64,000 bases of DNA from Halovivax gelatinilyticus (GCF_024300625.1 NZ_CP101322.1:2121992-2185991), one strand, 5' to 3'; counted from the first letter of the stretch, positions 1 through 64,000 are shown. Notes: a model not told the origin generated them from the letters alone. Program-made: numbers and translations.

Positions 1-798
1 CATCACGCGGCCGTCGTCCGGACCGCTCTCGACGCCGAAACGCACGTCATCTGCGAGAAGCCGATCGCCGAGACCGCGACGGTCGGGCGCGAACTGACGG
101 TTCTCGCCCGCGAGAGCGATCGCACGACCGCCATCAACTTTCCGTTTCGCTACACGCCGGGGTTCGTGGACATGCGCGAGCGGATCGCAGCCGGCGAGAT
201 CGGGACGCCCAAACGCGTTACGCTCAGTTTTCGCTTTCCGCGGTGGCCCCGCGAGTGGCAGGACGTCGACTGGCTCGCCGGTCGCGAGCAGGGCGGCCCG
301 CTCCGGGAGGTCGGCAGTCACTTCGTCTTCGGAACGCAGGAGCTGTTCGGTTCGATCAGCGACGTCACGGCCGACGTCCGATATACGGGCCCGGAGACGT
401 ACGAAGAGTCCATCGTCGGTACGTTCCTCGCGGGTGGCGACGCCGGCGATGCGTTCGGAGCGGATCCTGAGCCCGTCGAAGGCGGCACCGAGGGCGTCGT
501 CGCCCTCGACGAGCCCGTCCACGGGACGATCGACCTCCTCTGTGACTGCGCCGGGAGCGAGGAGAACGCCATCACCGTCGAGGGGACCGAGGGATCGCTG
601 TCGTTGCGGGCCTGGCGCCGCCTGGTGGCCGACCCCGGCGAACCGGACGAGCGGGTGCTCACCGACGACTCCGGCGAGACGACGCTCGCGCTGATCGACG
701 AGTTCGTGACCGAACTCGACGGCGGCGACGGCGACCTCGTCAGCTTCGCGGCGGCGACGCGGGTGCAGGCGGTCGTCGACGAGCTTCTCGGCATTTGA
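1..798 (+). CDS. Gfo/Idh/MocA-family oxidoreductase, 5' end missing
   Basis: The open frame runs from base 1 to a stop at 798, so the gene begins before the window. The start of the visible part carries the family hallmark Cys-Glu-Lys-Pro (about residues 18-21), where the lysine normally contacts substrate and nicotinamide at the end of the NAD(P)-binding Rossmann fold. The remaining 240 residues fit the alpha/beta C-terminal substrate domain. These enzymes oxidise or reduce sugars, inositols and similar alcohols with NAD(P); the substrate cannot be told from this fragment. An ATG at 166 exists but starting there would discard the catalytic motif, so it is not the true start. Nothing co-directional follows closely. 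Confidence 0.85.
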   Translation, partial: HHAAVVRTALDAETHVICEKPIAETATVGRELTVLARESDRTTAINFPFRYTPGFVDMRERIAAGEIGTPKRVTLSFRFPRWPREWQDVDWLAGREQGGPLREVGSHFVFGTQELFGSISDVTADVRYTGPETYEESIVGTFLAGGDAGDAFGADPEPVEGGTEGVVALDEPVHGTIDLLCDCAGSEENAITVEGTEGSLSLRAWRRLVADPGEPDERVLTDDSGETTLALIDEFVTELDGGDGDLVSFAAATRVQAVVDELLGI

Positions 799-1005
799 GG
801 TGTCTCCGAGCGGAGCGTCGGTGCGTACGACGCTGTCGACGACTCCGGACGCCGTGTAACCATCTCACACCGTTCGATCGAGACCGAAGACACGCCGTTC
901 GGATGCATTCGGCGACACGACTCGCTGGAATCACACTCGAACGTACGAGGCACAGCAGGATGGCGACCACCCGGGACTAAAGGAGCTTCACACCGTCGGT
1001 CCCGT

Positions 1006-1665
1006 GTGAGCGTCATCGTCGAATTCAGCCTCTCGACCGAGGACTTCGTCTTCGGGTCGGCGCTCGAGACGGTCGAGGACATGCGCATCGAACTCGAAGC
1101 GATCGTTCCCACGGGAAGTCGCATCGTCCCGTACTTCTGGGCGACGGGCGAGGACTTCGAGGGGTTCGAACGCCACGTCCTCGCCGATCCGGACATCGAG
1201 AGTATTACGCAGCTCGATCGGATCGACGACACGGCCCTGTACCGGACGGAGTGGACGCGAGACGTAAACGGTATCCTCTACGGACTCGGCGAAACCGAGG
1301 CCGTCGTCCTCGAGTCGATGACGGTCCGCGACGGGTGGCACTTTCGTATCCGATTTCCGAACCACGACCTGCTCGGACAGTTTTACAACTTCTGTACCGA
1401 ACGGGAGATTTCGGTGCACATCGACCGTTCGTACACGCTCACCGAAGCGTCGCGCGCCGGCCGCATCTTCGATCTGACGCCCGAACAGCGCGAAGCGATC
1501 GTCCTCGCCGTCCAGCGCGGCTACTATCGTGTCCCGCGTGAGACCGACCTGACGGAGATCGCAGCCGAACTGGGTATCTCACAGCAAGCTGCATCCAAAC
1601 GAGTACGACGCGGTGCGGACAGGGTCCTCCGGGGAGCGTTACTCGATCCGGGCGAGCGGTTCTAA
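1006..1665 (+). CDS. Bat-type helix-turn-helix regulator (bacterio-opsin activator HTH family)
   Basis: 219 residues from a GTG start. The N-terminal ~150 residues form the sensor-like alpha/beta domain typical of haloarchaeal HTH-10 proteins, and the C-terminal ~60 residues carry the HTH motif (LTPEQREAIVLAVQRGYY, then EIAAELGISQQAASKRVRRG). The family is named for Bat, the activator of bacterio-opsin genes, but most members regulate unknown targets; no kinase or PAS partner is adjacent here. The protein is short because it lacks the PAS/GAF modules of Bat itself. The family assignment is firm; the target genes are unknown. Confidence 0.85.
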   Translation: MSVIVEFSLSTEDFVFGSALETVEDMRIELEAIVPTGSRIVPYFWATGEDFEGFERHVLADPDIESITQLDRIDDTALYRTEWTRDVNGILYGLGETEAVVLESMTVRDGWHFRIRFPNHDLLGQFYNFCTEREISVHIDRSYTLTEASRAGRIFDLTPEQREAIVLAVQRGYYRVPRETDLTEIAAELGISQQAASKRVRRGADRVLRGALLDPGERF

Positions 1666-1798
1666 CCGGAGGAAGCGAGAGTTCCACGGGTCACCCGACC
1701 CGTGGTTGGTTACCCGGAGGCAGGGCCGTGACGAGCATAAAGTGGTTGTTATACCCACCCGAGCACCGAACTGTGGGTGTACGCTACCCCGATGTACG

Positions 1799-2104
1799 AT
1801 GACCCAGCGCTCACGCGAGGAGACCATCGCCGACCTGTTTCCGGTGGTCGCCCATCCGACGCGTCGATCTGTCCTGCGCACGCTTCGGCGGACCGATCAC
1901 CCGACGGTCGAGACGCTCGCTCGTGATCTCACGGAGCGGCGAGCGGGCGAGGTCGACGAGGATCTCTCGGTGGCGTTGCACCACCAGCACCTGCCTTACC
2001 TGGCTGACGTCGGCGTGATCGACTACGACCCCGACGCGGGAACGATCGCGTCGACCGACGCCACTGACGCGGCCTACGACCTCCTGGACGCCGTCTCGAA
2101 CTGA
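1799..2104 (+). CDS. DUF7344-type winged-helix protein
   Basis: 101 residues. The ATG at 1799 is chosen because the protein then begins directly before the winged helix (ETIADLFPVVAHPTRRSVLR). The frame stays open upstream to 1613, but that part overlaps the previous gene and reads as non-coding. The pattern of an N-terminal repressor-like helix, a basic RR pair and the HHQHLPYLADVGVIDYD wing matches the haloarchaeal DUF7344 HTH family, whose members are small DNA-binding proteins of unknown target. It lies convergent to a second protein of the same family at 2255-2665. Confidence 0.75.
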   Translation: MTQRSREETIADLFPVVAHPTRRSVLRTLRRTDHPTVETLARDLTERRAGEVDEDLSVALHHQHLPYLADVGVIDYDPDAGTIASTDATDAAYDLLDAVSN

Positions 2105-2254
2105 CGCCGCTCGCGACCTCCCGCCGTGTGGGCCGCGTTGGCACTCACGGACGTTGACTCCCAGCCGCCGATCCGGGTGATCGTCGTCGGACACTCCGGT
2201 CGACGCGCGACGGTTCGCGAACTGTGCGTCGCGCACACTCGGGGCGCAACCCGT

Positions 2255-2665
2255 TCACTCCAGCTCTTTGTGCCGAGCGTGTTCGACCAGTTCCTCTAAC
2301 GCCGGATGTGGTTCGTATCGAATTAGTCCCTGCGCTGGATCGTACTGGCACATTCCCGCATCCGCCAGTCGCGGGAGATGAACGTTGTGCAAGTCGATTT
2401 CGATGGTCCGTCGCGGGGGCCGATCGCCGGTATCCGTTCCGGCGGCTTCGTACGCCTGGATCGCATTCGCGGCCGCTTCGAGTTCGACGACCGTCTCGTC
2501 CGCAGTGCGCAAGTAGTACAACAGGTACCGTCGACGGGCGCTCGCTAACAGCTCGTAGATGCAATCGAGAGACTCGGTGACCGCCTGATGACGGGTTAGC
2601 GAGGCGAGATCGGGACTCCCGTCGTCGCTCGTTCTACCCGAATCCGGACCCCCTCCGTCAGCCAT
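2255..2665 (-). CDS. DUF7344-type winged-helix protein
   Basis: 136 residues. It shares with the gene at 1799-2104 the layout of a helix ending in RRRYLLYYLR, a variable loop and a DLHNVHLPRLADAGMCQYD wing, which is the DUF7344 signature. The N-terminal 25 residues are acidic and probably disordered. Likely a transcriptional regulator; the target is unknown. The divergent region on its 5' side (2666-2906) contains no gene that I can support. Confidence 0.75.
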   Translation of the reverse strand: MADGGGPDSGRTSDDGSPDLASLTRHQAVTESLDCIYELLASARRRYLLYYLRTADETVVELEAAANAIQAYEAAGTDTGDRPPRRTIEIDLHNVHLPRLADAGMCQYDPAQGLIRYEPHPALEELVEHARHKELE

Positions 2666-2906
2666 ACGTCATCTCACTATACTTTGGGGGATGATAAGTC
2701 ATCTGGTTGTCTCTCTCAAAATTTGCAAATTCGAACCAGAGACGGCCGACCCGCAACGTCGGGACGTGGCCGCCGAGTCCCGGTGTGACGCTCGCGATCC
2801 GTCCTCGGGGTTCGACGTGATTTCCCAAGCGGAGGCGTGTTTCGGCGGCAGACGTTGGTCACCGGTCGAACCGACCCCGCTGTGGCGGGAAGCCGTCGTT
2901 ATCGGC

Positions 2907-3350
2907 TCACTCCGGAGGCAGGTGTACGTCTCGGAGCCAGAATCGCTCCATCGCACGGATCGCTTCGACGAAGTGATCGGCATCGATGGGTTTCGTCAGG
3001 TAGGCGTTGGCGGAGAGATCGTACGATCTGGCGACGTCTTCGTCGGCGTTCGAACTGGTCAACACGATCACGGGAAGGCGCGACCGGTCCGGATCCTCGC
3101 GGATCTCGGCGAGCACCTCGTCGCCGCTCTTTCGCGGCAGATTGAGGTCGAGCAACACGAGAGCCGGCGGTTCGACGTCCGCGTACTCGCCGCGCTGGCG
3201 GAGATACTCCAGCGCTGACACGCCGTCGGTGACGACGTCGAGTGAGGCGTCGATTTCTCCCTCGGCGAGCGCCTCCCGCGTGAGTCGCACGTCGCCGGGG
3301 TTGTCCTCGACGAGCAGGATGGTGGCTCGCTCGTTCGAATAACGGTTCAC
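2907..3350 (-). CDS. single-domain response regulator (CheY/Rcp1-like receiver)
   Basis: 147 residues from a GTG at 3350. An upstream in-frame ATG at 3440 would overlap the neighbouring JAMM gene and add non-homologous sequence. The receiver fold is complete: acidic pair E15-D16 (LLVEDNPGD), phospho-acceptor D68 (LVLLDLNLP), a Thr/Ser switch (VIVLTSS) and the late Lys (TKPID). There is no output domain, so it acts by protein contact, probably downstream of a stand-alone histidine kinase; two such kinases occur in this window but none is adjacent. The EDNPGD spacing resembles Rcp1-type phytochrome-class regulators common in haloarchaea. Confidence 0.9.
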   Translation of the reverse strand: MNRYSNERATILLVEDNPGDVRLTREALAEGEIDASLDVVTDGVSALEYLRQRGEYADVEPPALVLLDLNLPRKSGDEVLAEIREDPDRSRLPVIVLTSSNADEDVARSYDLSANAYLTKPIDADHFVEAIRAMERFWLRDVHLPPE

Positions 3351-3433
3351 AGGTAGGCTACCGGGCGTACGGGGAAAGCGCTGTTGCCGGCCCGCGACGC
3401 CGCTCGTCGCGAGCGCCCACTCGAACGCCGATT

Positions 3434-3868
3434 TCAGCACTCGCGCGTTCTCGACCCCCGCAGGCCGGATCGAACCCGCTCGCGGACGAACCGATCGCCA
3501 GTCCAGCGCCAGACGCCGAGGGTGATCGTCGGATCGAGCGAGCAGATGAGGTAGGCGTAGCCCTCCCAGGTGGCGTCCGCGACGTCGGTCGCGCTCGGTT
3601 CGGGCGGGCCGGTCGGGTGCGAGTGGTAGAAGCCGACGACGTCGTCGCCACCGGCTTCGATCGACTCGACCGTTTCGAGGAGGGTCACTGGGTCGATCTC
3701 GTAGGTGGTTTCCGGCTCGACGGCCGCGTTCGGCGTCGGGATGGCGCGGTCGACGATACGCACGTGATTTCCGTCGGTTCCGGCGAGCACGCCGCAGACC
3801 TCGTTCGGAGCGCCCTCGACGGCGCGATCGATGATCGCGTTCCGGACGGCGTCGGGGACGACGAGCAT
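3434..3868 (-). CDS. JAMM/MPN+ metalloprotease, candidate desampylase
   Basis: 144 residues with the full JAMM zinc site: E23 (PNEVCGVLAG), then His82-Ser-His84-Pro with S92 and D95 (HSHP...SATD). JAMM proteins cleave isopeptide bonds; in Haloferax the homologue HvJAMM1 removes ubiquitin-like SAMP proteins from targets. The length agrees with stand-alone archaeal JAMMs. It starts 4 nt after the stop of the upstream BtuF-like gene on the same strand, so the two are probably co-transcribed. The desampylase role is inferred from the family; sulfur-carrier processing is the alternative. Confidence 0.85.
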   Translation of the reverse strand: MLVVPDAVRNAIIDRAVEGAPNEVCGVLAGTDGNHVRIVDRAIPTPNAAVEPETTYEIDPVTLLETVESIEAGGDDVVGFYHSHPTGPPEPSATDVADATWEGYAYLICSLDPTITLGVWRWTGDRFVRERVRSGLRGSRTREC

Positions 3869-3872
3869 CGGC

Positions 3873-4802
3873 TCAGGCGTCGACGCGCCGGCGGAGGGTC
3901 TCGACCGGGACCGCGAGGTCGCCCGGATCGGTGGCGTCTCCGAACCGGTCGGGGTGGATAACGCGCGCCAGCCGTTCGGCGGCGTCGACCAGCCGCGGGC
4001 CGGGGCGATTCAGGTAGTGGTGGCCGTCGATCGCGTAGACCTGGCCCGTTTCGACCGCGGTGAGTTCGTCCCAGCCCTCCCGGTCGGTGAGGTCGGACAA
4101 GTTCGCCGCGGTCTGGGCGAGGTCGAACCCGCAGGGGGCGACGATCGCCACCTCTGGGTCGTAGTCGACGATCTCCTCCCACTGGCGGGGTCGGGCGTCG
4201 GTGCCCGCCTCGGCGAGCTCGTACCGACCGCCCGCGATCTCGACGAGTTCGGGCACCCAGTGGGCGGCCACCATCACCGGGTCCGTCCAGTCGAAGACGA
4301 CGACGCGCGGGCGCTCGTCGGGCTCCGGCGCGGCGTCTCGGACGGCGTCCAGCCGGGATTCGAGGTCGGCGCGAACGGAGGCGGCGCGATCGGGCCGATC
4401 GAGCAGGTCGCCGAGACGCTCCAGGTCGTCCAGCACCTCCCCGATCCGGTGGGCGTCGATCGGGACCAGCGCCGGATCGGCGTCGATCTCGTCGACGGCC
4501 GCCGCGACGACGCGCTCGTCGACGGCACAGACGTCGCAGACGTCCTGGGTGATCACGACGTCCGGATCGAGCCGGTCGAGCGCCTCGACGTCGACGTCGT
4601 AGACGCCGCCGTGGGCCTGGGCGTCGAGCACCTGCTCGTCGATCTCCGCGCTCGTCCCGCTCGCGTCGATCGTCGATCGCGTTACGCGCGGGTAGTCTTC
4701 GACTCGCGGCGGATAATCGCACTCGTGTGAGACGCCCACCGGCTCGATTCCGAGGGCACAAACTAGCTCCGTCGCCGAGGGAAGCGTCGTCACGACTCGC
4801 AT
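3873..4802 (-). CDS. BtuF-like cobalamin/metal receptor (type III periplasmic-binding fold)
   Basis: 309 residues from ATG 4802, where the first beta strand begins (MRVVTTLPSATELVCALGI). Upstream extension of the frame reads into non-coding DNA. The two-lobed helical-backbone receptor pattern is visible: SATE in lobe 1, a long central helix rich in Asp/Arg around residues 140-180, and GHHYLNRPGPRLVDA in lobe 2. Homologues bind cobalamin or iron chelates for ABC importers. This copy has no signal peptide or lipobox, so it is either cytoplasmic or exported by another route. No BtuCD genes are in the window. The downstream partner is the JAMM protease. Confidence 0.75.
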   Translation of the reverse strand: MRVVTTLPSATELVCALGIEPVGVSHECDYPPRVEDYPRVTRSTIDASGTSAEIDEQVLDAQAHGGVYDVDVEALDRLDPDVVITQDVCDVCAVDERVVAAAVDEIDADPALVPIDAHRIGEVLDDLERLGDLLDRPDRAASVRADLESRLDAVRDAAPEPDERPRVVVFDWTDPVMVAAHWVPELVEIAGGRYELAEAGTDARPRQWEEIVDYDPEVAIVAPCGFDLAQTAANLSDLTDREGWDELTAVETGQVYAIDGHHYLNRPGPRLVDAAERLARVIHPDRFGDATDPGDLAVPVETLRRRVDA

Positions 4803-4875
4803 ACGCGGGCGTTGGTGGGGCGGGGAAATAGGTTCGTGGGTCGGCGGCGTGGTGTCACCGGTATCGACGGATCGG

Positions 4876-4996
4876 GAGGCGACTCGGCGGGCGACCCAGG
4901 ATGTCGAGGATCGACTGGATCGAAAAGTCGACGCCGCCGTCGTGCTCGCGGCGCTGAAAGATGACGATTGGCTGTCCTCGACCGTCGACCTCGACG
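4876..4996 (+). pseudogene. relic of a VapB-VapC junction, fused into one frame
   Basis: About 120 bp match the junction of the antitoxin/PIN pair at 7478-7608. The tail of the antitoxin (ATQDVEDRLDRK) is followed directly by the first residues of the toxin (VVLAALKDDDWLSS). Relative to the other copy about 8 nt are missing at the junction, which removes the toxin start and antitoxin stop and joins the two frames. The N-terminal RHH of the antitoxin and most of the PIN domain are absent, so this is debris, not a gene. Confidence 0.7.
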
Positions 4997-5135
4997 AGAA
5001 ATCCGACCCGAAAACGTCCGTCGGTCGAGTTAGCGGCTCCCCTCCTCGATCACCCACTGCGCCGCGTCCCGATGCAGGTGCTGTTAGACATCTGTACCAA
5101 TACCATTTCAGTTGGTGAAAAATAACTTCAGCCAA

Positions 5136-5147
5136 TAATATTATACT
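5136..5147 (+). promoter_or_regulatory. TATA-box region for the histidine kinase gene
   Basis: An AT-only run (AATAATATTATA) sits 23-34 nt before the ATG at 5170, the normal archaeal TATA position for a leaderless mRNA, in otherwise GC-rich DNA. Confidence 0.55.
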
Positions 5148-5169
5148 GATCCCCCCATCAGTGGTCTTC

Positions 5170-6081
5170 ATGGCGGAATTAGAATCGCTTATTTCCTTAT
5201 CTCCTGCCAAGATTTCTGCGGGATACTTTACGTTCGGATTGTTCTGGATTCCCACCACCGACGTCGCGCTAGCGGTGCTGTTTCAGTCACAACAGCTGCC
5301 GACGGCGGTCGGTCTCGCGAAGGGATGGATCTTCGTCGGCATGTCGACCGTGTTGATTTTCACCCTGACGCACTTTCACCGGCGTCAGATGGGAGCCGCC
5401 CAAGAGAAACTCCAGCGGACGAACCAGCAGTTGCAGGTGTTTCACCGGGTGTTCAGACACAACATCCGCAACGATCTGAACGTGATCCGTGGCTACGCAG
5501 AAACGGTATCGAGCCGGGTAACACAGCCGGAGTTGCGCGAACAACTCGACCACGTGATCGAAACCACGGGGGACCTTCTCACCATCAGCGAGAAACTCAA
5601 AGTGGTCGAACAGGTGGATTCGTCGCCCGACGAACAGCGTTCGGTCGACCTGGCGCGACTCGTCGACGCGGAACTGGATCGGTTGCAGGGGCGCTATCCG
5701 GGGATCACGATCTCGAAGGAGCGCTCGCCCAACACGGTTATCGATGCCGGCGAGTCGATTCGGTATGCGATCCGTGAGGTCTTAGAAAACGCGATATCAC
5801 ATTTCGACGCCGACGTCTCGGACTGCGAGATCGCCGTCGATATTTCGGCGTCGGACGACGGCGTCGACCTCACCATCTGCGACAACGGGCCGGGCCTTCC
5901 AGACGCGGAACTCCGGGCGATCCGCCGTCAGCGGGAAACGCCGCTCATGCATACGAGTAGTGTCGGCCTGTGGGTGGTCACGTGGCTCGCCGAACTGAAC
6001 GACGGTGGCGTAGACTACCGGCAGGACGGTGATGCTGGATTGTCGGTGACCTTCGAATTCCAGCCGTCTCGAGTGGCTTAA
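5170..6081 (+). CDS. membrane-bound sensor histidine kinase
   Basis: 303 residues from ATG 5170 (a GTG at 5161 is possible). Two membrane spans lie in residues ~17-42 and ~49-68, followed by a short coiled segment and the H-box FRHNIRNDLNVIRGYA with phospho-His97. The HATPase domain shows the N-box EVLENAISH, the G1 box DNGPGLPD and a late GLWVVTWL motif. There is no PAS or extracellular sensor domain, so the sensing is probably membrane-based. No response regulator is adjacent. It borders the relic-rich accessory region. Confidence 0.85.
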   Translation: MAELESLISLSPAKISAGYFTFGLFWIPTTDVALAVLFQSQQLPTAVGLAKGWIFVGMSTVLIFTLTHFHRRQMGAAQEKLQRTNQQLQVFHRVFRHNIRNDLNVIRGYAETVSSRVTQPELREQLDHVIETTGDLLTISEKLKVVEQVDSSPDEQRSVDLARLVDAELDRLQGRYPGITISKERSPNTVIDAGESIRYAIREVLENAISHFDADVSDCEIAVDISASDDGVDLTICDNGPGLPDAELRAIRRQRETPLMHTSSVGLWVVTWLAELNDGGVDYRQDGDAGLSVTFEFQPSRVA

Positions 6082-6243
6082 ACCGGGTTACGCGACTCCC
6101 TCGAATCGGTTGCCTTCGTCCTGAACGTCGCCTTTCGCCGGTCCAATGGCCGATCGTTGACGGTCGTGGGAGTTTCCACTCCTCATTCGAATCAAATATA
6201 GGAAATTCTATACGTATCCGCGAACGAAACGCATACGTCGAGA

Positions 6244-6336
6244 ATGAAGGTTCTCTGGGAGTGTTCTGGGTGCGGGAAAACGGTGAACGGGGCGGTAAAT
6301 GGGGATCGGTGTCCGTACTGTCGCGTCGATCGGTGA
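6244..6336 (+). CDS. 30-residue zinc-ribbon microprotein
   Basis: A short ORF with two Cys pairs, CSGCGK and CPYCR, spaced as in the CPxCG-type small zinc-finger proteins that are widespread in haloarchaea and have been linked to stress, motility and biofilm phenotypes. AT-rich TATA-like stretches at 6194-6200 and 6206-6212 lie 32-50 nt upstream. Four cysteines in 30 residues in the correct zinc-knuckle order make chance unlikely. Function is unknown. Confidence 0.7.
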   Translation: MKVLWECSGCGKTVNGAVNGDRCPYCRVDR

Positions 6337-6454
6337 CTCGAATCGGACGGTCGACCGGGTAGCGGTCGGACCGCTGTCCGACGGCTTCAGACCACGACGA
6401 CGGCGCTGAAAGGTCGGCCGCGATGGAGCGCCCGCTGGTTCGGGTTTTCGGCTT

Positions 6455-6545
6455 TCATATCCGTTCCCCGACCGCGTAGTGGCGTTCCGCGATCTCGCTG
6501 TCGTCGACCACGGTGTCCACCAGCCGGGGCGGGGTTCGGTCGGAC
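6455..6545 (-). pseudogene. C-terminal relic of a RibD/DHFR-like reductase
   Basis: On the minus strand this stretch encodes a tail ending TVVDDSEIAERHYAVGERI then stop, closely matching the C-terminus of the gene at 7882-8403 (TTVDDSEIVELHYAVGERE). No upstream part of the reductase remains. It marks a lost paralogue or a duplication about 1.4 kb away from the surviving copy. Confidence 0.7.
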
Positions 6546-6633
6546 GCGTCCCCGAACGGAGCGATTCGAGAAGATCGAGTCGGTCGATTAGTGCGAGATT
6601 CAACACTTGAGAGGCATCAGAACGACGAGTTCG

Positions 6634-6879
6634 TTACCCTGCATACTCGAGGTCATCGGCGAACTCGGTATCGGTGTAGTGGCGCGGAATTTCGCGCTCG
6701 CCGAGAAGCTCGTGGAACTCCCGCTTCGACAGCTCCGCTAACGCACGCGCTTTACCGAACGAGAGGATGTCTCGCGCGTAGAGCGAGACGGCCAACTCTT
6801 GCTTTACCGTCCGGGACCGATCTCCCTCGGGAAGCTGCATGGCCTCGTACACTTCCTCGTCGATCTCGATCGTCGCCAT
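6634..6879 (-). CDS. UPF0175-family antitoxin-like protein
   Basis: 81 residues. The core ELAVSLYARDILSFGKARAL followed by the helix ELSKREFHELLGEREIP and a Tyr-containing acidic tail is characteristic of UPF0175, small RHH/HTH-like proteins usually encoded next to a PIN-domain toxin. Here no PIN gene lies downstream; only the reductase relic follows. It therefore looks like an orphan antitoxin, or one acting on a toxin elsewhere. The start at 6879 is the only ATG before the conserved N-terminal strand (MATIEIDEEVYEAM). Confidence 0.75.
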   Translation of the reverse strand: MATIEIDEEVYEAMQLPEGDRSRTVKQELAVSLYARDILSFGKARALAELSKREFHELLGEREIPRHYTDTEFADDLEYAG

Positions 6880-7008
6880 GCGTGCCAGTAGGACGACTCG
6901 ATTATTGAGTGTTTGGCCCTGCCATCCTCGTGGACATTGTGACTTGTGCCGACTGCTCGATGGATCCTCGTTATCTCCTCGGGTGTCGAGTCATCCCCGA
7001 CTGCGAAT

Positions 7009-7149
7009 TCAGTTCTCAGACTTTTCGGCGGTCACTTCGTCGTCACCACCGTCTTTCTGGAGCGATTCCATTGCCACGCGGGGTCCGTCGTCGTCAATCT
7101 CGATCGCGTCCGATTTCTGTACGTCGAGATATGGTTTCTCCTCGGTCAT
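7009..7149 (-). CDS. short acidic protein, unrecognised
   Basis: 46 residues from ATG 7149, with a composition typical of soluble haloarchaeal proteins (Asp/Glu-rich). The frame stays open to 7284, but the extra part is less acidic. No motif is recognised. It fills most of the interval between the UPF0175 and VapB genes; the rest (6880-7008 and 7150-7317) holds only the VapB promoter. Confidence 0.35.
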   Translation of the reverse strand: MTEEKPYLDVQKSDAIEIDDDGPRVAMESLQKDGGDDEVTAEKSEN

Positions 7150-7287
7150 TAGGTTACAATCAGAGGCTGGGGGTAAAGAACCCTCAAAATGAGTCGAGAA
7201 CAAACCACGTTCGGCCGTCCTGTAGTGTTCTGATCTTGGGTGGCGGTTTTCGATCACGCTATACTCAATCGTCTCATGAGCCAAACT

Positions 7288-7296
7288 CTTATACTA
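7288..7296 (+). promoter_or_regulatory. TATA box of the VapB-like gene
   Basis: CTTATACTA lies 22-30 nt before the ATG at 7318, fitting a leaderless archaeal transcript. Confidence 0.55.
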
Positions 7297-7317
7297 ATTC
7301 TACACATATGTATAGGC

Positions 7318-7542
7318 ATGAGTGTGGATAGAAAATCGATCCCGGTTTCGATCCCCGAAGGGCTGGTCGACGAACTCGATCAACTCGTTGCGGAGGGGAA
7401 GTTCGGTTCGCGGTCGGAAGCACTCCGATACGGGGCCCGGCTGGTGGCTCGTGAATCCCAGATGAAACGCCTCCACGAGGAGACGGCTCACCGGGCGGCC
7501 CAGGACGTCGAGGATCGACTGGAGCGAAAACGTGTACGTTGA
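7318..7542 (+). CDS. RHH antitoxin (VapB/CopG-like)
   Basis: 74 residues. The N-terminal strand KSIPVSIPEGLVDELDQLV and the helix FGSRSEALRYGARLVARE form a ribbon-helix-helix DNA-binding unit. The charged C-terminal helix (RAAQDVEDRLERK) is where such antitoxins grip the toxin. The reading frame is intact and has its own TATA box, but the toxin that overlaps its last 11 nt is truncated (7532-7627). It may survive as a DNA-binding orphan. The same C-terminal segment appears in the relic at 4876-4996. Confidence 0.75.
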   Translation: MSVDRKSIPVSIPEGLVDELDQLVAEGKFGSRSEALRYGARLVARESQMKRLHEETAHRAAQDVEDRLERKRVR

Positions 7543-7627
7543 TACTGACGTCGTGCTCGCGGCGCTGAAAGATGACGATTGGCTGTCCTCGGCCGTCGAC
7601 CTCGACGTGATTCAAGCGCCAACCTGA
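7532..7627 (+). pseudogene. truncated PIN-domain (VapC-like) toxin, N-terminus only
   Basis: From a GTG overlapping the antitoxin by 11 nt, 31 codons are read before TGA. They give VYVDTDVVLAALKDDDWLSS, the first strand and catalytic Asp (D4 or D6) of a PIN ribonuclease. A full PIN domain needs about 130 residues, so about 100 are missing and the other acidic residues are lost. The toxin cannot be active. Confidence 0.7.
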
Positions 7628-7665
7628 AGTAAATCGTTAATTCCTCTGGTTCCTACTACACGGCT

Positions 7666-7869
7666 ATGGAGGACGTACCCCGGACAGAAGACCGATCTCT
7701 TGACCGCCCGTTTCTCAGCTCGTCTCGGGCCGCCGGGATTCGGACACAGATGGAGACGTTCGTCTCGGAGCATCAACCGGCGGATCCGAAGGACGTCAGA
7801 GCGTCGATTTCCACCACTGGTGACGATCTTTCTCGTTTCGTCGACCGCGAGCGCGATGGGCGTCGCTAA
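7666..7869 (+). CDS. hypothetical small protein
   Basis: 67 residues from ATG 7666; hydrophilic, with mixed Arg and Asp, no membrane segment and no motif I recognise. The preceding 40 nt are AT-richer than average (TAAATCGTTAATTCC). Support is only an open frame and composition; it could be non-coding debris in the relic region. Confidence 0.3.
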   Translation: MEDVPRTEDRSLDRPFLSSSRAAGIRTQMETFVSEHQPADPKDVRASISTTGDDLSRFVDRERDGRR

Positions 7870-7881
7870 TCCACCGGGTGT

Positions 7882-8403
7882 TTACTCGCGTTCCCCGACC
7901 GCGTAGTGAAGCTCCACGATTTCGCTGTCATCGACCGTGGTATCCAGTAGTTCGAGCGGCCGCCGTCCGTCCCCGTCCGAGAACAACGCAATACCGTCTC
8001 CAAGGAGGATCGGAACGAGCGACAGTCGGAGTTCGTCGATCGCGTCCGCCCGGAGGAACGCCTGGACGAGCTGTGCGCCGCCCACCAGCCAGACGTGGTC
8101 GTCGCGCCGTTCGAGGTCTGTTGCGACGGTCTCGACATCGTCGACGAACTCGACCGAATCCGTCGCGGACGGGAGGTCCCGGTGGGTGAACACGTACGTC
8201 GGTTTCTCGCCGTAGGGTCACTCGCCGAACCCGAGCACCTGTTCGTACGTCGTCGCGCCCATCACGAGACAGTCGACCGAATCGAAGAACGCGGCGTATG
8301 CCTCGCCGTCGGATTCGAACCCCTCCAGCCAGTCGACGCCGCCGTCCAGGTCCGCGAGGTAGCCGTCGACACTCGTCGCCACGTAGCAGGTGATTCGGCC
8401 CAT
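7882..8403 (-). pseudogene. RibD C-terminal/dihydrofolate-reductase-like protein with one internal stop
   Basis: The minus strand encodes a complete 173-codon member of the RibD-C/DHFR-like family: MGRITCYVATSVDGYLAD at the N-terminus, DCLVMGATTYEQVL for the cofactor fold, VWLVGGAQLVQAFL and the C-terminal VDDSEIVELHYAVGE. A single TGA at 8218-8220 interrupts it in frame exactly where relatives usually have Trp (GFGE-[W]-PYGEKPTYVFTHR), so TGG probably became TGA. Everything else is in frame, so the lesion is recent, is read through, or is a sequencing error. Family members reduce pterin- or flavin-like substrates with NADPH. Confidence 0.8.
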
Positions 8404-8488
8404 GCGATTCGTACGGTTGAGAGGGTAATAGCACTCGCCACGGCTGGCTCGATGGATTTTGGGCCGATTATTCCCTAATAGCGATAGA

Positions 8489-8497
8489 TAATTATAT
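8489..8497 (+). promoter_or_regulatory. TATA box before the structured RNA
   Basis: The run TAATTATAT stands about 25 nt before the first base-paired nucleotide of the hairpin array at 8523, in a stretch with no protein start nearby. Confidence 0.5.
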
Positions 8498-8517
8498 GGT
8501 GCTTCAGGTTAACTGTT

Positions 8518-8665
8518 TGAACGGAAGCCACGCTCCCGCGGCCAGGGGGACATACGAGAAATGTCCCGGGTGTTAGGGCACCCGAGACGTGGCTTCCAAA
8601 TCCCATGTGGGGGATTTTGGTCGCCATGTTACGCTACAAACCTTCGAGACAAAAAGGTCTCGCAC
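8518..8665 (+). ncRNA. candidate structured non-coding RNA (hairpin array)
   Basis: Five perfect helices can be drawn by eye. A closing stem pairs GGAAGCCACG (8523-8532) with CGTGGCTTCC (8588-8597). Inside it sit GGGACAT/ATGTCCC (8547-8553 with 8561-8567) and GGGTG/CACCC (8568-8572 with 8579-8583), giving a three-way junction. After it come AAATCCC/GGGATTT (8598-8604 with 8611-8617) and CGAGAC/GTCTCG (8645-8650 with 8657-8662). A TATA box lies at the right distance. The region has no convincing ORF. It could be an independent RNA gene or the structured end of a lost IS200/IS605-type element; no transposase or TnpB remnant is visible. Confidence 0.55.
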
Positions 8666-8744
8666 GCCCGTGGTACCGTAAGCAACTGCTATTCGTCGAA
8701 ATTCTCTTGGATTCTAACGCGGTTTGGCCATGGGAGGTGGATGG

Positions 8745-9014
8745 ATGACGGGCGAGGTTCGTAGCGAGTCGTCGGCGAGTCGACCGTGCTACCGCTGCGG
8801 TGATTCAGTTGCCGAGGAGTGGATCGTTCGACTCACGGCGACGCATGGTGACGCGAGTGCCGGCTGGTATCGGGATTCTGAGCGGGAGCTGTGTCTCGAC
8901 TGCATCGCCGGGATCGGGATGTTGGAACTGGAAGCGGAGGGTTCGTCGGACGATGAAGTGAATGAACGGTCTGTTCGCGATCGACTTGGAGCGGTTCGGT
9001 CAGCGACTGATTAG
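8745..9014 (+). CDS. small zinc-ribbon protein
   Basis: 89 residues. ATG 8745 is chosen because a GGAGGTGG Shine-Dalgarno-like run ends 4 nt before it; an in-frame ATG at 8730 is the alternative. Two Cys pairs, CYRCGD and CLDC, about 40 residues apart, form a zinc ribbon around EEWIVRLTATHGDASAGWYR. The tail is acidic. Haloarchaeal zinc-ribbon proteins of this size are common and mostly uncharacterised; DNA or protein binding is likely. Confidence 0.65.
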   Translation: MTGEVRSESSASRPCYRCGDSVAEEWIVRLTATHGDASAGWYRDSERELCLDCIAGIGMLELEAEGSSDDEVNERSVRDRLGAVRSATD

Positions 9015-9637
9015 ATTCGTTCTACTTCGATTTGCCACCGTGACTCACTGGTTCTGTGAACACGAGTATTGAATCCTTCTGGAATTAGTGAATTAAACTC
9101 GGTTCTTTATCTTCCTATTCAGTTTGAGGTCGGGTGACTCGGCGCCACACGAAATTTGTCCTGCTGCCCTCCCCTATGTGAACACAGTATCCATGTTCTC
9201 GTGTGCATATTCGTAAAATGGTCTCTGGCGAGCTGTAACTCCAAGGGATCACGGATCGATCACGGATTCTATATCCAAATCCAGCGAAAGTATAATATTC
9301 CATAAGAATTTTTTAGGATTATGAACAAAATCCGGTTCCTGGTTGGATGAAGGCTGCGGGTGTAGCGCTATTTTTCCTCTTCATAATCGCAACGATGTAT
9401 ATGTGGATTCTTCCGCTGATCTGAAGCGGTCCTTTCCACTCAAAGTGAACCTCCGTTTCACCTGTTTCATGTGGACCATCCGTTTCAGAAGGTAATCTGT
9501 CGAGGAGGCAGGGAGGGGCCGGTGTAATTTTTTTGCCTCTGTCCCCTTGGGGACACGCCGTGCGGTGCTGTCGCGGTAGCTCGCCTATTCCAGTCCCCAC
9601 CCAAACCTACCTATAATATCAATACAATCACCTGTTC
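9015..9637 (+). other. AT-rich intergenic region between the zinc-ribbon and HNH genes
   Basis: About 620 bp, clearly richer in A/T than the surroundings, with no protein of normal size. It contains a 25-codon hydrophobic ORF (9347-9424), a T7 run at 9528-9534 that could end a plus-strand transcript, and a near-perfect palindrome TGTCCCC-TT-GGGGACA at 9540-9555. Minus-strand frames at 9115-9303 and 9319-9600 are open but show no haloarchaeal composition. Confidence 0.5.
9347..9424 (+). CDS. possible single-span membrane microprotein
   Basis: 25 codons from ATG to TGA; residues 4-25 are almost entirely hydrophobic (GVALFFLFIIATMYMWILPL), one membrane span after a single Lys. A stop lies 10 codons upstream in frame, so no longer version exists. 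A T7 run follows 100 nt later. No homologue comes to mind; composition is the only support. Confidence 0.3.
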   Translation: MKAAGVALFFLFIIATMYMWILPLI

Positions 9638-10420
9638 ATGGGTGTCGTTCGCAGAGAGGGAGACTGGCGACTCGAAAAACGGAGAGACGGAGTTTACCAG
9701 ATCACGTTCCGTACGGAACCGCAACTCAACGTCTATACACCTGACGCGTCGCGATTGCGCAACCAACCGCTGTTCGAGGCCGTCCCGACCTATGACGTTG
9801 GCTCGTATTCGGAAGTGGAAGGGCTCTTCGAGGAGAAGGCGCACGGTCCGCCGCCGCTCGGGATGGCGTCACCGGCAAACGGCCCGACCGGCCGCGCGTC
9901 GACCGAGTCCGACGACCTCGATCTTGACGACGTCCCACCGATCGGAATCAGCGTCGCCTTCTTGCTCGTCGGCGGGTTCACTATCTACACGTTCTGGGGC
10001 ACCACCAACACCATCGCGCTTCTCTTCGGCCTGGGATTTCTCGCGCTCGGACTCCTCCCGCTCGGCTACGCCGCCTATCGGTTCAACGCGGACGGCTGGC
10101 GAGCCGCCGCCGAATTCCTCGTCACCGTCGAGGCGAACGACGACACCGCCGAGGACACGACGAAAACCCCGCCAGCCCCGAAGAAACTCAAGAATGCCAT
10201 CATCTTCGACCGCGCCGACCAGCACTGCGAGTGGTGTGAGAATCCCTTCGACTTCCTCGAGGTTCACCACATCGTACCGCGGAGCGAGGGCGGCCCGAAC
10301 GACCCGGGAAACCTCGTCGCGCTCTGTCCCAACTGCCACGAGAACGCCGATCGCGAGGCCATCCCCCGCTCGAAGATACAGGCGAAGGTGAGGCGACTCC
10401 CGGCGGTGTCGGTCGACTGA
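9638..10420 (+). CDS. membrane-anchored HNH endonuclease
   Basis: 260 residues with three parts: a soluble N-terminal ~100 residues, two membrane spans (about 102-120 and 125-147), and a C-terminal HNH nuclease. The nuclease has zinc pairs C197/C200 and C230/C233 around the catalytic HHIVPRSEGG (His210-His211), N225 and H234. HNH domains nick DNA or RNA with a divalent metal. Placing one behind a hairpin of membrane helices suggests action on DNA entering or leaving the cell, or a membrane-tethered defence effector; that is inference. The neighbours give no operon context. Confidence 0.8.
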   Translation: MGVVRREGDWRLEKRRDGVYQITFRTEPQLNVYTPDASRLRNQPLFEAVPTYDVGSYSEVEGLFEEKAHGPPPLGMASPANGPTGRASTESDDLDLDDVPPIGISVAFLLVGGFTIYTFWGTTNTIALLFGLGFLALGLLPLGYAAYRFNADGWRAAAEFLVTVEANDDTAEDTTKTPPAPKKLKNAIIFDRADQHCEWCENPFDFLEVHHIVPRSEGGPNDPGNLVALCPNCHENADREAIPRSKIQAKVRRLPAVSVD

Positions 10421-10523
10421 TGAACTCCTTACTTTTCCCGAGCGGCAACCGTCGTGTACACGCAGCGTTGTCGGGTGTCCTGTGAGGTAGGGAAACGGGT
10501 GTACCGACGGGTTTAGAACCCCT

Positions 10524-11105
10524 TCAGTCGATTTCTATTTCGATGTCGTACTCGTTGGTCACACCCGAAGACCCGTACGGGACGACGTAGTAGACTTCCG
10601 ATCGGGTGTTCGCATCCATTTCTCTCGCCTGAACGGTGACGGATTCGTCGTCAGAATCCGATGTCGACGAACCCACTTGATTCTCGTCTGGATCCAGGAC
10701 CTCCAGGTTCAGGTCGCCGTCGTCGTGGTTGAAGTACATCGTCGCGGTTAGTTCATCGCCTTCATTCAATTCGACGTTGAAGTAGTGCCGCTCGCCGTCC
10801 TCGATGAGGTATGTGCCATGCAGACCCACGCTGAGTCTTCTGCTCCAAGAAGGCTCATCACCTGGCTCAGGCCATCCCTGCGAGGGGCCGGTAGGAACGT
10901 CATTCGAATCCTCGGTATCGTCGGTCGAATCCTCAGTCTCCTCTGGATCTCCAGTATCGTCAGTCGTATCGTCGGATTCTTCACCGTCTATGCCATCGTC
11001 GTCCGTCGCCCTCGCCTCGGTGTCGTCGCCGCCTCCCAGACACCCTGTTACCGCAATTATTCCGGTTGTTCCCGCCATTTCCTTCAGATACGAACGTCTG
11101 TCCAT
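10524..11105 (-). CDS. exported lipoprotein with a PPC-like beta-sandwich domain
   Basis: 193 residues. The N-terminus RRSYLKEMAGTTG...VTGCLGGG combines a twin-arginine motif with a lipobox Cys at about residue 22, so the protein is probably Tat-exported and lipid-anchored outside. A 50-residue Asp/Thr/Glu linker follows. The C-terminal ~100 residues (HYFNVELNEGDELTATMYF, DLNLEVLDPDEN, EVYYVVPYG) resemble bacterial pre-peptidase C-terminal (PPC) domains, usually found on secreted enzymes; here no catalytic domain is attached. Confidence 0.7.
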   Translation of the reverse strand: MDRRSYLKEMAGTTGIIAVTGCLGGGDDTEARATDDDGIDGEESDDTTDDTGDPEETEDSTDDTEDSNDVPTGPSQGWPEPGDEPSWSRRLSVGLHGTYLIEDGERHYFNVELNEGDELTATMYFNHDDGDLNLEVLDPDENQVGSSTSDSDDESVTVQAREMDANTRSEVYYVVPYGSSGVTNEYDIEIEID

Positions 11106-11410
11106 ATTTTTGAATGTATTACTGTTGATAAATAACTATCGTCCGGTTTAGATATGTTGCCGAGGGTTTCGGTGATCGAGCTGCCACAGACACGGCCGTT
11201 ATTCGGCCGGAATATTCTAACAGTGCGTATAGGGGTCAGTGGTCGTTCTGATAACTGCGTGTCCCGTATGCAGCAAGCCCCTCCTGACGAAATCTGGGTA
11301 GCACGTTCTGCTGTTGTTGCGTACAGGGCGCCTATCCTGAACGGTGGCTTTTGCTCGAACGCGTAGTGACGACGGTGTTTTTTCTGCTCGGCCGTGCTGC
11401 TAGCGGTGAC
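11106..11410 (+). other. intergenic, nothing recognised
   Basis: 305 bp between the divergent lipoprotein and SDR genes. The end next to the lipoprotein start is AT-rich and likely holds its promoter. No ORF or RNA fold is supported. Confidence 0.5.
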
Positions 11411-12097
11411 ATGACTGACAGAACGATACTGCTTACTGGTGCCAGTGGCGGGATCGGCTCAGTCGTTGCCGAGGCGTTCGCTGGCGACGGCTGGCGGACA
11501 GTTCTCTGTGCCCGATCCAGAGAGGCACTCGAATCGACCGCGCAGACCGTCTCGGCAGCAGGTGGCACACCGGTCGTTCGTCCGCTCGACGTCCGTGACG
11601 AAGATGAGGTGTTCAACGCGCTCCTCGAGACGATTCCGGAGTCGTTGGACGTCCTGGTCCCCGCAGCCGCAGTGATGCCCCACGCACCGGGGGAGCGACC
11701 GCTTCAGGAGGAACACTACGAGGACGTCCGGGCCGTACTCGACACGAACGTGTACGGGCTGTTCGCGGTGATTCGGGAGGCTCTGCAGTTCATGAGACCC
11801 GACGGCCGCGTGCTCGTCCCGTCGGGGTCGGTCGCGCGCGATCCGAAACCGGGAATGGGGGCGTACGCTCCCTCCAAGGCGGCTGTCGAGGCGCTTGCGC
11901 GCGGGTTCGCTCTCGACATCGACCAGTCGGTCGGAATCGTCGACCCGGGCTTCGTTGCGACTAACCTCACCCATGGGAAGGGGCGCGATCCGGCTTCCGT
12001 CGCGGAGCTGTTCCGATGGGCAGCTCTAGAGTGTCCAGCCGGGGATCTCGACGGAAACATCGTCGGGCTCCGGGAGTGGAAGCAAGCGACGCGCTGA
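11411..12097 (+). CDS. short-chain dehydrogenase/reductase (SDR)
   Basis: 228 residues from ATG 11411, placed directly before the Rossmann motif TGASGGIG (9-16). Arginines at 35 and 37 after strand 2 suggest NADP(H). The active site is complete: S138/S140, Y152 and K156 (GAYAPSKAA). The classical NNAG is replaced by VPAAAVM. Slightly short for an SDR, with a truncated C-terminus. The substrate is unknown and neighbours do not suggest a pathway. Confidence 0.85.
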   Translation: MTDRTILLTGASGGIGSVVAEAFAGDGWRTVLCARSREALESTAQTVSAAGGTPVVRPLDVRDEDEVFNALLETIPESLDVLVPAAAVMPHAPGERPLQEEHYEDVRAVLDTNVYGLFAVIREALQFMRPDGRVLVPSGSVARDPKPGMGAYAPSKAAVEALARGFALDIDQSVGIVDPGFVATNLTHGKGRDPASVAELFRWAALECPAGDLDGNIVGLREWKQATR

Positions 12098-12269
12098 GTA
12101 ATTCAACGCCGCTTAGGTTCCCCCCTCGGGCATTCACCGCTGTAATTTACACGCCCTTCTAACAGCTGGTGAATAGGTTGAGAACGCGGAGACAGAACGC
12201 GAATACGACGCCGAACCCGGTCAGGAAACCGGCCGAATAGTTATAGGCGACCTTTTCTTTCTTCGAACT

Positions 12270-12848
12270 GTGGAGGCACTCCTCGTCGCCGCAGTCGGCG
12301 TATTCATCGCGACAAACCTCGATCTACTGGTCGTCGTCATCGCCTTCTGTCTCGACGAGGATTACGCCACCGGTGAGGTGGTACTCGGCTACTATGCGGG
12401 GTTCGTCGTCGGGATCGGTGGGGCCGTCCTCGGTGCGTTTGTCGTGACCGGCGTCCTGCAGCGCTGGGCGTTCCTGCTCGGGGCCATCCCGATCGGAATG
12501 GGGCTGTGGGGCCTATTCCGGCGCGAACCCGCCCCGAGGGGCGACGAATTACAGGTGATCCCGGGGCCGATGGGGCGGGTCTGGGTCGTCACCGTCACCG
12601 CGATCGCGCTGAACGGTGAAAATTTGGCGGTCTATATCCCGTTTTTCGTCGGCCTCACGTTGGAACAACTCCTCGCGGTCGTAGCCATCTATATCATCGG
12701 CGCCGGCGTCCTGTTTCTCGGCGCCCTCCTGGTCACGCACATCACGCGTGACCTCCCGCATCCAGCGTGGATCGATCGGTGGCTCGTCCCGACGGTGTTG
12801 CTATTCGTCGGCGGTTACGTCGTCGTCTCCGGCTGGATCGCGGTGTGA
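12270..12848 (+). CDS. CadD-like cadmium/heavy-metal resistance transporter
   Basis: 192 residues from GTG 12270, with five to six hydrophobic segments. The first span contains GVFIATNLDLLVVVIAF, and the mid-protein motif LNGENLAVYIPFF is typical of the CadD/LysE-related cadmium resistance family. Members export divalent metals or quaternary amines. A TATA-like ATAGTTATAGG precedes it by about 30 nt. A stable inverted repeat follows the stop. Confidence 0.75.
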   Translation: MEALLVAAVGVFIATNLDLLVVVIAFCLDEDYATGEVVLGYYAGFVVGIGGAVLGAFVVTGVLQRWAFLLGAIPIGMGLWGLFRREPAPRGDELQVIPGPMGRVWVVTVTAIALNGENLAVYIPFFVGLTLEQLLAVVAIYIIGAGVLFLGALLVTHITRDLPHPAWIDRWLVPTVLLFVGGYVVVSGWIAV

Positions 12849-12876
12849 GCGTCGTCGGAACCGAGTCGTGTGATGT

Positions 12877-12897
12877 ACGAACCGGGTTCCGGTTCGT
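12877..12897. terminator. inverted repeat after the CadD-like gene
   Basis: ACGAACCGG-GTT-CCGGTTCGT forms a perfect 9-bp stem with a 3-nt loop, 29 nt after the stop codon. No T-run follows, so its role as terminator or mRNA stabiliser is inferred from position. The rest of 12849-13151 shows nothing else. Confidence 0.45.
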
Positions 12898-13151
12898 GGA
12901 TGTGACGCGACTCCGGCCGAATCACGGCCTGCCAATACGGCCTGCATCGGTCACGTTGGTTCTGTGTCCGCAGGCTCCCGACACCCGGGGTCGGTACCGT
13001 TCGACCGACGCCCCGTCGACAGCGTCCGAATCCCGACCACCTATAGCGAAACACCGCTTCCAAGACCGACCGCTCGCGAGGTTGCCGCTCAAAAACCGTC
13101 CCCACCATCGTTTCAGAACCGTTATTGAGCCGGCCCGCGACATTGGTTCAC

Positions 13152-14342
13152 ATGCGCGGTACGCGCGGTCTGCTGTCGACGATCGGCGGGAGACGCATCC
13201 TCCTCACCGTCGGTGCGTTTTACGTCGTCCTCGCGACGGTCCGAGCGGGCTATCAGCTCCAGGCGGGTGCACCACTACTCACGACTGCCATTATCACGAC
13301 CTTCGTCGGCGGTTCCGGACTCACCGTCTTCGTCGGCGCCTACCGGTTGCCGACGATGGACGTGCACCCGTCGTTCTACGCCCGGACCGCGGGGTGGACG
13401 TTCGTCGGCATCGGCGCCATGCTCGGACTTCTCGCCCTCTATCACGTCCAGCCAGGCACTGGCATCTCCGAGCCGAATCGATCGGTTCCCATCCTCACCG
13501 GGTTCGCCGCCGTCGCCGGCTTTGGCGTCGGGGCGAACGACGCGCTCGCGAGGACGTCCACCCTCGAACTCGAGCGGCAAAACCGCGAACTCCAGCGAAT
13601 GCACGCGCGATTCGAGGCGTCGAACGAACGGCTCGAACAGTTCGCCTACGCCGCCAGCCACGACCTCCAGGAACCCCTTCGCATGGTCTCTAGCTACCTC
13701 AAACTCATCGATTCTCGCTACGGCGACGACCTGGACGATGACGGACGAGAGTTTCTCGAGTACGCCATCGACGGCGCCGACCGGATGCGCGAGATGATCG
13801 AGGGGCTCCTCGAGTACTCGCGCATCGACACGCAGGGCGAGCCGTTCGAACCCGTCGACCTGGACAGCGTCCTCGCGGCGGTCAGAAAGAATCTCGAACT
13901 CCGGATCGACGAGTCAGACGCCACCATCGAGGCCGACTCGCTCCCGCGCGTCGAGGGCGACGAGCGCCAGCTGCGCCAGCTCTTTCAGAACCTCATCGCC
14001 AACGCGATCGAGTACAGCGACGACCCGCCGCGGATCGAGATCGACGCCGAGCGCGACGGCGACGGGTGGATCGTCTCGGTGCGCGACGAGGGCATCGGGA
14101 TCGACCCAGACGACCAGGAGCGCATCTTCGAGGTGTTCCAGCGCCTCCACGGTCGCGACGAACACCCTGGGACCGGCATCGGGCTCGCGCTCTGTCAACG
14201 GATCGTCGAACGTCACGGCGGTGAGATACGCGTCGACTCCAAATCCGGTGAGGGAACGACTGTCGCATTCACGATTCCCGCGGTGACGGCTGACGGACCG
14301 ACGGAACCAGCCCCGCTCTCGAACCCGGATTCGACCGATTGA
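13152..14342 (+). CDS. membrane sensor histidine kinase
   Basis: 396 residues from ATG 13152. Four hydrophobic segments (about 15-30, 41-63, 82-98, 112-130) are followed by a coiled coil (140-165) and the H-box FAYAASHDLQEPLRMVSSYL with H170. The HATPase shows N (LFQNLIANAIEYS), G1 (DEGIGIDPDD), F (IFEVFQRLH) and G2 (GTGIGLALC) boxes. The SHDLQEPLR form is that of phytochrome-class/PAS kinases, although here the sensor is the membrane domain. No response regulator lies nearby. Confidence 0.9.
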   Translation: MRGTRGLLSTIGGRRILLTVGAFYVVLATVRAGYQLQAGAPLLTTAIITTFVGGSGLTVFVGAYRLPTMDVHPSFYARTAGWTFVGIGAMLGLLALYHVQPGTGISEPNRSVPILTGFAAVAGFGVGANDALARTSTLELERQNRELQRMHARFEASNERLEQFAYAASHDLQEPLRMVSSYLKLIDSRYGDDLDDDGREFLEYAIDGADRMREMIEGLLEYSRIDTQGEPFEPVDLDSVLAAVRKNLELRIDESDATIEADSLPRVEGDERQLRQLFQNLIANAIEYSDDPPRIEIDAERDGDGWIVSVRDEGIGIDPDDQERIFEVFQRLHGRDEHPGTGIGLALCQRIVERHGGEIRVDSKSGEGTTVAFTIPAVTADGPTEPAPLSNPDSTD

Positions 14343-14468
14343 CGCCCGGCTGATCGATCGCCCGGCTTCGTACGAACACGGCGTCCGGTCCGTCGATCGG
14401 TGGACCGTCGAAGCTGACGAGGGGCTCGACACACTCGAGGATCTCGTCGGGGCTGGTAGCCCACCCGA

Positions 14469-15227
14469 TCACTGCACCGTGTAGCCGCCGTCGACTGCGA
14501 GGGGTTGGCCGGTGACGTACGAGGCGTCGTCGGAACACAGCCAGACGACCGCCGAGGCGATCTCTTCGGGTTCGCCGAGCCTGTCGGCCGGGATCGCCGC
14601 GATCGTCTGCTCCATCGATTCGGCGTCCGCCTCGCCCGCTCGCGAGACCATCGGCGTGTCGATGACGCCCGGGAGGACGGCGTTAACCCGGAGCCCCTCG
14701 GCGCTGAACTCGACGGCCGCCGACCGCGTCAGTCCGACGACGCCGTGCTTGCTGGCGACGTAGGGGCTCAGGTTCGGAAAGCCGAGCGCGCCGGCGATCG
14801 AGGACGTGTTCACGATGGCGCCGCCACCGCCGTCGAGCATCGGCGGAATCTGCTCGCGCATCGCGTAGAAGACGCCGTTCAGGTTGATGTCGAGCACGCG
14901 ATTCCAGTTATCGTTGCCCTGGTCGGGAAAGCCGACCTGTTCGCCCTCGATTCCCGCGTTGTTGAACGCGAAGTCCAGCCCGCCGTAGGTGTCGACGGCC
15001 GTCGAGACGGCCGCCGCGACCGCACCCTCGTCGGTGACGTCGGTCTCGACGAAAGTGGCGTCGCCGCCGTCGTCTTCGATCAGCGATACCGTCTCCTCGC
15101 CGCCCTCGGCGTCGACGTCGGCGGCGACGACGCTCGCACCCTCGGCCGCGAATCGTTGCGCCGTCGCTCGGCCGATCCCGGACGACGCTCCGGAGACGAA
15201 CGCGACGCCGCCGTCGATGCCCTTCAT
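14469..15227 (-). CDS. short-chain dehydrogenase/reductase, classical FabG-like
   Basis: 252 residues from ATG 15227; longer upstream frames lack homology. Motifs: SGASSGIGR (12-20), D37 after strand 2 indicating preference for NAD(H), NNAG (89-92), S142/S143, Y156-V-A-S-K160, and the C-terminal DGGYTVQ. All SDR catalytic residues are intact. The family reduces ketones or oxidises secondary alcohols, and ketoacyl- or sugar-type substrates are equally possible. It is separated from the upstream AKR relic by 130 bp and is not obviously in an operon. Confidence 0.9.
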   Translation of the reverse strand: MKGIDGGVAFVSGASSGIGRATAQRFAAEGASVVAADVDAEGGEETVSLIEDDGGDATFVETDVTDEGAVAAAVSTAVDTYGGLDFAFNNAGIEGEQVGFPDQGNDNWNRVLDINLNGVFYAMREQIPPMLDGGGGAIVNTSSIAGALGFPNLSPYVASKHGVVGLTRSAAVEFSAEGLRVNAVLPGVIDTPMVSRAGEADAESMEQTIAAIPADRLGEPEEIASAVVWLCSDDASYVTGQPLAVDGGYTVQ

Positions 15228-15360
15228 TCGAATCTCCCTCCGGGGCGTCGTTCGGTCGAGCGAGCGGTGCTGCCGGCGGGAATCCCGATTACGTGTCGCT
15301 TCGGTCGACTGGCTGGTGTCATTGCGGTAGGGACTACTACTCACTGGCACTTATAGGAAA

Positions 15361-15453
15361 TCAGCCGTCGATCTCGCCCAACTCGGCCACATCCTCGTCG
15401 GTCAACGCTAGCTCCGACGCCAGAACGTTCGATTCCAGATGGTCGACGCTCGA
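15361..15453 (-). pseudogene. detached 3' end of an aldo/keto reductase gene
   Basis: On the minus strand these bases encode the last ~30 residues of an AKR (DHLESNVLASELALTDEDVA then ELGEIDG and stop). Bases 15378-15453 are identical to 16286-16361 inside the intact AKR gene. The final seven residues differ from those of the intact gene, so this is either the original gene end displaced by an insertion or a paralogue fragment. Confidence 0.75.
15378..15453. repeat. 76-bp direct repeat, copy 1
   Basis: Identical over 76 bp to 16286-16361, same orientation, 908 bp apart. The two copies bracket the toxin-antitoxin-like pair. They lie at the 3' end of an aldo/keto reductase frame, a layout like attachment sites of integrated elements, though no integrase is present. 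Confidence 0.85.
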
Positions 15454-15549
15454 TCGTCCGTATTTTTCTCGACGTACGTTCCAGGGATCGTCAGACTACC
15501 TTCTGTCGCAACTGATGCAATCTGGTCGTTTCAGTATGGTTGGGTGCTT

Positions 15550-16002
15550 CTACCCATCGTCGAGCAGTTCGTCCAGGTCGTCGGCAGTGAGCGAATCGTG
15601 TTCGTCCAGATACGATTCGACCCTCCTCACGCTCGACAGATCGGTTATCGTATCCAGTTTTTGGCGTGCCTGTTGGCTGAACTTCCCCAGTTTCCCCTGG
15701 TCGTACTGGTGGGTTCGATCGACGTAGAGTACGTACACGATGTGATACGACGAGTTCCCGTCAGGAACGTGTGTTAGCACCTTCGTGTACAGTCGGCCGG
15801 CGTCACTGAATCGGACGATGTCGAGTGTCCCGATTTGCTCGTAGACGTACTGGTCTGGAGGGGCGTCGCTGGAAGCCAAAGTGTGTAACTTAGACAACGG
15901 GTTCCGCTGTTCAGTGACGTCGAGAGCGTCGAGATGGGCCGGAAATTCCCTCTCAAATATGATATGGGTCTCTTCTGGCCCGCCCAACGGAACGTACGAC
16001 AC
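15550..16002 (-). CDS. uncharacterised protein, possible toxin of a two-gene module
   Basis: 150 residues from GTG 16002. The middle (GRLYTKVLTHVPDGN, YHIVYVLYVDRTHQYDQ) reads as a small alpha/beta fold with repeated strands, and the C-terminus (LTADDLDELLDD) is acidic and helical. It follows a 47-residue acidic protein by 25 nt on the same strand, in the order antitoxin-toxin, and the pair lies between two 76-bp direct repeats. A RelE-like fold is conceivable but I see no certain motif. Confidence 0.6.
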   Translation of the reverse strand: MSYVPLGGPEETHIIFEREFPAHLDALDVTEQRNPLSKLHTLASSDAPPDQYVYEQIGTLDIVRFSDAGRLYTKVLTHVPDGNSSYHIVYVLYVDRTHQYDQGKLGKFSQQARQKLDTITDLSSVRRVESYLDEHDSLTADDLDELLDDG

Positions 16003-16027
16003 AATACAGCCGATGGCTGACTAAAAC

Positions 16028-16171
16028 TTAAAACTTCAGAACGTCAGCTATTTCTTCCTTGCTCGCCGTTTCTCCTTCGGCAAGGTTGTCGATCGCTTCG
16101 AGAACTGCTTCGGGAACCTCCGGCTCGTCGTCCTCGCTCTGATCCGATTTTCGAGCGGGCTCGCTCGACAT
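16028..16171 (-). CDS. 47-residue acidic protein, possible antitoxin
   Basis: From ATG 16171. The first 20 residues are charged (SSEPARKSDQSEDDEPEVPE) and the rest forms a helix-turn-helix-like stretch (AIDNLAEGETASKEEIADVL). It is immediately upstream of the 150-residue protein and is preceded by a well-placed TATA box, so the two form a transcription unit. Short acidic proteins in this position are often antitoxins; there is no direct motif evidence. Confidence 0.5.
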   Translation of the reverse strand: MSSEPARKSDQSEDDEPEVPEAVLEAIDNLAEGETASKEEIADVLKF

Positions 16172-16193
16172 ACCTGTTCAAAGGTGGGTGATG

Positions 16194-16201
16194 TGTATAA
16201 A
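16194..16201 (-). promoter_or_regulatory. TATA box of the TA-like pair
   Basis: Read on the minus strand, TTTATACA lies 22-30 nt before the ATG at 16171. Confidence 0.55.
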
Positions 16202-16271
16202 TCTACTCCTCACCAGTGCGAGAAATGTAACTGGAGTCCGACTCGCTGCGTCTCGTCGTCACTGTGCTTGC

Positions 16272-17144
16272 CTACGCTACGGCGTCCAACTCGGCCACAT
16301 CCTCGTCGGTCAACGCTAGCTCCGACGCCAGAACGTTCGATTCCAGATGGTCGACGCTCGAGGTCCCCGGAATCGGGATGGTCACGTCCGAGTGTTCGAG
16401 CAGCCAGGCGAGCGCGACCTGTCGGGACGTGGCGTCGTGTCGCTCGGCAACGTCCTCCAGCACGCCGGCGACCCCCTCGTCCTCGACGGTGTACAGCGGG
16501 CCGTACGGGATAAAGCCGATGCCGTGGTCCTCGCAGGCCTGAAGAACGTCTTCTTCTCGACGATCGCCGACGTTGTACTGGTTCTGGACCGTCGCGACAT
16601 CGACGATCTCCATCGCGGTCTCGAGCTGCTCGACGGTGACGTTCGAGAGGCCGACGTGGGCGACCTGGCCTTCGTCTTTCATCTCGGCGAAGGCGGATAT
16701 CGTCTCCTCGAAATCGGCGTCGGGATCGGGGCCGTGAAGCTGGTAGAGATCGATCCGTTCGGTCCGGAGTCGATCGAGGCTACAGCGCACCTGGTTCTCG
16801 AGGAAGTCCGGATCGCCGCAGGAGAGCCACTCGCCGTCGCGGTTTCTGACGACGCCCGCCTTCGAGGCGACCACCACGTCCTCACCGTCGATCGACTCGT
16901 CGCCGGTGAGCACCTCCCCGAGCAGGCGCTCGCTGACGCCGGGGCCGTAGGAATCGGCGGTGTCGATGAAGTCGACGCCGAGGTCGACGGCTCGACGGAC
17001 GACGTCTTTCGCGGCGTCTTCGTCCGCCGGCGGCCCGATGATGCCCTCGCCGCACAGTCGCATCGCGCCGAATCCGAGTCGCGAGACCGTCAACTCGCCG
17101 CCGATGTCGAACGTGTCACTCTGGTTTGTGTGCGAAGAATTCAC
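16272..17144 (-). CDS. aldo/keto reductase
   Basis: 290 residues from GTG 17144; an ATG at 17204 would add 20 residues without homology. The catalytic tetrad is complete: D61 and Y66 (IDTADSYGPG), K95 (ASKAG) and H137 (LYQLHGPD). The C-terminal IPIPGTSSVDHLESN binds the NADPH pyrophosphate. It belongs to the bacterial-type AKR group acting on aldehydes and sugars; the exact substrate is unknown. Its last 76 bp before the terminal codons are duplicated at 15378-15453. Confidence 0.9.
   Translation of the reverse strand: MNSSHTNQSDTFDIGGELTVSRLGFGAMRLCGEGIIGPPADEDAAKDVVRRAVDLGVDFIDTADSYGPGVSERLLGEVLTGDESIDGEDVVVASKAGVVRNRDGEWLSCGDPDFLENQVRCSLDRLRTERIDLYQLHGPDPDADFEETISAFAEMKDEGQVAHVGLSNVTVEQLETAMEIVDVATVQNQYNVGDRREEDVLQACEDHGIGFIPYGPLYTVEDEGVAGVLEDVAERHDATSRQVALAWLLEHSDVTIPIPGTSSVDHLESNVLASELALTDEDVAELDAVA
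16286..16361. repeat. 76-bp direct repeat, copy 2
   Basis: Partner of 15378-15453, lying inside the 3' end of the aldo/keto reductase gene. Identity ends abruptly on both sides. Confidence 0.85.
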
Positions 17145-17228
17145 GATCAACCGTAGTGTCTCCGTTGCCAAAGGCGTGTGGTTCCGCAGGGCGGTTGCTG
17201 ACACGTGTGCGCTCGGTTCGTGTGACTC

Positions 17229-17474
17229 TTACTCGTCGCCGGCTCGCAGATCTCCCAGCGAGTAGATGATTAGCCCGACGATTACGACGTACAGCCCGAC
17301 CAGCAGCAGAGACGCCGCGCTCGCTTCGGCCGGTGGGAGGTAGTCGTACAGCCAGCCGGTGCCGAGCCAGGTGAGCCAGCCGCCGGCGACGATCGCGGCG
17401 GCCAGCCCGAAGATCAGGATGATGGCGCCGACGGCGGCGATCCCGCGTCGGAACGCATCGAGTGCGTCAGCCAT
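17229..17474 (-). CDS. small two-span membrane protein
   Basis: 81 residues. Hydrophobic segments at about 13-38 and 52-72 are joined by a short loop with Trp/Tyr (WLTWLGTGWLYDYLPPAE). The tail is short and charged. No family is recognised. It lies between the AKR gene and another minus-strand hypothetical gene, with more than 80 bp on each side. Confidence 0.6.
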   Translation of the reverse strand: MADALDAFRRGIAAVGAIILIFGLAAAIVAGGWLTWLGTGWLYDYLPPAEASAASLLLVGLYVVIVGLIIYSLGDLRAGDE

Positions 17475-17588
17475 GGGGGTGTCTCCGCCGGTGGTACGCC
17501 GTCCGTTCGAATCCTACTCGGCCCGGAAAGTGCAGGGACGACGACGTACGTACGACCTACCCGAAAGACCCCTGGGCAGATCGCCGTC

Positions 17589-18095
17589 TCAGATCGACCC
17601 GCCGAACTCGTCGTGGCTCGTGGCGTCGTGTTCGTCCGTGTCGTGCGTTGGAGCGTCGCGGCCCTCACCAGTCGCCGCGTTCGCCGGGAGCGACGGCTCG
17701 TCCGACTCGTCGCTGATCTCGATCACCGTCCCGTCCTCGTCGTCGTGGGTCATCCCCAGCAGCTCGTCGACGCCCCGTTCGGTCTCGCGCTCGATCGCGT
17801 AGACGAACTGGAGGGCGCGTTCGAACTCGTTGCCGAGTCCCTCGCCGGTGACGCGGTCGTGGTAGAGCGCCTCGACGCTGTGGGCGCCTTCCGGGTGGAG
17901 GTACTGGAACGGGTGGTCGTTGGGAACCTCCTGCAGGTCGACGTCGATCGACCAGAGAAGCGGCAGGGCCTGGATGGCCCACCCCTTCGGCTTCGGGGTC
18001 TTGCGGCCGACCGCGGTGAGCGCGGTCGTCACTGCCGTCGATTTTGCGTCGCTATCGTAGTAGACGCCGGGGACGCCGGGTACTGAGAGTCGCAT
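17589..18095 (-). CDS. uncharacterised soluble protein
   Basis: 168 residues from ATG 18095 (GVPGVYYDSDAKSTAVTTAL near the N-terminus). The central part is a compact alpha/beta domain with many aromatics (WAIQALPLLWSIDVDLQEVP, HPFQYLHPEGAHSVEALYHD). The last 45 residues are acidic, low complexity and His-containing. The gene composition is typical for the genome, so it is real, but I do not recognise a family. Confidence 0.65.
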   Translation of the reverse strand: MRLSVPGVPGVYYDSDAKSTAVTTALTAVGRKTPKPKGWAIQALPLLWSIDVDLQEVPNDHPFQYLHPEGAHSVEALYHDRVTGEGLGNEFERALQFVYAIERETERGVDELLGMTHDDEDGTVIEISDESDEPSLPANAATGEGRDAPTHDTDEHDATSHDEFGGSI

Positions 18096-18305
18096 GGCCT
18101 GAGCCAAACGTACCCGGCCAAAAGTGTCCGGGCCCGGCAGGTGCCGGTGGCGGCCGAGGGTGAACCGACCGCCGGCGCGGGTGTCACCGCCGATGCGGCC
18201 GCGGTTCGATCAGTCACTGCCTGTCTCGTCTCCGAATCCGCTCCCTGACTGGTTTCATTACGTTACCTACTTCGAACCCGAACCTATATGTGTGATTGAC
18301 AACAT

Positions 18306-18324
18306 GGTGGTAGTAGATACCACC
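18306..18324. promoter_or_regulatory. palindrome at the start of the HxlR gene, candidate operator
   Basis: GGTGGTA-GTAGA-TACCACC, 7-bp arms with a 5-nt spacer, ends one base before the ATG at 18326 and lies about 20 nt after a TATA-like CTATATG. HxlR-type dimers bind such inverted repeats, so autoregulation is a plausible reading. A hairpin in the leader is the alternative. Confidence 0.5.
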
Positions 18325-18325
18325 G

Positions 18326-18667
18326 ATGTCATCGTTCGACTCACAGGCGGAGAAATCGCGCGAGGACGAGCACTCGATCTCGTGTTCGGTCGTCGAAGCC
18401 GTAACCGAGATAGGCTCCGAGTGGCGCCTGATCGTCCTCCACGACCTCGTCGATGCGGACGAAAAGCGCTTTAACGAACTCAAGCGATCGACGGGGGCCA
18501 GCTCCCGAACGCTCTCGCGCGTCCTGGACGACCTCGAGGAGTCGGGGCTCGTCACGCGGCGCGTCGAGGACAAACCGCTCGCCACCTACTACTCGCTCAC
18601 CGAGAGCGGAGCGTCGCTGTGTCCCGTCTTTAACGAACTCGAAGCCTGGGCCGACGAGCACCTCTAG
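18326..18667 (+). CDS. HxlR-family winged-helix regulator
   Basis: 113 residues. The HxlR pattern is clear: CSVVEAVTEIGSEWRLIVLH, RFNELKRSTGASSRTLSRVL as recognition helix, and LEESGLVTRRVEDKP as wing. Cys20 sits where redox-sensing members carry a reactive cysteine. Such proteins often regulate neighbouring oxidoreductases or efflux genes. The palindrome overlapping its start suggests autoregulation. The N-terminal 15 residues are acidic. Confidence 0.85.
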   Translation: MSSFDSQAEKSREDEHSISCSVVEAVTEIGSEWRLIVLHDLVDADEKRFNELKRSTGASSRTLSRVLDDLEESGLVTRRVEDKPLATYYSLTESGASLCPVFNELEAWADEHL

Positions 18668-18795
18668 GTCGAGCGGATTTCTGCGACCGATTCGTCAACC
18701 GGGCGATCGGGCGCTCGCCGTCGGACGGACGGGATAGCGTCGATACCGTCGGTGTCGCACCAGATTCGATGGCGCACAATCGGGACGGGGGAGTG

Positions 18796-19269
18796 TCACC
18801 GGGTCGTCGATCGCCTCGAATACCGAGCGACGACCGTCGCGATACCGTATCCACCCGCGCCAACGACGATGGCGAACGGGAGACCGGCGGTGGCGCCGCG
18901 TTCGATCCCGCCGATCAACTCGTGATAGGCGTCAGTGTAGCCGTAGCCCAACCGCCGAGGGTAGGTGTACCGGGAGGCCATCTCCCAGTCGCCGGTGAGA
19001 TGTCCGACGAGCGGTGGAAAGGCGTGCAACAAGAGGGCGACCAGCCACACCGCACCGATCGTCGGGGCGAGACCCGCTTTCACCACCCGTCCCGCGATGG
19101 CAATTCCGATCGCAAGGCCGATCCAACCCGGCGTGTAGCCGACGTCCAGCACGCCGAGGGCGAACCCACCGGAGAGCAGCGCCAGCAGACCGATAACGCC
19201 GAGAAGGAACCGTCCGACGTCCCGACGCTCCCCGAGAACGTGCGGCCGGACCCGACCGAGAGCCGTCAT
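18796..19269 (-). CDS. membrane protein, unrecognised
   Basis: 157 residues from ATG 19269. Four hydrophobic segments (about 20-38, 43-62, 66-82, 122-145), with a conserved-looking loop between spans 3 and 4 (HLTGDWEMASRYTYPRR, GYTDAYHEL). Composition supports coding. The fold may be a small integral enzyme or phosphatase-like protein, but no catalytic motif is certain. Confidence 0.55.
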   Translation of the reverse strand: MTALGRVRPHVLGERRDVGRFLLGVIGLLALLSGGFALGVLDVGYTPGWIGLAIGIAIAGRVVKAGLAPTIGAVWLVALLLHAFPPLVGHLTGDWEMASRYTYPRRLGYGYTDAYHELIGGIERGATAGLPFAIVVGAGGYGIATVVARYSRRSTTR

Positions 19270-19682
19270 CACGATCGAAATTGTCGGTCGAACGGATAGT
19301 CGCTTCGGTTGAAAAACCGTCACGTTCGGCGAGACGGAAGGCGTCGGGCTTCTCGGTGGCCTGTTCGTCGCCGTTGCCGTCGGACGTGCGTTTCGAGGCC
19401 AGCCGAGGCGACCAAATCGTCACTATCCTGATCATCACGCTGCTGGTCGCCGTGCCGGGTCTCGTCCCCTGGACGGCGCGCACGGGCTTTCCGTTCGGAG
19501 ATCGCTCCGGCCGCACCGATCTCCTGCATTACGGATCGCCGACTGACGTTCGAACCGTTGCAACGCCACGATCACGGACACCGTGAATAAACCGACCGCT
19601 TGATACAGTATCGAGTACGTTCGCCGCTGGATCTATCGACGACGACCTGCGCAATCTACCGAGGTGGACCCGGTGGTCCGTT
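19270..19682 (+). other. intergenic region with one weak ORF
   Basis: About 410 bp between two minus-strand genes. A GTG-started 66-residue frame at 19386-19586 has one membrane-like span (TILIITLLVAVPGLVPW), but its tail is Arg/Thr-rich and unlike local proteins, so it is not called. No RNA or repeat is seen. Confidence 0.35.
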
Positions 19683-21197
19683 CTACAGGTCGTAGAGCTC
19701 GGTGAATTTCTCGTCGACGTAGTCTAGGAAGTACTCGGCCGTGAGCGGTTCGCCCGTCGCGACCTCGATCAGCTCGTCGGTCGGGTAGCGCTGGCCGTGG
19801 CGGTGGACGTGTTCTTCCTGCCACTCGCGGATGGGGTCGAACTCGCCCTCGCGGACCAGGCCGTCGACGTCGAGGTCCTCGCGCATGGCGGCGTCGAGCT
19901 GGGCGGCCAGCACGCTGCCGACGGTGTAGCCGTGGAAGGTGGCCAGGCCGGACGACCAGTGGATGTCCTGGAGACAGCCGCGCGTGTCCGTCTCGGGCAC
20001 GATGCCGAGGTACTCGTCCATCTTTCGGTTCCACGCCTCGGGGAGGTCGGCGACGTCGAGGTCGCCGCGGACGAGCGCGCTATCCAGCTCACACCGGAGG
20101 ATGATGTGGAGGTGGTAGGTGAGCTCGTCGGCTTCGACGCGGATGAGGTTGTTCGGATAGATCTGATTGACCGCGGCGTAGGCTTCGTCGACGGTGAGCC
20201 CTTCGAGCGACGGGAAGTGCTCTTTGACGGTGGGCAAGAACAGTTCCCAGAACGGCTTCGTCCGCCCGACGTGGTTCTCCCAGAAGCGCGACTGCGATTC
20301 GTGGACGCCCGAGGATCGCGACTGGCCGAGCGGCGAGCCGTAGGCGTCCTGGCGGAGCCCTTGCTGGTATGAGGCGTGGCCGTACTCGTGAATAACGGCC
20401 ATCAGGCCGGCGAGCGGGCTGGACTCGTCGTAGCGCGTCGTGACGCGCGCGTCGAACTGCGTCCCCGACATGAACGGGTGTGGCGCCGTATCCAGCCGGC
20501 CGCGATCCCAGTCGTAGCCGACTACGTCGAGCGCCTCTCGACAGAGCGCCTCCTGGCTCTCTGCGTCGTAGGTGCCGTCGATCGGATCGGGGAGGTCCCG
20601 ACCCTCGGTTTCGATGCGCTCGATCAGCGGGACGAGGTGGTCGCGCAGCTCCTCGAAGATCTCCTCGACCTGTTCTAAGGGCAGGTAGGGCTGGCGGTCC
20701 TCGTACTGGACCTCGTAGGGGTCTCGGTCGGGGTCGATCGCGGCCGAGCGCTCTCGCTCCAGGTCGATCAGCCCGTCCAGGCGAGGGGCGAACGACTCGT
20801 AGTCGTCGTCGGCTTTGGCCTCCTGCCAGATGCGCTGATTCTCAGAGCGGTGCTCGGATAGCCGGGTGACGAGGTCGCTCGGGACGCTCGCCGATCGCTC
20901 GTACTCTCGGCGGATCTCGCGCACCTCGGCCGCCTGCTCGTCGTCGAGGTCCGCCTCCGAGACGGCCCCTAGCAGTTCGCCGATCCGCTCGTCTGTGAGG
21001 AGGTCGTGCGTGACGGTCGAGAGCGCGCCCAGCTGCTTGGCGCGGGCGGGCGCGCCGTCGTCAGGCATCATCACCTGTTGGTCCCAGCCGACGACCATTC
21101 CGGCGTGTGAGAGGTAGGCGTACTGTGCGTACCGGTCGGTCAACTCGTCGTACGCGCCGTCCGAATCGGTGGACTCGCGTTCGTCAGCGGTAGCCAT
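19683..21197 (-). CDS. M32 metallocarboxypeptidase (thermostable carboxypeptidase Taq family)
   Basis: 504 residues, full family length. The zinc motif is His-Glu-Tyr-Gly-His at 270-274, followed downstream by the family markers VHESQSRFWENHVGR and DELTYHLHIILRCELD. M32 enzymes remove C-terminal residues from peptides with broad specificity in the cytoplasm. A paralogue lies at 23385-24905 on the same strand, separated by four small membrane-protein genes. The ATG at 21197 is the only sensible start. Confidence 0.92.
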   Translation of the reverse strand: MATADERESTDSDGAYDELTDRYAQYAYLSHAGMVVGWDQQVMMPDDGAPARAKQLGALSTVTHDLLTDERIGELLGAVSEADLDDEQAAEVREIRREYERSASVPSDLVTRLSEHRSENQRIWQEAKADDDYESFAPRLDGLIDLERERSAAIDPDRDPYEVQYEDRQPYLPLEQVEEIFEELRDHLVPLIERIETEGRDLPDPIDGTYDAESQEALCREALDVVGYDWDRGRLDTAPHPFMSGTQFDARVTTRYDESSPLAGLMAVIHEYGHASYQQGLRQDAYGSPLGQSRSSGVHESQSRFWENHVGRTKPFWELFLPTVKEHFPSLEGLTVDEAYAAVNQIYPNNLIRVEADELTYHLHIILRCELDSALVRGDLDVADLPEAWNRKMDEYLGIVPETDTRGCLQDIHWSSGLATFHGYTVGSVLAAQLDAAMREDLDVDGLVREGEFDPIREWQEEHVHRHGQRYPTDELIEVATGEPLTAEYFLDYVDEKFTELYDL

Positions 21198-21565
21198 GTA
21201 TCGAACCGGTATGTGTGTCTATGTCAATGTTCGGGTGACGGTCGTGACGGCCGCAATCCTCGCGGCGCCCCAGGTTCGTTTCGACGAGCGGAGCGACCGC
21301 CTTCATCGACTACTCGATAGCAATATCGAAGACCGGCAAGCCGCGCCTGCGGTCGATCGACATCCCGACCGGTCCCGATCGGGCCGGAGAAAGCTCGGCT
21401 TGAACGCCGTCGATCGATCTGCCCGCTATCGATTTCGCCGTCGAATCGACGGTCGCAGCCGACCGCTCGCCCGCCCGGTATCGGCGACGTTGACCGCCGC
21501 GTCCGACCGCCGAACCGTCGTGAACCGTATAAAGCCTTTTAGGCCGGTTTCGCGACGATTCACCT
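21198..21565 (+). other. intergenic, promoter region only
   Basis: 368 bp between divergent genes. A TATA-like GTATAAAG near 21527 lies about 35 nt before the ATG at 21566. Nothing else is seen. Confidence 0.4.
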
Positions 21566-22174
21566 ATGAGGGGGAGGGCGCGGACTGGGGGGTCCGTCGA
21601 TCTCGATCGACTCGAAGCCGCAATCGAGTCCTGGGAGTATCGCATCTCGCCGACGTCGGCGGCGGCGCTGGCGACGCACATCGACGAGCGAGTGCCGGCG
21701 GCCGACGTCACGCGGCCGGAGCGCGGCGACGAGGCGCACCTGGTCGTCGACGACGCGATCGCCGTCACGTTCGTCGAGGAGCTTGGTCGTCGGTTCCGGA
21801 CGACCTTTCACGTCCTGGCAGACCGGTACGACGCCGTCATCTGCTACTCGATCAGCGCCCACCGGGACGCGCCGTCCGAGTGGCGGACGTTCACCCGTCG
21901 TCACCGGAGCGAGTCGGTCAGATTCGTCAGACGGCCCGAGCCCGAGCCGGAGGTGCCGGGACTGGCCGGACCCGCCGCCGTCGCCTCGGTCCCGCTGGTG
22001 ATGGCCGCGATTACGGTCGTCCTGGCGGGGCTCACGGGGTTGCTCTCGGCGGACGCGGGCGCGCTCGCCGTCGAGGTCGGCCTCGTCCTCGGGGCGATCT
22101 CGCTCGCCGCGATCGCCACCGCCGTCGGCCTCTTCGGCCTCGTCCGTCGCCAGCAACTCGCTACGCTCTCCTGA
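21566..22174 (+). CDS. membrane protein with soluble N-terminal domain, unrecognised
   Basis: 202 residues. The first ~125 residues are an alpha/beta domain (SWEYRISPTSAAALATHIDE, LVVDDAIAVTFVEELGRR), then two membrane spans at about 140-160 and 167-190 and a basic tail. No known family is recognised. The N-terminal domain could be a sensor or a partner-binding module. Confidence 0.6.
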   Translation: MRGRARTGGSVDLDRLEAAIESWEYRISPTSAAALATHIDERVPAADVTRPERGDEAHLVVDDAIAVTFVEELGRRFRTTFHVLADRYDAVICYSISAHRDAPSEWRTFTRRHRSESVRFVRRPEPEPEVPGLAGPAAVASVPLVMAAITVVLAGLTGLLSADAGALAVEVGLVLGAISLAAIATAVGLFGLVRRQQLATLS

Positions 22175-22289
22175 TCGGACCTCCGTCCGTCGTATCGGTA
22201 CTGCTCCAGCGCGATCCGGCCGCAACCTTCATTCACGAACTGCCGAAAGTGAGGGGTAGCTCCGGTGCCCGCCGGGCTGGACCCCCACG

Positions 22290-22673
22290 ATGACCGACTG
22301 GATCGACGCGCAGCCGCGATACGACGAGTACTGGGACTGGGCGGCCGTCGCCCTCTTCCTGTTCGTCACGCTCGACCTGCTGACGTCGCTGTACGCCACG
22401 GAAGCCGTCGGATTAGAACACGAACTCAACCCGATTATGGCCTGGCTGCTCGGCGAGTCGCTGTACGTGATCGTCACCGTTCACGTCTTCGCGCTGGTTC
22501 TCGCCGCGGCGTTCTTCCACGCGCTCTTTACGATCGTCAGGGACCTGCCGCCGGCCTACCGCGGCCCGACGGCGCTCTCGGTCGAGATCTTCCTCGGCCT
22601 GCTCGTCGCGGCCGGCTTCTTCGTCTTCGCGAACAACCTGGCCGTCCTCATCGTCGGCGAGGGGCTGGTCTAA
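22290..22673 (+). CDS. DUF5658-family membrane protein
   Basis: 127 residues with four hydrophobic segments. The motif FVTLDLLTSLYATEAVGLEH followed by ELNPIMAWLLG is typical of DUF5658, integral membrane proteins of unknown function in archaea and bacteria. The gene is followed 29 nt later by a long TC dinucleotide tract. Confidence 0.75.
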   Translation: MTDWIDAQPRYDEYWDWAAVALFLFVTLDLLTSLYATEAVGLEHELNPIMAWLLGESLYVIVTVHVFALVLAAAFFHALFTIVRDLPPAYRGPTALSVEIFLGLLVAAGFFVFANNLAVLIVGEGLV

Positions 22674-22701
22674 CTCCTAGATCGAGTCGGTCGGCTGAGT
22701 C

Positions 22702-22756
<55 letters not shown>

Positions 22757-22789
22757 TCGGCGCGGTAGCGGCCTACGGGTCGACTCCGG

Positions 22790-23251
22790 TCACCGAACGC
22801 CGACGAGCGTCCCGACGGTCCCGCAGATCGACGCGATCACCAGCGCCGCGAGCGCGGTCTCGCCGACCGCACCGCCCACGAGCGCGGTCGAGAGTGCGAC
22901 GAGGCCCGCGTATCCGACCGCCAGGTACAGCGCACGTTGGAGGGCGGCCCGCCGGTGACGTTCCTCGTGACCCAGCACCGACGCGATCGACGCCCGGAGC
23001 CGTCCGAGCGGGCCGGTGTCGAGCCGGGAGCCGGTCCGGAACCCGACCAGCCCGATGGCGACGGCCGGGATCGCGGCCAGCCAGATCGGATCGGACTCAC
23101 TCCCGAGCACGACAGCGTGGGCTTCGAGAAACGTCACGAGACCGCTCTCAGGCGACGACGCGAGCCCGCTCGCGAGGACGACGATCGTCGCCAGCAGCCC
23201 GCCGATCCACGCGACCGCGGCTCGAATCAGCCCGCGAAGGAGGTCGAACAT
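22790..23251 (-). CDS. membrane protein, unrecognised
   Basis: 153 residues from ATG 23251 (MFDLLRGLIRAAVAWIGG). About four hydrophobic segments around a basic loop (RHRRAALQR). The second half is Ala/Val/Gly-rich. No family is recognised. It lies between the TC tract and the second M32 gene. Confidence 0.55.
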   Translation of the reverse strand: MFDLLRGLIRAAVAWIGGLLATIVVLASGLASSPESGLVTFLEAHAVVLGSESDPIWLAAIPAVAIGLVGFRTGSRLDTGPLGRLRASIASVLGHEERHRRAALQRALYLAVGYAGLVALSTALVGGAVGETALAALVIASICGTVGTLVGVR

Positions 23252-23384
23252 ATCCGACCGTTCGGCCGATCTCACATAAGGCCCGGCGATCGGTCACGAC
23301 CACAACGACCCGGGCGAACGTTCGAAAACCGTTCAACGCGTCTTGGCCGTTCCGAGCCCGCTCGTGGTCGTCGTTTGGCCCGTT

Positions 23385-24905
23385 TCAGTAGCCGTCCAGT
23401 TCGTACAGTTCGCCGTACTTCTCGGTGACGTAGTCGATGAAGGCGTCGGCGCTGTAAGGGTCGCCCGTCGCTTTCTCGACGAGCGCCGGCGTCGTGTACA
23501 TCGCGCCGTGGCGGTGGACGCTCTCGCGGAGCCAGCCGTTCAGGTCGTCGAACTCGCCGTTTCGCGTCCGCTCGTCGAGCGCACCGAGTTCGTCTTCCGC
23601 CGCGGCGTACAGCTGGGCGGCGAGGACGGATCCGAGCGAGTAGGTGGGGAAGTAGCCGAACGAGCCGTGGCTCCAGTGGATGTCCTGGAGCACCCCTTCG
23701 GCGTCGGTTTCCGGGCGGACGCCCAGGTACTCCTCGTAGGTGTCGTTCCACACCTGCGGGACGTCTTCGACGTCGAGATCGCCCGAAATCAGCTGGCGTT
23801 CGATCTCGAACCGGACGATGATGTGGAGGTGGTAGGTGAGTTCGTCCGCCTCGGTGCGGATGAGGTTGTCGTCGTAGACCTGGTTTGCGGCCTCGTAGGC
23901 CTCGCGCGTGGAGACGTCGGCGAGCGGGGGGAAGCGCTCGGCGGCCGTCGGGAGGAAGAAGTCCCAGAACGGTTCGGAGCGGCCGACGTGGTTCTCCCAG
24001 AGTCGCGACTGCGATTCGTGGACCGTCAGGTCCCGCGACTCGCCGAGTGGCGTACCGTATCCGTCGTCGGGCAGCCCGAGGGTGTAGTTGGCGTGGCCGA
24101 ACTCGTGAATCGTCGAAGTAATCGACCCGAGCAGGTCTTCCTCGTCGAATCGGGTCGTCACGCGTGCGTCGAACTGCGTTCCCGTCGAGAAGGGGTGCGG
24201 GGCGGTGTCGAGCCGGCCGCGCGACCAATCGTAGCCCAGCGCGTCGAGGACGTCCCGCGAGAGCGCCTCCTGGGCGTCGGCGTCGAACTCGCCGTCGAAC
24301 GCGCCGCCCAGCTCGACGTCGCTCTCGCCGATCGCCTCGATCAGCGGGACGAGTTCGTCGCGCAGGCGATCGAGGACGCGTTCGGCCGTCTCGAGGTCGA
24401 GGTAGGGTTCGTATTCGGCGAAGAGTACCGCGTACGGGTCGGCGTCGGGATCGATGTGTGCGGCGTACTCACGCTTGAGCTCGAGCAGGTTCTCCAGGGT
24501 GGGCGCGAACGCCTCGAAGTCGTCGTCGGCCTTCGCCTCCTTCCAGACCGGATGGGCGTTGGCGGTCGCCTCGGAGATCTCGGAGACGAGTTCGCCCGGC
24601 ACGCTCGTCGCCCGGTCGTACTTCCGGCGGATCTCTCGGACGACGGCAGCTTCCGCTTCGTCGAGGTCCCGTCCGTCTAGCTCGTCTAACAGCTCGCCCG
24701 TTCGCTCGTCGGTCAGCTCCTCGTGGGCGATGGTCGACAGCGTCGAGAGCTGGGCGGCCCGGGCGGGCGTTCCTTCCTCGGGCATGACGACCTCCTGGTC
24801 CCACCGAAGGACGCCGCCAGCGGCCGTGACGTTCGAGATGCGTTCGACGCGCGAGACGAGTTCCTCGTAGGCGTCGTCGGACGCCTCCTCCTGTTTGGTT
24901 GCCAT
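23385..24905 (-). CDS. M32 metallocarboxypeptidase, second copy
   Basis: 506 residues from ATG 24905 (a GTG lies one codon upstream). The zinc motif is His-Glu-Phe-Gly-His at 267-271 with the same downstream markers (VHESQSRLWENHVGR, DELTYHLHIIVRFEIE) as the copy at 19683-21197. The pair is full length and clearly paralogous, but differs across most surface positions, so the duplication is old. Both should be active peptidases. Tyr versus Phe in the zinc motif is the only visible active-site difference. Confidence 0.92.
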   Translation of the reverse strand: MATKQEEASDDAYEELVSRVERISNVTAAGGVLRWDQEVVMPEEGTPARAAQLSTLSTIAHEELTDERTGELLDELDGRDLDEAEAAVVREIRRKYDRATSVPGELVSEISEATANAHPVWKEAKADDDFEAFAPTLENLLELKREYAAHIDPDADPYAVLFAEYEPYLDLETAERVLDRLRDELVPLIEAIGESDVELGGAFDGEFDADAQEALSRDVLDALGYDWSRGRLDTAPHPFSTGTQFDARVTTRFDEEDLLGSITSTIHEFGHANYTLGLPDDGYGTPLGESRDLTVHESQSRLWENHVGRSEPFWDFFLPTAAERFPPLADVSTREAYEAANQVYDDNLIRTEADELTYHLHIIVRFEIERQLISGDLDVEDVPQVWNDTYEEYLGVRPETDAEGVLQDIHWSHGSFGYFPTYSLGSVLAAQLYAAAEDELGALDERTRNGEFDDLNGWLRESVHRHGAMYTTPALVEKATGDPYSADAFIDYVTEKYGELYELDGY

Positions 24906-25132
24906 CACGTCGACCTGCGACGGGGACGCCTATGAACGTCGTGGTATCGATCAGATTCGGATCGCTTCCGTGGGGCCAGCGTTGCCGGCCTATCCAACGA
25001 CAATTGCTAACATGTGTCGCGGTGTGGTGTCGCGCATGGTTCGAACGACCCTACTCGACGTCCCTTCGGAGCCTACAGTGAGAACCCGGGTCACCGCCGA
25101 CCGACGCGCCGTTCCGGCCGTCGGCCGCTGAG

Positions 25133-25513
25133 ATGGCCGAGTTTCCCGACCTCGCGGTGAACCTCATCTACACGGTGCTCTGTCTCGTGCCGGGGTTCGT
25201 CAGCCTGCAGACGGCCATCTACGCTGGCGATTTCGACGTCGAGCTGAGCGAGTTCGAGAAGTCGACGTGGAGTCTCGTCGGAAGCGGCGTCTCGCTGTCG
25301 GTGCTGTACTTCGCATACGCGTTCGGGATGGGGCTCCGGACGGGACAGTTTATCCTCATCCGCTCGATCGATCTCGGCTGGGTCGCGCTCGTCGTCGCCT
25401 ATCCCGGCCTGCTCGCCGTGGCCGTCGTCGTCGGTCTCGTCGTCGCGAAAGCGCTCGCCTGGACCCGCCTGGCACACTCCTCGCCGACGCCCGACGTTCG
25501 CGCCGACTCGTGA
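25133..25513 (+). CDS. small membrane protein, unrecognised
   Basis: 126 residues. Spans at about 9-29, 46-66 and 84-107, with an acidic loop after span 1 (YAGDFDVELSEFEKSTW). The first span ends in CLVPGFVSLQ, a Pro-Gly feature seen in several DUF membrane families such as DUF6338, but the match is too weak to name. Convergent to the M20 peptidase gene. Confidence 0.55.
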   Translation: MAEFPDLAVNLIYTVLCLVPGFVSLQTAIYAGDFDVELSEFEKSTWSLVGSGVSLSVLYFAYAFGMGLRTGQFILIRSIDLGWVALVVAYPGLLAVAVVVGLVVAKALAWTRLAHSSPTPDVRADS

Positions 25514-25544
25514 GCCGTCGATCGAACCCGCCACCTGCCCGTCG

Positions 25545-26690
25545 TCACTCGTCCGTCGACGATCCCTCGCCGACCGATTGAACCCACCGCGCGGCGATCT
25601 CGTCGTAGCACTCGCGACAGCGTTCGAGCACCGCGACCGAGACGCTCTCTTCGGCCGTGTGCGCCTCGCCGGGTTCGGCCGGCCCGACGATCACGCAGGC
25701 CGTCCCGGCGCGATCGGCGAGCCAGCCCGCGTCGGTCGCGTGCGGTTTCGTCGTGTGCGCCGGGTGGGGCGCTCCCCGACGCTCGTGGACCGCCCGCACC
25801 GCCTCGAGCGCCGTCTCGGCGAACCCGTCGTCCGAGCAGGCCATCGGCGGCAGATCCTGCTCGACCGTCCACTCGACGCCGTCGATCGATTCGAGCCGTT
25901 CGAGCGGCGCCCGTTCGCCCGGGACCGTCCGCTCGTCGACGGTGAACGAACAGCGCTCGGGGACGACGTTCCAGGCCGACCCGCCCTCGATTTCGGTGAC
26001 GACGACGCTCCCGCACAGCTCCTCTTCGGCGACCGCGACTCGCGAAACCGGCATCTTCTGTACCACGTCCACGGCCTCCGAGGCGCGGTAGATCGCGTTC
26101 TCACCCGATTCGGGCTCGCTGGCGTGGGACGCGACGCCGGTGGCGGTGATCGTACTCGCCCGACGACCCTTGTGGGCGACGACCACGTCGGTCACTCCCG
26201 GTTGCGAGTAGTTCGTCGACCCCTCGCCGACGACGGCGACGTCCGGCGCGAAGCCGCGATCGATCGCGTGCCTGGCCCCTTCGCCGCCGACCTCTTCGCC
26301 GACGAAGCTCGCGAAGACGAGTTCGGCCGGGCGCTCGCGGCTCCCGCCCGGGGAGAGATCGGCGTCTCGAAACGCGAGCAACATCGCCGCGAGCGCGCCC
26401 TTCATGTCCGCGGTTCCCCGGCCGTGGAGGCGGCCGTCGCGCTCGAAGACGTCGTAGGTGTCGCCGACGACCTGCGAGTCGTCCGGCGGAACCACGTCGT
26501 GGTGGCCGACCATCGCGAGCGACGGTCCACCCGGCGATCCCCGGCGCGCGAGTACGTTCCCGGCCGGGTCGCGTTCGACCGACGCGTCCGTCTCCGCGTC
26601 GAGCCAATCCTCGATCGCGTCGCCGGCGGCCGTTTCGTCGACGTGGCTGGGGATCGAGACCAGCTCGCGGGTGAGCGAGGCGAGTTCCAT
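25545..26690 (-). CDS. M20-family metallopeptidase (ArgE/DapE-like deacylase)
   Basis: 381 residues. Zinc ligands are visible: H63 and D65 (VGHHDVVPPD), D95 (HGRGTADMKG), catalytic E132 with E133 (SFVGEEVGGEG), and the dimerisation domain between. Members hydrolyse N-acyl amino acids or dipeptides; ArgE, DapE and carnosinase-like roles are all possible. The neighbours do not include arginine or lysine genes, so a general amidohydrolase role is more likely. It is divergent from the first STAND gene. Confidence 0.88.
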   Translation of the reverse strand: MELASLTRELVSIPSHVDETAAGDAIEDWLDAETDASVERDPAGNVLARRGSPGGPSLAMVGHHDVVPPDDSQVVGDTYDVFERDGRLHGRGTADMKGALAAMLLAFRDADLSPGGSRERPAELVFASFVGEEVGGEGARHAIDRGFAPDVAVVGEGSTNYSQPGVTDVVVAHKGRRASTITATGVASHASEPESGENAIYRASEAVDVVQKMPVSRVAVAEEELCGSVVVTEIEGGSAWNVVPERCSFTVDERTVPGERAPLERLESIDGVEWTVEQDLPPMACSDDGFAETALEAVRAVHERRGAPHPAHTTKPHATDAGWLADRAGTACVIVGPAEPGEAHTAEESVSVAVLERCRECYDEIAARWVQSVGEGSSTDE

Positions 26691-26728
26691 ACGCTCTCAT
26701 CGAAGCGCGTCGCCGTCTTTCTGTGGGT

Positions 26729-26765
26729 CGGCCGACGATCTGCTACCGCTGTCCGGCCCGTTCGA
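26729..26765 (+). pseudogene. relic of the 3' end of a STAND-ATPase gene
   Basis: Reading SADDLLPLSGPF, these 37 bp match 30023-30059 at the end of the STAND gene just downstream with a few silent differences. The rest of the gene is missing and the frame continues into unrelated sequence. It indicates an ancient tandem copy whose tail remains. Confidence 0.65.
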
Positions 26766-26860
26766 GCGCCCGTCGACGCGAGCGTCGTCTCGACAAACCG
26801 ACGGTCGGAGGTATCGGTACTACGCGCCGGATTCGATCGACTCCCGGCTGGCCAACAGCG

Positions 26861-26866
26861 TTTATA
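26861..26866 (+). promoter_or_regulatory. TATA box of STAND gene 1
   Basis: TTTATA lies 25-30 nt before ATG 26891, a leaderless arrangement shared with STAND gene 2. Confidence 0.55.
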
Positions 26867-26890
26867 CCGCGTCGTGCGAGAATCTCCACA

Positions 26891-29800
26891 ATGGAGGTTC
26901 CCGGCGTGGACGATCTCGTCCTCGTGGCACTCGACCGTGCCGGCACGGAGGAGTGGACGCCCGCGTTGCGGGCGACGACGATCGCGAACAGAATCGACCT
27001 GGCGGAGACGATGGCCGCTCGCGTCTCGTTGCTCTCGACGCTGGCTTCGATGGCGGCGGATGGGCTGGTCGAGACCCAGACGGCGGAGGGAGACGATCAG
27101 GAGGCGTACGCCCTCACGGCCACGGGTCGCGATCGGGCGCGAACGGTGGCCGAACGCTACGAATCGGCCACGGTGACCGCAGGCGTGAACGACGATCGCG
27201 TCGAAGGACCGCTCACCGAGGTCGCCGACCGGTTCGGGCTCGACCTGGTGACGGCGATGGCGCGGCTCTCGCCCAGTGGGGAAGTGACCGTCGAGGCGAC
27301 GCTCGACTCCGCGTTCGTCGGTCGGGAAGCCGAACGCGAGGCGATCGAGCGAGCGTTCGACGCGGTCGGCGGGGGCGAGGCGGCCCTGCTCGTCGTCGAA
27401 GGCGAGGCGGGGATCGGCAAGACGACGCTGTTTCGCGAGTGCGTCTCGCTGGCCGCCGACCGCGGGTTCGAGACGCTGGTGGGGCAGGCCGACCCCGAGC
27501 GATCCGATCCGTACCACGCGCTCACCGACGCCGTGCCGTGGGCGATCGAGCACCTCGAAGGGGCCCCGACGCCGCCGTCGGCTTCGGTGGCTACGAACCA
27601 GTCGCTCGGAGCGGCCGTGGCGATGCGCTACGGTGCGGTGCTGGACGAACTCGCCGAGCGAACGACCGACCGACCGATCGTTCTCGGCATCGAGGACCTG
27701 CAGTGGGCCGACGCCGCCTCGCTGGCGCTGCTCACTTCGATTCTGGAGGGACTCGAGTCCGTCCCGATCGCCGTCGTCATCACGATGCGTGACGACGACT
27801 CCGCCGACGAAACCCTCATCGACGCGGCGCGCTGTGAGCTGACGGTCTGTCACCTCGGGCCGTTCGACCGCGCGGAGGTCGGCGAGCTAATCGAGCGACG
27901 GGTGGGACGACGGGGCGTGCCCGAAGCCTGTCTGGACGCGATCTACGAACACACCGGCGGCGTGGGCCTATTCGTCGAGGAGACGGTCGACGACCTGCTC
28001 GATCGCGGTATCATCGATCCACACCGCGGGACGTATCCCGAGTCGCTTGCCGACGTACCGCTCCCGTCGGTCGTCGAATCGACGATCCGTGACCGTCTCG
28101 ACCGGCTCGACGAGCCGACGCACCACGTCCTGGAGGCTGCGGCGGTAGCCGGAACGACGATCTCGCTGTCGACGCTGCGTGCGGTCTCGGAGGGATCGTC
28201 GGACCGCCTTCGCGACCACGCCCAGCTGCTGGTCGACGGCCGGGTCTGGGAACGCCTCGACGACGAGACGTATCGATTCGCGAGTCACATTTTGCGATCG
28301 ACGGTGCTCGAGACGCTCGACCCCGCGCGACGCGCCGTACTCGAACGGCGGGTGGCCGATCACCTGGCTGAACGGTCGGACCCACCGCACGCCGAACTCG
28401 CGCGGCGGTACGACCGCGCCGGGGAGGCCGATCGGGCGCTCGAACACGCAGTGGAGGCGGGCGAGGCCGCGTACGACGTCTACGCCCACGAAGAGGCGAT
28501 CGACGCGTATCAGCTGGCGCTGGCGCTCGCTCGCGACCTCGAGCGCGACGCCGAGGTAATCGAGGCGCTCGAATCGCTCGCGAACGTATACCAGCTCACC
28601 GGCGAGTTCGAATCGGCTCACACGCACCTGCAGTACGTCCGGAGCCACACCGACGATCCCGACCGAATCAGGCGGACCTACGCCTCCCAATCGAGTATGT
28701 GCCTCCAGGTCGGCGAATTGGAGCGGGCGATCGAACTCGTCGAGCGCGGACTCGCGCTCGAGGGGCCGCGCTCGTCGGCGTACGTCGGGCTGCTGGATAC
28801 CCTCGCGAGCGTGCAGTTTCAGGCCGGTGACTTTCGCGAGGCGATCGCGACCGCCAGATACCAGTACGCCCTCGCGAAGGCCCTCGACGACGCCCGGATG
28901 ATGGGGACGGCGTCGTTTCAGATCGGGCGCAGTCACCGCCAGCTGGGTCGAGCCGAGCGGGCCGTCGAGTCCCTCGAGGCGGCTCGCGACCTGCTCGAAC
29001 CGCTCGACGACCCGGTCGCCCTGGCGAGTACTCTGAACGATCTCGGAATCTCCTACATCACGGCCGGTCGGTTCGAGGAGGGCGTGGCGGCGATGGAGCG
29101 CTGTGGAGACCTCGCCGAGGAGGCCGGCGACGTCGCCACGGCGATCAACTCGTTCAACAACCTCGGCGTGCACGCGATCGGCCGGGGTGACTGGGTTGAC
29201 GCCCGCGAGCACTTCGACCGGGTGTACGAGCTGGCCGCCCGGGTCGGCAACGATCGCATGCGCGTCATCGCCCTCAGCAACGAGGGGGTGATCGATATCA
29301 TGAGCGACGACGTTCAGGTGGCCCGGGAGAAGTTCGAGACCGCCCTCGAACTATCCCGGTCAATCGGTCACGATCACCAGACGACGTTCGCCAGAATCAA
29401 CCTGGCGCAGGTCGAGGCGCTTTCTGGAGGACTCGACGAGGCCGAGCGATACGCGACGGAGGCCTTAGAGCGGGCGCGGGCGGACGGCTACGTCAGGGCG
29501 GAGGCGGACGCGATGCGCATGCGGGGAATCGTCTCTCGCGAGCGCGGGGACGTCGAACGGGCCGTCGAACGCCACCACGAAGCGCTCGAGCGGGCCCGAG
29601 AGAGCGAAAACAGCATGGAGATATCCAAGGCGGCGCGCGATCTCGCGGAGTCGCTGGTGGCCGTCGGCGAGGCCGAAGCGGCCCTGGAACGCTGTGATGA
29701 AGCCGAGGCGAACGTCCCGGACGGCTTTCGCATCGACCAGGTCGGCCTGGAAGCCACGCGCGCTCGCGCCCTCGCCGCGGTTGGCGACGAACGCGCCTCC

Positions 29801-30076
29801 GACGCGCTTCGATCGATCCTCGAGGAGACGAGAGAGCTGGATCACGCCCAGGTCGAACTCCAGGTGCGTCGCGACCTGGCGTGGCTCGCGCTCGATTCTG
29901 GCGACCGATCGGCGGCGCTCGAACAGCTCGATCGCGGCTACGCGCTCGCCGAACGGACGCACACGCACAGCCAGCGCGAGTGGTTCGAAGACGCGATCAG
30001 GGCGCTGGAGGAGGGTGGCTGTTCGGCCGACGACCTGCTCCCGCTGTCCGGTCCGTTCGGCGCGACGCTGGACTGA
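26891..30076 (+). CDS. large wHTH-STAND ATPase-TPR signalling protein 1
   Basis: 1061 residues from ATG 26891, with a TATA box 25 nt upstream. Residues 1-95 form a winged helix (LVALDRAG, VSLLSTLASMAADGLVETQT). An AAA16/STAND NTPase follows with Walker A GEAGIGKTT (171-179) and Walker B IVLGIEDLQWAD (263-274). The C-terminal ~500 residues are TPR-type helical repeats (AIELVERGL, AVESLEAARDL, AREHFDRVYELAARVGN). Such proteins oligomerise on ATP when the TPR domain senses a ligand, as in MalT/LAL regulators. The N-terminal wHTH points to transcription control; a defence role is possible. A paralogue lies 1.4 kb downstream. Confidence 0.88.
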   Translation: MEVPGVDDLVLVALDRAGTEEWTPALRATTIANRIDLAETMAARVSLLSTLASMAADGLVETQTAEGDDQEAYALTATGRDRARTVAERYESATVTAGVNDDRVEGPLTEVADRFGLDLVTAMARLSPSGEVTVEATLDSAFVGREAEREAIERAFDAVGGGEAALLVVEGEAGIGKTTLFRECVSLAADRGFETLVGQADPERSDPYHALTDAVPWAIEHLEGAPTPPSASVATNQSLGAAVAMRYGAVLDELAERTTDRPIVLGIEDLQWADAASLALLTSILEGLESVPIAVVITMRDDDSADETLIDAARCELTVCHLGPFDRAEVGELIERRVGRRGVPEACLDAIYEHTGGVGLFVEETVDDLLDRGIIDPHRGTYPESLADVPLPSVVESTIRDRLDRLDEPTHHVLEAAAVAGTTISLSTLRAVSEGSSDRLRDHAQLLVDGRVWERLDDETYRFASHILRSTVLETLDPARRAVLERRVADHLAERSDPPHAELARRYDRAGEADRALEHAVEAGEAAYDVYAHEEAIDAYQLALALARDLERDAEVIEALESLANVYQLTGEFESAHTHLQYVRSHTDDPDRIRRTYASQSSMCLQVGELERAIELVERGLALEGPRSSAYVGLLDTLASVQFQAGDFREAIATARYQYALAKALDDARMMGTASFQIGRSHRQLGRAERAVESLEAARDLLEPLDDPVALASTLNDLGISYITAGRFEEGVAAMERCGDLAEEAGDVATAINSFNNLGVHAIGRGDWVDAREHFDRVYELAARVGNDRMRVIALSNEGVIDIMSDDVQVAREKFETALELSRSIGHDHQTTFARINLAQVEALSGGLDEAERYATEALERARADGYVRAEADAMRMRGIVSRERGDVERAVERHHEALERARESENSMEISKAARDLAESLVAVGEAEAALERCDEAEANVPDGFRIDQVGLEATRARALAAVGDERASDALRSILEETRELDHAQVELQVRRDLAWLALDSGDRSAALEQLDRGYALAERTHTHSQREWFEDAIRALEEGGCSADDLLPLSGPFGATLD

Positions 30077-30209
30077 GAAGACGCACGGCTTCGGTGTGTC
30101 TCGATCCCTGATCCAATTCGCTGAGTCCGAGTCGAACCACCGGTGGGCGAGTGCTCGAAATGCTGTACCGAATCGAGTCCGTCTCAGACCGAACGGCGTG
30201 AGTTCGCGA

Positions 30210-31307
30210 TCAGGCCCGTTGCAGCCGGACGACGAAGCGCGCGCCGCCGAGCGGCGAGTCGGCCATGGTGAGGTCGCCACCGTAGTTGTCGGCGATCTCG
30301 GCGGCGAGGTGGGTTCCGAGTCCCGTCCCGCCGGAGTCGCCGATCGAGACGCCGCGATCGAAGATGCGTTCGCGGTCTTCGCGGTCGACGCCCGAGCCGT
30401 CGTCGTCGACGTAGACGGTCACCGACTCGTCGCTCTCGCTCGTGTGAATCCGGATTTTCGAGCCGCCGGAGTGGACGAGCGCGTTCTCGAGTAAATTCGC
30501 GAAGAGTTCCTTGAGCAACGCCCCTCCTTCGACGCGCAGGTCGTCTACGTCGGTCGTAACGTCGAACTCGTGCTTGTTCGCGAGATCGGCGTGGCGGTTG
30601 ACGGTCTCGCGGATCACGCGCGGTAGTTCGACGGGCGTGAGGTCCTCGTCGGCTTCGAGCTGGTGGAGCGTTCGGACGTTCTCGATGAGGTCGATCGCCT
30701 CGGTGACGCCGTTTTTAGCGTAGCCGTGGTAGGTTCGCTGATCGTCGGTGAGCTCGCCTTCGGCCAGCAGATCGAGGTAGCCGTCGATGACGGTGAGCTT
30801 GTTGCCGAGGTCGTGTCTGAGAACCGAGTGGAGAAACTCGGCGCGCGCCTGGGCTTCGGTTCGTTCGGTCGTGTCGGTCGCGACGCAGACGATCCCTTCG
30901 ACGGTTCCGTCCTCGCGCATCACGGACGCCGAGAGGCTCGTCGGTATCGCCTCCCCGTCGGTCGATTCGAGGTAGCTCTCCAGGTCGGTCACGCTTCCCT
31001 TTCGCATGAGGAGTTCGATGAACTCCCCCGAGTGAAGCATCGCGGAGAGTTCTGCGTTGCGGTCGGGGTCGGTGAGAATGTAGTCGATCGGTTTGCCGAC
31101 GAGGTCGTCCGGTTCGTAGCCGAGCATGTCCCGGACGGCCTCGTTCGCCATTCGGATGCGTCCGTCGGGGCCGAGTTTCACGAGGACGTCGACCATCGTG
31201 TCCATCACGTTCTCGAGATCGGCCGTCCGCTGGCGTACGCGCTCGGCGAGTTCGTCCCTCGAGAGGATTGTAAGTTCCTCGTCGCTTTCGTAGCCGGCGT
31301 CGTCCAT
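30210..31307 (-). CDS. cytoplasmic PAS-domain histidine kinase
   Basis: 365 residues. A coiled N-terminus (LSRDELAERVRQRTADLENV) leads into a PAS domain at ~32-150 (GRIRMANEAVRDMLGYEPDD, GIVCVATDTTER). The H-box LHSVLRHDLGNKLTVIDGYL has H165. The HATPase contains ELFANLLENALVHS, VDDDGSGVDRED and GGTGLGTHLAAEI. There are no membrane spans, so it senses an internal signal. It sits, inverted, between the two giant STAND genes; no response regulator is close, so signalling to them is conceivable but unproven. Confidence 0.9.
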   Translation of the reverse strand: MDDAGYESDEELTILSRDELAERVRQRTADLENVMDTMVDVLVKLGPDGRIRMANEAVRDMLGYEPDDLVGKPIDYILTDPDRNAELSAMLHSGEFIELLMRKGSVTDLESYLESTDGEAIPTSLSASVMREDGTVEGIVCVATDTTERTEAQARAEFLHSVLRHDLGNKLTVIDGYLDLLAEGELTDDQRTYHGYAKNGVTEAIDLIENVRTLHQLEADEDLTPVELPRVIRETVNRHADLANKHEFDVTTDVDDLRVEGGALLKELFANLLENALVHSGGSKIRIHTSESDESVTVYVDDDGSGVDREDRERIFDRGVSIGDSGGTGLGTHLAAEIADNYGGDLTMADSPLGGARFVVRLQRA

Positions 31308-31441
31308 TCAGTCGTGGATTGGACCGTGATGTAATTAATACCAGGGGTGGTCGACCGACAAACGATTCGATTATCCCGGCATTTGGCGCCGAAACCGACC
31401 GACAACGCGGCTCCGGGGCGGATGTTGACCCGGCCACACCA

Positions 31442-31447
31442 TTTTAT
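31442..31447 (+). promoter_or_regulatory. TATA box of STAND gene 2
   Basis: TTTTAT lies 25-30 nt before ATG 31472, the same spacing as in STAND gene 1. Confidence 0.5.
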
Positions 31448-31471
31448 GTGGTCGAACGCGAAGCATAACCG

Positions 31472-34400
31472 ATGACAGAGTACGGACTCGAGGAGTTCAT
31501 CCTCCTGGCACTTGCCGAGCGCGAACGCGCTTCGGTGCCGGCGGAGCCGACGGCGGTGACGCCGTCATCCCTGGGTGACGTGCTTACGCTCTCGCAAACG
31601 GTCGCAGACCGCCTCTCCCTTCTCTCTGCACTTTCGACGCTCACCAGCTCGGGACTCGTCGAGGAGACGACCGAGACGCTCGACGGTCGAGCGGGTGAAC
31701 GAAGCCTCTACCGCCTCAGCGAAGCGGGACGTTCCCGCGCGAACGAACTGTTCGAATCGGTCGCTGACGAACCGGTCACCGTCTACGATGGCGACGACCC
31801 TTTCGAGTGCCGGATGGGGGCGCTTCCGGACCGTATCGGGGTGAGCGTGACGAACGCGCTGGTTCGCCGTTCGCCCGACCGAAGTCTCACGCTCGAAGAG
31901 TCGGTCGACCAGCGGTTCGTCGGTCGGCAGTCTGCGATCACCGCGCTCGAATCGGCGTTAGACTCGGCTCGGAACGGGATTCCCCAAACGCTCGTCGTGA
32001 CGGGCGACGCCGGCGTCGGAAAGACGACGCTGGTCGAATCGTTCGTCGACCGATACTGCGACGATTCCGTAGACGTCCGATTCGGTCGGAGCCTCCGCGA
32101 CGGCGGGCAGGCCTACGGACCGCTCGTGGAGGCGATCGGCGGCGCGATAGGTGATTCGCCCCTCCTGTCCGATGGCGTGGCTCCCGACCCTGATGACGCC
32201 GAATCCTACCAGGCGCAACTCTCGGCGTTCTACAACGACGTGACGTCGGCGATTGAATCGCACGCGAGAGAGACGCCGACCGTCCTCATCGTCGAGGACC
32301 TCCAGTGGGCTGATCCAGCAACGGTCGAGTTACTCACCCACGTCGCGACCACGGTCGAAGACGCGTCACTGTTACTCGTCGCGACGTATCGCCCATCGCG
32401 TGTCGGTGACGAACACCCGTTCGTCGATTCGATCGACGAAAACCGGTTCGTCGAACTCCGGGTCGATCCCTTCGATCGAACGGAGACGGCCGCCCTGATC
32501 GAGGCGGAACTCGGTCGCCGTGGCGTTCCCGACGCGTTCGTCGACGGCGTGTACGATGGAACCGGTGGGAACGCCCTGTTCGTCGTCGAAACGGTGGCGA
32601 GCCTCCTGGAATCGGGCGCCCTCGACCCGCGAGTCGACCGATACCCGGACACGGTCGAAGCCGAACAGATACCAGACGTCGTCGAGACGACGATCGAACG
32701 TCGATTCGATCGGTTAGACGACCGAACGGAACGGGTGCTCTCCATCGGTGCCGTGCTCGGCAGTCCAATTCCGGAGGACGTACTCATCGAAGTCGTTTCT
32801 CGTTCAGAACCAGCGGTTCGAGAACGCATCGAGTTGCTCGTCGACGGCGGCGTCTGGCGCCGGAGCGACGACGGTGATCTGCTATTTCGAAGCGAGGTGC
32901 TCCGATCGGCGGCGCTCGACCGCCTCGCCGAAAATCGCCGCCGGACACTCCACGCGACGGCTGCCCGGACGCTCGCCGCGGCCGAGGCAGATCCGGCGAC
33001 GATCGCAACGCACTTCGAACGTGCTGGTGACGCTGAGAACGCACTCGAATACCATCAGCAGGCCGCCGACGATGCCGTTGCCGTCTACGCCCACGACGTG
33101 GCAATCGAACACTACGAGCGAGCACTCTCGCTGGCACGAGACGCCGATCGGGACGAGTTCGTCCTCGACCTGCTCGAATCGATCGGAGACATCCACTCGA
33201 CTCGCGGCAGGTATGACGAGGCTAAAAAGCACTTTCGATACGTCAGAGAGCGAACCGACGATCCGGAACGAGTTCGCCGAAGTTACCGCTATCAGGCGGA
33301 GATGGCCTTCAAACGTAGCAAATACGACGAGGCCGAGGAGTACGCCCGTCAGGGACTCGACGTCGGTGGAGACGAGATAACTGAGGAGGTGTGTCGACTC
33401 ACCGATCAGCTCGGCGGTGCATACTTCGGTCGTGGGCAGTTCGAGGAAGCCATCGAGCACCACGAACGTCTTCGCGACCGATCCGCCGAAATCGGCTTCA
33501 CCCTCGGTCGCGGTCGCGCCAATCAGAACCTCGGCTGTTGTTACGGGGACCTTGGCGAGGCGGATCGTTCGGTCGAACTCCTAGAGCGCGGGGCGAGACT
33601 GCTGGAAACGGTCGGCGACGAGGGGGAACTTGCTGGTTGTTACAACGATCTCTCGATCGCGTACGACCGAGTTGGCCGGTACGACGACGCCATTGAGACG
33701 ATGGAAGCGTGTCTCGACGTCGCAGAGCGGACTGAACAAGTCATGGTGATCAGGCTCGCTAAGGCGAACCTCGCATTGTACGCCCTGCGGCGAGGCGAGT
33801 GGGAACGCTCGCGCGAGTTTTTCGAGGGAGTCGAAGAAATCGCCCGCCGCGTCGACGACCGACAATCGCTCTCGATAGCTGTCTGGCTCGATAATTCGAT
33901 CGAACTCGAAGTCGGCCACGTCGACGACGCTATCGTTGGCTTCGAGCGGGCCCTCGAGATTGTCCGCGAGACCGAAGCGAACCACCGTATCGCCCTGTAC
34001 GAGTGGGGGATTGCACAGGCGAACTTTCTCGCTGGCAACTTCGACCGGACGATCGATCACATCGAGCGAGCGGTCGATATCGCGACAGAGCACGAGTATA
34101 CGCGCATACTCGGCGCGTGTAAATCCGTTCGTGGGAGCGTCGAGCGCGAACGTGGGGAAGTCGAGCGTGCGATTACCCTCCAGCGAGAGGCGGTAATCCT
34201 CGTCGCGGATGTGGACGACGAGCACGTTCTTCCGCTCAGACAGATGCGCCTCGCCAGGACGCTGTGTCGGGCGGGCGAAACTGAGGAGGCGCTCGAACTC
34301 GCTCGAGCCGCGTCTGAGGGGTGTCCGGACGGGGACGCATTGATGTCGGTAAAGATCGAAGCGACCAACGGAGCCGCACAGCTCGCCGCGGGTGAGTACG

Positions 34401-34645
34401 ACACGGCCCGCGAGACACTCGAGTCGGCCGTTGAACGCGCGCGGGGGCTGTCGAACGAGGCTCGCCTTTACGCGCTCTGTGAACTCGGTCGCCTCGAGAT
34501 CGAGGTGGGCAACGACGATGCCGCCCGCGGTCGACTCGAGGAGGGGCTTCGCCTCGTCGAAGAGAGCGGAATCGCCGTCTACGCCCCTCGGCTAGAGGAG
34601 TTACTCGCGACCGTCGAGCGCGAGCCGTCGGTGACCGGCGACTAA
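31472..34645 (+). CDS. large wHTH-STAND ATPase-TPR signalling protein 2
   Basis: 1057 residues, the same architecture as the gene at 26891-30076: winged helix (1-95, LSLLSALSTLTSSGLVEETT), NTPase with Walker A GDAGVGKTT (178-186) and Walker B VLIVEDLQWAD (271-281), then TPR-like repeats to the end (AIEHYERALSLARD, YDEAEEYARQGLDVG, RETLESAVERARGL). Sequence divergence from paralogue 1 is considerable outside the ATPase core, so the two may respond to different ligands. Codon use is slightly less GC-biased than in copy 1. Confidence 0.88.
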   Translation: MTEYGLEEFILLALAERERASVPAEPTAVTPSSLGDVLTLSQTVADRLSLLSALSTLTSSGLVEETTETLDGRAGERSLYRLSEAGRSRANELFESVADEPVTVYDGDDPFECRMGALPDRIGVSVTNALVRRSPDRSLTLEESVDQRFVGRQSAITALESALDSARNGIPQTLVVTGDAGVGKTTLVESFVDRYCDDSVDVRFGRSLRDGGQAYGPLVEAIGGAIGDSPLLSDGVAPDPDDAESYQAQLSAFYNDVTSAIESHARETPTVLIVEDLQWADPATVELLTHVATTVEDASLLLVATYRPSRVGDEHPFVDSIDENRFVELRVDPFDRTETAALIEAELGRRGVPDAFVDGVYDGTGGNALFVVETVASLLESGALDPRVDRYPDTVEAEQIPDVVETTIERRFDRLDDRTERVLSIGAVLGSPIPEDVLIEVVSRSEPAVRERIELLVDGGVWRRSDDGDLLFRSEVLRSAALDRLAENRRRTLHATAARTLAAAEADPATIATHFERAGDAENALEYHQQAADDAVAVYAHDVAIEHYERALSLARDADRDEFVLDLLESIGDIHSTRGRYDEAKKHFRYVRERTDDPERVRRSYRYQAEMAFKRSKYDEAEEYARQGLDVGGDEITEEVCRLTDQLGGAYFGRGQFEEAIEHHERLRDRSAEIGFTLGRGRANQNLGCCYGDLGEADRSVELLERGARLLETVGDEGELAGCYNDLSIAYDRVGRYDDAIETMEACLDVAERTEQVMVIRLAKANLALYALRRGEWERSREFFEGVEEIARRVDDRQSLSIAVWLDNSIELEVGHVDDAIVGFERALEIVRETEANHRIALYEWGIAQANFLAGNFDRTIDHIERAVDIATEHEYTRILGACKSVRGSVERERGEVERAITLQREAVILVADVDDEHVLPLRQMRLARTLCRAGETEEALELARAASEGCPDGDALMSVKIEATNGAAQLAAGEYDTARETLESAVERARGLSNEARLYALCELGRLEIEVGNDDAARGRLEEGLRLVEESGIAVYAPRLEELLATVEREPSVTGD

Positions 34646-34714
34646 AGCGCGTATTCCTGACAATCGTCTGGTTGGCGGTCGATCCCACCACGTACCGTCG
34701 TACAGGTGGACACC

Positions 34715-34721
34715 CTTTTTA
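34715..34721 (+). promoter_or_regulatory. TATA box of the PINA gene
   Basis: CTTTTTATC lies 22-30 nt before ATG 34744, with the T-rich core at 34715-34721. Confidence 0.5.
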
Positions 34722-34743
34722 TCGTCGGTGACCGAGTGAGGGT

Positions 34744-36633
34744 ATGAACGTCGTGCCGGATACGAGCGTGGTCATCGACGGGCGCGTCTCCGCGTCGGTC
34801 GAAGACGGCCAGTTCGAAGGCGAGACGATTTCGGTCCCCGAGGCTGTCGTCGCCGAACTCGAGGCGCAGGCCAACGATGGCCTCGATAGCGGCTGGGACG
34901 GCCTGGGCGAACTCGACCGCCTCGCGCAACTGGCCGAGGGGGGCTCGATCGAACTCGAGTACATCGGCGAGCGCCCGACGGCCGGCGAGCGCGGCCGCGC
35001 CACCGAGGGCGAGATCGACGCGCTCATTCGCGATCTCGCCGAGGAGCGCGGGGCCACGTTCGTCACGAGCGACGTGGTGCAAGCCGAGGTCGCGAAGGCG
35101 AAGGGACTCGAAGTCGAGTACATCGCGCCGAAGTCTCGCACGGTGGGGACGCTCACCATCGAGGAGTTTTTCGACGACGAGACGATGAGCGTCCACCTGA
35201 AGACGGATACGATTCCGAAGGCCAAACGCGGCGCGTTAGGCGAGATGCGCTACGAAGAGATCGCCGACGAGCCGACCGACGAGGCGACGATGGACGAGTA
35301 CGCCCGCGAGATCGTCGACGGGGCCAAAGAGTCGAAAGACGGATTCATCGAACTCGCCGAGCCGGGGATGAAGATCGTTCAGTTTCGCGACTACCGGATC
35401 GCCGTCGCCCGCCCGCCCTTCGCCGACGGCATCGAGGTTACGGCCGTCCGTCCGATCGCCCAGACCGACCTGGAGGAGTACGACCACGCCGACGAACTGA
35501 AAGAGCGCCTGCTCGAACGCCAGCGCGGCGTGCTCATCTCCGGATCGCCCGGCGCTGGTAAGTCGACGCTCGCCCAGGCGGTCGCGCGCTACCTGGAGCA
35601 ACACGACAACGCCGTCAAGACGATGGAAAAGCCACGGGACCTGCAGGTCGGCCCCGAGATCACGCAGTATACGGCTCTCGGCGGTCGGATGGACAAGACG
35701 GCCGACGCCCTCCTGATGGTCCGACCCGACTACACCATCTACGACGAGGTCAGAAAGACCGACGACTTCGAGGTGTTCGCCGACATGCGCCTGGCCGGCG
35801 TCGGCATGATCGGCGTCGTCCACGCGACACGCCCGATCGACGCGCTCCAGCGGTTGATCGGCCGGGTCGAACTCGGGATGATCCCACAGGTTGTCGACAC
35901 GGTCGTCTACGTCGACGCCGGGGCGATCGACACCGTCTACGACGTCCGGACGACGGTGAAGGTGCCCGCCGGCCTCACCGAGGAGGACCTCGCCCGCCCG
36001 GTCATCCAGGTGACGAACTTCCAGACCGGCGTCCCCGAGTACGAGATTTACACGTTCAACCGCCAGGTCGTCACCGTTCCGCTCACCGAAGACGACGACG
36101 GTCCCGGCGCGCGCGAGTCGGGCGTCGATCGCATCGCAAAGCAGGAGATCGAACGGGAGATCCGATCGATCGCCCGCGGCTACGTCGACGTCCAGTTAAA
36201 GAGCCAGGATCGGGCCGTCGTCTACGTCGACGACGACGACATCTCGTCGGTCATCGGCAAGGGTGGCGGGCGCATCTCCGACGTCGAGAACCGGCTGGGT
36301 ATCGACATCGACGTCCGCACTCACGATGAGAACCCCCACTACGGTAGTAGCGGCGGCCATTCCGGCGCCGGAGCCGCGAGCGGCGGCGGTTCGGCGGCCG
36401 GCGGCCAGCCCTCGGGGGAACTCGTCCAGCCCGAGGTGACCTCGCGTCACGTCGTCATCCCGGTCGACGGCCACCACGGCGAGACCGTCGAGGTCCAGGC
36501 CGGCGGCGAGTACCTCTTCACCGCGACGGTGAGTCGCGGCGGCGAGATTCAGGTGTCGAGAGGGAGCGCGATCGCGGACGAGTTAGAGGACGCGATCGAT
36601 CACACGGAGCCGATCACGGTGGTCGGGTCCTGA
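34744..36633 (+). CDS. PINA: PIN domain-ATPase-KH protein
   Basis: 629 residues. N-terminal PIN nuclease domain (~1-130) with conserved acids D6, E33, D92 and D110. VirB11/PilT-type ATPase with Walker A GSPGAGKS (267-274) and a TLVVHATR-like switch region (IGVVHATRPIDALQR). KH RNA/DNA-binding loop VIGKGGGRISDVE near residue 505, a Gly/Ser/Ala linker, and a small C-terminal beta domain. Archaeal PINA forms hexamers that act on Holliday junctions together with Hjc/Hjm. It is universal in archaea, and the length and order match. A T9 run follows the stop. Confidence 0.9.
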   Translation: MNVVPDTSVVIDGRVSASVEDGQFEGETISVPEAVVAELEAQANDGLDSGWDGLGELDRLAQLAEGGSIELEYIGERPTAGERGRATEGEIDALIRDLAEERGATFVTSDVVQAEVAKAKGLEVEYIAPKSRTVGTLTIEEFFDDETMSVHLKTDTIPKAKRGALGEMRYEEIADEPTDEATMDEYAREIVDGAKESKDGFIELAEPGMKIVQFRDYRIAVARPPFADGIEVTAVRPIAQTDLEEYDHADELKERLLERQRGVLISGSPGAGKSTLAQAVARYLEQHDNAVKTMEKPRDLQVGPEITQYTALGGRMDKTADALLMVRPDYTIYDEVRKTDDFEVFADMRLAGVGMIGVVHATRPIDALQRLIGRVELGMIPQVVDTVVYVDAGAIDTVYDVRTTVKVPAGLTEEDLARPVIQVTNFQTGVPEYEIYTFNRQVVTVPLTEDDDGPGARESGVDRIAKQEIEREIRSIARGYVDVQLKSQDRAVVYVDDDDISSVIGKGGGRISDVENRLGIDIDVRTHDENPHYGSSGGHSGAGAASGGGSAAGGQPSGELVQPEVTSRHVVIPVDGHHGETVEVQAGGEYLFTATVSRGGEIQVSRGSAIADELEDAIDHTEPITVVGS

Positions 36634-36639
36634 GGTAGG

Positions 36640-36648
36640 TTTTTTTTT
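36640..36648 (+). terminator. T9 run after PINA
   Basis: Nine consecutive T's begin 7 nt after the PINA stop; oligo-T on the coding strand is the archaeal intrinsic termination signal. Confidence 0.6.
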
Positions 36649-36718
36649 GGTGCAGATTTGTGCGCGAGGGGAGCGAGCGACGCGAGCGAGACCGAGCGGA
36701 AAAAGGTGCGCGCGCGAG

Positions 36719-36787
36719 ATGAGCCTGGAGACGGAGCCGGGCGTCGGTTCGACGTTCTCGTTTACGCTTCCGATGTACTCGCCGTGA
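36719..36787 (+). pseudogene. C-terminal relic of a histidine kinase
   Basis: The 22 codons ending at TGA 36787 read SLETEPGVGSTFSFTLPMYS, the last strand and end of a HATPase domain (compare ESEPGVGSTFTFTLP in intact kinases). No upstream kinase sequence remains between PINA and this point. Confidence 0.65.
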
Positions 36788-36891
36788 TAGAAAACCGGGG
36801 GGTCTCACCATCCTTCGCAGGTCCGACGGTCGTTCGGAGTTGCCTGCTGGTCGCCACTCGTGGATTTTCGAAGAGAGACGCCGGTGACGAC

Positions 36892-37308
36892 CTACCGTCG
36901 CTGGTCGTCGTCGGACCGGTAGAGATCGGAGTTTCTAGTGTAAAAGAGCGCCCAGCCGACGACGAAGCCGGCGGTCATCGCGACGAGATCCTGGGCGAGG
37001 CCGGTGCCGGGAACGGCGAGCAGGGCGGAGCCGGCACCGGCGACCGCGCCGAGGACGACGAACGCGACGTCGCCGAAGATGTGAGCGCGGCTGTGTCGCC
37101 AGTAGGACTGACGATCCTCGTCGTACCAGATACCGACGTAGATGATGACCGGCGCCATCGCCGCGATGACCGTCACGGCGCCGTACTCCTGGGGGAAGAC
37201 GTACGGGTGAAAGAAGAGCTGATTCAGTATATTCGAAACGAACGCCATGATCAGCAGCCCCACCATCAACCAGCCCCACCGCGGGAGCGAATCCTTTTCG
37301 ACGTTCAT
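36892..37308 (-). CDS. four-span membrane protein, unrecognised
   Basis: 138 residues. Hydrophobic segments at about 12-32, 43-59, 78-98 and 105-122. Motifs such as FFHPYVFPQEYGAVTVIAAM and WYDEDRQSYWRHSRAH in the loops look conserved but match no family I know. The tail is charged. Confidence 0.6.
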   Translation of the reverse strand: MNVEKDSLPRWGWLMVGLLIMAFVSNILNQLFFHPYVFPQEYGAVTVIAAMAPVIIYVGIWYDEDRQSYWRHSRAHIFGDVAFVVLGAVAGAGSALLAVPGTGLAQDLVAMTAGFVVGWALFYTRNSDLYRSDDDQRR

Positions 37309-37410
37309 GTTCCACTCCGGGAACGCCGACTCAATAATACTGCCGTCTTGACGATGGGACTCCTGGTTCGATGGCGATCGATAGAAAATCCGCGGACCAT
37401 TCCGGCGCGT

Positions 37411-37707
37411 CTATTCGGCGCAGCAGGCGTCTTCGGTCGGCGCTGATTCGTCGAGACCGCCGTCGGCGGCGACCGGTTCTTCGAGACGGTAGAGACTCTG
37501 TCGTGCGTCTGCAAAGTAGATTCCTTCGTTCACCATGCCGATTTCCTCGAGCCGTTCGAGCGCGTATCGCACCGTGCGTGCTGAGAGCATCGACTCTTCG
37601 ACGATCTGCTTTTGCGTGAGTGGCCCGTCGTACTCGAGCACCTTGTAAACGAGCTTGGCGCTCGGGGGGCAATCCGAGAGGTTGTCCGATTCGATCTCTT
37701 CCATCAT
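37411..37707 (-). CDS. winged-helix regulator (MarR/TrmB-like)
   Basis: 98 residues. The helices LTQKQIVEESMLSARTVRYA and wing LEEIGMVNEGIYFADARQSL form a MarR/TrmB-type winged HTH. The C-terminus ends in DACCAE, a Cys pair that might bind metal or sense redox. Found as a single gene. An ATG one codon in is the alternative start. Confidence 0.75.
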   Translation of the reverse strand: MMEEIESDNLSDCPPSAKLVYKVLEYDGPLTQKQIVEESMLSARTVRYALERLEEIGMVNEGIYFADARQSLYRLEEPVAADGGLDESAPTEDACCAE

Positions 37708-38008
37708 TACGAATCGAAACACTCCAGAAGCATAAAAGTGACTCTCCGACGGTCGTCCGCGCGGTACGAATACCTAACTCGGCCGACAGAGAGACGGACG
37801 ATCGGTCTTCGGACCGGGCCGAACCGACCGTTCTCCGAGCCACTGTCGTCGACCCGTGTGTCCTCGGACGAATCGAAGATCGAACATCGACTTGACACCA
37901 GTCGAAGGGCGTAGAATTCTGCTCGGGGGCGGAATAGCCGTTCGGAACGAACCGCGAGAACGAGCGGCGGTGGAATCGAGTACGACGCTGCTCCGATCGG
38001 GGGTCGGT
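37708..38008 (+). other. intergenic, nothing recognised
   Basis: 301 bp between the HTH gene start and the end of the DUF5305 gene. The first ~60 bp must hold the HTH promoter; the rest shows no supported ORF or structure. Confidence 0.4.
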
Positions 38009-39193
38009 CTAGATCTGGTTCCAGGCGTCTTCGTCGTCGGGGTCGATGTCGGCTGGGCGTTCGTCCGGCGCGCGGTCGGTTTCGTGGGAACGGTCCGCGT
38101 CGAACGGCGGATCGAGGGGTGCGTTCGCACCGACGCCCGTCGGGGTGTACTCCTCGTCGGATCCGTCGTCGAGTTCCATATTCGGCCAAGCCGTTTCCTC
38201 CCAGAGTCCCCGGTCGGTGTAGTAGTAGACCACGTCGTCGGTGACGGCGGCGAACAGCCCGCGCTGACGGTCGTGGACGACCCGGTTGTTGGTGTCGATC
38301 GCGACGTCGACGACGTCTTCTAGGGTGTCGAGGGCGATGTGGTGTTCGCCAACCCACATCGGGATCGACCCGCGCGAGATCCACTCGGCGTAGCGCCGCT
38401 CGTGGACGGCCCGGCGGGCGGTTTTTTCGTCGACCGGCGCCCGCTGGTTCAGCGCCCACGCGGCCCCGAGCGCGCCGGAGCCAAACAGCGCGAAGAAGCC
38501 GATGAACGCCAGGCTTCGCGAGTCGGTTTCGGTCACGAGCTGGGTCTCGGTCTGGGGATCGTCGACCGTCGGCGTCGGATCGTCGAGCCAGGCGGCCCGA
38601 TCGGTCGCGACGAACTCGGTTTCGAGGGCGAAATCGCCGGAGGCCGACCCGGTCCTGTAGTGGGTCTCGACTTCGACGACCGTTCTGACCTCACCGATGC
38701 CGTCGACGTGGCGTTCGACCGTGCGCTGCTGGTCGAGTACGTCGGCAATATCCACGTCGACGGCGCTCGAGGCGACCCCGTCGGTCACGTTCGCTTCCGT
38801 TCGTTCGAGCGTCTCACGATCCTCCCAGAACACCGCGTCGTCACGAACCGCTTCGTGGCGTAGCGCGACGTCGTGGAGTATCTCCCCGTCGCCCGACGAG
38901 ATCGTCGTTCTCGGTGCGAGCGTGATCGTCGACGTAGCGTTTCGCAGGTAGACGGGCTCGTTCGAAAGCTCGGTCCCTTCTGGCCAGAGGCCGTCCGATT
39001 CGACGACCGCGCTCGTCTCGAGCGTCGTCTCGACGTTCTCCAGCTCGACCTGTTGGCTGACCGTCTCTTCGTTCGGTGATGCGACGGCCCAGCCGCTTAC
39101 GGCCAGCGAGAGAACGCCGACGATCGCCAGTGCGACGAGCAGCGTGCGTCCGTACCTGGCGAGCAACAGGTCGATTCTCGGATTGTCTACCAT
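38009..39193 (-). CDS. DUF5305-family membrane protein
   Basis: 394 residues. An N-terminal span (~16-36) anchors a ~190-residue extracellular beta-rich domain (STITLAPRTTISSGDGEILH, DQQRTVERHVDGIGEVRTVV). A second span (~228-246) leads to a cytoplasmic domain with IALDTLEDVVDVAIDTNNRV and an acidic tail. DUF5305 genes are found next to S26 signal peptidases in haloarchaea, as here: the signal-peptidase gene lies 120 bp upstream on the same strand. The role is likely assembly or control of the exported proteins of this cluster. Confidence 0.8.
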   Translation of the reverse strand: MVDNPRIDLLLARYGRTLLVALAIVGVLSLAVSGWAVASPNEETVSQQVELENVETTLETSAVVESDGLWPEGTELSNEPVYLRNATSTITLAPRTTISSGDGEILHDVALRHEAVRDDAVFWEDRETLERTEANVTDGVASSAVDVDIADVLDQQRTVERHVDGIGEVRTVVEVETHYRTGSASGDFALETEFVATDRAAWLDDPTPTVDDPQTETQLVTETDSRSLAFIGFFALFGSGALGAAWALNQRAPVDEKTARRAVHERRYAEWISRGSIPMWVGEHHIALDTLEDVVDVAIDTNNRVVHDRQRGLFAAVTDDVVYYYTDRGLWEETAWPNMELDDGSDEEYTPTGVGANAPLDPPFDADRSHETDRAPDERPADIDPDDEDAWNQI

Positions 39194-39313
39194 TCAGTCA
39201 CCCCCCGGGAACCCACACCTGGTGGGTTCTCGTTCGATCCCCCGATCGAATGAATTCCGGTTATCCGTCCGTATGTATTTCAAACTCATAATCGTACTGG
39301 CCTATATTCCTCC

Positions 39314-40498
39314 TTATCGAAGCCAATTGCGGGCTTTTCGTTTAATCCGAACGACGCTCGGAACGTGTGAGCCGGGTCGGCGAACCCTGAGGTCTGCCCA
39401 CCCGAACAGCGCGAGGACGAACCCGACCGAAGCGCCGACGATGACGCCGTTGACGGCGGCGACGGCCAGATACGGGTGGACGTCGTGCAGGCTCCCGAGC
39501 AGCGACGGTGGAAGCACCGCGAGGTACCGGTACTCGCTCACTGTCCGAAGGTACTGGCCCTCGGATTCCGGGGCGGAGAGGGCCACCAGCGTCTCCCCTT
39601 GCGAGCGCCACCCGACCGTCTGAGACGACGGTTCGACGGTGACGCCGCCGCTTGCGGCCTCGGTTCGGACGACGACGGGGACGTAGCCGGCGTTGTCGAC
39701 CGTTCGTGTCAGCGTCCCGGTTTCGCCCGGCGCGAGCACCTGCGGATCGTCGGTCGGACTGTCGGTGCTGACGACGTCGTAGGCGGTCGTCCCCGACGGA
39801 ATCACCATCGCGGCCGTCGCGAGCGTGACGAGGACGAGTAGCACGAGCCCGATCACGACCCAAATCGCGATCACGTTCTCGCGCGAGTACGACCGCGTCG
39901 TCTCTCTGCGAGCCGGTCCGGCGCGATCGAACAGGATGCCGAAGCCGAACAGGGCGACGCCGATCGCGACGAGCATCGCACCCGCTCCCTCGCCGTCGAG
40001 TTCGCCGGGGACGCCGGCCACGCTCGCGAGTCCGTCGACGATCGACTCGACCGTCGCGCCAATGCCCATCACGAACGTTCCGAGGTGCGAGATCGTTACG
40101 ACGCTACCGCGAACGTCGAGGGCGGTCGCGACGACCTGTCCGTCGGTCACCGGCGGTTCGCCCGCGTCCTGATCGGTGAACGGATTGGCATCACCTTTCG
40201 TCACGTAGCCGTCGTCGGTCACTGCGACGACCCGGTGGGTCGTCAACTCGCCCTCGTTTACCTCCCGGGCCTCGAAGACGATGACGTCTCCCTCGGAGAT
40301 GTCCCCCGACAGCGCGTCGGGTATCGCGACGAACCCGTCGCCGGTGTCCATCTCGGGTTCCATACTTCCCGAGGCGACGTACCCGAGCAGGATCGGCTGA
40401 CCGAGCAGCTGGCCGAGCAAGAGCAGCGCTACGACGACGGCGAGTGCGATCCCGGCCCCTCGCGTTACGTATTCGATCGTGCGCACGGTTTTCCCCAA
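39314..40498 (-). CDS. ER-type S26 signal peptidase with long C-terminal membrane extension
   Basis: 394 residues, double the usual size. The catalytic part has Ser45 (ASGSMEPEM) and His88 (TTHRVVAV), the Ser/His pair of SipW/SEC11-type peptidases rather than the bacterial Ser/Lys pair. Box E is KGDANPFTDQD. After residue ~165 come three further spans and an extracellular beta domain (TGTLTRTVDNAGYVPVVVRT). In Bacillus SipW a single ER-type peptidase matures the TasA fibre protein; the nearby secreted DUF1102 genes suggest the same division of labour here. Confidence 0.88.
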   Translation of the reverse strand: MGKTVRTIEYVTRGAGIALAVVVALLLLGQLLGQPILLGYVASGSMEPEMDTGDGFVAIPDALSGDISEGDVIVFEAREVNEGELTTHRVVAVTDDGYVTKGDANPFTDQDAGEPPVTDGQVVATALDVRGSVVTISHLGTFVMGIGATVESIVDGLASVAGVPGELDGEGAGAMLVAIGVALFGFGILFDRAGPARRETTRSYSRENVIAIWVVIGLVLLVLVTLATAAMVIPSGTTAYDVVSTDSPTDDPQVLAPGETGTLTRTVDNAGYVPVVVRTEAASGGVTVEPSSQTVGWRSQGETLVALSAPESEGQYLRTVSEYRYLAVLPPSLLGSLHDVHPYLAVAAVNGVIVGASVGFVLALFGWADLRVRRPGSHVPSVVRIKRKARNWLR

Positions 40499-40642
40499 TC
40501 CATCCGACCCTGACCCCTCAGGTTGGTCGAGAGTCCGTTCTATACTGATTTAGCTCCTGTGGCAGGCAAGGGCTGCTATCCGCATTCAGTAACCCCTTGT
40601 AGCGTCTGATTTCCACTTTCAAAAGAAATTGGCCTTCCCAAT

Positions 40643-41500
40643 TTAGATTCGTCGCCTTCGAACGACGCTCGCGGCGACGACCAGCCCGAGCGTCGCCGGC
40701 GGGGCGACGGCGGCGGTCAGCGGCGAGGCGAGTTCGACGGAGCCGAATCCGGTGGCGGCCGCGTCCGAGACGGCGACGCTCCCCGCCGGCGCGTCGGCGA
40801 CGTGAACGTCGTAGACGCCGGTGGCGTCGGGCGTCCAGATGAACGAGACGGTTCGGTTCTCACCGGGTTCGAGCGTCAGCTCTCGGTCGGCGACGACGAT
40901 GCCGTCGATCGCGAGGGGGAGGGTCCCCGTCGCAGGCTCCGCGCCCGGGTTCGACACCGTGGCGGCGACTGAAACCGGCTCGCCGGCGGTGACGGTCGTC
41001 GCGTCGACAGAAGCATTACTCACGTTGAGCGGACCCGCGTCCGGGAGTGCTTCGTCTTCATCCTCGTCATCGTCGTCTTCAGTCCCGACGACGATCGAGA
41101 ACGTCTCGCTGCCGGGCTGGGCCCGACTGGTGTCGACCGAGACGCCCACGGTCGCCGACTCGCCCGGATCGAGCCTGAGCGGACTCGTCCGCGAGAGGGA
41201 GTTGGACGGATTCTCGTGCGCGTAAAAGCGGACGCCCTGCAGATCGTGATCGATCCAGATCTCGTCCGCGTCGTCGTCCGTCGCCGTGATCTCGAAGACG
41301 TCGTGGGTTTCAGTCGTCGCCTGTTGGTTGAGCCGGTCGAAGTCGAGGGTGAGCTCGCCGTCTTCGATTGTGGCGTACTCGCTCGTTGCGGAGAACTCGA
41401 CGCCCCCGGGGGAATCAGTATCCGACACGGAGATGGCCGCGGTTGGGACTACGAGAAGAAGGGCGAGCACCGTGGCTATTACGAGGAGACGGAGTTGCAT
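40643..41500 (-). CDS. secreted CARDB-domain surface protein
   Basis: 285 residues. Signal peptide at 1-22 (LLVIATVLALLLVVPTAAI). A beta-rich first domain contains DESTINE-like Tyr/Asp strands (EIWIDHDLQGVRFYAH), and an acidic hinge (DDDDEDEDE) follows. A CARDB/APHP-type Ig fold comes next (GEPVSVAATVSNPGAEPATG, ENRTVSFIWTPDATGVYDVH). A C-terminal span followed by RRRR anchors it in the membrane. It lies between the signal peptidase and the DUF1102 gene on the same strand and is probably part of the surface system. Confidence 0.75.
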   Translation of the reverse strand: MQLRLLVIATVLALLLVVPTAAISVSDTDSPGGVEFSATSEYATIEDGELTLDFDRLNQQATTETHDVFEITATDDDADEIWIDHDLQGVRFYAHENPSNSLSRTSPLRLDPGESATVGVSVDTSRAQPGSETFSIVVGTEDDDDEDEDEALPDAGPLNVSNASVDATTVTAGEPVSVAATVSNPGAEPATGTLPLAIDGIVVADRELTLEPGENRTVSFIWTPDATGVYDVHVADAPAGSVAVSDAAATGFGSVELASPLTAAVAPPATLGLVVAASVVRRRRI

Positions 41501-41551
41501 CTATTTGGGGGCTAGGAAGGTGGTTAGTAGTTTACTGAGACGATTCCATTC

Positions 41552-42073
41552 CTATTCTGCCACAATTTCGATATAATCAATTTCTTCTACGTCTTTCGCT
41601 TCGGTGTCGAATTGGAAACCGATATCAACGGAATTATCCTCGCTGTCATGTTCGAGGGTTTCTAGGGGTTCGGCTGTGTCATTCGGGTCATCGCCCACAT
41701 AGGCCTGGAACCGATCTCCAACGTCTGTGTCGTACTCGTCATATGCGGTGATACTGACTCCTACATCATCATTTCCATTATTGGTTATGGTAACCAGATT
41801 ATGGAAGTTGGTTTCCGCCTCATCGTTTAATCCAACTCCACCATCTTCTCCGAAATTGAAACTAACTACGCCATTTTCTTCAACAAATTCTTCGTCATCT
41901 TCACGGGACGAGTGAACCTCAATAGATAGGTAGGCTTCATCGTCATCCGCTACATGAACTTCGACATCACGTTCTGCAGTCACACTACTAAACGCGCCCG
42001 TCCCGAGGAGCGCGCCGCCGCCAGCTACGATTCCGCCCAATCCGACCAGTACGTTGCGTCTGTTCATTCTCAT
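41552..42073 (-). CDS. exported DUF1102 protein, candidate TasA-like fibre subunit
   Basis: 173 residues. The leader MNRRNVLVGLGGIVAGGGAL ends in GTGAFSSVTAERDVEVHVAD. The twin Arg suggests Tat, and the GTGAF-S...AER pattern resembles SipW-dependent leaders of TasA/CalY proteins. The mature part is an acidic beta sandwich (AYLSIEVHSS, NNGNDDVGVSITAYDEYD). DUF1102 is a known archaeal family of unknown function. With its neighbouring ER-type peptidase it fits the matrix-fibre model. It is less GC-rich than the flanking genes. Confidence 0.8.
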   Translation of the reverse strand: MRMNRRNVLVGLGGIVAGGGALLGTGAFSSVTAERDVEVHVADDDEAYLSIEVHSSREDDEEFVEENGVVSFNFGEDGGVGLNDEAETNFHNLVTITNNGNDDVGVSITAYDEYDTDVGDRFQAYVGDDPNDTAEPLETLEHDSEDNSVDIGFQFDTEAKDVEEIDYIEIVAE

Positions 42074-42278
42074 GGTGTGTTGCTCCCACCCTCGGTTGAG
42101 TGGTTTCTACTCGATACCAGCCATCCTACCCCCTTTGTATTGAGTAACGAGAAAATGGATAGCTCTCATAGAACGTGGTTCAAGGGCCGCTTGAGCCGAT
42201 TTTTCAAAACCTGAAACCGTCGTCGGCCCAAACGAATTAATACTGATCTTCCCTATACTCTCATCCACACTGGGGGGT

Positions 42279-42824
42279 GTGACGGTGAATGCGCTGACAG
42301 GTACTGACCACGCGAGCCGGGGAGATATTTTCGGCCTGCTTAGCAACCGCCGTCGACGGTACACGATCCACTACTGCAAACAGGTGGGCGAACCGGTCTC
42401 GCTGGGCGAACTGGCCGAGCAGGTGGCCGCGTGGGAACTGGATAAGGAGATCGCCGAGATCACCTCGGCCGAACGAAAGCGCGTCTACACCGCCTTACAG
42501 CAGTCGCACCTGCCGACGCTCGAACGGGCGAACGTCATCGAGTTCGACAATCACACGATCGAACTCACCGACGAGGCGGACGCGCTGGAGATCTACTTGG
42601 ACATCGTCCCGGCGGACTCGATCCCGTGGGGCGTCTACTACCTCGGCCTGTCGCTGCTCGGATTCGTGGTGCTCGGTGGGATCTGGATCGACGCGGTGCC
42701 GACGGGGACGGTTCCCGCGCTCGGCTGGGCGGCGATCGTCCTGGTCGCCGTCGCCGTCTCGGCCGTCACGCACGTGATAACGAGTCGGCGCTACCGACTC
42801 GGAACGATGGAGCGACCGCCGTGA
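42279..42824 (+). CDS. membrane-anchored DUF7344 winged-helix protein
   Basis: 181 residues from GTG 42279. The DUF7344 HTH (DIFGLLSNRRRRYTIHYCKQ, LQQSHLPTLERANVIEFDNH) occupies 1-110. Two spans follow (~112-134 and 141-160) with a short basic end. Membrane-bound regulators of this type are typically encoded beside DUF1102/signal-peptidase clusters and probably report on envelope state. It is divergent from the DUF1102 gene and only 13 nt before the next secreted-protein gene, with which it is likely co-transcribed. Confidence 0.8.
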   Translation: MTVNALTGTDHASRGDIFGLLSNRRRRYTIHYCKQVGEPVSLGELAEQVAAWELDKEIAEITSAERKRVYTALQQSHLPTLERANVIEFDNHTIELTDEADALEIYLDIVPADSIPWGVYYLGLSLLGFVVLGGIWIDAVPTGTVPALGWAAIVLVAVAVSAVTHVITSRRYRLGTMERPP

Positions 42825-42837
42825 TGGGGTTGGACAG

Positions 42838-43710
42838 ATGATCGGGGGTTCGCTTTCGAAGCTGGGACTGGTGCTGGTGGTCGCTGGAGCCCTGGTGCTG
42901 GCCGGCCCCGTCTTCGGATTCAGTACGTTCGCGGCGGACCGCGGTGTGAGTGTCAGTACGGCGGAAGATCCGAATGCCATCTTGGGGATTGATATGGCTG
43001 ACAGTGTCGAACTTGACGATTCGGATGTGTTAGTCGCAACTCTGACTAACAACATCGGATCCGAGATCGATACACTCGATGTCGATATTCAATCGGGAAT
43101 TCTGACGGTATCGAGTGGATTTTCCGACCAACTTAGCGAGGGAGAGTCGACACAACTGTATGTTGAATGTGGTGATGCCTCAGGACCGGGTTCACAAGAC
43201 ATCTCTATTACTATCGAAGAGGCGACTTCTTCGGATTCAGGACTCACAATTTCACGAAATACCGTTACAACGAAAGTTGAATACGATTGTGGTGGTCGAG
43301 ATACTGATGGAGATTTCATCATTACTGATGTAAGAATGAATGATAACTCCGTCGAATTTGATATCGAGAATATCGGTACCTCAGTAGATCTTGGGGGAGT
43401 AAGTATTGACGAGACAACTACGCCAGCGACCGAAGTGAACAATGGAAACAATCCCGAAATACTAGTAGGGGAATCAGGGATCAACTCACATCCTGATTCA
43501 ATAATAATCAATGGTGAAATGCACGACTTCCATGGAGGGGATCGGCCAGAGATCGGTAATGAGGAAGAAGTGACGATTATCATTGAATCGTTTATGTCGG
43601 GTGAAGGATCGGGAGTTAACATGGAGGGAGAGACACTTTGGGTTACACTCTATGAACAGCAGGGTGGTGGAAACCCGGTTCAGCAGCTAGCGATATCAGA
43701 CGAAGAGTAA
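42838..43710 (+). CDS. exported DUF1102-like protein, second fibre-subunit candidate
   Basis: 290 residues. The signal peptide LVLVVAGALVLAGPVFGF is followed by FSTFAADRGVSVSTAEDPNA, which parallels FSSVTAERDVEVHVADDDEA of the protein at 41552-42073. The rest is beta-rich with two Cys (VECGDASG, EYDCGGRD) that may form a disulfide. From about base 42960 the gene turns AT-rich with many ATT/AAT/GGA codons, unlike its neighbours, suggesting recent transfer or fast divergence of the exposed part. Confidence 0.75.
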   Translation: MIGGSLSKLGLVLVVAGALVLAGPVFGFSTFAADRGVSVSTAEDPNAILGIDMADSVELDDSDVLVATLTNNIGSEIDTLDVDIQSGILTVSSGFSDQLSEGESTQLYVECGDASGPGSQDISITIEEATSSDSGLTISRNTVTTKVEYDCGGRDTDGDFIITDVRMNDNSVEFDIENIGTSVDLGGVSIDETTTPATEVNNGNNPEILVGESGINSHPDSIIINGEMHDFHGGDRPEIGNEEEVTIIIESFMSGEGSGVNMEGETLWVTLYEQQGGGNPVQQLAISDEE

Positions 43711-43803
43711 TTCACTTTCTACGATTCACCCTCCAAAATTACTCTTGCTTTGGTGGAGACCGACTCCGAACACCTTTTGACCACCGACCACTGACACCCA
43801 CCC

Positions 43804-44121
43804 ATGTCGACTACGACGATCAGCGAACGGGGCCAGCACCTCCGGTCGGTCGGGGTGACGGCGTCGTGTGCGCTCTTCGGCGTCGCCGCCGGCGTCATCT
43901 CCTACATCGAGATCGGAGAGACCGCCGCGGACGCCGGTAGCAGCCTGGGACTGGCGATCGCCGTCGTGGCTATTTTGATCCAGTACGCGATCATCAAGGT
44001 CTCGGGCGTCTACGACGAGGACGAGTTCGGCTTCAAACACTACCTCTACATCTCGTTTATGATCTTCGCCTTCTGGTTCGTGACGTGGGGAATACTGCTG
44101 ACCGAAACCTACCTGAACTGA
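43804..44121 (+). CDS. EMC6-like membrane protein
   Basis: 105 residues with three spans (about 17-36, 46-63, 79-99). The layout and LFGVAAGVISYIEIG with the FGFKHYLYISFMIFAFWFVT end agree with archaeal EMC6-like proteins, relatives of a subunit of the eukaryotic ER membrane complex that inserts membrane proteins. Only one base separates its stop from the ABCE1 gene, so they form one transcript. Confidence 0.75.
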   Translation: MSTTTISERGQHLRSVGVTASCALFGVAAGVISYIEIGETAADAGSSLGLAIAVVAILIQYAIIKVSGVYDEDEFGFKHYLYISFMIFAFWFVTWGILLTETYLN

Positions 44122-44122
44122 G

Positions 44123-45949
44123 ATGGCCGACGATAGCATCGCCGTCGTCGATCTGGATCGTTGCCAGCCCGACCGGTGTAACTACGAGTGTAAGAACTAC
44201 TGTCCGCCCAACCGCACCGGAAAGGAGTGTATCACCCTCCGCGGCGAGGACGCAGACGAGGGCGGGCCCGACCAGATTCGCATCTCCGAAGAGATCTGTC
44301 TGGGCGAGACCTGCGGTATCTGCGTCGAGAAGTGTCCCTTCGACGCGATCGAGATCATCAACCTCCCGCAGGAATTGCAGGACGACCCGGCCCACCGCTA
44401 CGGCGAGAACGCCTTCTCGCTGTACGGCCTGCCGGTTCCCCAGGAGGGGCAGGTCACCGGGATTCTGGGACCGAACGGGATCGGGAAGACGACGGCCGTC
44501 CGCGCGCTCGCCGGCGAACTCGAACCCAACCTCGGCCAGTACGCCGATCCGCCTGGCTGGGAGGCCGTCCTGGACGCCTACCGCGGAACGGAACTGCAAG
44601 ACTACCTCGCCGACGTCCGCGACGGCGACGTGACGGTCTCGCGAAAACCGCAGTACGTCGATCAGATTCCCGAGCAGTTCGACGGCAACACGCGCGAACT
44701 CTTAGAACGAACCGACGAGCGCGGCGCGCTCGATTCGCTCGTCTCTCGGCTCTCGATCGGACCCGTGATGGACCAGTCGATCGGCGACCTCTCGGGCGGC
44801 GAACTCCAGCGAGTCGCGCTGGCCGCCGCGCTTGCTCGCGAAGCCGACTTCTACTTCCTAGACGAGATCACGCCCTACCTCGACATCGGCCAGCGGGTGA
44901 CCGCGGCACGGCTGATCCGCGAACTCGCCGAAGAGGACGACAAGTCGATGCTGGTCGTCGAACACGACCTCGCAATCCTGGACTTGCTCTGTGACACCCT
45001 CCACGTCGCCTACGGTGAACCGGGCGCGTTCGGTGTCGTCACCGACCCCAAGTCGGTCAGAAACGGGATCAACGAGTACCTCGCGGGCTACCTCGAAAAC
45101 GAGAACATGCGGATCCGCCCGGACCGCATCGAGTTCGAAGAACACGCGCCGCGATCCGAATCGCGCGGCGAGACGCTCGTCTCCTACCCCGGCGTGCGAA
45201 AGTCCTACGGCGAGGGCGAGTTCGCACTCGAGGTCGAGGGCGGCGAGATCAGACAGAACGAGGTGCTCGGAATCGTCGGACCCAACGGGATCGGGAAGTC
45301 GACGTTCGCAAAGTTACTCACCGGCAGCCTCGAACCCGACGCGGTCGGTTCTGACGACGAATTCGACCTGGACCTCTCGATCTCCTATAAGCCCCAGTAC
45401 GTCACCATCGACCAGCCGATGCGCGTCGACGCCTTCCTCTCGTCGATCACCGACCAGTTCGGCTCGTCGTACTGGAACACGGAGATCGCAAACCCGCTCC
45501 AGCTCAATCGGATCATGGAGCAGAACCTCTCGGACCTCTCCGGCGGGGAGCGCCAGCGCGTCGCGATCGCGGCCTGTCTCTCCGATTCGGCCGATCTCTA
45601 TCTCCTCGACGAGCCGTCGGCCCACCTAGACGTCGAACAGCGGGTGCAGGCCACCCGGGCGATTCGCCGCTACGCCGAAGCCCAGGACGCGACCGTCCTC
45701 GTCATCGACCACGACATCTACATGATCGATCTGCTGGCAGACCGGCTGATGGTCTTCGACGGCGAACCCGCCGTCTCTGGCCGCGCGGGCACACCCCAGT
45801 CGATGCGCGGCGGGATGAACGACTTCCTCTCGAATCTCGAGATTACGTTCCGCCGCGACGAGCGCACCTCGCGTCCGCGTATCAACAAACCCGATTCGCA
45901 GCTCGATCGCGAGCAAAAACGCGAAGGCGAGTACTACTACGCGCCGTGA
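44123..45949 (+). CDS. ABCE1/RLI ribosome-recycling ATPase
   Basis: 608 residues, full length. Two [4Fe-4S] cysteine sets at the N-terminus (C14, C19, C23, C27 and the later CGICVEKCPFDAIE) are followed by two ABC cassettes: Walker A GPNGIGKTT with LSGGELQR, and GPNGIGKST with LSGGERQR, plus the ABCE1 hinge. The enzyme splits 70S ribosomes after termination together with aPelota. Universal in archaea, and adjacency to a membrane-insertion factor is notable. Confidence 0.95.
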   Translation: MADDSIAVVDLDRCQPDRCNYECKNYCPPNRTGKECITLRGEDADEGGPDQIRISEEICLGETCGICVEKCPFDAIEIINLPQELQDDPAHRYGENAFSLYGLPVPQEGQVTGILGPNGIGKTTAVRALAGELEPNLGQYADPPGWEAVLDAYRGTELQDYLADVRDGDVTVSRKPQYVDQIPEQFDGNTRELLERTDERGALDSLVSRLSIGPVMDQSIGDLSGGELQRVALAAALAREADFYFLDEITPYLDIGQRVTAARLIRELAEEDDKSMLVVEHDLAILDLLCDTLHVAYGEPGAFGVVTDPKSVRNGINEYLAGYLENENMRIRPDRIEFEEHAPRSESRGETLVSYPGVRKSYGEGEFALEVEGGEIRQNEVLGIVGPNGIGKSTFAKLLTGSLEPDAVGSDDEFDLDLSISYKPQYVTIDQPMRVDAFLSSITDQFGSSYWNTEIANPLQLNRIMEQNLSDLSGGERQRVAIAACLSDSADLYLLDEPSAHLDVEQRVQATRAIRRYAEAQDATVLVIDHDIYMIDLLADRLMVFDGEPAVSGRAGTPQSMRGGMNDFLSNLEITFRRDERTSRPRINKPDSQLDREQKREGEYYYAP

Positions 45950-45966
45950 GGGGTGCAGGCTAACTC

Positions 45967-46233
45967 ATGCGGGACGTAACACTGTTTCAGGCCGCAACGA
46001 CGATCGTCGGTACGTGGCTCGCCGCGATCGGACTCGGGAGCATCCTGATACACGGCATCGGACTTTTTCCGCTCCTGTTCGCGATTGGTGGATGTGGAAT
46101 AATTCTCGGAGCCGGCTATACGGTCTTGCAGGGTACCGGATCAAACGATCGACCGGGAAGCGTTCCTGGTTGGCTGGCGGGTGTGCTCGCCGTACTCTCG
46201 CTTTTCGCTGCTGTACTCTATCTCAAGTATTGA
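45967..46233 (+). CDS. small three-span membrane protein
   Basis: 88 residues, 17 nt after the ABCE1 stop and so possibly its operon tail. Spans at about 9-28, 31-53 and 67-86. Higher in A/T than the neighbouring genes. No family is recognised. Confidence 0.6.
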   Translation: MRDVTLFQAATTIVGTWLAAIGLGSILIHGIGLFPLLFAIGGCGIILGAGYTVLQGTGSNDRPGSVPGWLAGVLAVLSLFAAVLYLKY

Positions 46234-46285
46234 ATAGCCGCCCCGAACGTGTTCCCAATCGAATCGACTCTTTGCTGACCCGACG

Positions 46286-46528
46286 TTATTCGGCTTCCGT
46301 TCCACGAACCGCTTCGACGCGCTCTTGGCCGCGGTCTCGCCACTCTTCGATGCGTTTTTTCGTCGTGACGCGGCTCTCGCCGACGAACGCGCCGACGAGC
46401 GCCCCGAGAGCCGCGCCGGAACTTGCCGCGGAGCGGCTGAACAGGCCGCCGAGTCCGGCGCCGACGGCGGCACCGATGGCTGCATAGCGGGCTCGACTCA
46501 GTGCGAGGGTTAGGGTGTCTCGGACCAT
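46286..46528 (-). CDS. glycine-zipper-like small membrane protein
   Basis: 80 residues. The core AAIGAAVGAGLGGLFSRSAAS and GAALGALVGAFVG has Gly every three to four residues, typical of glycine-zipper membrane helices. The tail is charged and helical (KKRIEEWRDRGQERVEAVR). Function is unknown. Confidence 0.6.
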   Translation of the reverse strand: MVRDTLTLALSRARYAAIGAAVGAGLGGLFSRSAASSGAALGALVGAFVGESRVTTKKRIEEWRDRGQERVEAVRGTEAE

Positions 46529-46644
46529 AGGGGGTCGTACGTCCGGAGCAGGGATAAGCGTACGGTTAGCTTATAGGTCCTGAAAGTGTCTCATTCGAGG
46601 ATTGAACGGTGTTCGACAGTTCGGTCGTCGGTGGGTGTTCGGAG

Positions 46645-47400
46645 TCACCCGCGTCTCGCCAGGAGAGCGAGTCCGGCCAGTAGCAGTCCCAGACCCGGAA
46701 GCACGTAGGCGAGCACCCCGGCCGAGATCGCGAGTCCGCCGGTGGCACCGACGAGGGCGCCCGCGATCGCGAGCAGACAGCCCACGACGACGGCGGCGTA
46801 CGCAGCGGGCCGAATCGGGACGACGTCGGTCCGGCCATCGAACTCGTCCACACGGACGCGGGGGTCGACGAGCTCCCACTCGGGAGTCGGCCGCACCGAC
46901 AGGTCGAGGCGCGATCCCATCCGGGCGAACAGCGACCGCCCGACGTCGCCGGCGGAGGCCGACCACCAGGTAAACTCGCTCGTATCGTCGAGATCCGCCC
47001 GTTCGACGTAGACGGGTTCGCCGACGACGTGGTCGATCGAGGCCGCGTCGTAGCCGACGTCCTCGACGATCCGACAGAGTAAGAACGCCCGGGACCACGG
47101 AATCGGCTTGTCGAGTTCGAACGTGACCGGTCGGCCGTGGGGAAGGGCCACGTCGAGGCGGACGGTGTGCTCGTCGATTTCGGCCAGATCGGTGATACGT
47201 CCCTCGACGTACCCCTCGGGCGTCGTCATCACGTCGATCCGGCCGAGCTCGTCGGCGAGCGCGTCCGTCGCGCGCGTCGGATCGCCGTCGTTCCCCTCGC
47301 GGTCGCTGTTCACCGCCTCGTGATCGACGCTTCCGTCCCGGCCGCTGCTCGCTCGCTCGCGATCGTCTATCTCGATTTCGATGTCGTCTCGTTCGGTCAC
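46645..47400 (-). CDS. uncharacterised two-span protein
   Basis: 251 residues. A disordered acidic N-terminus (~1-50) precedes a soluble domain (EGRITDLAEIDEHTVRLDVA, FELDKPIPWSRAFLLCRIVE). Two or three C-terminal spans follow (about 200-247, VVVGCLLAIAGALVGATGGL). No family is recognised. It is divergent from the ABC ATPase at 47543. Confidence 0.6.
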   Translation of the reverse strand: MTERDDIEIEIDDRERASSGRDGSVDHEAVNSDREGNDGDPTRATDALADELGRIDVMTTPEGYVEGRITDLAEIDEHTVRLDVALPHGRPVTFELDKPIPWSRAFLLCRIVEDVGYDAASIDHVVGEPVYVERADLDDTSEFTWWSASAGDVGRSLFARMGSRLDLSVRPTPEWELVDPRVRVDEFDGRTDVVPIRPAAYAAVVVGCLLAIAGALVGATGGLAISAGVLAYVLPGLGLLLAGLALLARRG

Positions 47401-47542
47401 GATTTCCCCGTCTTCGAGGTCGGCTACGCGAGCGGCGCGTAAATCCTTGGCTCCGTCGGGCAGCGGAGTGTGCCCAGCCGAGCGATTCGGTCACACCTAA
47501 CAAATCCAAGTGATTTTGTAGCCGGGCGGTCTGTGTGAGCGT

Positions 47543-48322
47543 ATGTCCCCGGACGAGTCTGCGAACGCGCCCGCCATCGAGATGGACGGCCTCACGAAGC
47601 GGTACGGCGAGACGACGGCCGTCGCTGACGTGACGACGTCGATCGACGCCGGGACGGTTTACGGCTTTCTGGGGCCAAACGGCGCGGGAAAGACGACGAC
47701 GATGAAGATGTTGACGACGCTGACGAAGCCGACCGAGGGAACGGCGCGCGTCGCGGGCCATCCGATCACCGACCGCAGTAGGGTTACCCCGCACATCGGC
47801 TACCTGCCCGAAGAGCCGCCGCTGTTCGACGAACTCTCCGGCCGCGAACAGCTCGAGTACGTCGCCGGCCTGCGCGAGCTTCCCGGCGACGCCGCCAGCG
47901 ACCGAATCGAGTCGATGCTCGACCGGTTCGACCTCGCCGACGACGCCGACAAGCGCATCGCCGATTACTCGAAGGGGATGCGCCAGAAGGTCGGCGTCAT
48001 CCAGGCCGTGCTTCACGAACCCGCCGTCGCCTTTCTCGACGAGCCGACGAGCGGCCTGGACCCGCGCGCCGCCCGGACGATGCGCGAGACGATCGCCGAA
48101 CTCGCCGACCGGGAGATGACGATCATGCTCTCGACGCACATTCTGCCGGTCGTCGAGGAACTCGCAGACGAGGTGGGCGTGATCCACCGCGGGAAACTCG
48201 TCGCCGAGGGTCGGCCGGACGACCTCACCGCGCGCGCCGAAACCGGCGAAGGAAGCACCCTCGAAGACGCGTTCTTATCGATCACGCACGAACCGGAGAC
48301 GGAAGCCGTCGCGGACGACTGA
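47543..48322 (+). CDS. ABC transporter ATPase subunit
   Basis: 259 residues. Walker A GPNGAGKTTTMKML, Q-loop region YLPEEPPLFDELSG, signature YSKGMRQKVG, Walker B VAFLDEPTSGLDPR and the H-loop STHILPVVEE are all present. It matches the DrrA/CcmA-type exporter group. The likely permease partner is the convergent gene at 48359-50020, only 36 bp away. Confidence 0.92.
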   Translation: MSPDESANAPAIEMDGLTKRYGETTAVADVTTSIDAGTVYGFLGPNGAGKTTTMKMLTTLTKPTEGTARVAGHPITDRSRVTPHIGYLPEEPPLFDELSGREQLEYVAGLRELPGDAASDRIESMLDRFDLADDADKRIADYSKGMRQKVGVIQAVLHEPAVAFLDEPTSGLDPRAARTMRETIAELADREMTIMLSTHILPVVEELADEVGVIHRGKLVAEGRPDDLTARAETGEGSTLEDAFLSITHEPETEAVADD

Positions 48323-48358
48323 CGCCACTCTGCGCAGACGGTTCGTCGAGACTCCGGG

Positions 48359-50020
48359 TCAATCGAGTTCGAACTCGTCGAACGCCTCGATCGCGTAGAG
48401 CACCGAGACGACCGGGGCGAGTAGGCCGACGACGAGCACCGCCCACGCCGCCGTACTCACCGACCCCGCGGAGACGGCCGTTTCCGGCCCCGGGGTGAAC
48501 GATCCGATGGCGGTCGCCACGTCGGCGACGAGGTCGGCCGCCCCGTCTGTGTAGAGGAGTGCAGCCGAGCCGCCGGGAAGCGCGATCGCGAGGGTGTACG
48601 TGACGAACGCGGCCTTGCTCGGCATGACGGCCTCGCGCTTGCTCGTCAGCCTGACGCTGCCGAATCGGGGAAAGATCGCACCGAGTCCGGTCGCCAGCGC
48701 AGGGGTGACGACGGAACCGACGACGGTCGCGCCGACGAGGGCGGCCGTCGATTCGATCGAGAGCGGGCTGACGAACCCGGCCGTGACGCTGACGAGGAGC
48801 GCGATCGGAACCGAAATCACCGCGCTGGCGACGATCGTCCCGCCGACGGCCTGGCGACCGGATACCGGCGTCGTCAGGACGGCCGGGAGCGCCCGTCCGT
48901 AATCGCCGAGGACGTTCAGGGAGAACAGCGCGCCGGCGCCCCAGACGACGTACGCACAGAGGAGCACGGCGACGTAGGCCGGCAGCGTGCCGGCCTGGAT
49001 GACCGTCTCGATGAAGAAAACCGAGCCGAACAGGGGGTAGGCGACGTACAGTAGCCGAACTGGGGCGCGCTTCGTCCGTCTAACGACGGTCACGGCGACG
49101 GTGCGCGTCGCCCGGTCGATCGACCCCGAGAGCAGGCGGTCGAGTCGGTTCGAGGAGCGAATCTCCGCCGCGTCGTCCGTTCGGGCCGGATCTGCGTACC
49201 AGTGGACGTTCGCCGAGGCGATCGACGCACCCACGGCGAGCGGAACGGCGACGGCGGTTCCGACGAGAGCGCCGACGATGGTGAGCGTCGACGGGGTGAC
49301 CTCCGGCACCGCGAAGACGAGCAGTTCGCCCGGCCAGCCGGCGGGGCTGTCGCCGAGGTACTCGAAGAGCACGATCATCAGCGAGTCGAACCAACCCGCC
49401 GCGATCGCGCCGAAGTAGGCGACGCCGACGGCGACGAAGACGAGCGTTCGGTAGCGCGCGACGGGTTCGTAGGTCGTCAGCAGGTGGCGAATCCAGATCC
49501 CGACGAGAAAGCCCACCGGAATCGCAGAGAGCAGCACCAGCCCGAGGACGGCTAGCGCGACGACGAGCGGGACGACCGATCCCGCCCCGTAGGCGAACGC
49601 GCCGGCCAGGAGTGCGACCGGCGGGACGATCCAGATGGCAAAGAGCAGTAGTTCCGCGCCGAGGAGGCCGACGACGGTCGTCCCGGTCGTCGTCGACACC
49701 AGCGTGCACTCGGGCTGGTCGACGTCGGCGGTCTGCGTGACGGTCCGGATCCCGGCCATTACCGTCAGGCCGATCCACGCGACCGCGGTCGCGCCGGCCG
49801 CCGTCTCGGAGATGGAAAAGCCGGCGAGATCGGAGACCGCCCCGGCGGCGACCTCCTCGCCGACGGTCGGCATCGCGAGCAGGCCGATAAGCGTGATCGG
49901 CCCGAGCGCGAACACCGCGACGAGGCCCATCAGCGCGAGTTTCGTCCGATCGCCGAGAAAGATCCGAAGCGTCCGGCGCACCTCCGTCCGGGCGACGAGC
50001 GTCGCCGTCGCCGGGTTCAT
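48359..50020 (-). CDS. ABC-2-type permease
   Basis: 553 residues with about 12 hydrophobic segments, large for an ABC-2 permease and probably a fused double unit: two halves begin near MNPATATLVARTEVRRTLRI and near residue 310 (ATRTVAVTVVRRTKRAP). The convergent ATPase gene ends 36 bp away. The substrate is unknown; drug or lipid export is common for this group. Confidence 0.8.
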   Translation of the reverse strand: MNPATATLVARTEVRRTLRIFLGDRTKLALMGLVAVFALGPITLIGLLAMPTVGEEVAAGAVSDLAGFSISETAAGATAVAWIGLTVMAGIRTVTQTADVDQPECTLVSTTTGTTVVGLLGAELLLFAIWIVPPVALLAGAFAYGAGSVVPLVVALAVLGLVLLSAIPVGFLVGIWIRHLLTTYEPVARYRTLVFVAVGVAYFGAIAAGWFDSLMIVLFEYLGDSPAGWPGELLVFAVPEVTPSTLTIVGALVGTAVAVPLAVGASIASANVHWYADPARTDDAAEIRSSNRLDRLLSGSIDRATRTVAVTVVRRTKRAPVRLLYVAYPLFGSVFFIETVIQAGTLPAYVAVLLCAYVVWGAGALFSLNVLGDYGRALPAVLTTPVSGRQAVGGTIVASAVISVPIALLVSVTAGFVSPLSIESTAALVGATVVGSVVTPALATGLGAIFPRFGSVRLTSKREAVMPSKAAFVTYTLAIALPGGSAALLYTDGAADLVADVATAIGSFTPGPETAVSAGSVSTAAWAVLVVGLLAPVVSVLYAIEAFDEFELD

Positions 50021-50182
50021 CGACGATCACCGGCGGTCGAACGCTCGTCTGGGAAACGGAGCACCATTTGTCAGGCCTGACACGTTCGGCGGTAAAAGGC
50101 GTTCGGATCGGCTGTCGCCGACGAACGGTTCGACGGGTCAGCGTTTCGGTGTCGGCATCTCCGATCGTCGTCACTCGCCGAC

Positions 50183-50704
50183 TCAGCTGATCTGGCGCTG
50201 GCAGCTGCCACAGAGGTTCTCCTCTTTGATGTCGACCTCTCGGACCGTCGGCGAGAAGTTCATCACGCAGCGGTTGTTGTCGCAGTGTTCGAGCCCGCGG
50301 GTGTGGCCGATCTCGTGGACGATCTCCTTGCGGATGCGATCCTGGACGATCTCGCCCGCGCTCTTGTTCGAGAAGCCGCCGTCGGAGGTGGTCTGGAGCC
50401 GGTAGGTCGAGACGACGCTGCCGCTGCCGTCGAGGTAGGCGAGTCCGAAGACGTAGTTTCGTCGCCGGTAGAAGAGGTCGTTCGGCGTGATGGCGATATT
50501 TTTCTCGCCGCGGCCGACCCGTTCGGCGAGCTGGATGAAGTTCTCCGCGCTGTACTGGTTCCGGCCGGCGTCGTAGGCGCCGTTCGGGATCGACTGGGCG
50601 TCGCCGATGGTGACCTCGCAGCCGTAGACCGAACGCAGCGCCGACGAGGCGGCCCGCTTGACCGTCGCGGCCACCTCTCCGACCGGAACGATGTCGACGT
50701 GCAT
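50183..50704 (-). CDS. amzA: archaemetzincin-type zinc protease
   Basis: 173 residues from ATG 50704. The extended zinc motif HEIGHTRGLEHCDNNRCVMN and the C-terminal CGSC identify archaemetzincin, with four Cys holding a second zinc. The Met turn is VMNF. Human homologues are aminopeptidase-like; the archaeal role is unknown. The start at 50704 (MHVDIVPVGEVA) matches the family N-terminus; an upstream ATG is not conserved. Confidence 0.92.
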   Translation of the reverse strand: MHVDIVPVGEVAATVKRAASSALRSVYGCEVTIGDAQSIPNGAYDAGRNQYSAENFIQLAERVGRGEKNIAITPNDLFYRRRNYVFGLAYLDGSGSVVSTYRLQTTSDGGFSNKSAGEIVQDRIRKEIVHEIGHTRGLEHCDNNRCVMNFSPTVREVDIKEENLCGSCQRQIS

Positions 50705-50743
50705 GACGACGGCTATGAGTGCGTGCGGCATAAACATCCCGCC

Positions 50744-51157
50744 GTGACCCGCACAGACCGCGTCGATCCGATCTTCATAGAGCGGCTCGCCCGATACGAT
50801 CGCCTCGTCGAAGTGGGCATCGGCCGGCGCGTCGACCTCGCCGCGGCGCTCGTCGACGCGGGCGCTCGTGTCGTCGCGACCGACGTCTACGATCGGGCGG
50901 TCCCCGAGGGTGTCACGTTCGTCCGCGACGACGTGGTCGACCCCGATCCGTCCGTCTACGCCGACGCCGACGCGATCTACGCGCAGAATCTCCCTCCGGA
51001 GTTACACCGTCCGACCGCGGACCTCGCCGAGAGCGCGAACGCCGCTTTCCTGTTCACCACGCTCGGCGCCGATCAGCCGGCGATACCGGTCGAGCGAGTG
51101 ACGATTGAAACCGGATCGCTGTACGTCCGATCGCGATCGTCCGGACCGAACCGGTAA
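50744..51157 (+). CDS. UPF0146-family protein
   Basis: 137 residues from GTG 50744. [21 protein letters not shown] and [20 protein letters not shown] resemble the nucleotide-binding half of a methyltransferase-like Rossmann fold, the family pattern of archaeal UPF0146. Function is unknown. Divergent from archaemetzincin with 39 bp between starts. Confidence 0.8.
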
Positions 51158-51166
51158 CCACGAGCG

Positions 51167-51191
51167 CTCTCTCTCTCTCTCTCTCTCTCTC
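51167..51191. repeat. (CT)12 microsatellite
   Basis: 25 bases of alternating C and T, 9 nt after the UPF0146 stop, in the same relation to the upstream gene as the TC tract at 22703-22752. Confidence 0.95.
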
Positions 51192-51273
51192 GATCGGAGC
51201 CGGTCTCGACCGTGAAGCGTCGAGGACGAAACCGATCGGCGGGCTTTATTCCCCTCGGTCCGTCGGTTCACCT

Positions 51274-52230
51274 ATGACTGATTCGCTTTCGGCCGACGCC
51301 GTCGTCCTTGACGTCGACGGCGTCCTCGTCGACGTGGCCGACTCCTACCGCCGGGCCGTCGTCGAGACGGTCGAACGCTGTCACGGTCGGACGGTCCCGC
51401 GAGCGCACTTACAGGCGTTCAAGGACGCCGGAGGATTCAACAACGACTGGGAGCTGACCTACGCCGTCGCGCTGTACGTCCTCGCCTCGGCCGAGGGTTA
51501 CGACGCCTCGATCGAGTCGTTCACCGACGAAATCGCCGCCCAGGGCGGCGGACTCGACGCCGCGATCGCCGTCGTGAAAGACGGCGTCGGGGCTCGAGCG
51601 TACCGCCGTATCGAGGGTCGGTGGGATCGTGAGCAGCTCCGGGACGTCTTCCAGGCGCTGTATCTCGGAACGGATCTGTACCGCGCGATCGAAGGCGGCG
51701 AGCCGGCGATTCCGCCGGAGCCGGAACTGACGGCGGTCGAACCCGAGTCGGCTTCGGTGGGTGACGGGACGCGCGAGGTCGAGACCGATCTCCCGGGGTT
51801 CGTCCACGACGAACCGATCCTGTTGACGAGCGAAACCCGCGAGCGACTCGCGGAGCGATTCGCCCTCGGCATTCTCACCGGTCGCCCGGAGGCGGAAGCG
51901 GAGATCGCGCTCGGCCGCGTCGGACTGGGCGAGATTCCGACCGCCCACCGATTCACGATGGACGATTGGGATGAGGGAAAGCCACACCCCTACGCGCTCA
52001 CGACGCTAGCCGAGCGCCTCGACGCCGAGACCGTCGTCTTCGTCGGCGACACGTTGGACGACGTTAGGACGGCGACGAACGCCGCCGAGGTCGATCCAAG
52101 CCGCGACTACCACGGCGTCGGGGTTCTCTCGGGCGGGCTCACCGGCGAAACCGGTCGAACGTTGTTCGCCGACGCCGGCGCGGCGGTGGTGTGTGAGTCG
52201 ATCGACGACGTCCCCGATCTCCTCGAGTGA
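51274..52230 (+). CDS. HAD-superfamily hydrolase, TIGR01548-like
   Basis: 318 residues. Motif I is LDVDGVLVD (nucleophile Asp, second Asp as acid-base), motif [11 protein letters not shown], motif [12 protein letters not shown] and motif [11 protein letters not shown] long alpha-helical cap occupies ~40-175. The layout agrees with the archaeal TIGR01548 phosphatase group, of unknown substrate. No tight operon partner. Confidence 0.85.
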
Positions 52231-52335
52231 GGCTCGGACTGCTCGAGTGAGTACCGGATCGCCCGAAACACGGCGGCGTTTCACTTTCACTCCGGTTGGC
52301 CGAGTGATATATAGGGCGACGGTGAACCCGTGGCC

Positions 52336-52560
52336 ATGAGTGTCAATCTCCACCAGCTGATCGAGGGCGCTGACGGTGCCTTCGAGGCGGACGGAGCTCG
52401 CGTCGACGCGGCGGTTTCGGCCGCCGTCAAGCCGGGCGAGCCGATCACCCTCGCGCTCAGTACGACCGGCCCGAACGCCCGGTCGCGCTCGATCACGGTC
52501 TCGCTTACCCGCTCGGAGGCGCGACTTCTCGGCGGTCGACTGGTCGAATCGACGCGGTGA
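52336..52560 (+). CDS. small conserved haloarchaeal-type protein, unrecognised
   Basis: 74 residues from ATG 52336 (a GTG lies two codons upstream). A compact beta-rich sequence (PITLALSTTGPNARSRSITV) ends in a helix (SLTRSEARLLGGRLVE). A TATA-like GATATATAG stands about 26 nt before the start. Function is unknown. Confidence 0.6.
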   Translation: MSVNLHQLIEGADGAFEADGARVDAAVSAAVKPGEPITLALSTTGPNARSRSITVSLTRSEARLLGGRLVESTR

Positions 52561-52618
52561 ACGGAGGTTGGGACCGACGCGGGGGTTTTAGCTCGTATTC
52601 GTCGTAGGGGTCGGTCCG

Positions 52619-54166
52619 ATGAGTTCAGAGGATCCTCGGGCCGGAGCGCTTCCCGGTCTGCACGCGTCTCCCTGGCTGGCCGCGTCGGCCGAACCGTTCG
52701 AACCGCTCTCCGGGTCGACCTCGACCGAAGTGGCGATCGTCGGCGCCGGGATCGCCGGCCTCTCGACGGCCGCCGAGCTGGTTGACCGGGGCTACGACGT
52801 GGCCGTACTCGAACGCGACCGCGTCGGGTCTGGAATTACGGGGAAGTCGACGGCCAAGGTCACGAGTCAGCACGGGCTCGTCTACGCTCCCCTCTGTCAG
52901 GAGTTCGGACTGGAACGAGCGACGCAGTACGCGAGGGCGAATCAGCGAGCGATCGAGACGGTCGAAGAACGCGTCGACGCGCTCGACGTCGCCGAGGCCT
53001 GCGGTTTTCGCCGGCGACCGGCGTACGTCTACGGTGACGACCGGGGATCGATCGAGCGCGAGGTGGACGCGGCCGCTCGAATCGGGTTGCCCGCGTCGTT
53101 CGTCACGTCGGTTCCGCCGTACGAACCGGCCGATTGCGGCGTCAGGTTCGACGACCAGGCCTGCGTCGATCCGCGACGGTACGTCCACGCGCTCGCCGCA
53201 TCCCTCGTCGAGGACGGCGGCTCCGTGTTCGAGCAAACGCGCGTCACCGGCGTCGATACCGGCGAGCACCCGAGCGTCGGGACCGAGCGCGGTCGGGTGT
53301 CCGCAGACCGCGTCGTCCTCACGACGGGATTTCCGATCGTCGACCGGCTGGGCCTGTTCGCCCGGCTCACGCCGAAACGATCGTACGTCCTCGCGCTCCG
53401 GATCGACGGCGAGCCGCCGGAGGGGATGTACTACCGTCCGGCCGAAGGTGCCAGCACGTATCGGTCGGTCCGGACGCACGAGGGGCCGGACGAGACGCTG
53501 GTACTCGTCGGCGGCGAGAACCACAAGACGGGACAGGGCGGTTCGACGCGCGAGCGATACCGGCGACTGGCGGCGTGGGCGCGCGACCGGTTCGACGTCC
53601 GCGAGGTCGCCTACCGGTGGTCGACGCAGGACTACGTCTCGGCCGACCGGGTTCCGCTCGTCGGTCCGGCCGGACCGGGGGCGCGAAACGTCTTCATCGC
53701 GACGGGATTCGGGGGCTGGGGGATGACTGGATCGACCGTCGCCGGGCGCCTGCTCGCGCGATTGATCGACGGCGAGGACCCCGAGATCGCGTCGCTGTAC
53801 GATCCGCGCCGGTTCACGCCGCACGCGTCGATCGGCCGGGTCGCGGTGGAGAACGCGGACGCGGCGGGTCAGTTCGCCTCCGACTGGGTTCGAAGCCTTC
53901 TCGGATCGACCGACCCCGCCGTCGAACCCGGCGAGGGAACGGTCGTCCGACGCGGCGGCCGACCGATTGCCGTCTCGAGAGACGACTCTGGCTCCCTCCG
54001 GGCCGTGTCGGCCGTCTGCCCGCACGCCTACTGCGTCGTCGACTGGAACGACGGCGAGGAAACCTGGGACTGTCCCTGTCACGGCTCGCGATTCGGTCCG
54101 GACGGGCGGGTTCTCGAAGGCCCGGCGAGCGAGGATCTGTCCCGAACGGAGTTCGAAGGGTCGTGA
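52619..54166 (+). CDS. FAD-dependent oxidoreductase with C-terminal Rieske domain
   Basis: 515 residues. FAD-binding motif VGAGIAGLSTAAEL (41-54) with E65 after strand 2, and a DAO-type substrate domain. The last 100 residues carry a Rieske [2Fe-2S] ligand set C467-x-H469 and C485-x2-H488 (VCPHAYCVVDW, DCPCHGSRFGPDG). The fusion allows electron flow from flavin to the iron-sulfur centre in one chain. Homologues are annotated as glycine/amino-acid oxidases; the substrate here is unknown. Confidence 0.88.
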   Translation: MSSEDPRAGALPGLHASPWLAASAEPFEPLSGSTSTEVAIVGAGIAGLSTAAELVDRGYDVAVLERDRVGSGITGKSTAKVTSQHGLVYAPLCQEFGLERATQYARANQRAIETVEERVDALDVAEACGFRRRPAYVYGDDRGSIEREVDAAARIGLPASFVTSVPPYEPADCGVRFDDQACVDPRRYVHALAASLVEDGGSVFEQTRVTGVDTGEHPSVGTERGRVSADRVVLTTGFPIVDRLGLFARLTPKRSYVLALRIDGEPPEGMYYRPAEGASTYRSVRTHEGPDETLVLVGGENHKTGQGGSTRERYRRLAAWARDRFDVREVAYRWSTQDYVSADRVPLVGPAGPGARNVFIATGFGGWGMTGSTVAGRLLARLIDGEDPEIASLYDPRRFTPHASIGRVAVENADAAGQFASDWVRSLLGSTDPAVEPGEGTVVRRGGRPIAVSRDDSGSLRAVSAVCPHAYCVVDWNDGEETWDCPCHGSRFGPDGRVLEGPASEDLSRTEFEGS

Positions 54167-54320
54167 GCGATCGGTCGTGCCGACGCCGAACGGTCAGTTT
54201 GAACTCCGTCGTGTCCGGTAGGCCGAGCAGTTTACGTCTGCTCGAACGCGACATAATTCGACGTCTGACGAATCGAATCTCTCCTCATCTGAGGCGAATC
54301 GGGCCGATTTCTCTCGGGCG

Positions 54321-54887
54321 TTGCGAACGTTCGTCGCGGTCTGTTGGCTCCTCACGGCGGCGTTCGTCATCGCCGTCTCGATGGTCGGCGTCTCGCGATT
54401 GCCGTCGGTTCCGGCGGCGGTGGTGGGACTTTCTGTGGCGTCGGTCATCCTCCTCTCGGCACTCGTCGCCGGCTTTCTCGAAAACGGCGGATACGAAGCT
54501 ATCGGCGCCGACCCGAACGCGACGGCGAGATTTGGCTGGCTGGCCCTGCTGTATTTCCCGGTCGCGTTCGTTCCGACGCTCGTCGGACTCGACGCGTTCG
54601 GGCTCACACCAACCGTCGCGTTCGCGGTGGTTGTCGGCGCCGCGATCGGTGTCGCCGGCTGGCTCACCACGTTCGGCGGATTCGACAGGGTGGCGTTCGA
54701 AGAGCGCCACGTGGTCCACGCCGCGGGCGCGGCGGTCGTCTGCTTCGCCGTCGGATCGACGATCGGTCTACTCGTCGTTCCGGCTCAGTTCCAGACGCCG
54801 GCTTGGACGGGTATCGGGGCGATCGCGGCTCAGATTGTCGTCCTGTGGATCGGGCTCGGTGGCTACGTCGATCGCATTCGTGCGTGA
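54321..54887 (+). CDS. multi-span membrane protein, unrecognised
   Basis: 188 residues from TTG 54321 (no ATG/GTG gives a better N-terminus). About six hydrophobic segments, Val/Ala/Gly-rich, with a single acidic loop (LENGGYEAIGADPNATAR). No family is recognised. Confidence 0.6.
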   Translation: MRTFVAVCWLLTAAFVIAVSMVGVSRLPSVPAAVVGLSVASVILLSALVAGFLENGGYEAIGADPNATARFGWLALLYFPVAFVPTLVGLDAFGLTPTVAFAVVVGAAIGVAGWLTTFGGFDRVAFEERHVVHAAGAAVVCFAVGSTIGLLVVPAQFQTPAWTGIGAIAAQIVVLWIGLGGYVDRIRA

Positions 54888-54934
54888 GTCTTCCTGCGGT
54901 GACCCTACAAGAGTGGGCGGCGTGGAGACCAGTC

Positions 54935-55192
54935 ATGACCGAAGCGTCGCTCGCGGCCGTCGAAGACGCGCTCGATCGTGCGACGGCGTTGCCGGCCGAA
55001 GACGCCGAGGCGCTCCTGCGGTCGGCGCGAGAGAATCTCGCAGAGGCCCGGACCCGCGAATCAGTCGACCGGGAGGCGGCCGATTACCTCGAAACCCGTC
55101 TCGAACAGCGGCTCCGAGAAATCGACGAGCGAGACGCCTACGACGCCGGGATGGGGGCGGCGATGGAACCCGACGACGAGGACGCCCCGTAG
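54935..55192 (+). CDS. small helical acidic protein
   Basis: 85 residues from ATG 54935. It is almost entirely charged amphipathic helix (AEALLRSARENLAEARTRES, YLETRLEQRLREIDERDAYD) and ends in an acidic tail, suggesting a dimeric coiled coil. Short haloarchaeal proteins of this kind are common and uncharacterised. Confidence 0.6.
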   Translation: MTEASLAAVEDALDRATALPAEDAEALLRSARENLAEARTRESVDREAADYLETRLEQRLREIDERDAYDAGMGAAMEPDDEDAP

Positions 55193-55328
55193 ACGGACAC
55201 CGCCTGCGCCTCGCCGACGCGGCCCACGGCCCACTGACGCCCACGACTCGCCGGCCACGTCTCCCGCGATAGCGGCGACGCCGGCCAGCTTCAATCGATT
55301 TATCCGGTGGCCGCCCGCACTCGACAGT

Positions 55329-55997
55329 ATGCGAATCGCACTGCTCGGCGGCACGGGCGATATCGGAGAGGGGCTCGCGCTGCGGTGGGCCCGGGACACC
55401 GACCACGAGATTCTGATCGGCTCGCGCGATCCCGAGAAAGCGCGCGAGGCGGTCGAGACCTACGAGGACCGACTCGCCGACCACGGCGCGACGGGCGATC
55501 TGAAGGGCTTCGCCAACGAGATGGCCGCAGACCGCGCGGACGTCGTCGTCCTCTCGGTACCGCCGTACTACGCCGGCGACACCGTCGAGGCCGTCGCCGA
55601 CCGGCTCGACGCCGAGACGATCCTCGTCACGCCGGCGGTCGGGATGAAAGGCGACGAGGACGGTATGCACTACCACCCGCCGGGCGCGGGCAGCGTCACG
55701 GCGCTCGTCGCCCAGCGCGCCCCCGACGAGGTTCCCGTCGTCGGCGCGTTCCACAACCTCGCCGCCGGCAAGCTCGCAGCCATCGACGTCGAAATCGACC
55801 TCGACACCCTGATCGTCGGCGACGACGCCGACGCGAAGCGGACGGTCACCCAGCTCGCCGAATCCATCGAGGGGCTTCGTGCGCTCGACGCCGGCCCGAT
55901 CGCGAACGCGGCCGAAGTCGAGAGCGTCACGCCGCTCGTCATCAACATCGCGAAGTACAACGACGACCTCAGCGACGTCGGCGCGAAGTGGATCTAG
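55329..55997 (+). CDS. npdG: F420-dependent NADP reductase (NPDG family)
   Basis: 222 residues. The N-terminal LLGGTGDIGEGLALRWA is the NADP-binding motif, with SRDPEKA as phosphate site. SVPPYYAGDTVEAVADRL, VTPAVGMKG and AGKLAAI are family markers. The enzyme exchanges hydride between NADP and coenzyme F420, a cofactor haloarchaea make. A TATA-like TTTATC stands about 30 nt upstream. Confidence 0.88.
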   Translation: MRIALLGGTGDIGEGLALRWARDTDHEILIGSRDPEKAREAVETYEDRLADHGATGDLKGFANEMAADRADVVVLSVPPYYAGDTVEAVADRLDAETILVTPAVGMKGDEDGMHYHPPGAGSVTALVAQRAPDEVPVVGAFHNLAAGKLAAIDVEIDLDTLIVGDDADAKRTVTQLAESIEGLRALDAGPIANAAEVESVTPLVINIAKYNDDLSDVGAKWI

Positions 55998-56030
55998 CGG
56001 GATCTGCGTTTCGAAACGGACGATTGAAGG

Positions 56031-56065
56031 CTCGACGCTGGGGAGCGTCGGCTCCTCGGCTCCGA
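56031..56065. terminator. two consecutive hairpins between convergent genes
   Basis: CGACGCT-GGGG-AGCGTCG at 56031-56048 and CCTCGG-CT-CCGAGG at 56052-56065 lie between the stop of npdG and the stop of the convergent thioredoxin gene. They may act for both strands; no T-run follows. Confidence 0.45.
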
Positions 56066-56094
56066 GGTTTCGCCCGAAAAGGGGTGGACTTCGG

Positions 56095-56364
56095 TCAGGC
56101 GCCCGCGGACTCCAGGGCGTCTTCGATGTCCTCGCGCTGGGTGACGCCGACGAACCGTTCGACGATCCCGTCTTCGTTCTCGATGACGAGCGTCGGGAGC
56201 GATCGGACCTGGTACTCGTTGGCGACGTCCTGGGCCTCGTCGACGTTGATCTTCTCGACGTCGAAGCGACCGTCCCAGTCTTCTTCTATCTCCTCTAAGA
56301 TCGGATCCTGGGTCTTACAGGGGCCACACCAGTCCGCGTAGAAATCTTTGAGCGTGACAGTCAT
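56095..56364 (-). CDS. thioredoxin-like protein
   Basis: 89 residues from ATG 56364. Active site WCGPCK at 12-17, cis-Pro in SLPTLVIEN. It is shorter than classical thioredoxin (about 105) because the first helix and strand are missing, as in glutaredoxin-like archaeal thioredoxins. A disulfide reductase; partners are not visible. Confidence 0.88.
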   Translation of the reverse strand: MTVTLKDFYADWCGPCKTQDPILEEIEEDWDGRFDVEKINVDEAQDVANEYQVRSLPTLVIENEDGIVERFVGVTQREDIEDALESAGA

Positions 56365-56569
56365 ATCCTCTACCTGGGTTTCCGGCCGGTCGCGCATAAG
56401 AGTTTCCCAGTGGTCGTCTTCCTGCCGATACCCCGGACGTCGACGGCGGGCTCGAATCGACGATCGGAGACCAAATTCCATCGTCGAGGCGCGCCCGTGT
56501 TGGTCGATTCCGCCGCGGTAGCGCCGGCGTCTCCCCGACGCAGTTCAGACCGCGGAGAGGCGAATCACT

Positions 56570-57484
56570 ATGATGGTTGGGCCACACTGGGTGAGCGTGG
56601 ACGAACTCGATCCGCACGACGCGTTCGCCAAACTGGCCGACGAGACGCGGGTCGATATCCTCCGAGCGGTCGCCGAAGCGGAGCGCGAGGGCGAACTCGA
56701 CGAGGCCACGCCGCGGCTATCGTTCAAGGCGCTGTACGACCGCGTCGACGTCTCGAACAGCTCCCGCTTCGCGTACCACCTCGATCAACTCACAGGGACG
56801 TTTTTACACAAGAACGAGGACGGATACGCGTTCACGTGGGCCGGCGAGCGTATCGTACGGACGATCCTCGCTGGCGGCTACGGAACGGAAATCGCGTTCG
56901 ATCCGGTCGCCCTCGACGGTCCCTGTCCGGCCTGCGGGGCGTCGACGCTACGGGCCGGTCCAGAGACGACGACAATCTGCGTTCGCTGTCGGTCGTGCGA
57001 AGGAGCGATCGCGTCGTATCCACTGACGCCAGGCCTGGCCGCGAATCGCGATCCGGCGGCGCTCGTCAGTGCGGCGGAGCGACGGATTCGGTCGTCGTAC
57101 GACGACATCTTCGCCGGCGACTGTCCGAAGTGCGGCGGGCGGTTGCGGCGTTCGATTCGCGACGCTGAACCGCTTCCGGGTGATCCGTACCTCTCCGTCA
57201 GTCGGTGTCGCGAGTGTCTGGCACCGTACGGGTTACCCGTCTCGTTCTGGGCGCTCTCGCACCCGGCGACCGTCGCGTTCTACTGGACGCACGACGTCGA
57301 CATCCGGTCGACGCCGTTTTGGGAACTCATCGCGTACCTCGCCGACGGTCGATGGACCGTCGAGGGAATCGAGGGTGGGTCCGCCTATCGGATCACGCTC
57401 CGTGAGGCGGACGATGAACTCCACCTCGCACTCGATGCTGACCTCACCGTCACGGACGTCACTCGCCTGACGAGCGAAACGTGA
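56570..57484 (+). CDS. ArsR-like winged-helix protein with zinc ribbons
   Basis: 304 residues (starts at 56570, 56573 or GTG 56591 are possible). The winged helix occupies ~12-90 (LADETRVDILRAVAEAEREG, SNSSRFAYHLDQLTGTFL). A first zinc ribbon uses CPACGAS and CVRCRSC; a second uses CPKCGG and CRECLAP. A C-terminal beta domain follows. This architecture (DUF7347 HTH plus DUF7351) is common in haloarchaea and acts as a transcription regulator of unknown signal. Confidence 0.8.
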   Translation: MMVGPHWVSVDELDPHDAFAKLADETRVDILRAVAEAEREGELDEATPRLSFKALYDRVDVSNSSRFAYHLDQLTGTFLHKNEDGYAFTWAGERIVRTILAGGYGTEIAFDPVALDGPCPACGASTLRAGPETTTICVRCRSCEGAIASYPLTPGLAANRDPAALVSAAERRIRSSYDDIFAGDCPKCGGRLRRSIRDAEPLPGDPYLSVSRCRECLAPYGLPVSFWALSHPATVAFYWTHDVDIRSTPFWELIAYLADGRWTVEGIEGGSAYRITLREADDELHLALDADLTVTDVTRLTSET

Positions 57485-57724
57485 TTCGCGATCCGCGCGC
57501 GACCCTGTCGACCGCTCGTTCGCCGAAAAAATCAATGTCACAACTCAAACGACGTTGAGCCGCGCGCCGTTTTCGGACCTGCACCCGCCCGCTCGACTCG
57601 TCGATCACCCCTCCTGGCTCAACCGCGCTTGTGTTCCGAATCGAACATATGTTATTTTTCCAACAACACTTATGTGGCACCCTCTCGGTCGACCAACTGC
57701 TCGGACACGCCGGGCGAGTAACAG

Positions 57725-58738
57725 ATGACGGCCATACAAACGCACGGACTGACGAAATGCTACGGAGACGTAACGGCGATAGCGGACGTCGACCTGACGG
57801 TCGAGTCCGGGGAGGTGTTCGGCTTCCTCGGTCCGAACGGGGCGGGGAAGTCGACGACGATCGACGTCCTGCTCGACTTCGTTCGACCGACGTCGGGCCG
57901 AGCCGAGGTACTTGGATTCGACGCCCAGCGCGAGTCCGACGCGATCGGTCATCGAATCGGTGTCCTCCCCGACGGCTTCTCCCTCTACGAGCGCCTCAGC
58001 GGGGTCCGCCACGTCTCGTTCGCGATCGAGACCGCGGGTGCAGACGACGATCCGTACGCCCTCTGCGAGCGGGTCGGACTCGATCGTTCGGACGCCGAAC
58101 GCCCGACCGGTGGGTACTCGAAGGGGATGACGCAGCGACTCGCGACGGCGATGGCGCTCGCCGGCGATCCGGAGCTGCTCGTCATGGACGAACCGACGAG
58201 CGGCCTCGATCCAGCCGGCATCCGCGAGATGCAAGCGCTCGTCCGGGAGGAGGCCGATCGCGGGACGACCGTCTTCTTCTCGAGTCACGTCCTCGCCCAC
58301 GTCGAGCGCGTCTGTGATCGCGTCGGCGTTCTCCACGACGGCCGGCTGATCGCCGTCGACACGATCGACGGCCTGGACGAGGCGCTCGGCGGCGGCGCGA
58401 CGGTGACCGTAGAACTCGCCGAGCCGATGGCGGAGGTGCTCGAGACGCTTCGGGCCGTCGACGGGGTCGCCGACGTCGCGGTCAGCGGTCCAGTCGTCGA
58501 AGCGACGTGTCGAGTGCCACGAGCCAAGGCCGACACCATCCTCGCCCTCGAGGAGGCGGGAGCGACCGTCCGCGACGTCTCGATCGAGGAGACCTCGCTC
58601 GAATCGCTGTTCGCGACGTTGACCGAAACGGGCGGGTTCGAGCGCCGGCCCGGGAGCGACGGTTCGACGGCGGCCCGGACCGGCGATCGACGGAACGGCA
58701 ACTCGACCGCCGTCGTCGAACCGGCGGTGAATTCGTGA
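57725..58738 (+). CDS. ABC transporter ATPase subunit
   Basis: 337 residues. Walker A GPNGAGKSTTID, signature YSKGMTQRL, Walker B LLVMDEPTSGLDPA, H-loop SSHVLAHVER. A C-terminal 100-residue extension (VTVELAEPMAEVLETLRAVD, ETSLESLFATL) is the regulatory domain seen in NosF/CcmA-type exporters. The last base pairs overlap the permease gene by 4 nt, so the two are translationally coupled. Divergent region 57485-57724 carries its promoter. Confidence 0.92.
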   Translation: MTAIQTHGLTKCYGDVTAIADVDLTVESGEVFGFLGPNGAGKSTTIDVLLDFVRPTSGRAEVLGFDAQRESDAIGHRIGVLPDGFSLYERLSGVRHVSFAIETAGADDDPYALCERVGLDRSDAERPTGGYSKGMTQRLATAMALAGDPELLVMDEPTSGLDPAGIREMQALVREEADRGTTVFFSSHVLAHVERVCDRVGVLHDGRLIAVDTIDGLDEALGGGATVTVELAEPMAEVLETLRAVDGVADVAVSGPVVEATCRVPRAKADTILALEEAGATVRDVSIEETSLESLFATLTETGGFERRPGSDGSTAARTGDRRNGNSTAVVEPAVNS

Positions 58739-59670
58739 GTCCCGATACGCCGGAATCGGTGGCGCGGTCCGGGACGGATCGCCCGTCCAGGGCGCGATTC
58801 GGGATGATCCTGGCCGTCGCCCGCAAGGACATCGAGGACGTCGCGCGGTCGCGAATGCTCCTCGCCATGGTGGCGCTCCTCGTCGGATTCGTGACCGTCC
58901 TCTACGCGGCGTTCGGCCTGATCGCCGACGACGGAACCGCCGGCGAAACCCTCGCCTGGCTGGCCCTTCCGATGCAGACGATCCTCGGAATCGCCGCGCT
59001 CGTCGTCGGCTACCTGGCCATCGTCGGCGAGCGGCGCTCGGGGAGCATCAAACTACTTCTGGGACTGGCGCCGTCGCGACGCGACGTCGTCCTCGGGACG
59101 CTTTTGGGGCGCAGCGCGATCGTCGTCGCGGCCCTAACGCCGGCCGCCGTCCTCGCGGGCGCGCTGAGCCTCGCCCTCTTCGGGTCCCTTCCGGTCCGCG
59201 CCTGGCTCGTACTGACGGGCGCGACGATTCTCTTCGGATTCGCGTTCGTCGGCCTGGCCGTCGGCGTCTCGGCGGCCGTCGCGACTCGCGGTCGGGCGAT
59301 GGCGATCGTCGTCGGCCTCTTCGCGACGTTCGTCGCGCTCTGGGAGCTCGTCGTCGCCGGACCGTACTACCTCATTCACGGCGAGACGCCGCCGATCGAG
59401 GCGGAGGGGTGGTACCTCTTCGTCGACGGACTCAACCCGATCGCCGCCTACGCCGGAATCGCCAATCGGGCAGTATCCGGCGACGCCTGGCCGCTCCAGT
59501 TCGGCTACGGTCTTCGCGAGCCGGAGGCGCTCACGACGCCGTCGACGGAGCGGTACGTCGGCGAGGCGCCGTTTTACCTCCAGGAGTGGTTCGGCGTCGC
59601 CGTCTTGCTCGCGTGGTTCGTCGTTCCGCTAGCGCTCGGCTACGTTCGGTTCCAGCGGACCGACCTATAG
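58735..59670 (+). CDS. ABC-2-type permease, NosY-like
   Basis: 311 residues from GTG 58735, overlapping the ATPase stop as GTGA. About six spans, with the typical N-terminal cytoplasmic start (RFGMILAVARKDIEDVARSR) and a long extracellular loop near the end containing NPIAAYAGIANRAVSG. An ATG at 58804 would cut the N-terminal amphipathic helix. It works with the ATPase at 57725; substrate unknown. Confidence 0.85.
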   Translation: MSPDTPESVARSGTDRPSRARFGMILAVARKDIEDVARSRMLLAMVALLVGFVTVLYAAFGLIADDGTAGETLAWLALPMQTILGIAALVVGYLAIVGERRSGSIKLLLGLAPSRRDVVLGTLLGRSAIVVAALTPAAVLAGALSLALFGSLPVRAWLVLTGATILFGFAFVGLAVGVSAAVATRGRAMAIVVGLFATFVALWELVVAGPYYLIHGETPPIEAEGWYLFVDGLNPIAAYAGIANRAVSGDAWPLQFGYGLREPEALTTPSTERYVGEAPFYLQEWFGVAVLLAWFVVPLALGYVRFQRTDL

Positions 59671-59705
59671 GTCGACGTTCGGTTCGGGCGAACTCGACTC
59701 GGCGT

Positions 59706-59996
59706 TCACAGCCGTAACATCTGGGCGTGGCGCGTCTCGCCGACATCCAGGACGTGGGCCTCGTCGACGACGCCGACCTCGATCGCGAGGTCGACTGATC
59801 GGGTACCGACGATGTTTGCGACGTCTGCCCGCGCGAGCGCGTCGCGGACGGCGTCGGCTTCGACCGTCTCGGTGCCGTAGAACTCCTCGGTCACGGTGAG
59901 CGAGACCGCGCCGTCCTCGAACGTCTCGCCGAGCACGTCGGCGTCGCAGACGGCGACCAGCAGGCCCTTTTCGGTCTCGCGTTCGGTGAGGATCAT
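59706..59996 (-). CDS. DUF424-family protein
   Basis: 96 residues. LLVAVCDADVLGETFEDGAV and ANIVGTRSVDLAIEVGVVDE are typical of DUF424, a small archaeal family found near translation factors. Its ATG overlaps the TGA of the upstream TPR gene (ATGA), so both are co-translated. Confidence 0.85.
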   Translation of the reverse strand: MILTERETEKGLLVAVCDADVLGETFEDGAVSLTVTEEFYGTETVEADAVRDALARADVANIVGTRSVDLAIEVGVVDEAHVLDVGETRHAQMLRL

Positions 59997-60796
59997 TCGA
60001 GGTGCGCCCGCTCGTGTTCTTCGATGAACTCCTGTTCGGCTTGCGCTCTGAGTTCGTCCGCCTCCTCCGCGACGCGCTCGGCCTCGGCGTCTTCGCCCAG
60101 TTCCTCCAGGATGCGCGCCTTCTCGTCCAAGACGAGCGAGTTGCGCATGCCCAGCCGGATCGCGTTGTCGATACACCGAAGCGCGTCCTCGACGAGACCG
60201 CGCTCTGAGAGCAAGAACGCCCGGTTGTACCACCCTTCGGCGAAGCGCGGGTCGCGCTCGACGGCGCGCTCTGCGTGCTCGAGCGCCTGTGCGGTCTCGC
60301 CGTACTCCCAGAGGGCGAACGCGAGGTTGCTCTCGGCCGTCGCGGCGTGCTCGCCGGCCGAGCGCGTGTTCCCCGTCTCCTCCGGGCTGGTCTCGATCTC
60401 GATCCCGTCGGCGACGTGGATCGCCTCGCGATACGCACCGATCGCTTCGTCCCACTCTTCGAGTTCCGCGTGGGCGACGCCTTTGTTCGTCCAGGCCTCC
60501 TGGACGAGCCGGTCGTCTTCGGCGTACTGGGCGGTGCGCTCGAACGCCTCGGTGGCCTGCTCGAACCGGTTGATCTGCATGTAGTTTAGGCCCACGTCGA
60601 GGAGCGTCTCGGCGTCGACGTCGTCGCTCGCGATCTGGCGGTCGTCGAGCATGTCGGCGACTACCCGCGAGTCGACCGGGTCCACTTTCCCCGGATCGAC
60701 GTCCAGCTCGGGCGGATCCAGGTCGAACTCGTCGTAGGGGTCGTCGAAGCCGGCCCCTTCCGAGAACCGGTGGGGGTCGTCACCCTCGTCAGTCAT
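59993..60796 (-). CDS. TPR-repeat protein
   Basis: 267 residues from ATG 60796. A disordered acidic N-terminus (~1-45) is followed by four to five tetratricopeptide repeats (TLLDVGLNYMQINRFEQATE, WTNKGVAHAELEEWDEAIGA, WYNRAFLLSERGLVEDALRC). A scaffold without catalytic motif. Co-translated with DUF424 (4-nt overlap), implying a shared job, perhaps in translation or RNA handling. Confidence 0.85.
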   Translation of the reverse strand: MTDEGDDPHRFSEGAGFDDPYDEFDLDPPELDVDPGKVDPVDSRVVADMLDDRQIASDDVDAETLLDVGLNYMQINRFEQATEAFERTAQYAEDDRLVQEAWTNKGVAHAELEEWDEAIGAYREAIHVADGIEIETSPEETGNTRSAGEHAATAESNLAFALWEYGETAQALEHAERAVERDPRFAEGWYNRAFLLSERGLVEDALRCIDNAIRLGMRNSLVLDEKARILEELGEDAEAERVAEEADELRAQAEQEFIEEHERAHLE

Positions 60797-60970
60797 CGAT
60801 ATAGGGTAGTTCCCCGCGCGGGTTAAGGCCTGCGACACCGGGCTGGCGCCGGTTCGACGGGGAACTGTACCCTCACCAGTGCGACGTCGCCCCAGCGGAG
60901 GCTTCGACTGACCCCGACGCGCCCCGTTCGATCCCACGGGTTCAAGCGACCCGCAGTCGAATCACACCGT

Positions 60971-61582
60971 ATGCGTTCGTTCGTCAGCGTCGACCTGCCG
61001 GCGTCGTTCGCCGATCGGGTCGCCGACGTGCAGTCCGCCTTCGCGGACGCGTCGGGACTTTCGTTCACCGATCCCGGACAGGCGCACGTGACGCTCACCT
61101 TCCTCGGAGACGTCGATCCCGACCGACGCACAGCCCTCGAGTCGGAACTCGCGACGGCGGTCGAGAACGCCGGCGTCTCGCCGTTTTCGGTCACCTACGG
61201 CGGGCTGGGCGTCTTTCCGGACCTTTCGTACGTTTCGGTGATCTGGCTCGGCGTCCTCGACGGTGGCGACGAACTCACTCACCTCCACGAGGCTGTCGAA
61301 CGGCGGACGACGGCGATGGGCTTCGAGGCCGATTCGCACGAGTTCACCCCACACGTCACGCTCGCCCGGATGGAACACGCCGGGGGGAAGGACCTGGTCC
61401 AGGAGCTGGTGACCGACTGGCCCGCCTCGGCCGAGACGGCCGCGATGGATCCGGCGATTCGTCACACCGACGAGGGGCCGATCGTCGGCGAGACGACCGT
61501 CGAGGAGATACGCCTGACCGAGAGTACGCTCGGACCTGACGGTCCGACGTACGAGACCGTTACTCGTTTCCCGCTCGAGTAG
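60971..61582 (+). CDS. thpR: RNA 2',3'-cyclic phosphodiesterase
   Basis: 203 residues. The two catalytic HxT motifs are H39-V-T-L and H128-V-T-L, the signature of the 2H/LigT family. ThpR opens 2',3'-cyclic phosphates at RNA ends to 2'-phosphates and can act in tRNA splicing reversal. Stand-alone gene. Confidence 0.92.
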   Translation: MRSFVSVDLPASFADRVADVQSAFADASGLSFTDPGQAHVTLTFLGDVDPDRRTALESELATAVENAGVSPFSVTYGGLGVFPDLSYVSVIWLGVLDGGDELTHLHEAVERRTTAMGFEADSHEFTPHVTLARMEHAGGKDLVQELVTDWPASAETAAMDPAIRHTDEGPIVGETTVEEIRLTESTLGPDGPTYETVTRFPLE

Positions 61583-61828
61583 GGGGCATGGTCTCCACGG
61601 ACGTGCCCTCGCGGGACCGGATTCTCCCGCCGTCCGGGTCCTCGCGGAGACTGGGTCCTCGTAACGACAGTCCGGACTCGTCGAACTCGCCTCGTCTCTG
61701 ACCGCCGCGTAATCGATCGATAGTGGACAGAACAGTTCGCGTATTCTGACGGTTCGGCCCCCGAGGCCGTCGTAATCCGGTCGTACACCGGTGAGAGTAA
61801 TGACCGTCGCCGGCGTGGATTGGCGGAC

Positions 61829-62875
61829 ATGTCCGGCGGACCCGACGGTGGAGAGGCGGGCGATGCGGTCGCGTCGGCGAACCAGTCCGCCGACCGGACG
61901 AGACGGCGTTGCTCGCGACGAACCGTTCTCCTGGCCGCCGGGGGCACGGCCGCGTTCGCCACGCCGGTGTTCGGCTCCGCGCGCTCGTCCGGCGAGTCGG
62001 CGACGGCTCACGTCGTCGTCCATCCGGGACCGACCCCGCTGTACGCGCGACTGGTCGACGGGCCGGTCGGGCTCGCCAGTCCGTGGACGACCGTCCACGC
62101 GGCGGCTGCGGCGGCCGTCGAAGACGCCCTCGAGCAGGTTGCTGAGCACGCAGAACGGACCGGACGCGACCGATTCACCGTGGCCGTCGAACGCGGCGAC
62201 CCGGTCGGCGCCCCGCTCAGCGTCTTCTCACCGCTCGACGCCCTGGTCCCGGCCGACCGGATCTACGAGCGGTTCCGCGAGGTCGTCGAATCGGGTCGGG
62301 ACGCCGCCGACGCCCGCTGTCACCTGCTGTTGTGGTGGAGTCCGCTCGACGTCGACCTCGGCTACGGCCGAACGGTTCCCGGTAACGGCCGCGTCGGACC
62401 CGACGGCGACACTGGCGGACTGACGGTAGCCAACATCGGGGCGACCGAACTCTGGGACGGGCGGGCCGTCACCCGAAACATGGCGATTCACGAGGTGTTA
62501 CACACCTACCTCGAGTCGGGGATCGTCGCGTCGATCACCGGCTCCGGCTGCGATCACTCCCTCGGTCGCGTCGTCGAGACTGCCGCCGGCGTGCGCGAGG
62601 TGACGCCGATGGCGACCGCGTACGCGGGCGGCTCCGCGCCGTTCGGATCGAACGGCGACGTCGAGGACTGGTCCGGCGCGACGGCCGGAATCTCGGCGGG
62701 GCTCGTCGACTCCGGCGACGGCGATACCCGGTTCCAGGGCCGGGGCTGCGGCGACCACGACTCGTTCGTTCGTCACGACGGCACCGACGGCGTCTCGACG
62801 TGGACGCACACGACGGCGCTCAGCGAGGAGACGAAAGAGGCCGTCTGTCGGTACGCCGAGCGATCGCTTCGATAA
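61829..62875 (+). CDS. Tat-exported zincin-like metalloprotein
   Basis: 348 residues from ATG 61829 (a TTG three codons upstream is possible). The N-terminus has twin Arg ([13 protein letters not shown]30-R31) and a hydrophobic stretch, a Tat signal. A putative zinc site His-Glu-Val-Leu-His (221-225) is followed by TYLESG. Two later Cys-containing loops ([18 protein letters not shown]) may be disulfides or a third ligand. No named peptidase family is evident; an exported metallopeptidase is the best guess. Confidence 0.7.
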
Positions 62876-62910
62876 CGCCGAATCACCGACCGCACGCGGG
62901 ATGGACAAGC

Positions 62911-62917
62911 CTTTAAG
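62911..62917 (+). promoter_or_regulatory. TATA box of the ribosomal operon
   Basis: CTTTAAG lies 26-32 nt before the L39e ATG, fitting a leaderless transcript. Confidence 0.55.
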
Positions 62918-62942
62918 GACGGGTGGGTTACTCCCGGCCACT

Positions 62943-63095
62943 ATGGGTAAGAAGTCCAAGGGCAAGAAAAAGCGCCTGGCGAAACTTGCGAACCAGAACA
63001 CGCGAGTGCCGGCGTGGGTAATGCTCAAAACCGACATGAACGTCCAGCGAAACCCGAAGCGACGCAACTGGCGGCGCAACGATACTGACGAATAA
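62943..63095 (+). CDS. rpl39e: ribosomal protein L39e
   Basis: 50 residues, Lys/Arg-rich ([40 protein letters not shown]), the exact size and pattern of archaeal/eukaryotic L39e, which lies in the exit tunnel of the large subunit. The stop overlaps the L31e start. Confidence 0.95.
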
Positions 63096-63373
63096 TGAGC
63101 GCAAGTGACTTCGAAGAGCGGGTCGTAACCGTCCCGCTCCGCGACGTGAAAGCCGCACCGAACCACGAAGCCGCCGACCGCGCGATGTCGATCGTTCGCG
63201 CACACCTCGCAAAGCACTTCAAGGTCGACGAGGACGTCGTTCGACTCGATCCCTCGATCAACGAGGAGATCTGGGCGAACGGTCGCGCGAATCCGCCGCG
63301 GAAACTCCGCGTCCGCGCGGCGCGCTTCGACGAGGCGGGCGAACCGGTTGTCGAAGCCGAGTTCGCCGAGTAA
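63095..63373 (+). CDS. rpl31e: ribosomal protein L31e
   Basis: 92 residues. [20 protein letters not shown] and [20 protein letters not shown] identify L31e of the tunnel rim. It overlaps L39e by one base (TAATG) and is followed by aIF6, the conserved archaeal order. Confidence 0.95.
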
Positions 63374-63374
63374 C

Positions 63375-64000
63375 TTGCTCCGCGCCTCCTTCGCCGGCTC
63401 CGCGTACGTCGGCGTCTTCGCGTGTGCGACGGATAGCACCCTGCTCGTCAGACCGGACGCCGACGACGATCGGATCGAGGCGATCGCCGACGAACTCAGC
63501 GTGCGCGCCGTTCCGACGACCGTCGGCGGTGCCAGCACGGTCGGCGTCCTGGCGACCGGCAACGAGAACGGACTGCTGGTCAGCGACCGCCTCTACGACT
63601 ACGAGCGCGACCGACTCACCGAGGCGACCGACGTCGCCATCGGCGAACTTCCCGGGGCCATCAACGCCGCGGGAACGGTCGTTCTCGCGAACGACCACGG
63701 CGCGTACGTCCACCCGGACCTCACGCGCGAGGCGGTTCAGGTCGTCGAAGAGACGCTCGACGTTCCCGTTACGCGCGGGGACCTCGCGGGCGTTCGAACC
63801 GTCGGAACGGCCGCCGTCGCCACCAACGAAGGGGTCCTCTGTCACCCGAAGGCGACCGACGAGGAGCTCGACGTTCTCGAGGAGGCGCTCTCGGTCCGCG
63901 CCGATGTCGGCACGATCAACTACGGCGCGCCGCTGGTCGGCTCGGGCCTGCTCGCGAACGACGCTGGCTACGTCGTCGGCGAGGACACCACCGGCCCCGA
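63375..64000 (+). CDS. translation initiation factor aIF6, 3' end beyond the window
   Basis: From TTG 63375, one base after the L31e stop, the frame is open to the window end (208 residues). The pentein repeats are visible: [60 protein letters not shown]. aIF6 binds the 50S subunit and prevents premature joining. TTG is the only start in phase close to the stop of L31e. Confidence 0.9.

Follow-up and report, generated by a model that had tools for sequence, protein, structure and literature searches.

The question raised by this locus of Halovivax gelatinilyticus is what a long signal peptidase and its exported neighbours build together, and whether the product is a surface fibre of a known kind. 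The window, i.e. the whole stretch of DNA analysed, was 64 kb long and corresponded to 2121992-2185991 of the 3.70 Mb chromosome. Six ORFs were verified at 38009-43710, which are listed below with their associated features (positions counted from the first base of the window).

38009-39193, (-) strand: DUF5305 membrane protein, 394 aa (PF17231, E=2.2e-41)
39314-40498, (-) strand: long ER/archaeal-type (Ser/His) signal peptidase (TIGR02228, above cut-off)
40643-41500, (-) strand: CARDB protein, TafF-like subunit, 285 aa (CARDB 8.7e-11, DUF1102 4e-4, TafF 3e-6)
41552-42073, (-) strand: 173-aa pilin, TafE-like, with a Tat-type leader (PDB 9p0a_C, E=1.4e-18)
41993-42073, (-) strand: leader peptide of the pilin, MRMNRRNVLVGLGGIVAGGGALLGTGA, with an RR motif (leader profile)
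42074-42278, no strand: presumed control region, intergenic, separating the regulator gene from the divergent pilin operon (coordinates)
42279-42824, (+) strand: DUF7344 regulator with two TM helices at the C-terminus, presumed to bind DNA (PF24035, 5.2e-28)
42838-43710, (+) strand: TafC-like accessory subunit, 290 aa (TafC 5.7e-12, below cut-off)

The leftmost four genes (DUF5305, peptidase, CARDB and pilin) formed one left-going run with gaps of ~50 to 145 bases, from which the genes of the DUF7344 and 290-aa proteins diverged. This inventory agreed with the original prediction, which had listed a DUF5305 protein, a Ser/His peptidase with a long extension, a CARDB protein, two exported proteins and a membrane-bound DUF7344 protein. 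The cluster very probably specifies a thin fibre at the cell surface, of the type called Tafi pilus. A probability of roughly 85 % was given to the reading that this fibre is assembled by donor-strand exchange and belongs to the broad class of the Pyrobaculum bundling pili and Bacillus TasA. The locus is real and well conserved but the system is not new, since a pilin of the Tafi kind already has a deposited structure.

Comparison of the 173-aa protein with PDB sequences yielded one match, 9p0a_C 'Pilin' (E=1.4e-18 with the single sequence), and a profile of its relatives matched the same chain over nearly the whole mature length (E=2.4e-31). Entry 9p0a, released in 2025, bears the title 'Structure of Natrinema sp. 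J7-2 Tafi pilus'; a literature search found no paper on Tafi pili or on the Taf names, so that statements on 9p0a rest here on the PDB title and the sequence only. Over the 174 residues compared, 9p0a_C was identical to a Natrinema gari protein (L104:7860-8537) encoded inside a syntenic locus, in which gene content and order agreed with those of the window cluster and whose only leader proteins were a single RR-leader pilin and a single protein of the TafC type. Judged by alignment and gene order, the 173-aa protein and the 9p0a pilin correspond to each other in position. In the peptidase tree, the window grouped with other Halovivax, Natrinema, Natronorubrum and other Natrialbaceae loci (support 98/99), and the second long peptidase of the same genome fell outside this supported group. 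The locus shares with the 9p0a system a homologous pilin at the same position, the peptidase clade and the six-gene set of N. gari, but differs from it by low pilin identity past the leader and first strand. Pilin sequences diverge fast, the mean column identity among the relatives being 26 %.

The mature 173-aa protein (predicted start ~F28, FSSVTAERDVEV) was mostly beta in its AlphaFold model (pLDDT 75, pTM 0.70, 39-row alignment), being composed of strands and a single three-residue helical turn. The long N-terminal helix of type IV pilins was not present in this model, and the cluster peptidase belonged to class I rather than to the prepilin type. When the model was searched with Foldseek against 350,542 PDB chains, the first three ranks were occupied by three archaeal fibres, namely the Pyrobaculum bundling pili AbpA (7ueg), 9p0a and the Sulfolobus thread (7pnb). 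This ranking is telling but the superposition was poor, as E-values were modest (~0.003-0.02) and TM-scores low (0.32-0.55, with 0.55 for 9p0a; 0.37/0.31 for AbpA); a first strand swinging into the neighbouring subunit might explain this. AbpA, the top structural match in spite of its weak TM-score, displayed no sequence match, and no sequence relation was found with the Sulfolobus threads, themselves donor-strand fibres. The haloarchaeal fibre machine of the original prediction is supported by the 9p0a homology, the N. gari gene order and Foldseek ranks 1 and 2.

The best fimbrial matches in NCBIfam were TafE for the 173-aa, TafF for the 285-aa and TafC for the 290-aa protein, i.e. three different Taf families, but the curated cut-offs were missed by far (TafE 6e-23, 81 bits vs 155; TafC 45 vs 410; TafF 26.6 vs 420). 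The N. gari pilin matching 9p0a missed the TafE cut-off as well (77 vs 155) and fitted TafE better than TafA. No TafA-type pilin was found at the window locus. In 15 out of 15 genomes, coordinate comparison placed TafA pilins (E <= 1e-25) no more than ~5 kb from a long peptidase belonging to the same family, which is why Taf fimbriae and the window locus are regarded as one broader system.

The genome contained a second cluster (C1:2412000-2422000, L009), in which four leader proteins were accompanied by a separate peptidase, DUF5305 and regulator. All long peptidases (two), DUF5305 copies (two) and leader-type proteins (six) of the genome were confined to these two loci, each DUF5305 adjoining one of the long peptidases. 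The pilins of the second cluster could form the shaft of the fibre, the 173-aa protein being only an adapter and the window locus giving accessory subunits or a second peptidase. Such an arrangement would suit both the wealth of leader proteins in the second cluster and the best NCBIfam match, which is TafE 'fimbrial adapter' and not TafA. It is nevertheless unlikely, as the N. gari locus with the 9p0a-matching protein also possesses a single RR-leader pilin that is likewise closer to TafE than to TafA, the minimal gene set is the one encountered in most Natrialbaceae loci, and peptidase, DUF5305 and regulator are separate for each cluster.

The original prediction had described the leader ends of the two exported proteins as parallel. 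One profile (A5) indeed covered both; it matched six proteins of the genome, these two and the four of the second cluster, with no further match below E=0.003. As A5 was built including those six proteins, their recovery was expected, and the informative part is that nothing else came close in 3.7 Mb. The likeness lay mainly from the leader end onwards, because the 173-aa leader is of the twin-arginine (Tat) type while that of the 290-aa protein is not. An RR pair was displayed by the leaders of 99 out of 105 TafE-type relatives and by none of the 34 TafC-type ones. The strand motif F-S/T-x-V-x-A-D/E-R-x-V-x-V occurred in 102 out of 105 TafE-type and 32 out of 34 TafC-type relatives, counts that are partly circular because these proteins were recognised largely by the strand stretch; the count for TafF-type relatives (two out of 55) is not. 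In the alignments made, Phe was invariant at the predicted mature start of both the pilin and the 290-aa families; since alignment rows were cut at this Phe, the Ala and Arg next to it, likewise invariant, are the less biased signs. From these leaders, the pilin would be exported by the twin-arginine route and the 290-aa protein by a Sec-type one, and the long dedicated peptidase would cut both at the conserved phenylalanine, thereby freeing an N-terminal strand.

The fast divergence of the pilins is of the kind encountered in exposed adhesins, and acidic exported proteins may serve as matrix components. The exported proteins might on these grounds be an amorphous matrix or single-copy surface adhesins that form no helical pilus. 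This is improbable, more so than the adapter role considered above, because a filament structure has been solved for a pilin occupying the equivalent position and because a shared first strand on differing bodies is what strand exchange leads one to expect.

The other two putative subunits differed from the pilin in complementary ways. The 290-aa protein was composed of a leader without RR, a first strand as in the pilin (FSTFAADRGVSVST), an Ig/PapD-like domain and a tail for which prediction was poor. Its model was confident only over approximately residues 15-130 of the mature protein (pLDDT 83-94 at 21-120), for which Foldseek returned Ig/PapD-like sandwiches, and the first 14 mature residues, i.e. 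the shared strand, were of low confidence. Its matches within the genome were confined to residues 20-61. The protein at the TafC position in Natrinema has bactofilin/FapA-like C-terminal repeats, which the 290-aa protein lacks. Two candidate relationships were rejected: a PDB sequence match between the 290-aa protein and a component of a toxin was at chance level (E 0.035), and a weak match of the family profile to left-handed helices of acyltransferases probably arose from the bactofilin-like tails of relatives and not from the window protein. In the 285-aa protein, the CARDB domain was preceded by a DUF1102/TafF-like stretch, giving the order cleavable signal, pilin-like domain without N-terminal donor strand, CARDB, C-terminal TM and RRRR tail. 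This protein aligned to the pilin body with the first strand left out, and a C-terminal membrane segment was present in 51 out of 55 TafF-type relatives.

On the simplest reading of these domain orders, the 290-aa protein would be donor-only, the 173-aa protein both donor and acceptor, and the anchored 285-aa protein acceptor-only. In a fibre of the Tafi kind, the strand freed from each subunit would complete the beta sandwich of the next. The 290-aa protein, with the strand on a different body, would start the chain or cap it at the tip, and the CARDB protein, a strandless pilin-like body with a membrane tail, would take the last strand at the base and anchor the fibre; the polarity of the fibre would follow from this arrangement. 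Such a fibre may function in adhesion or biofilm formation. The analysis established which genes are present, how far they are conserved, the pairing of the leaders, the homology to the solved pilin and the predicted fold, while cleavage site, export route, polarity, subunit roles and regulation are inferred. No filament has been seen for Halovivax gelatinilyticus.

The long peptidase was found in 89 out of 116 sampled Halobacteria genomes and in 34 out of 45 genera, mostly with near full-length alignment. In 19 orthologous loci, DUF5305 was directly downstream in all 19, a pilin-type gene was present in 18, DUF7344 in 17 and all six genes in 15. Among 61 named loci with enough flank, 61 had a pilin-type neighbour, 55 DUF5305 and 57 DUF7344, the nearest DUF7344 gene lying on the strand opposite to the peptidase in 56 out of 57. 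The co-occurrence in other haloarchaea by which the original prediction was to be judged was thereby found, and the six-gene set is not a matter of chance. That the peptidase serves the cell at large as a house-keeping enzyme and merely adjoins unrelated exported proteins is very improbable: several signal peptidases are usual in haloarchaea and four were found in this genome, but the two that are not long are located elsewhere, the leader type and DUF5305 are tied only to long peptidases, and gene content and order are kept across families.

The peptidase scored 64.8 bits against TIGR02228 (cut-off 51.85), and Ser45, His88, Asp103 and Asp109 were invariant in the alignment. Its predicted order is N-terminal TM, catalytic domain, TM, basic cytoplasmic loop, TM, external stretch of ~115 residues and TM, the four TM segments having positive-inside flanks. 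From the sequence, its start is uncertain, being either TTG 40498 or GTG 40486, four codons on. A Pfam search with the ectodomain of the window protein gave no match. The extension was retained in most long-peptidase matches among the sampled haloarchaeal genomes, and a role in fibre assembly is plausible; the DUF5305 protein would be the assembly partner of the peptidase, the likely assembly site being formed by DUF5305 and the peptidase ectodomain. A stronger version, rather speculative and less likely than not, is that assembly is carried out by the long peptidase itself: its extra TMs and ectodomain, together with DUF5305, would hold the freshly cut subunit and hand over the strand of this subunit to the lengthening fibre, cleavage and polymerisation being coupled in one enzyme. 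The DUF7344 protein, with TM segments at residues 115-133 and 145-163, may regulate the divergent operon from the membrane. DUF7344 alone is weak evidence and was set aside as a specific marker, because ~32 copies were found in the genome.

The original prediction had compared the locus with the SipW/TasA matrix system. In Bacillus subtilis, residues 28-38 of TasA are the donor strand completing the next subunit, and TapA, whose N-terminus resembles this strand, nucleates the TasA fibre (PMC9674648). The TasA cut site displays an aromatic residue (Phe) at P2' that is badly handled by E. coli LepB, and cleavage there is the task of SipW, a dedicated peptidase of the ER type (PMC10269814). The window locus likewise contained a dedicated ER-type Ser/His signal peptidase, and shared with tapA-sipW-tasA an aromatic residue at the cut, which is predicted here, and an N-terminal strand common to main and accessory subunits. 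It differed by having a Tat pilin leader, a long peptidase ectodomain, DUF5305 and DUF7344, and by lacking a TasA/camelysin domain: no match to PF12389, the corresponding Pfam family, was found in the 173- or 290-aa protein or elsewhere at the window locus. The peptidase fell far short of the SipW model (44.5 bits vs a cut-off of 190) and TasA was absent from the top 50 structural matches of the 173-aa model in the PDB. Of the TasA-type folds suggested for both exported proteins, the 173-aa model looked like archaeal donor-strand pilins, while the confident domain of the 290-aa protein was Ig/PapD-like and displayed no TasA jelly roll. As the former matches 9p0a, with AbpA ranked first among its low-scoring structural matches, and the latter has no predicted TasA-like fold, the fibre reading is supported and the SipW/TasA label is retained as an analogy only; the locus may work like TasA/SipW but should not be classed in that family.

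For the Tafi pilus type, the searches made had yielded only the pilin structure. Across most haloarchaeal genera sampled, this type is now linked with DUF5305, a membrane-bound regulator and a dedicated peptidase whose ectodomain is conserved. Testable roles are thereby offered for DUF5305, for this DUF7344 subgroup and for CARDB proteins with a membrane tail, and fibre polarity would be open to direct testing, since donor strand and acceptor body are distributed over three subunit types.

The next-best match to leader profile A5 (E 0.003) was itself situated at a third peptidase locus. At a third locus (L011), a camelysin-like Tat protein (PF12389) was found together with a DUF7344 regulator and a peptidase of the short type.

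Two further loci with signal peptidases were encountered elsewhere on the chromosome (C1) of the same genome:
C1:2412223-2422023 (L009:4224-14024), second cluster, which encodes a long peptidase of its own, a DUF5305 protein, four leader proteins and a DUF7344 regulator
C1:1818323-1821436 (L011:4324-7437), third peptidase locus

Among the leader proteins of the second cluster, the 555-aa member resembled the pilin at its N-terminus only. The third locus encoded a camelysin-like Tat protein (PF12389) with the leader end GTSAYFSD, and its short signal peptidase gene was overlapped by a divergent DUF7344 gene. This locus was nearer to true SipW/TasA than that of the window.

In Natrinema, proteins at the TafC position carried bactofilin/FapA-like repeats at their C-terminus (L104:2857-3903 in Natrinema gari; similar genes in loci L101 and L105), predicted to form an extracellular polymer-forming fold on a pilus subunit. 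A typical haloarchaeal pilus locus was also present in a record titled Mollicutes bacterium MAG (L145), which is likely a mislabelled or contaminated bin.

Elsewhere in the window, DUF7344-type regulator genes formed a convergent pair (1613-2665). Positions 6000-10500 displayed reduced GC (0.56-0.58) and few convincing genes, and also encoded an HNH-endonuclease-like protein (9638-10420); this stretch may be a decayed insertion. A 1057-aa protein (31472-34645) combined an AAA_16 ATPase with many TPR repeats, the architecture of a MalT-like regulator. At 43804-45949, a gene for an EMC6-like membrane protein was immediately followed by a double-ATPase gene resembling ABCE1.
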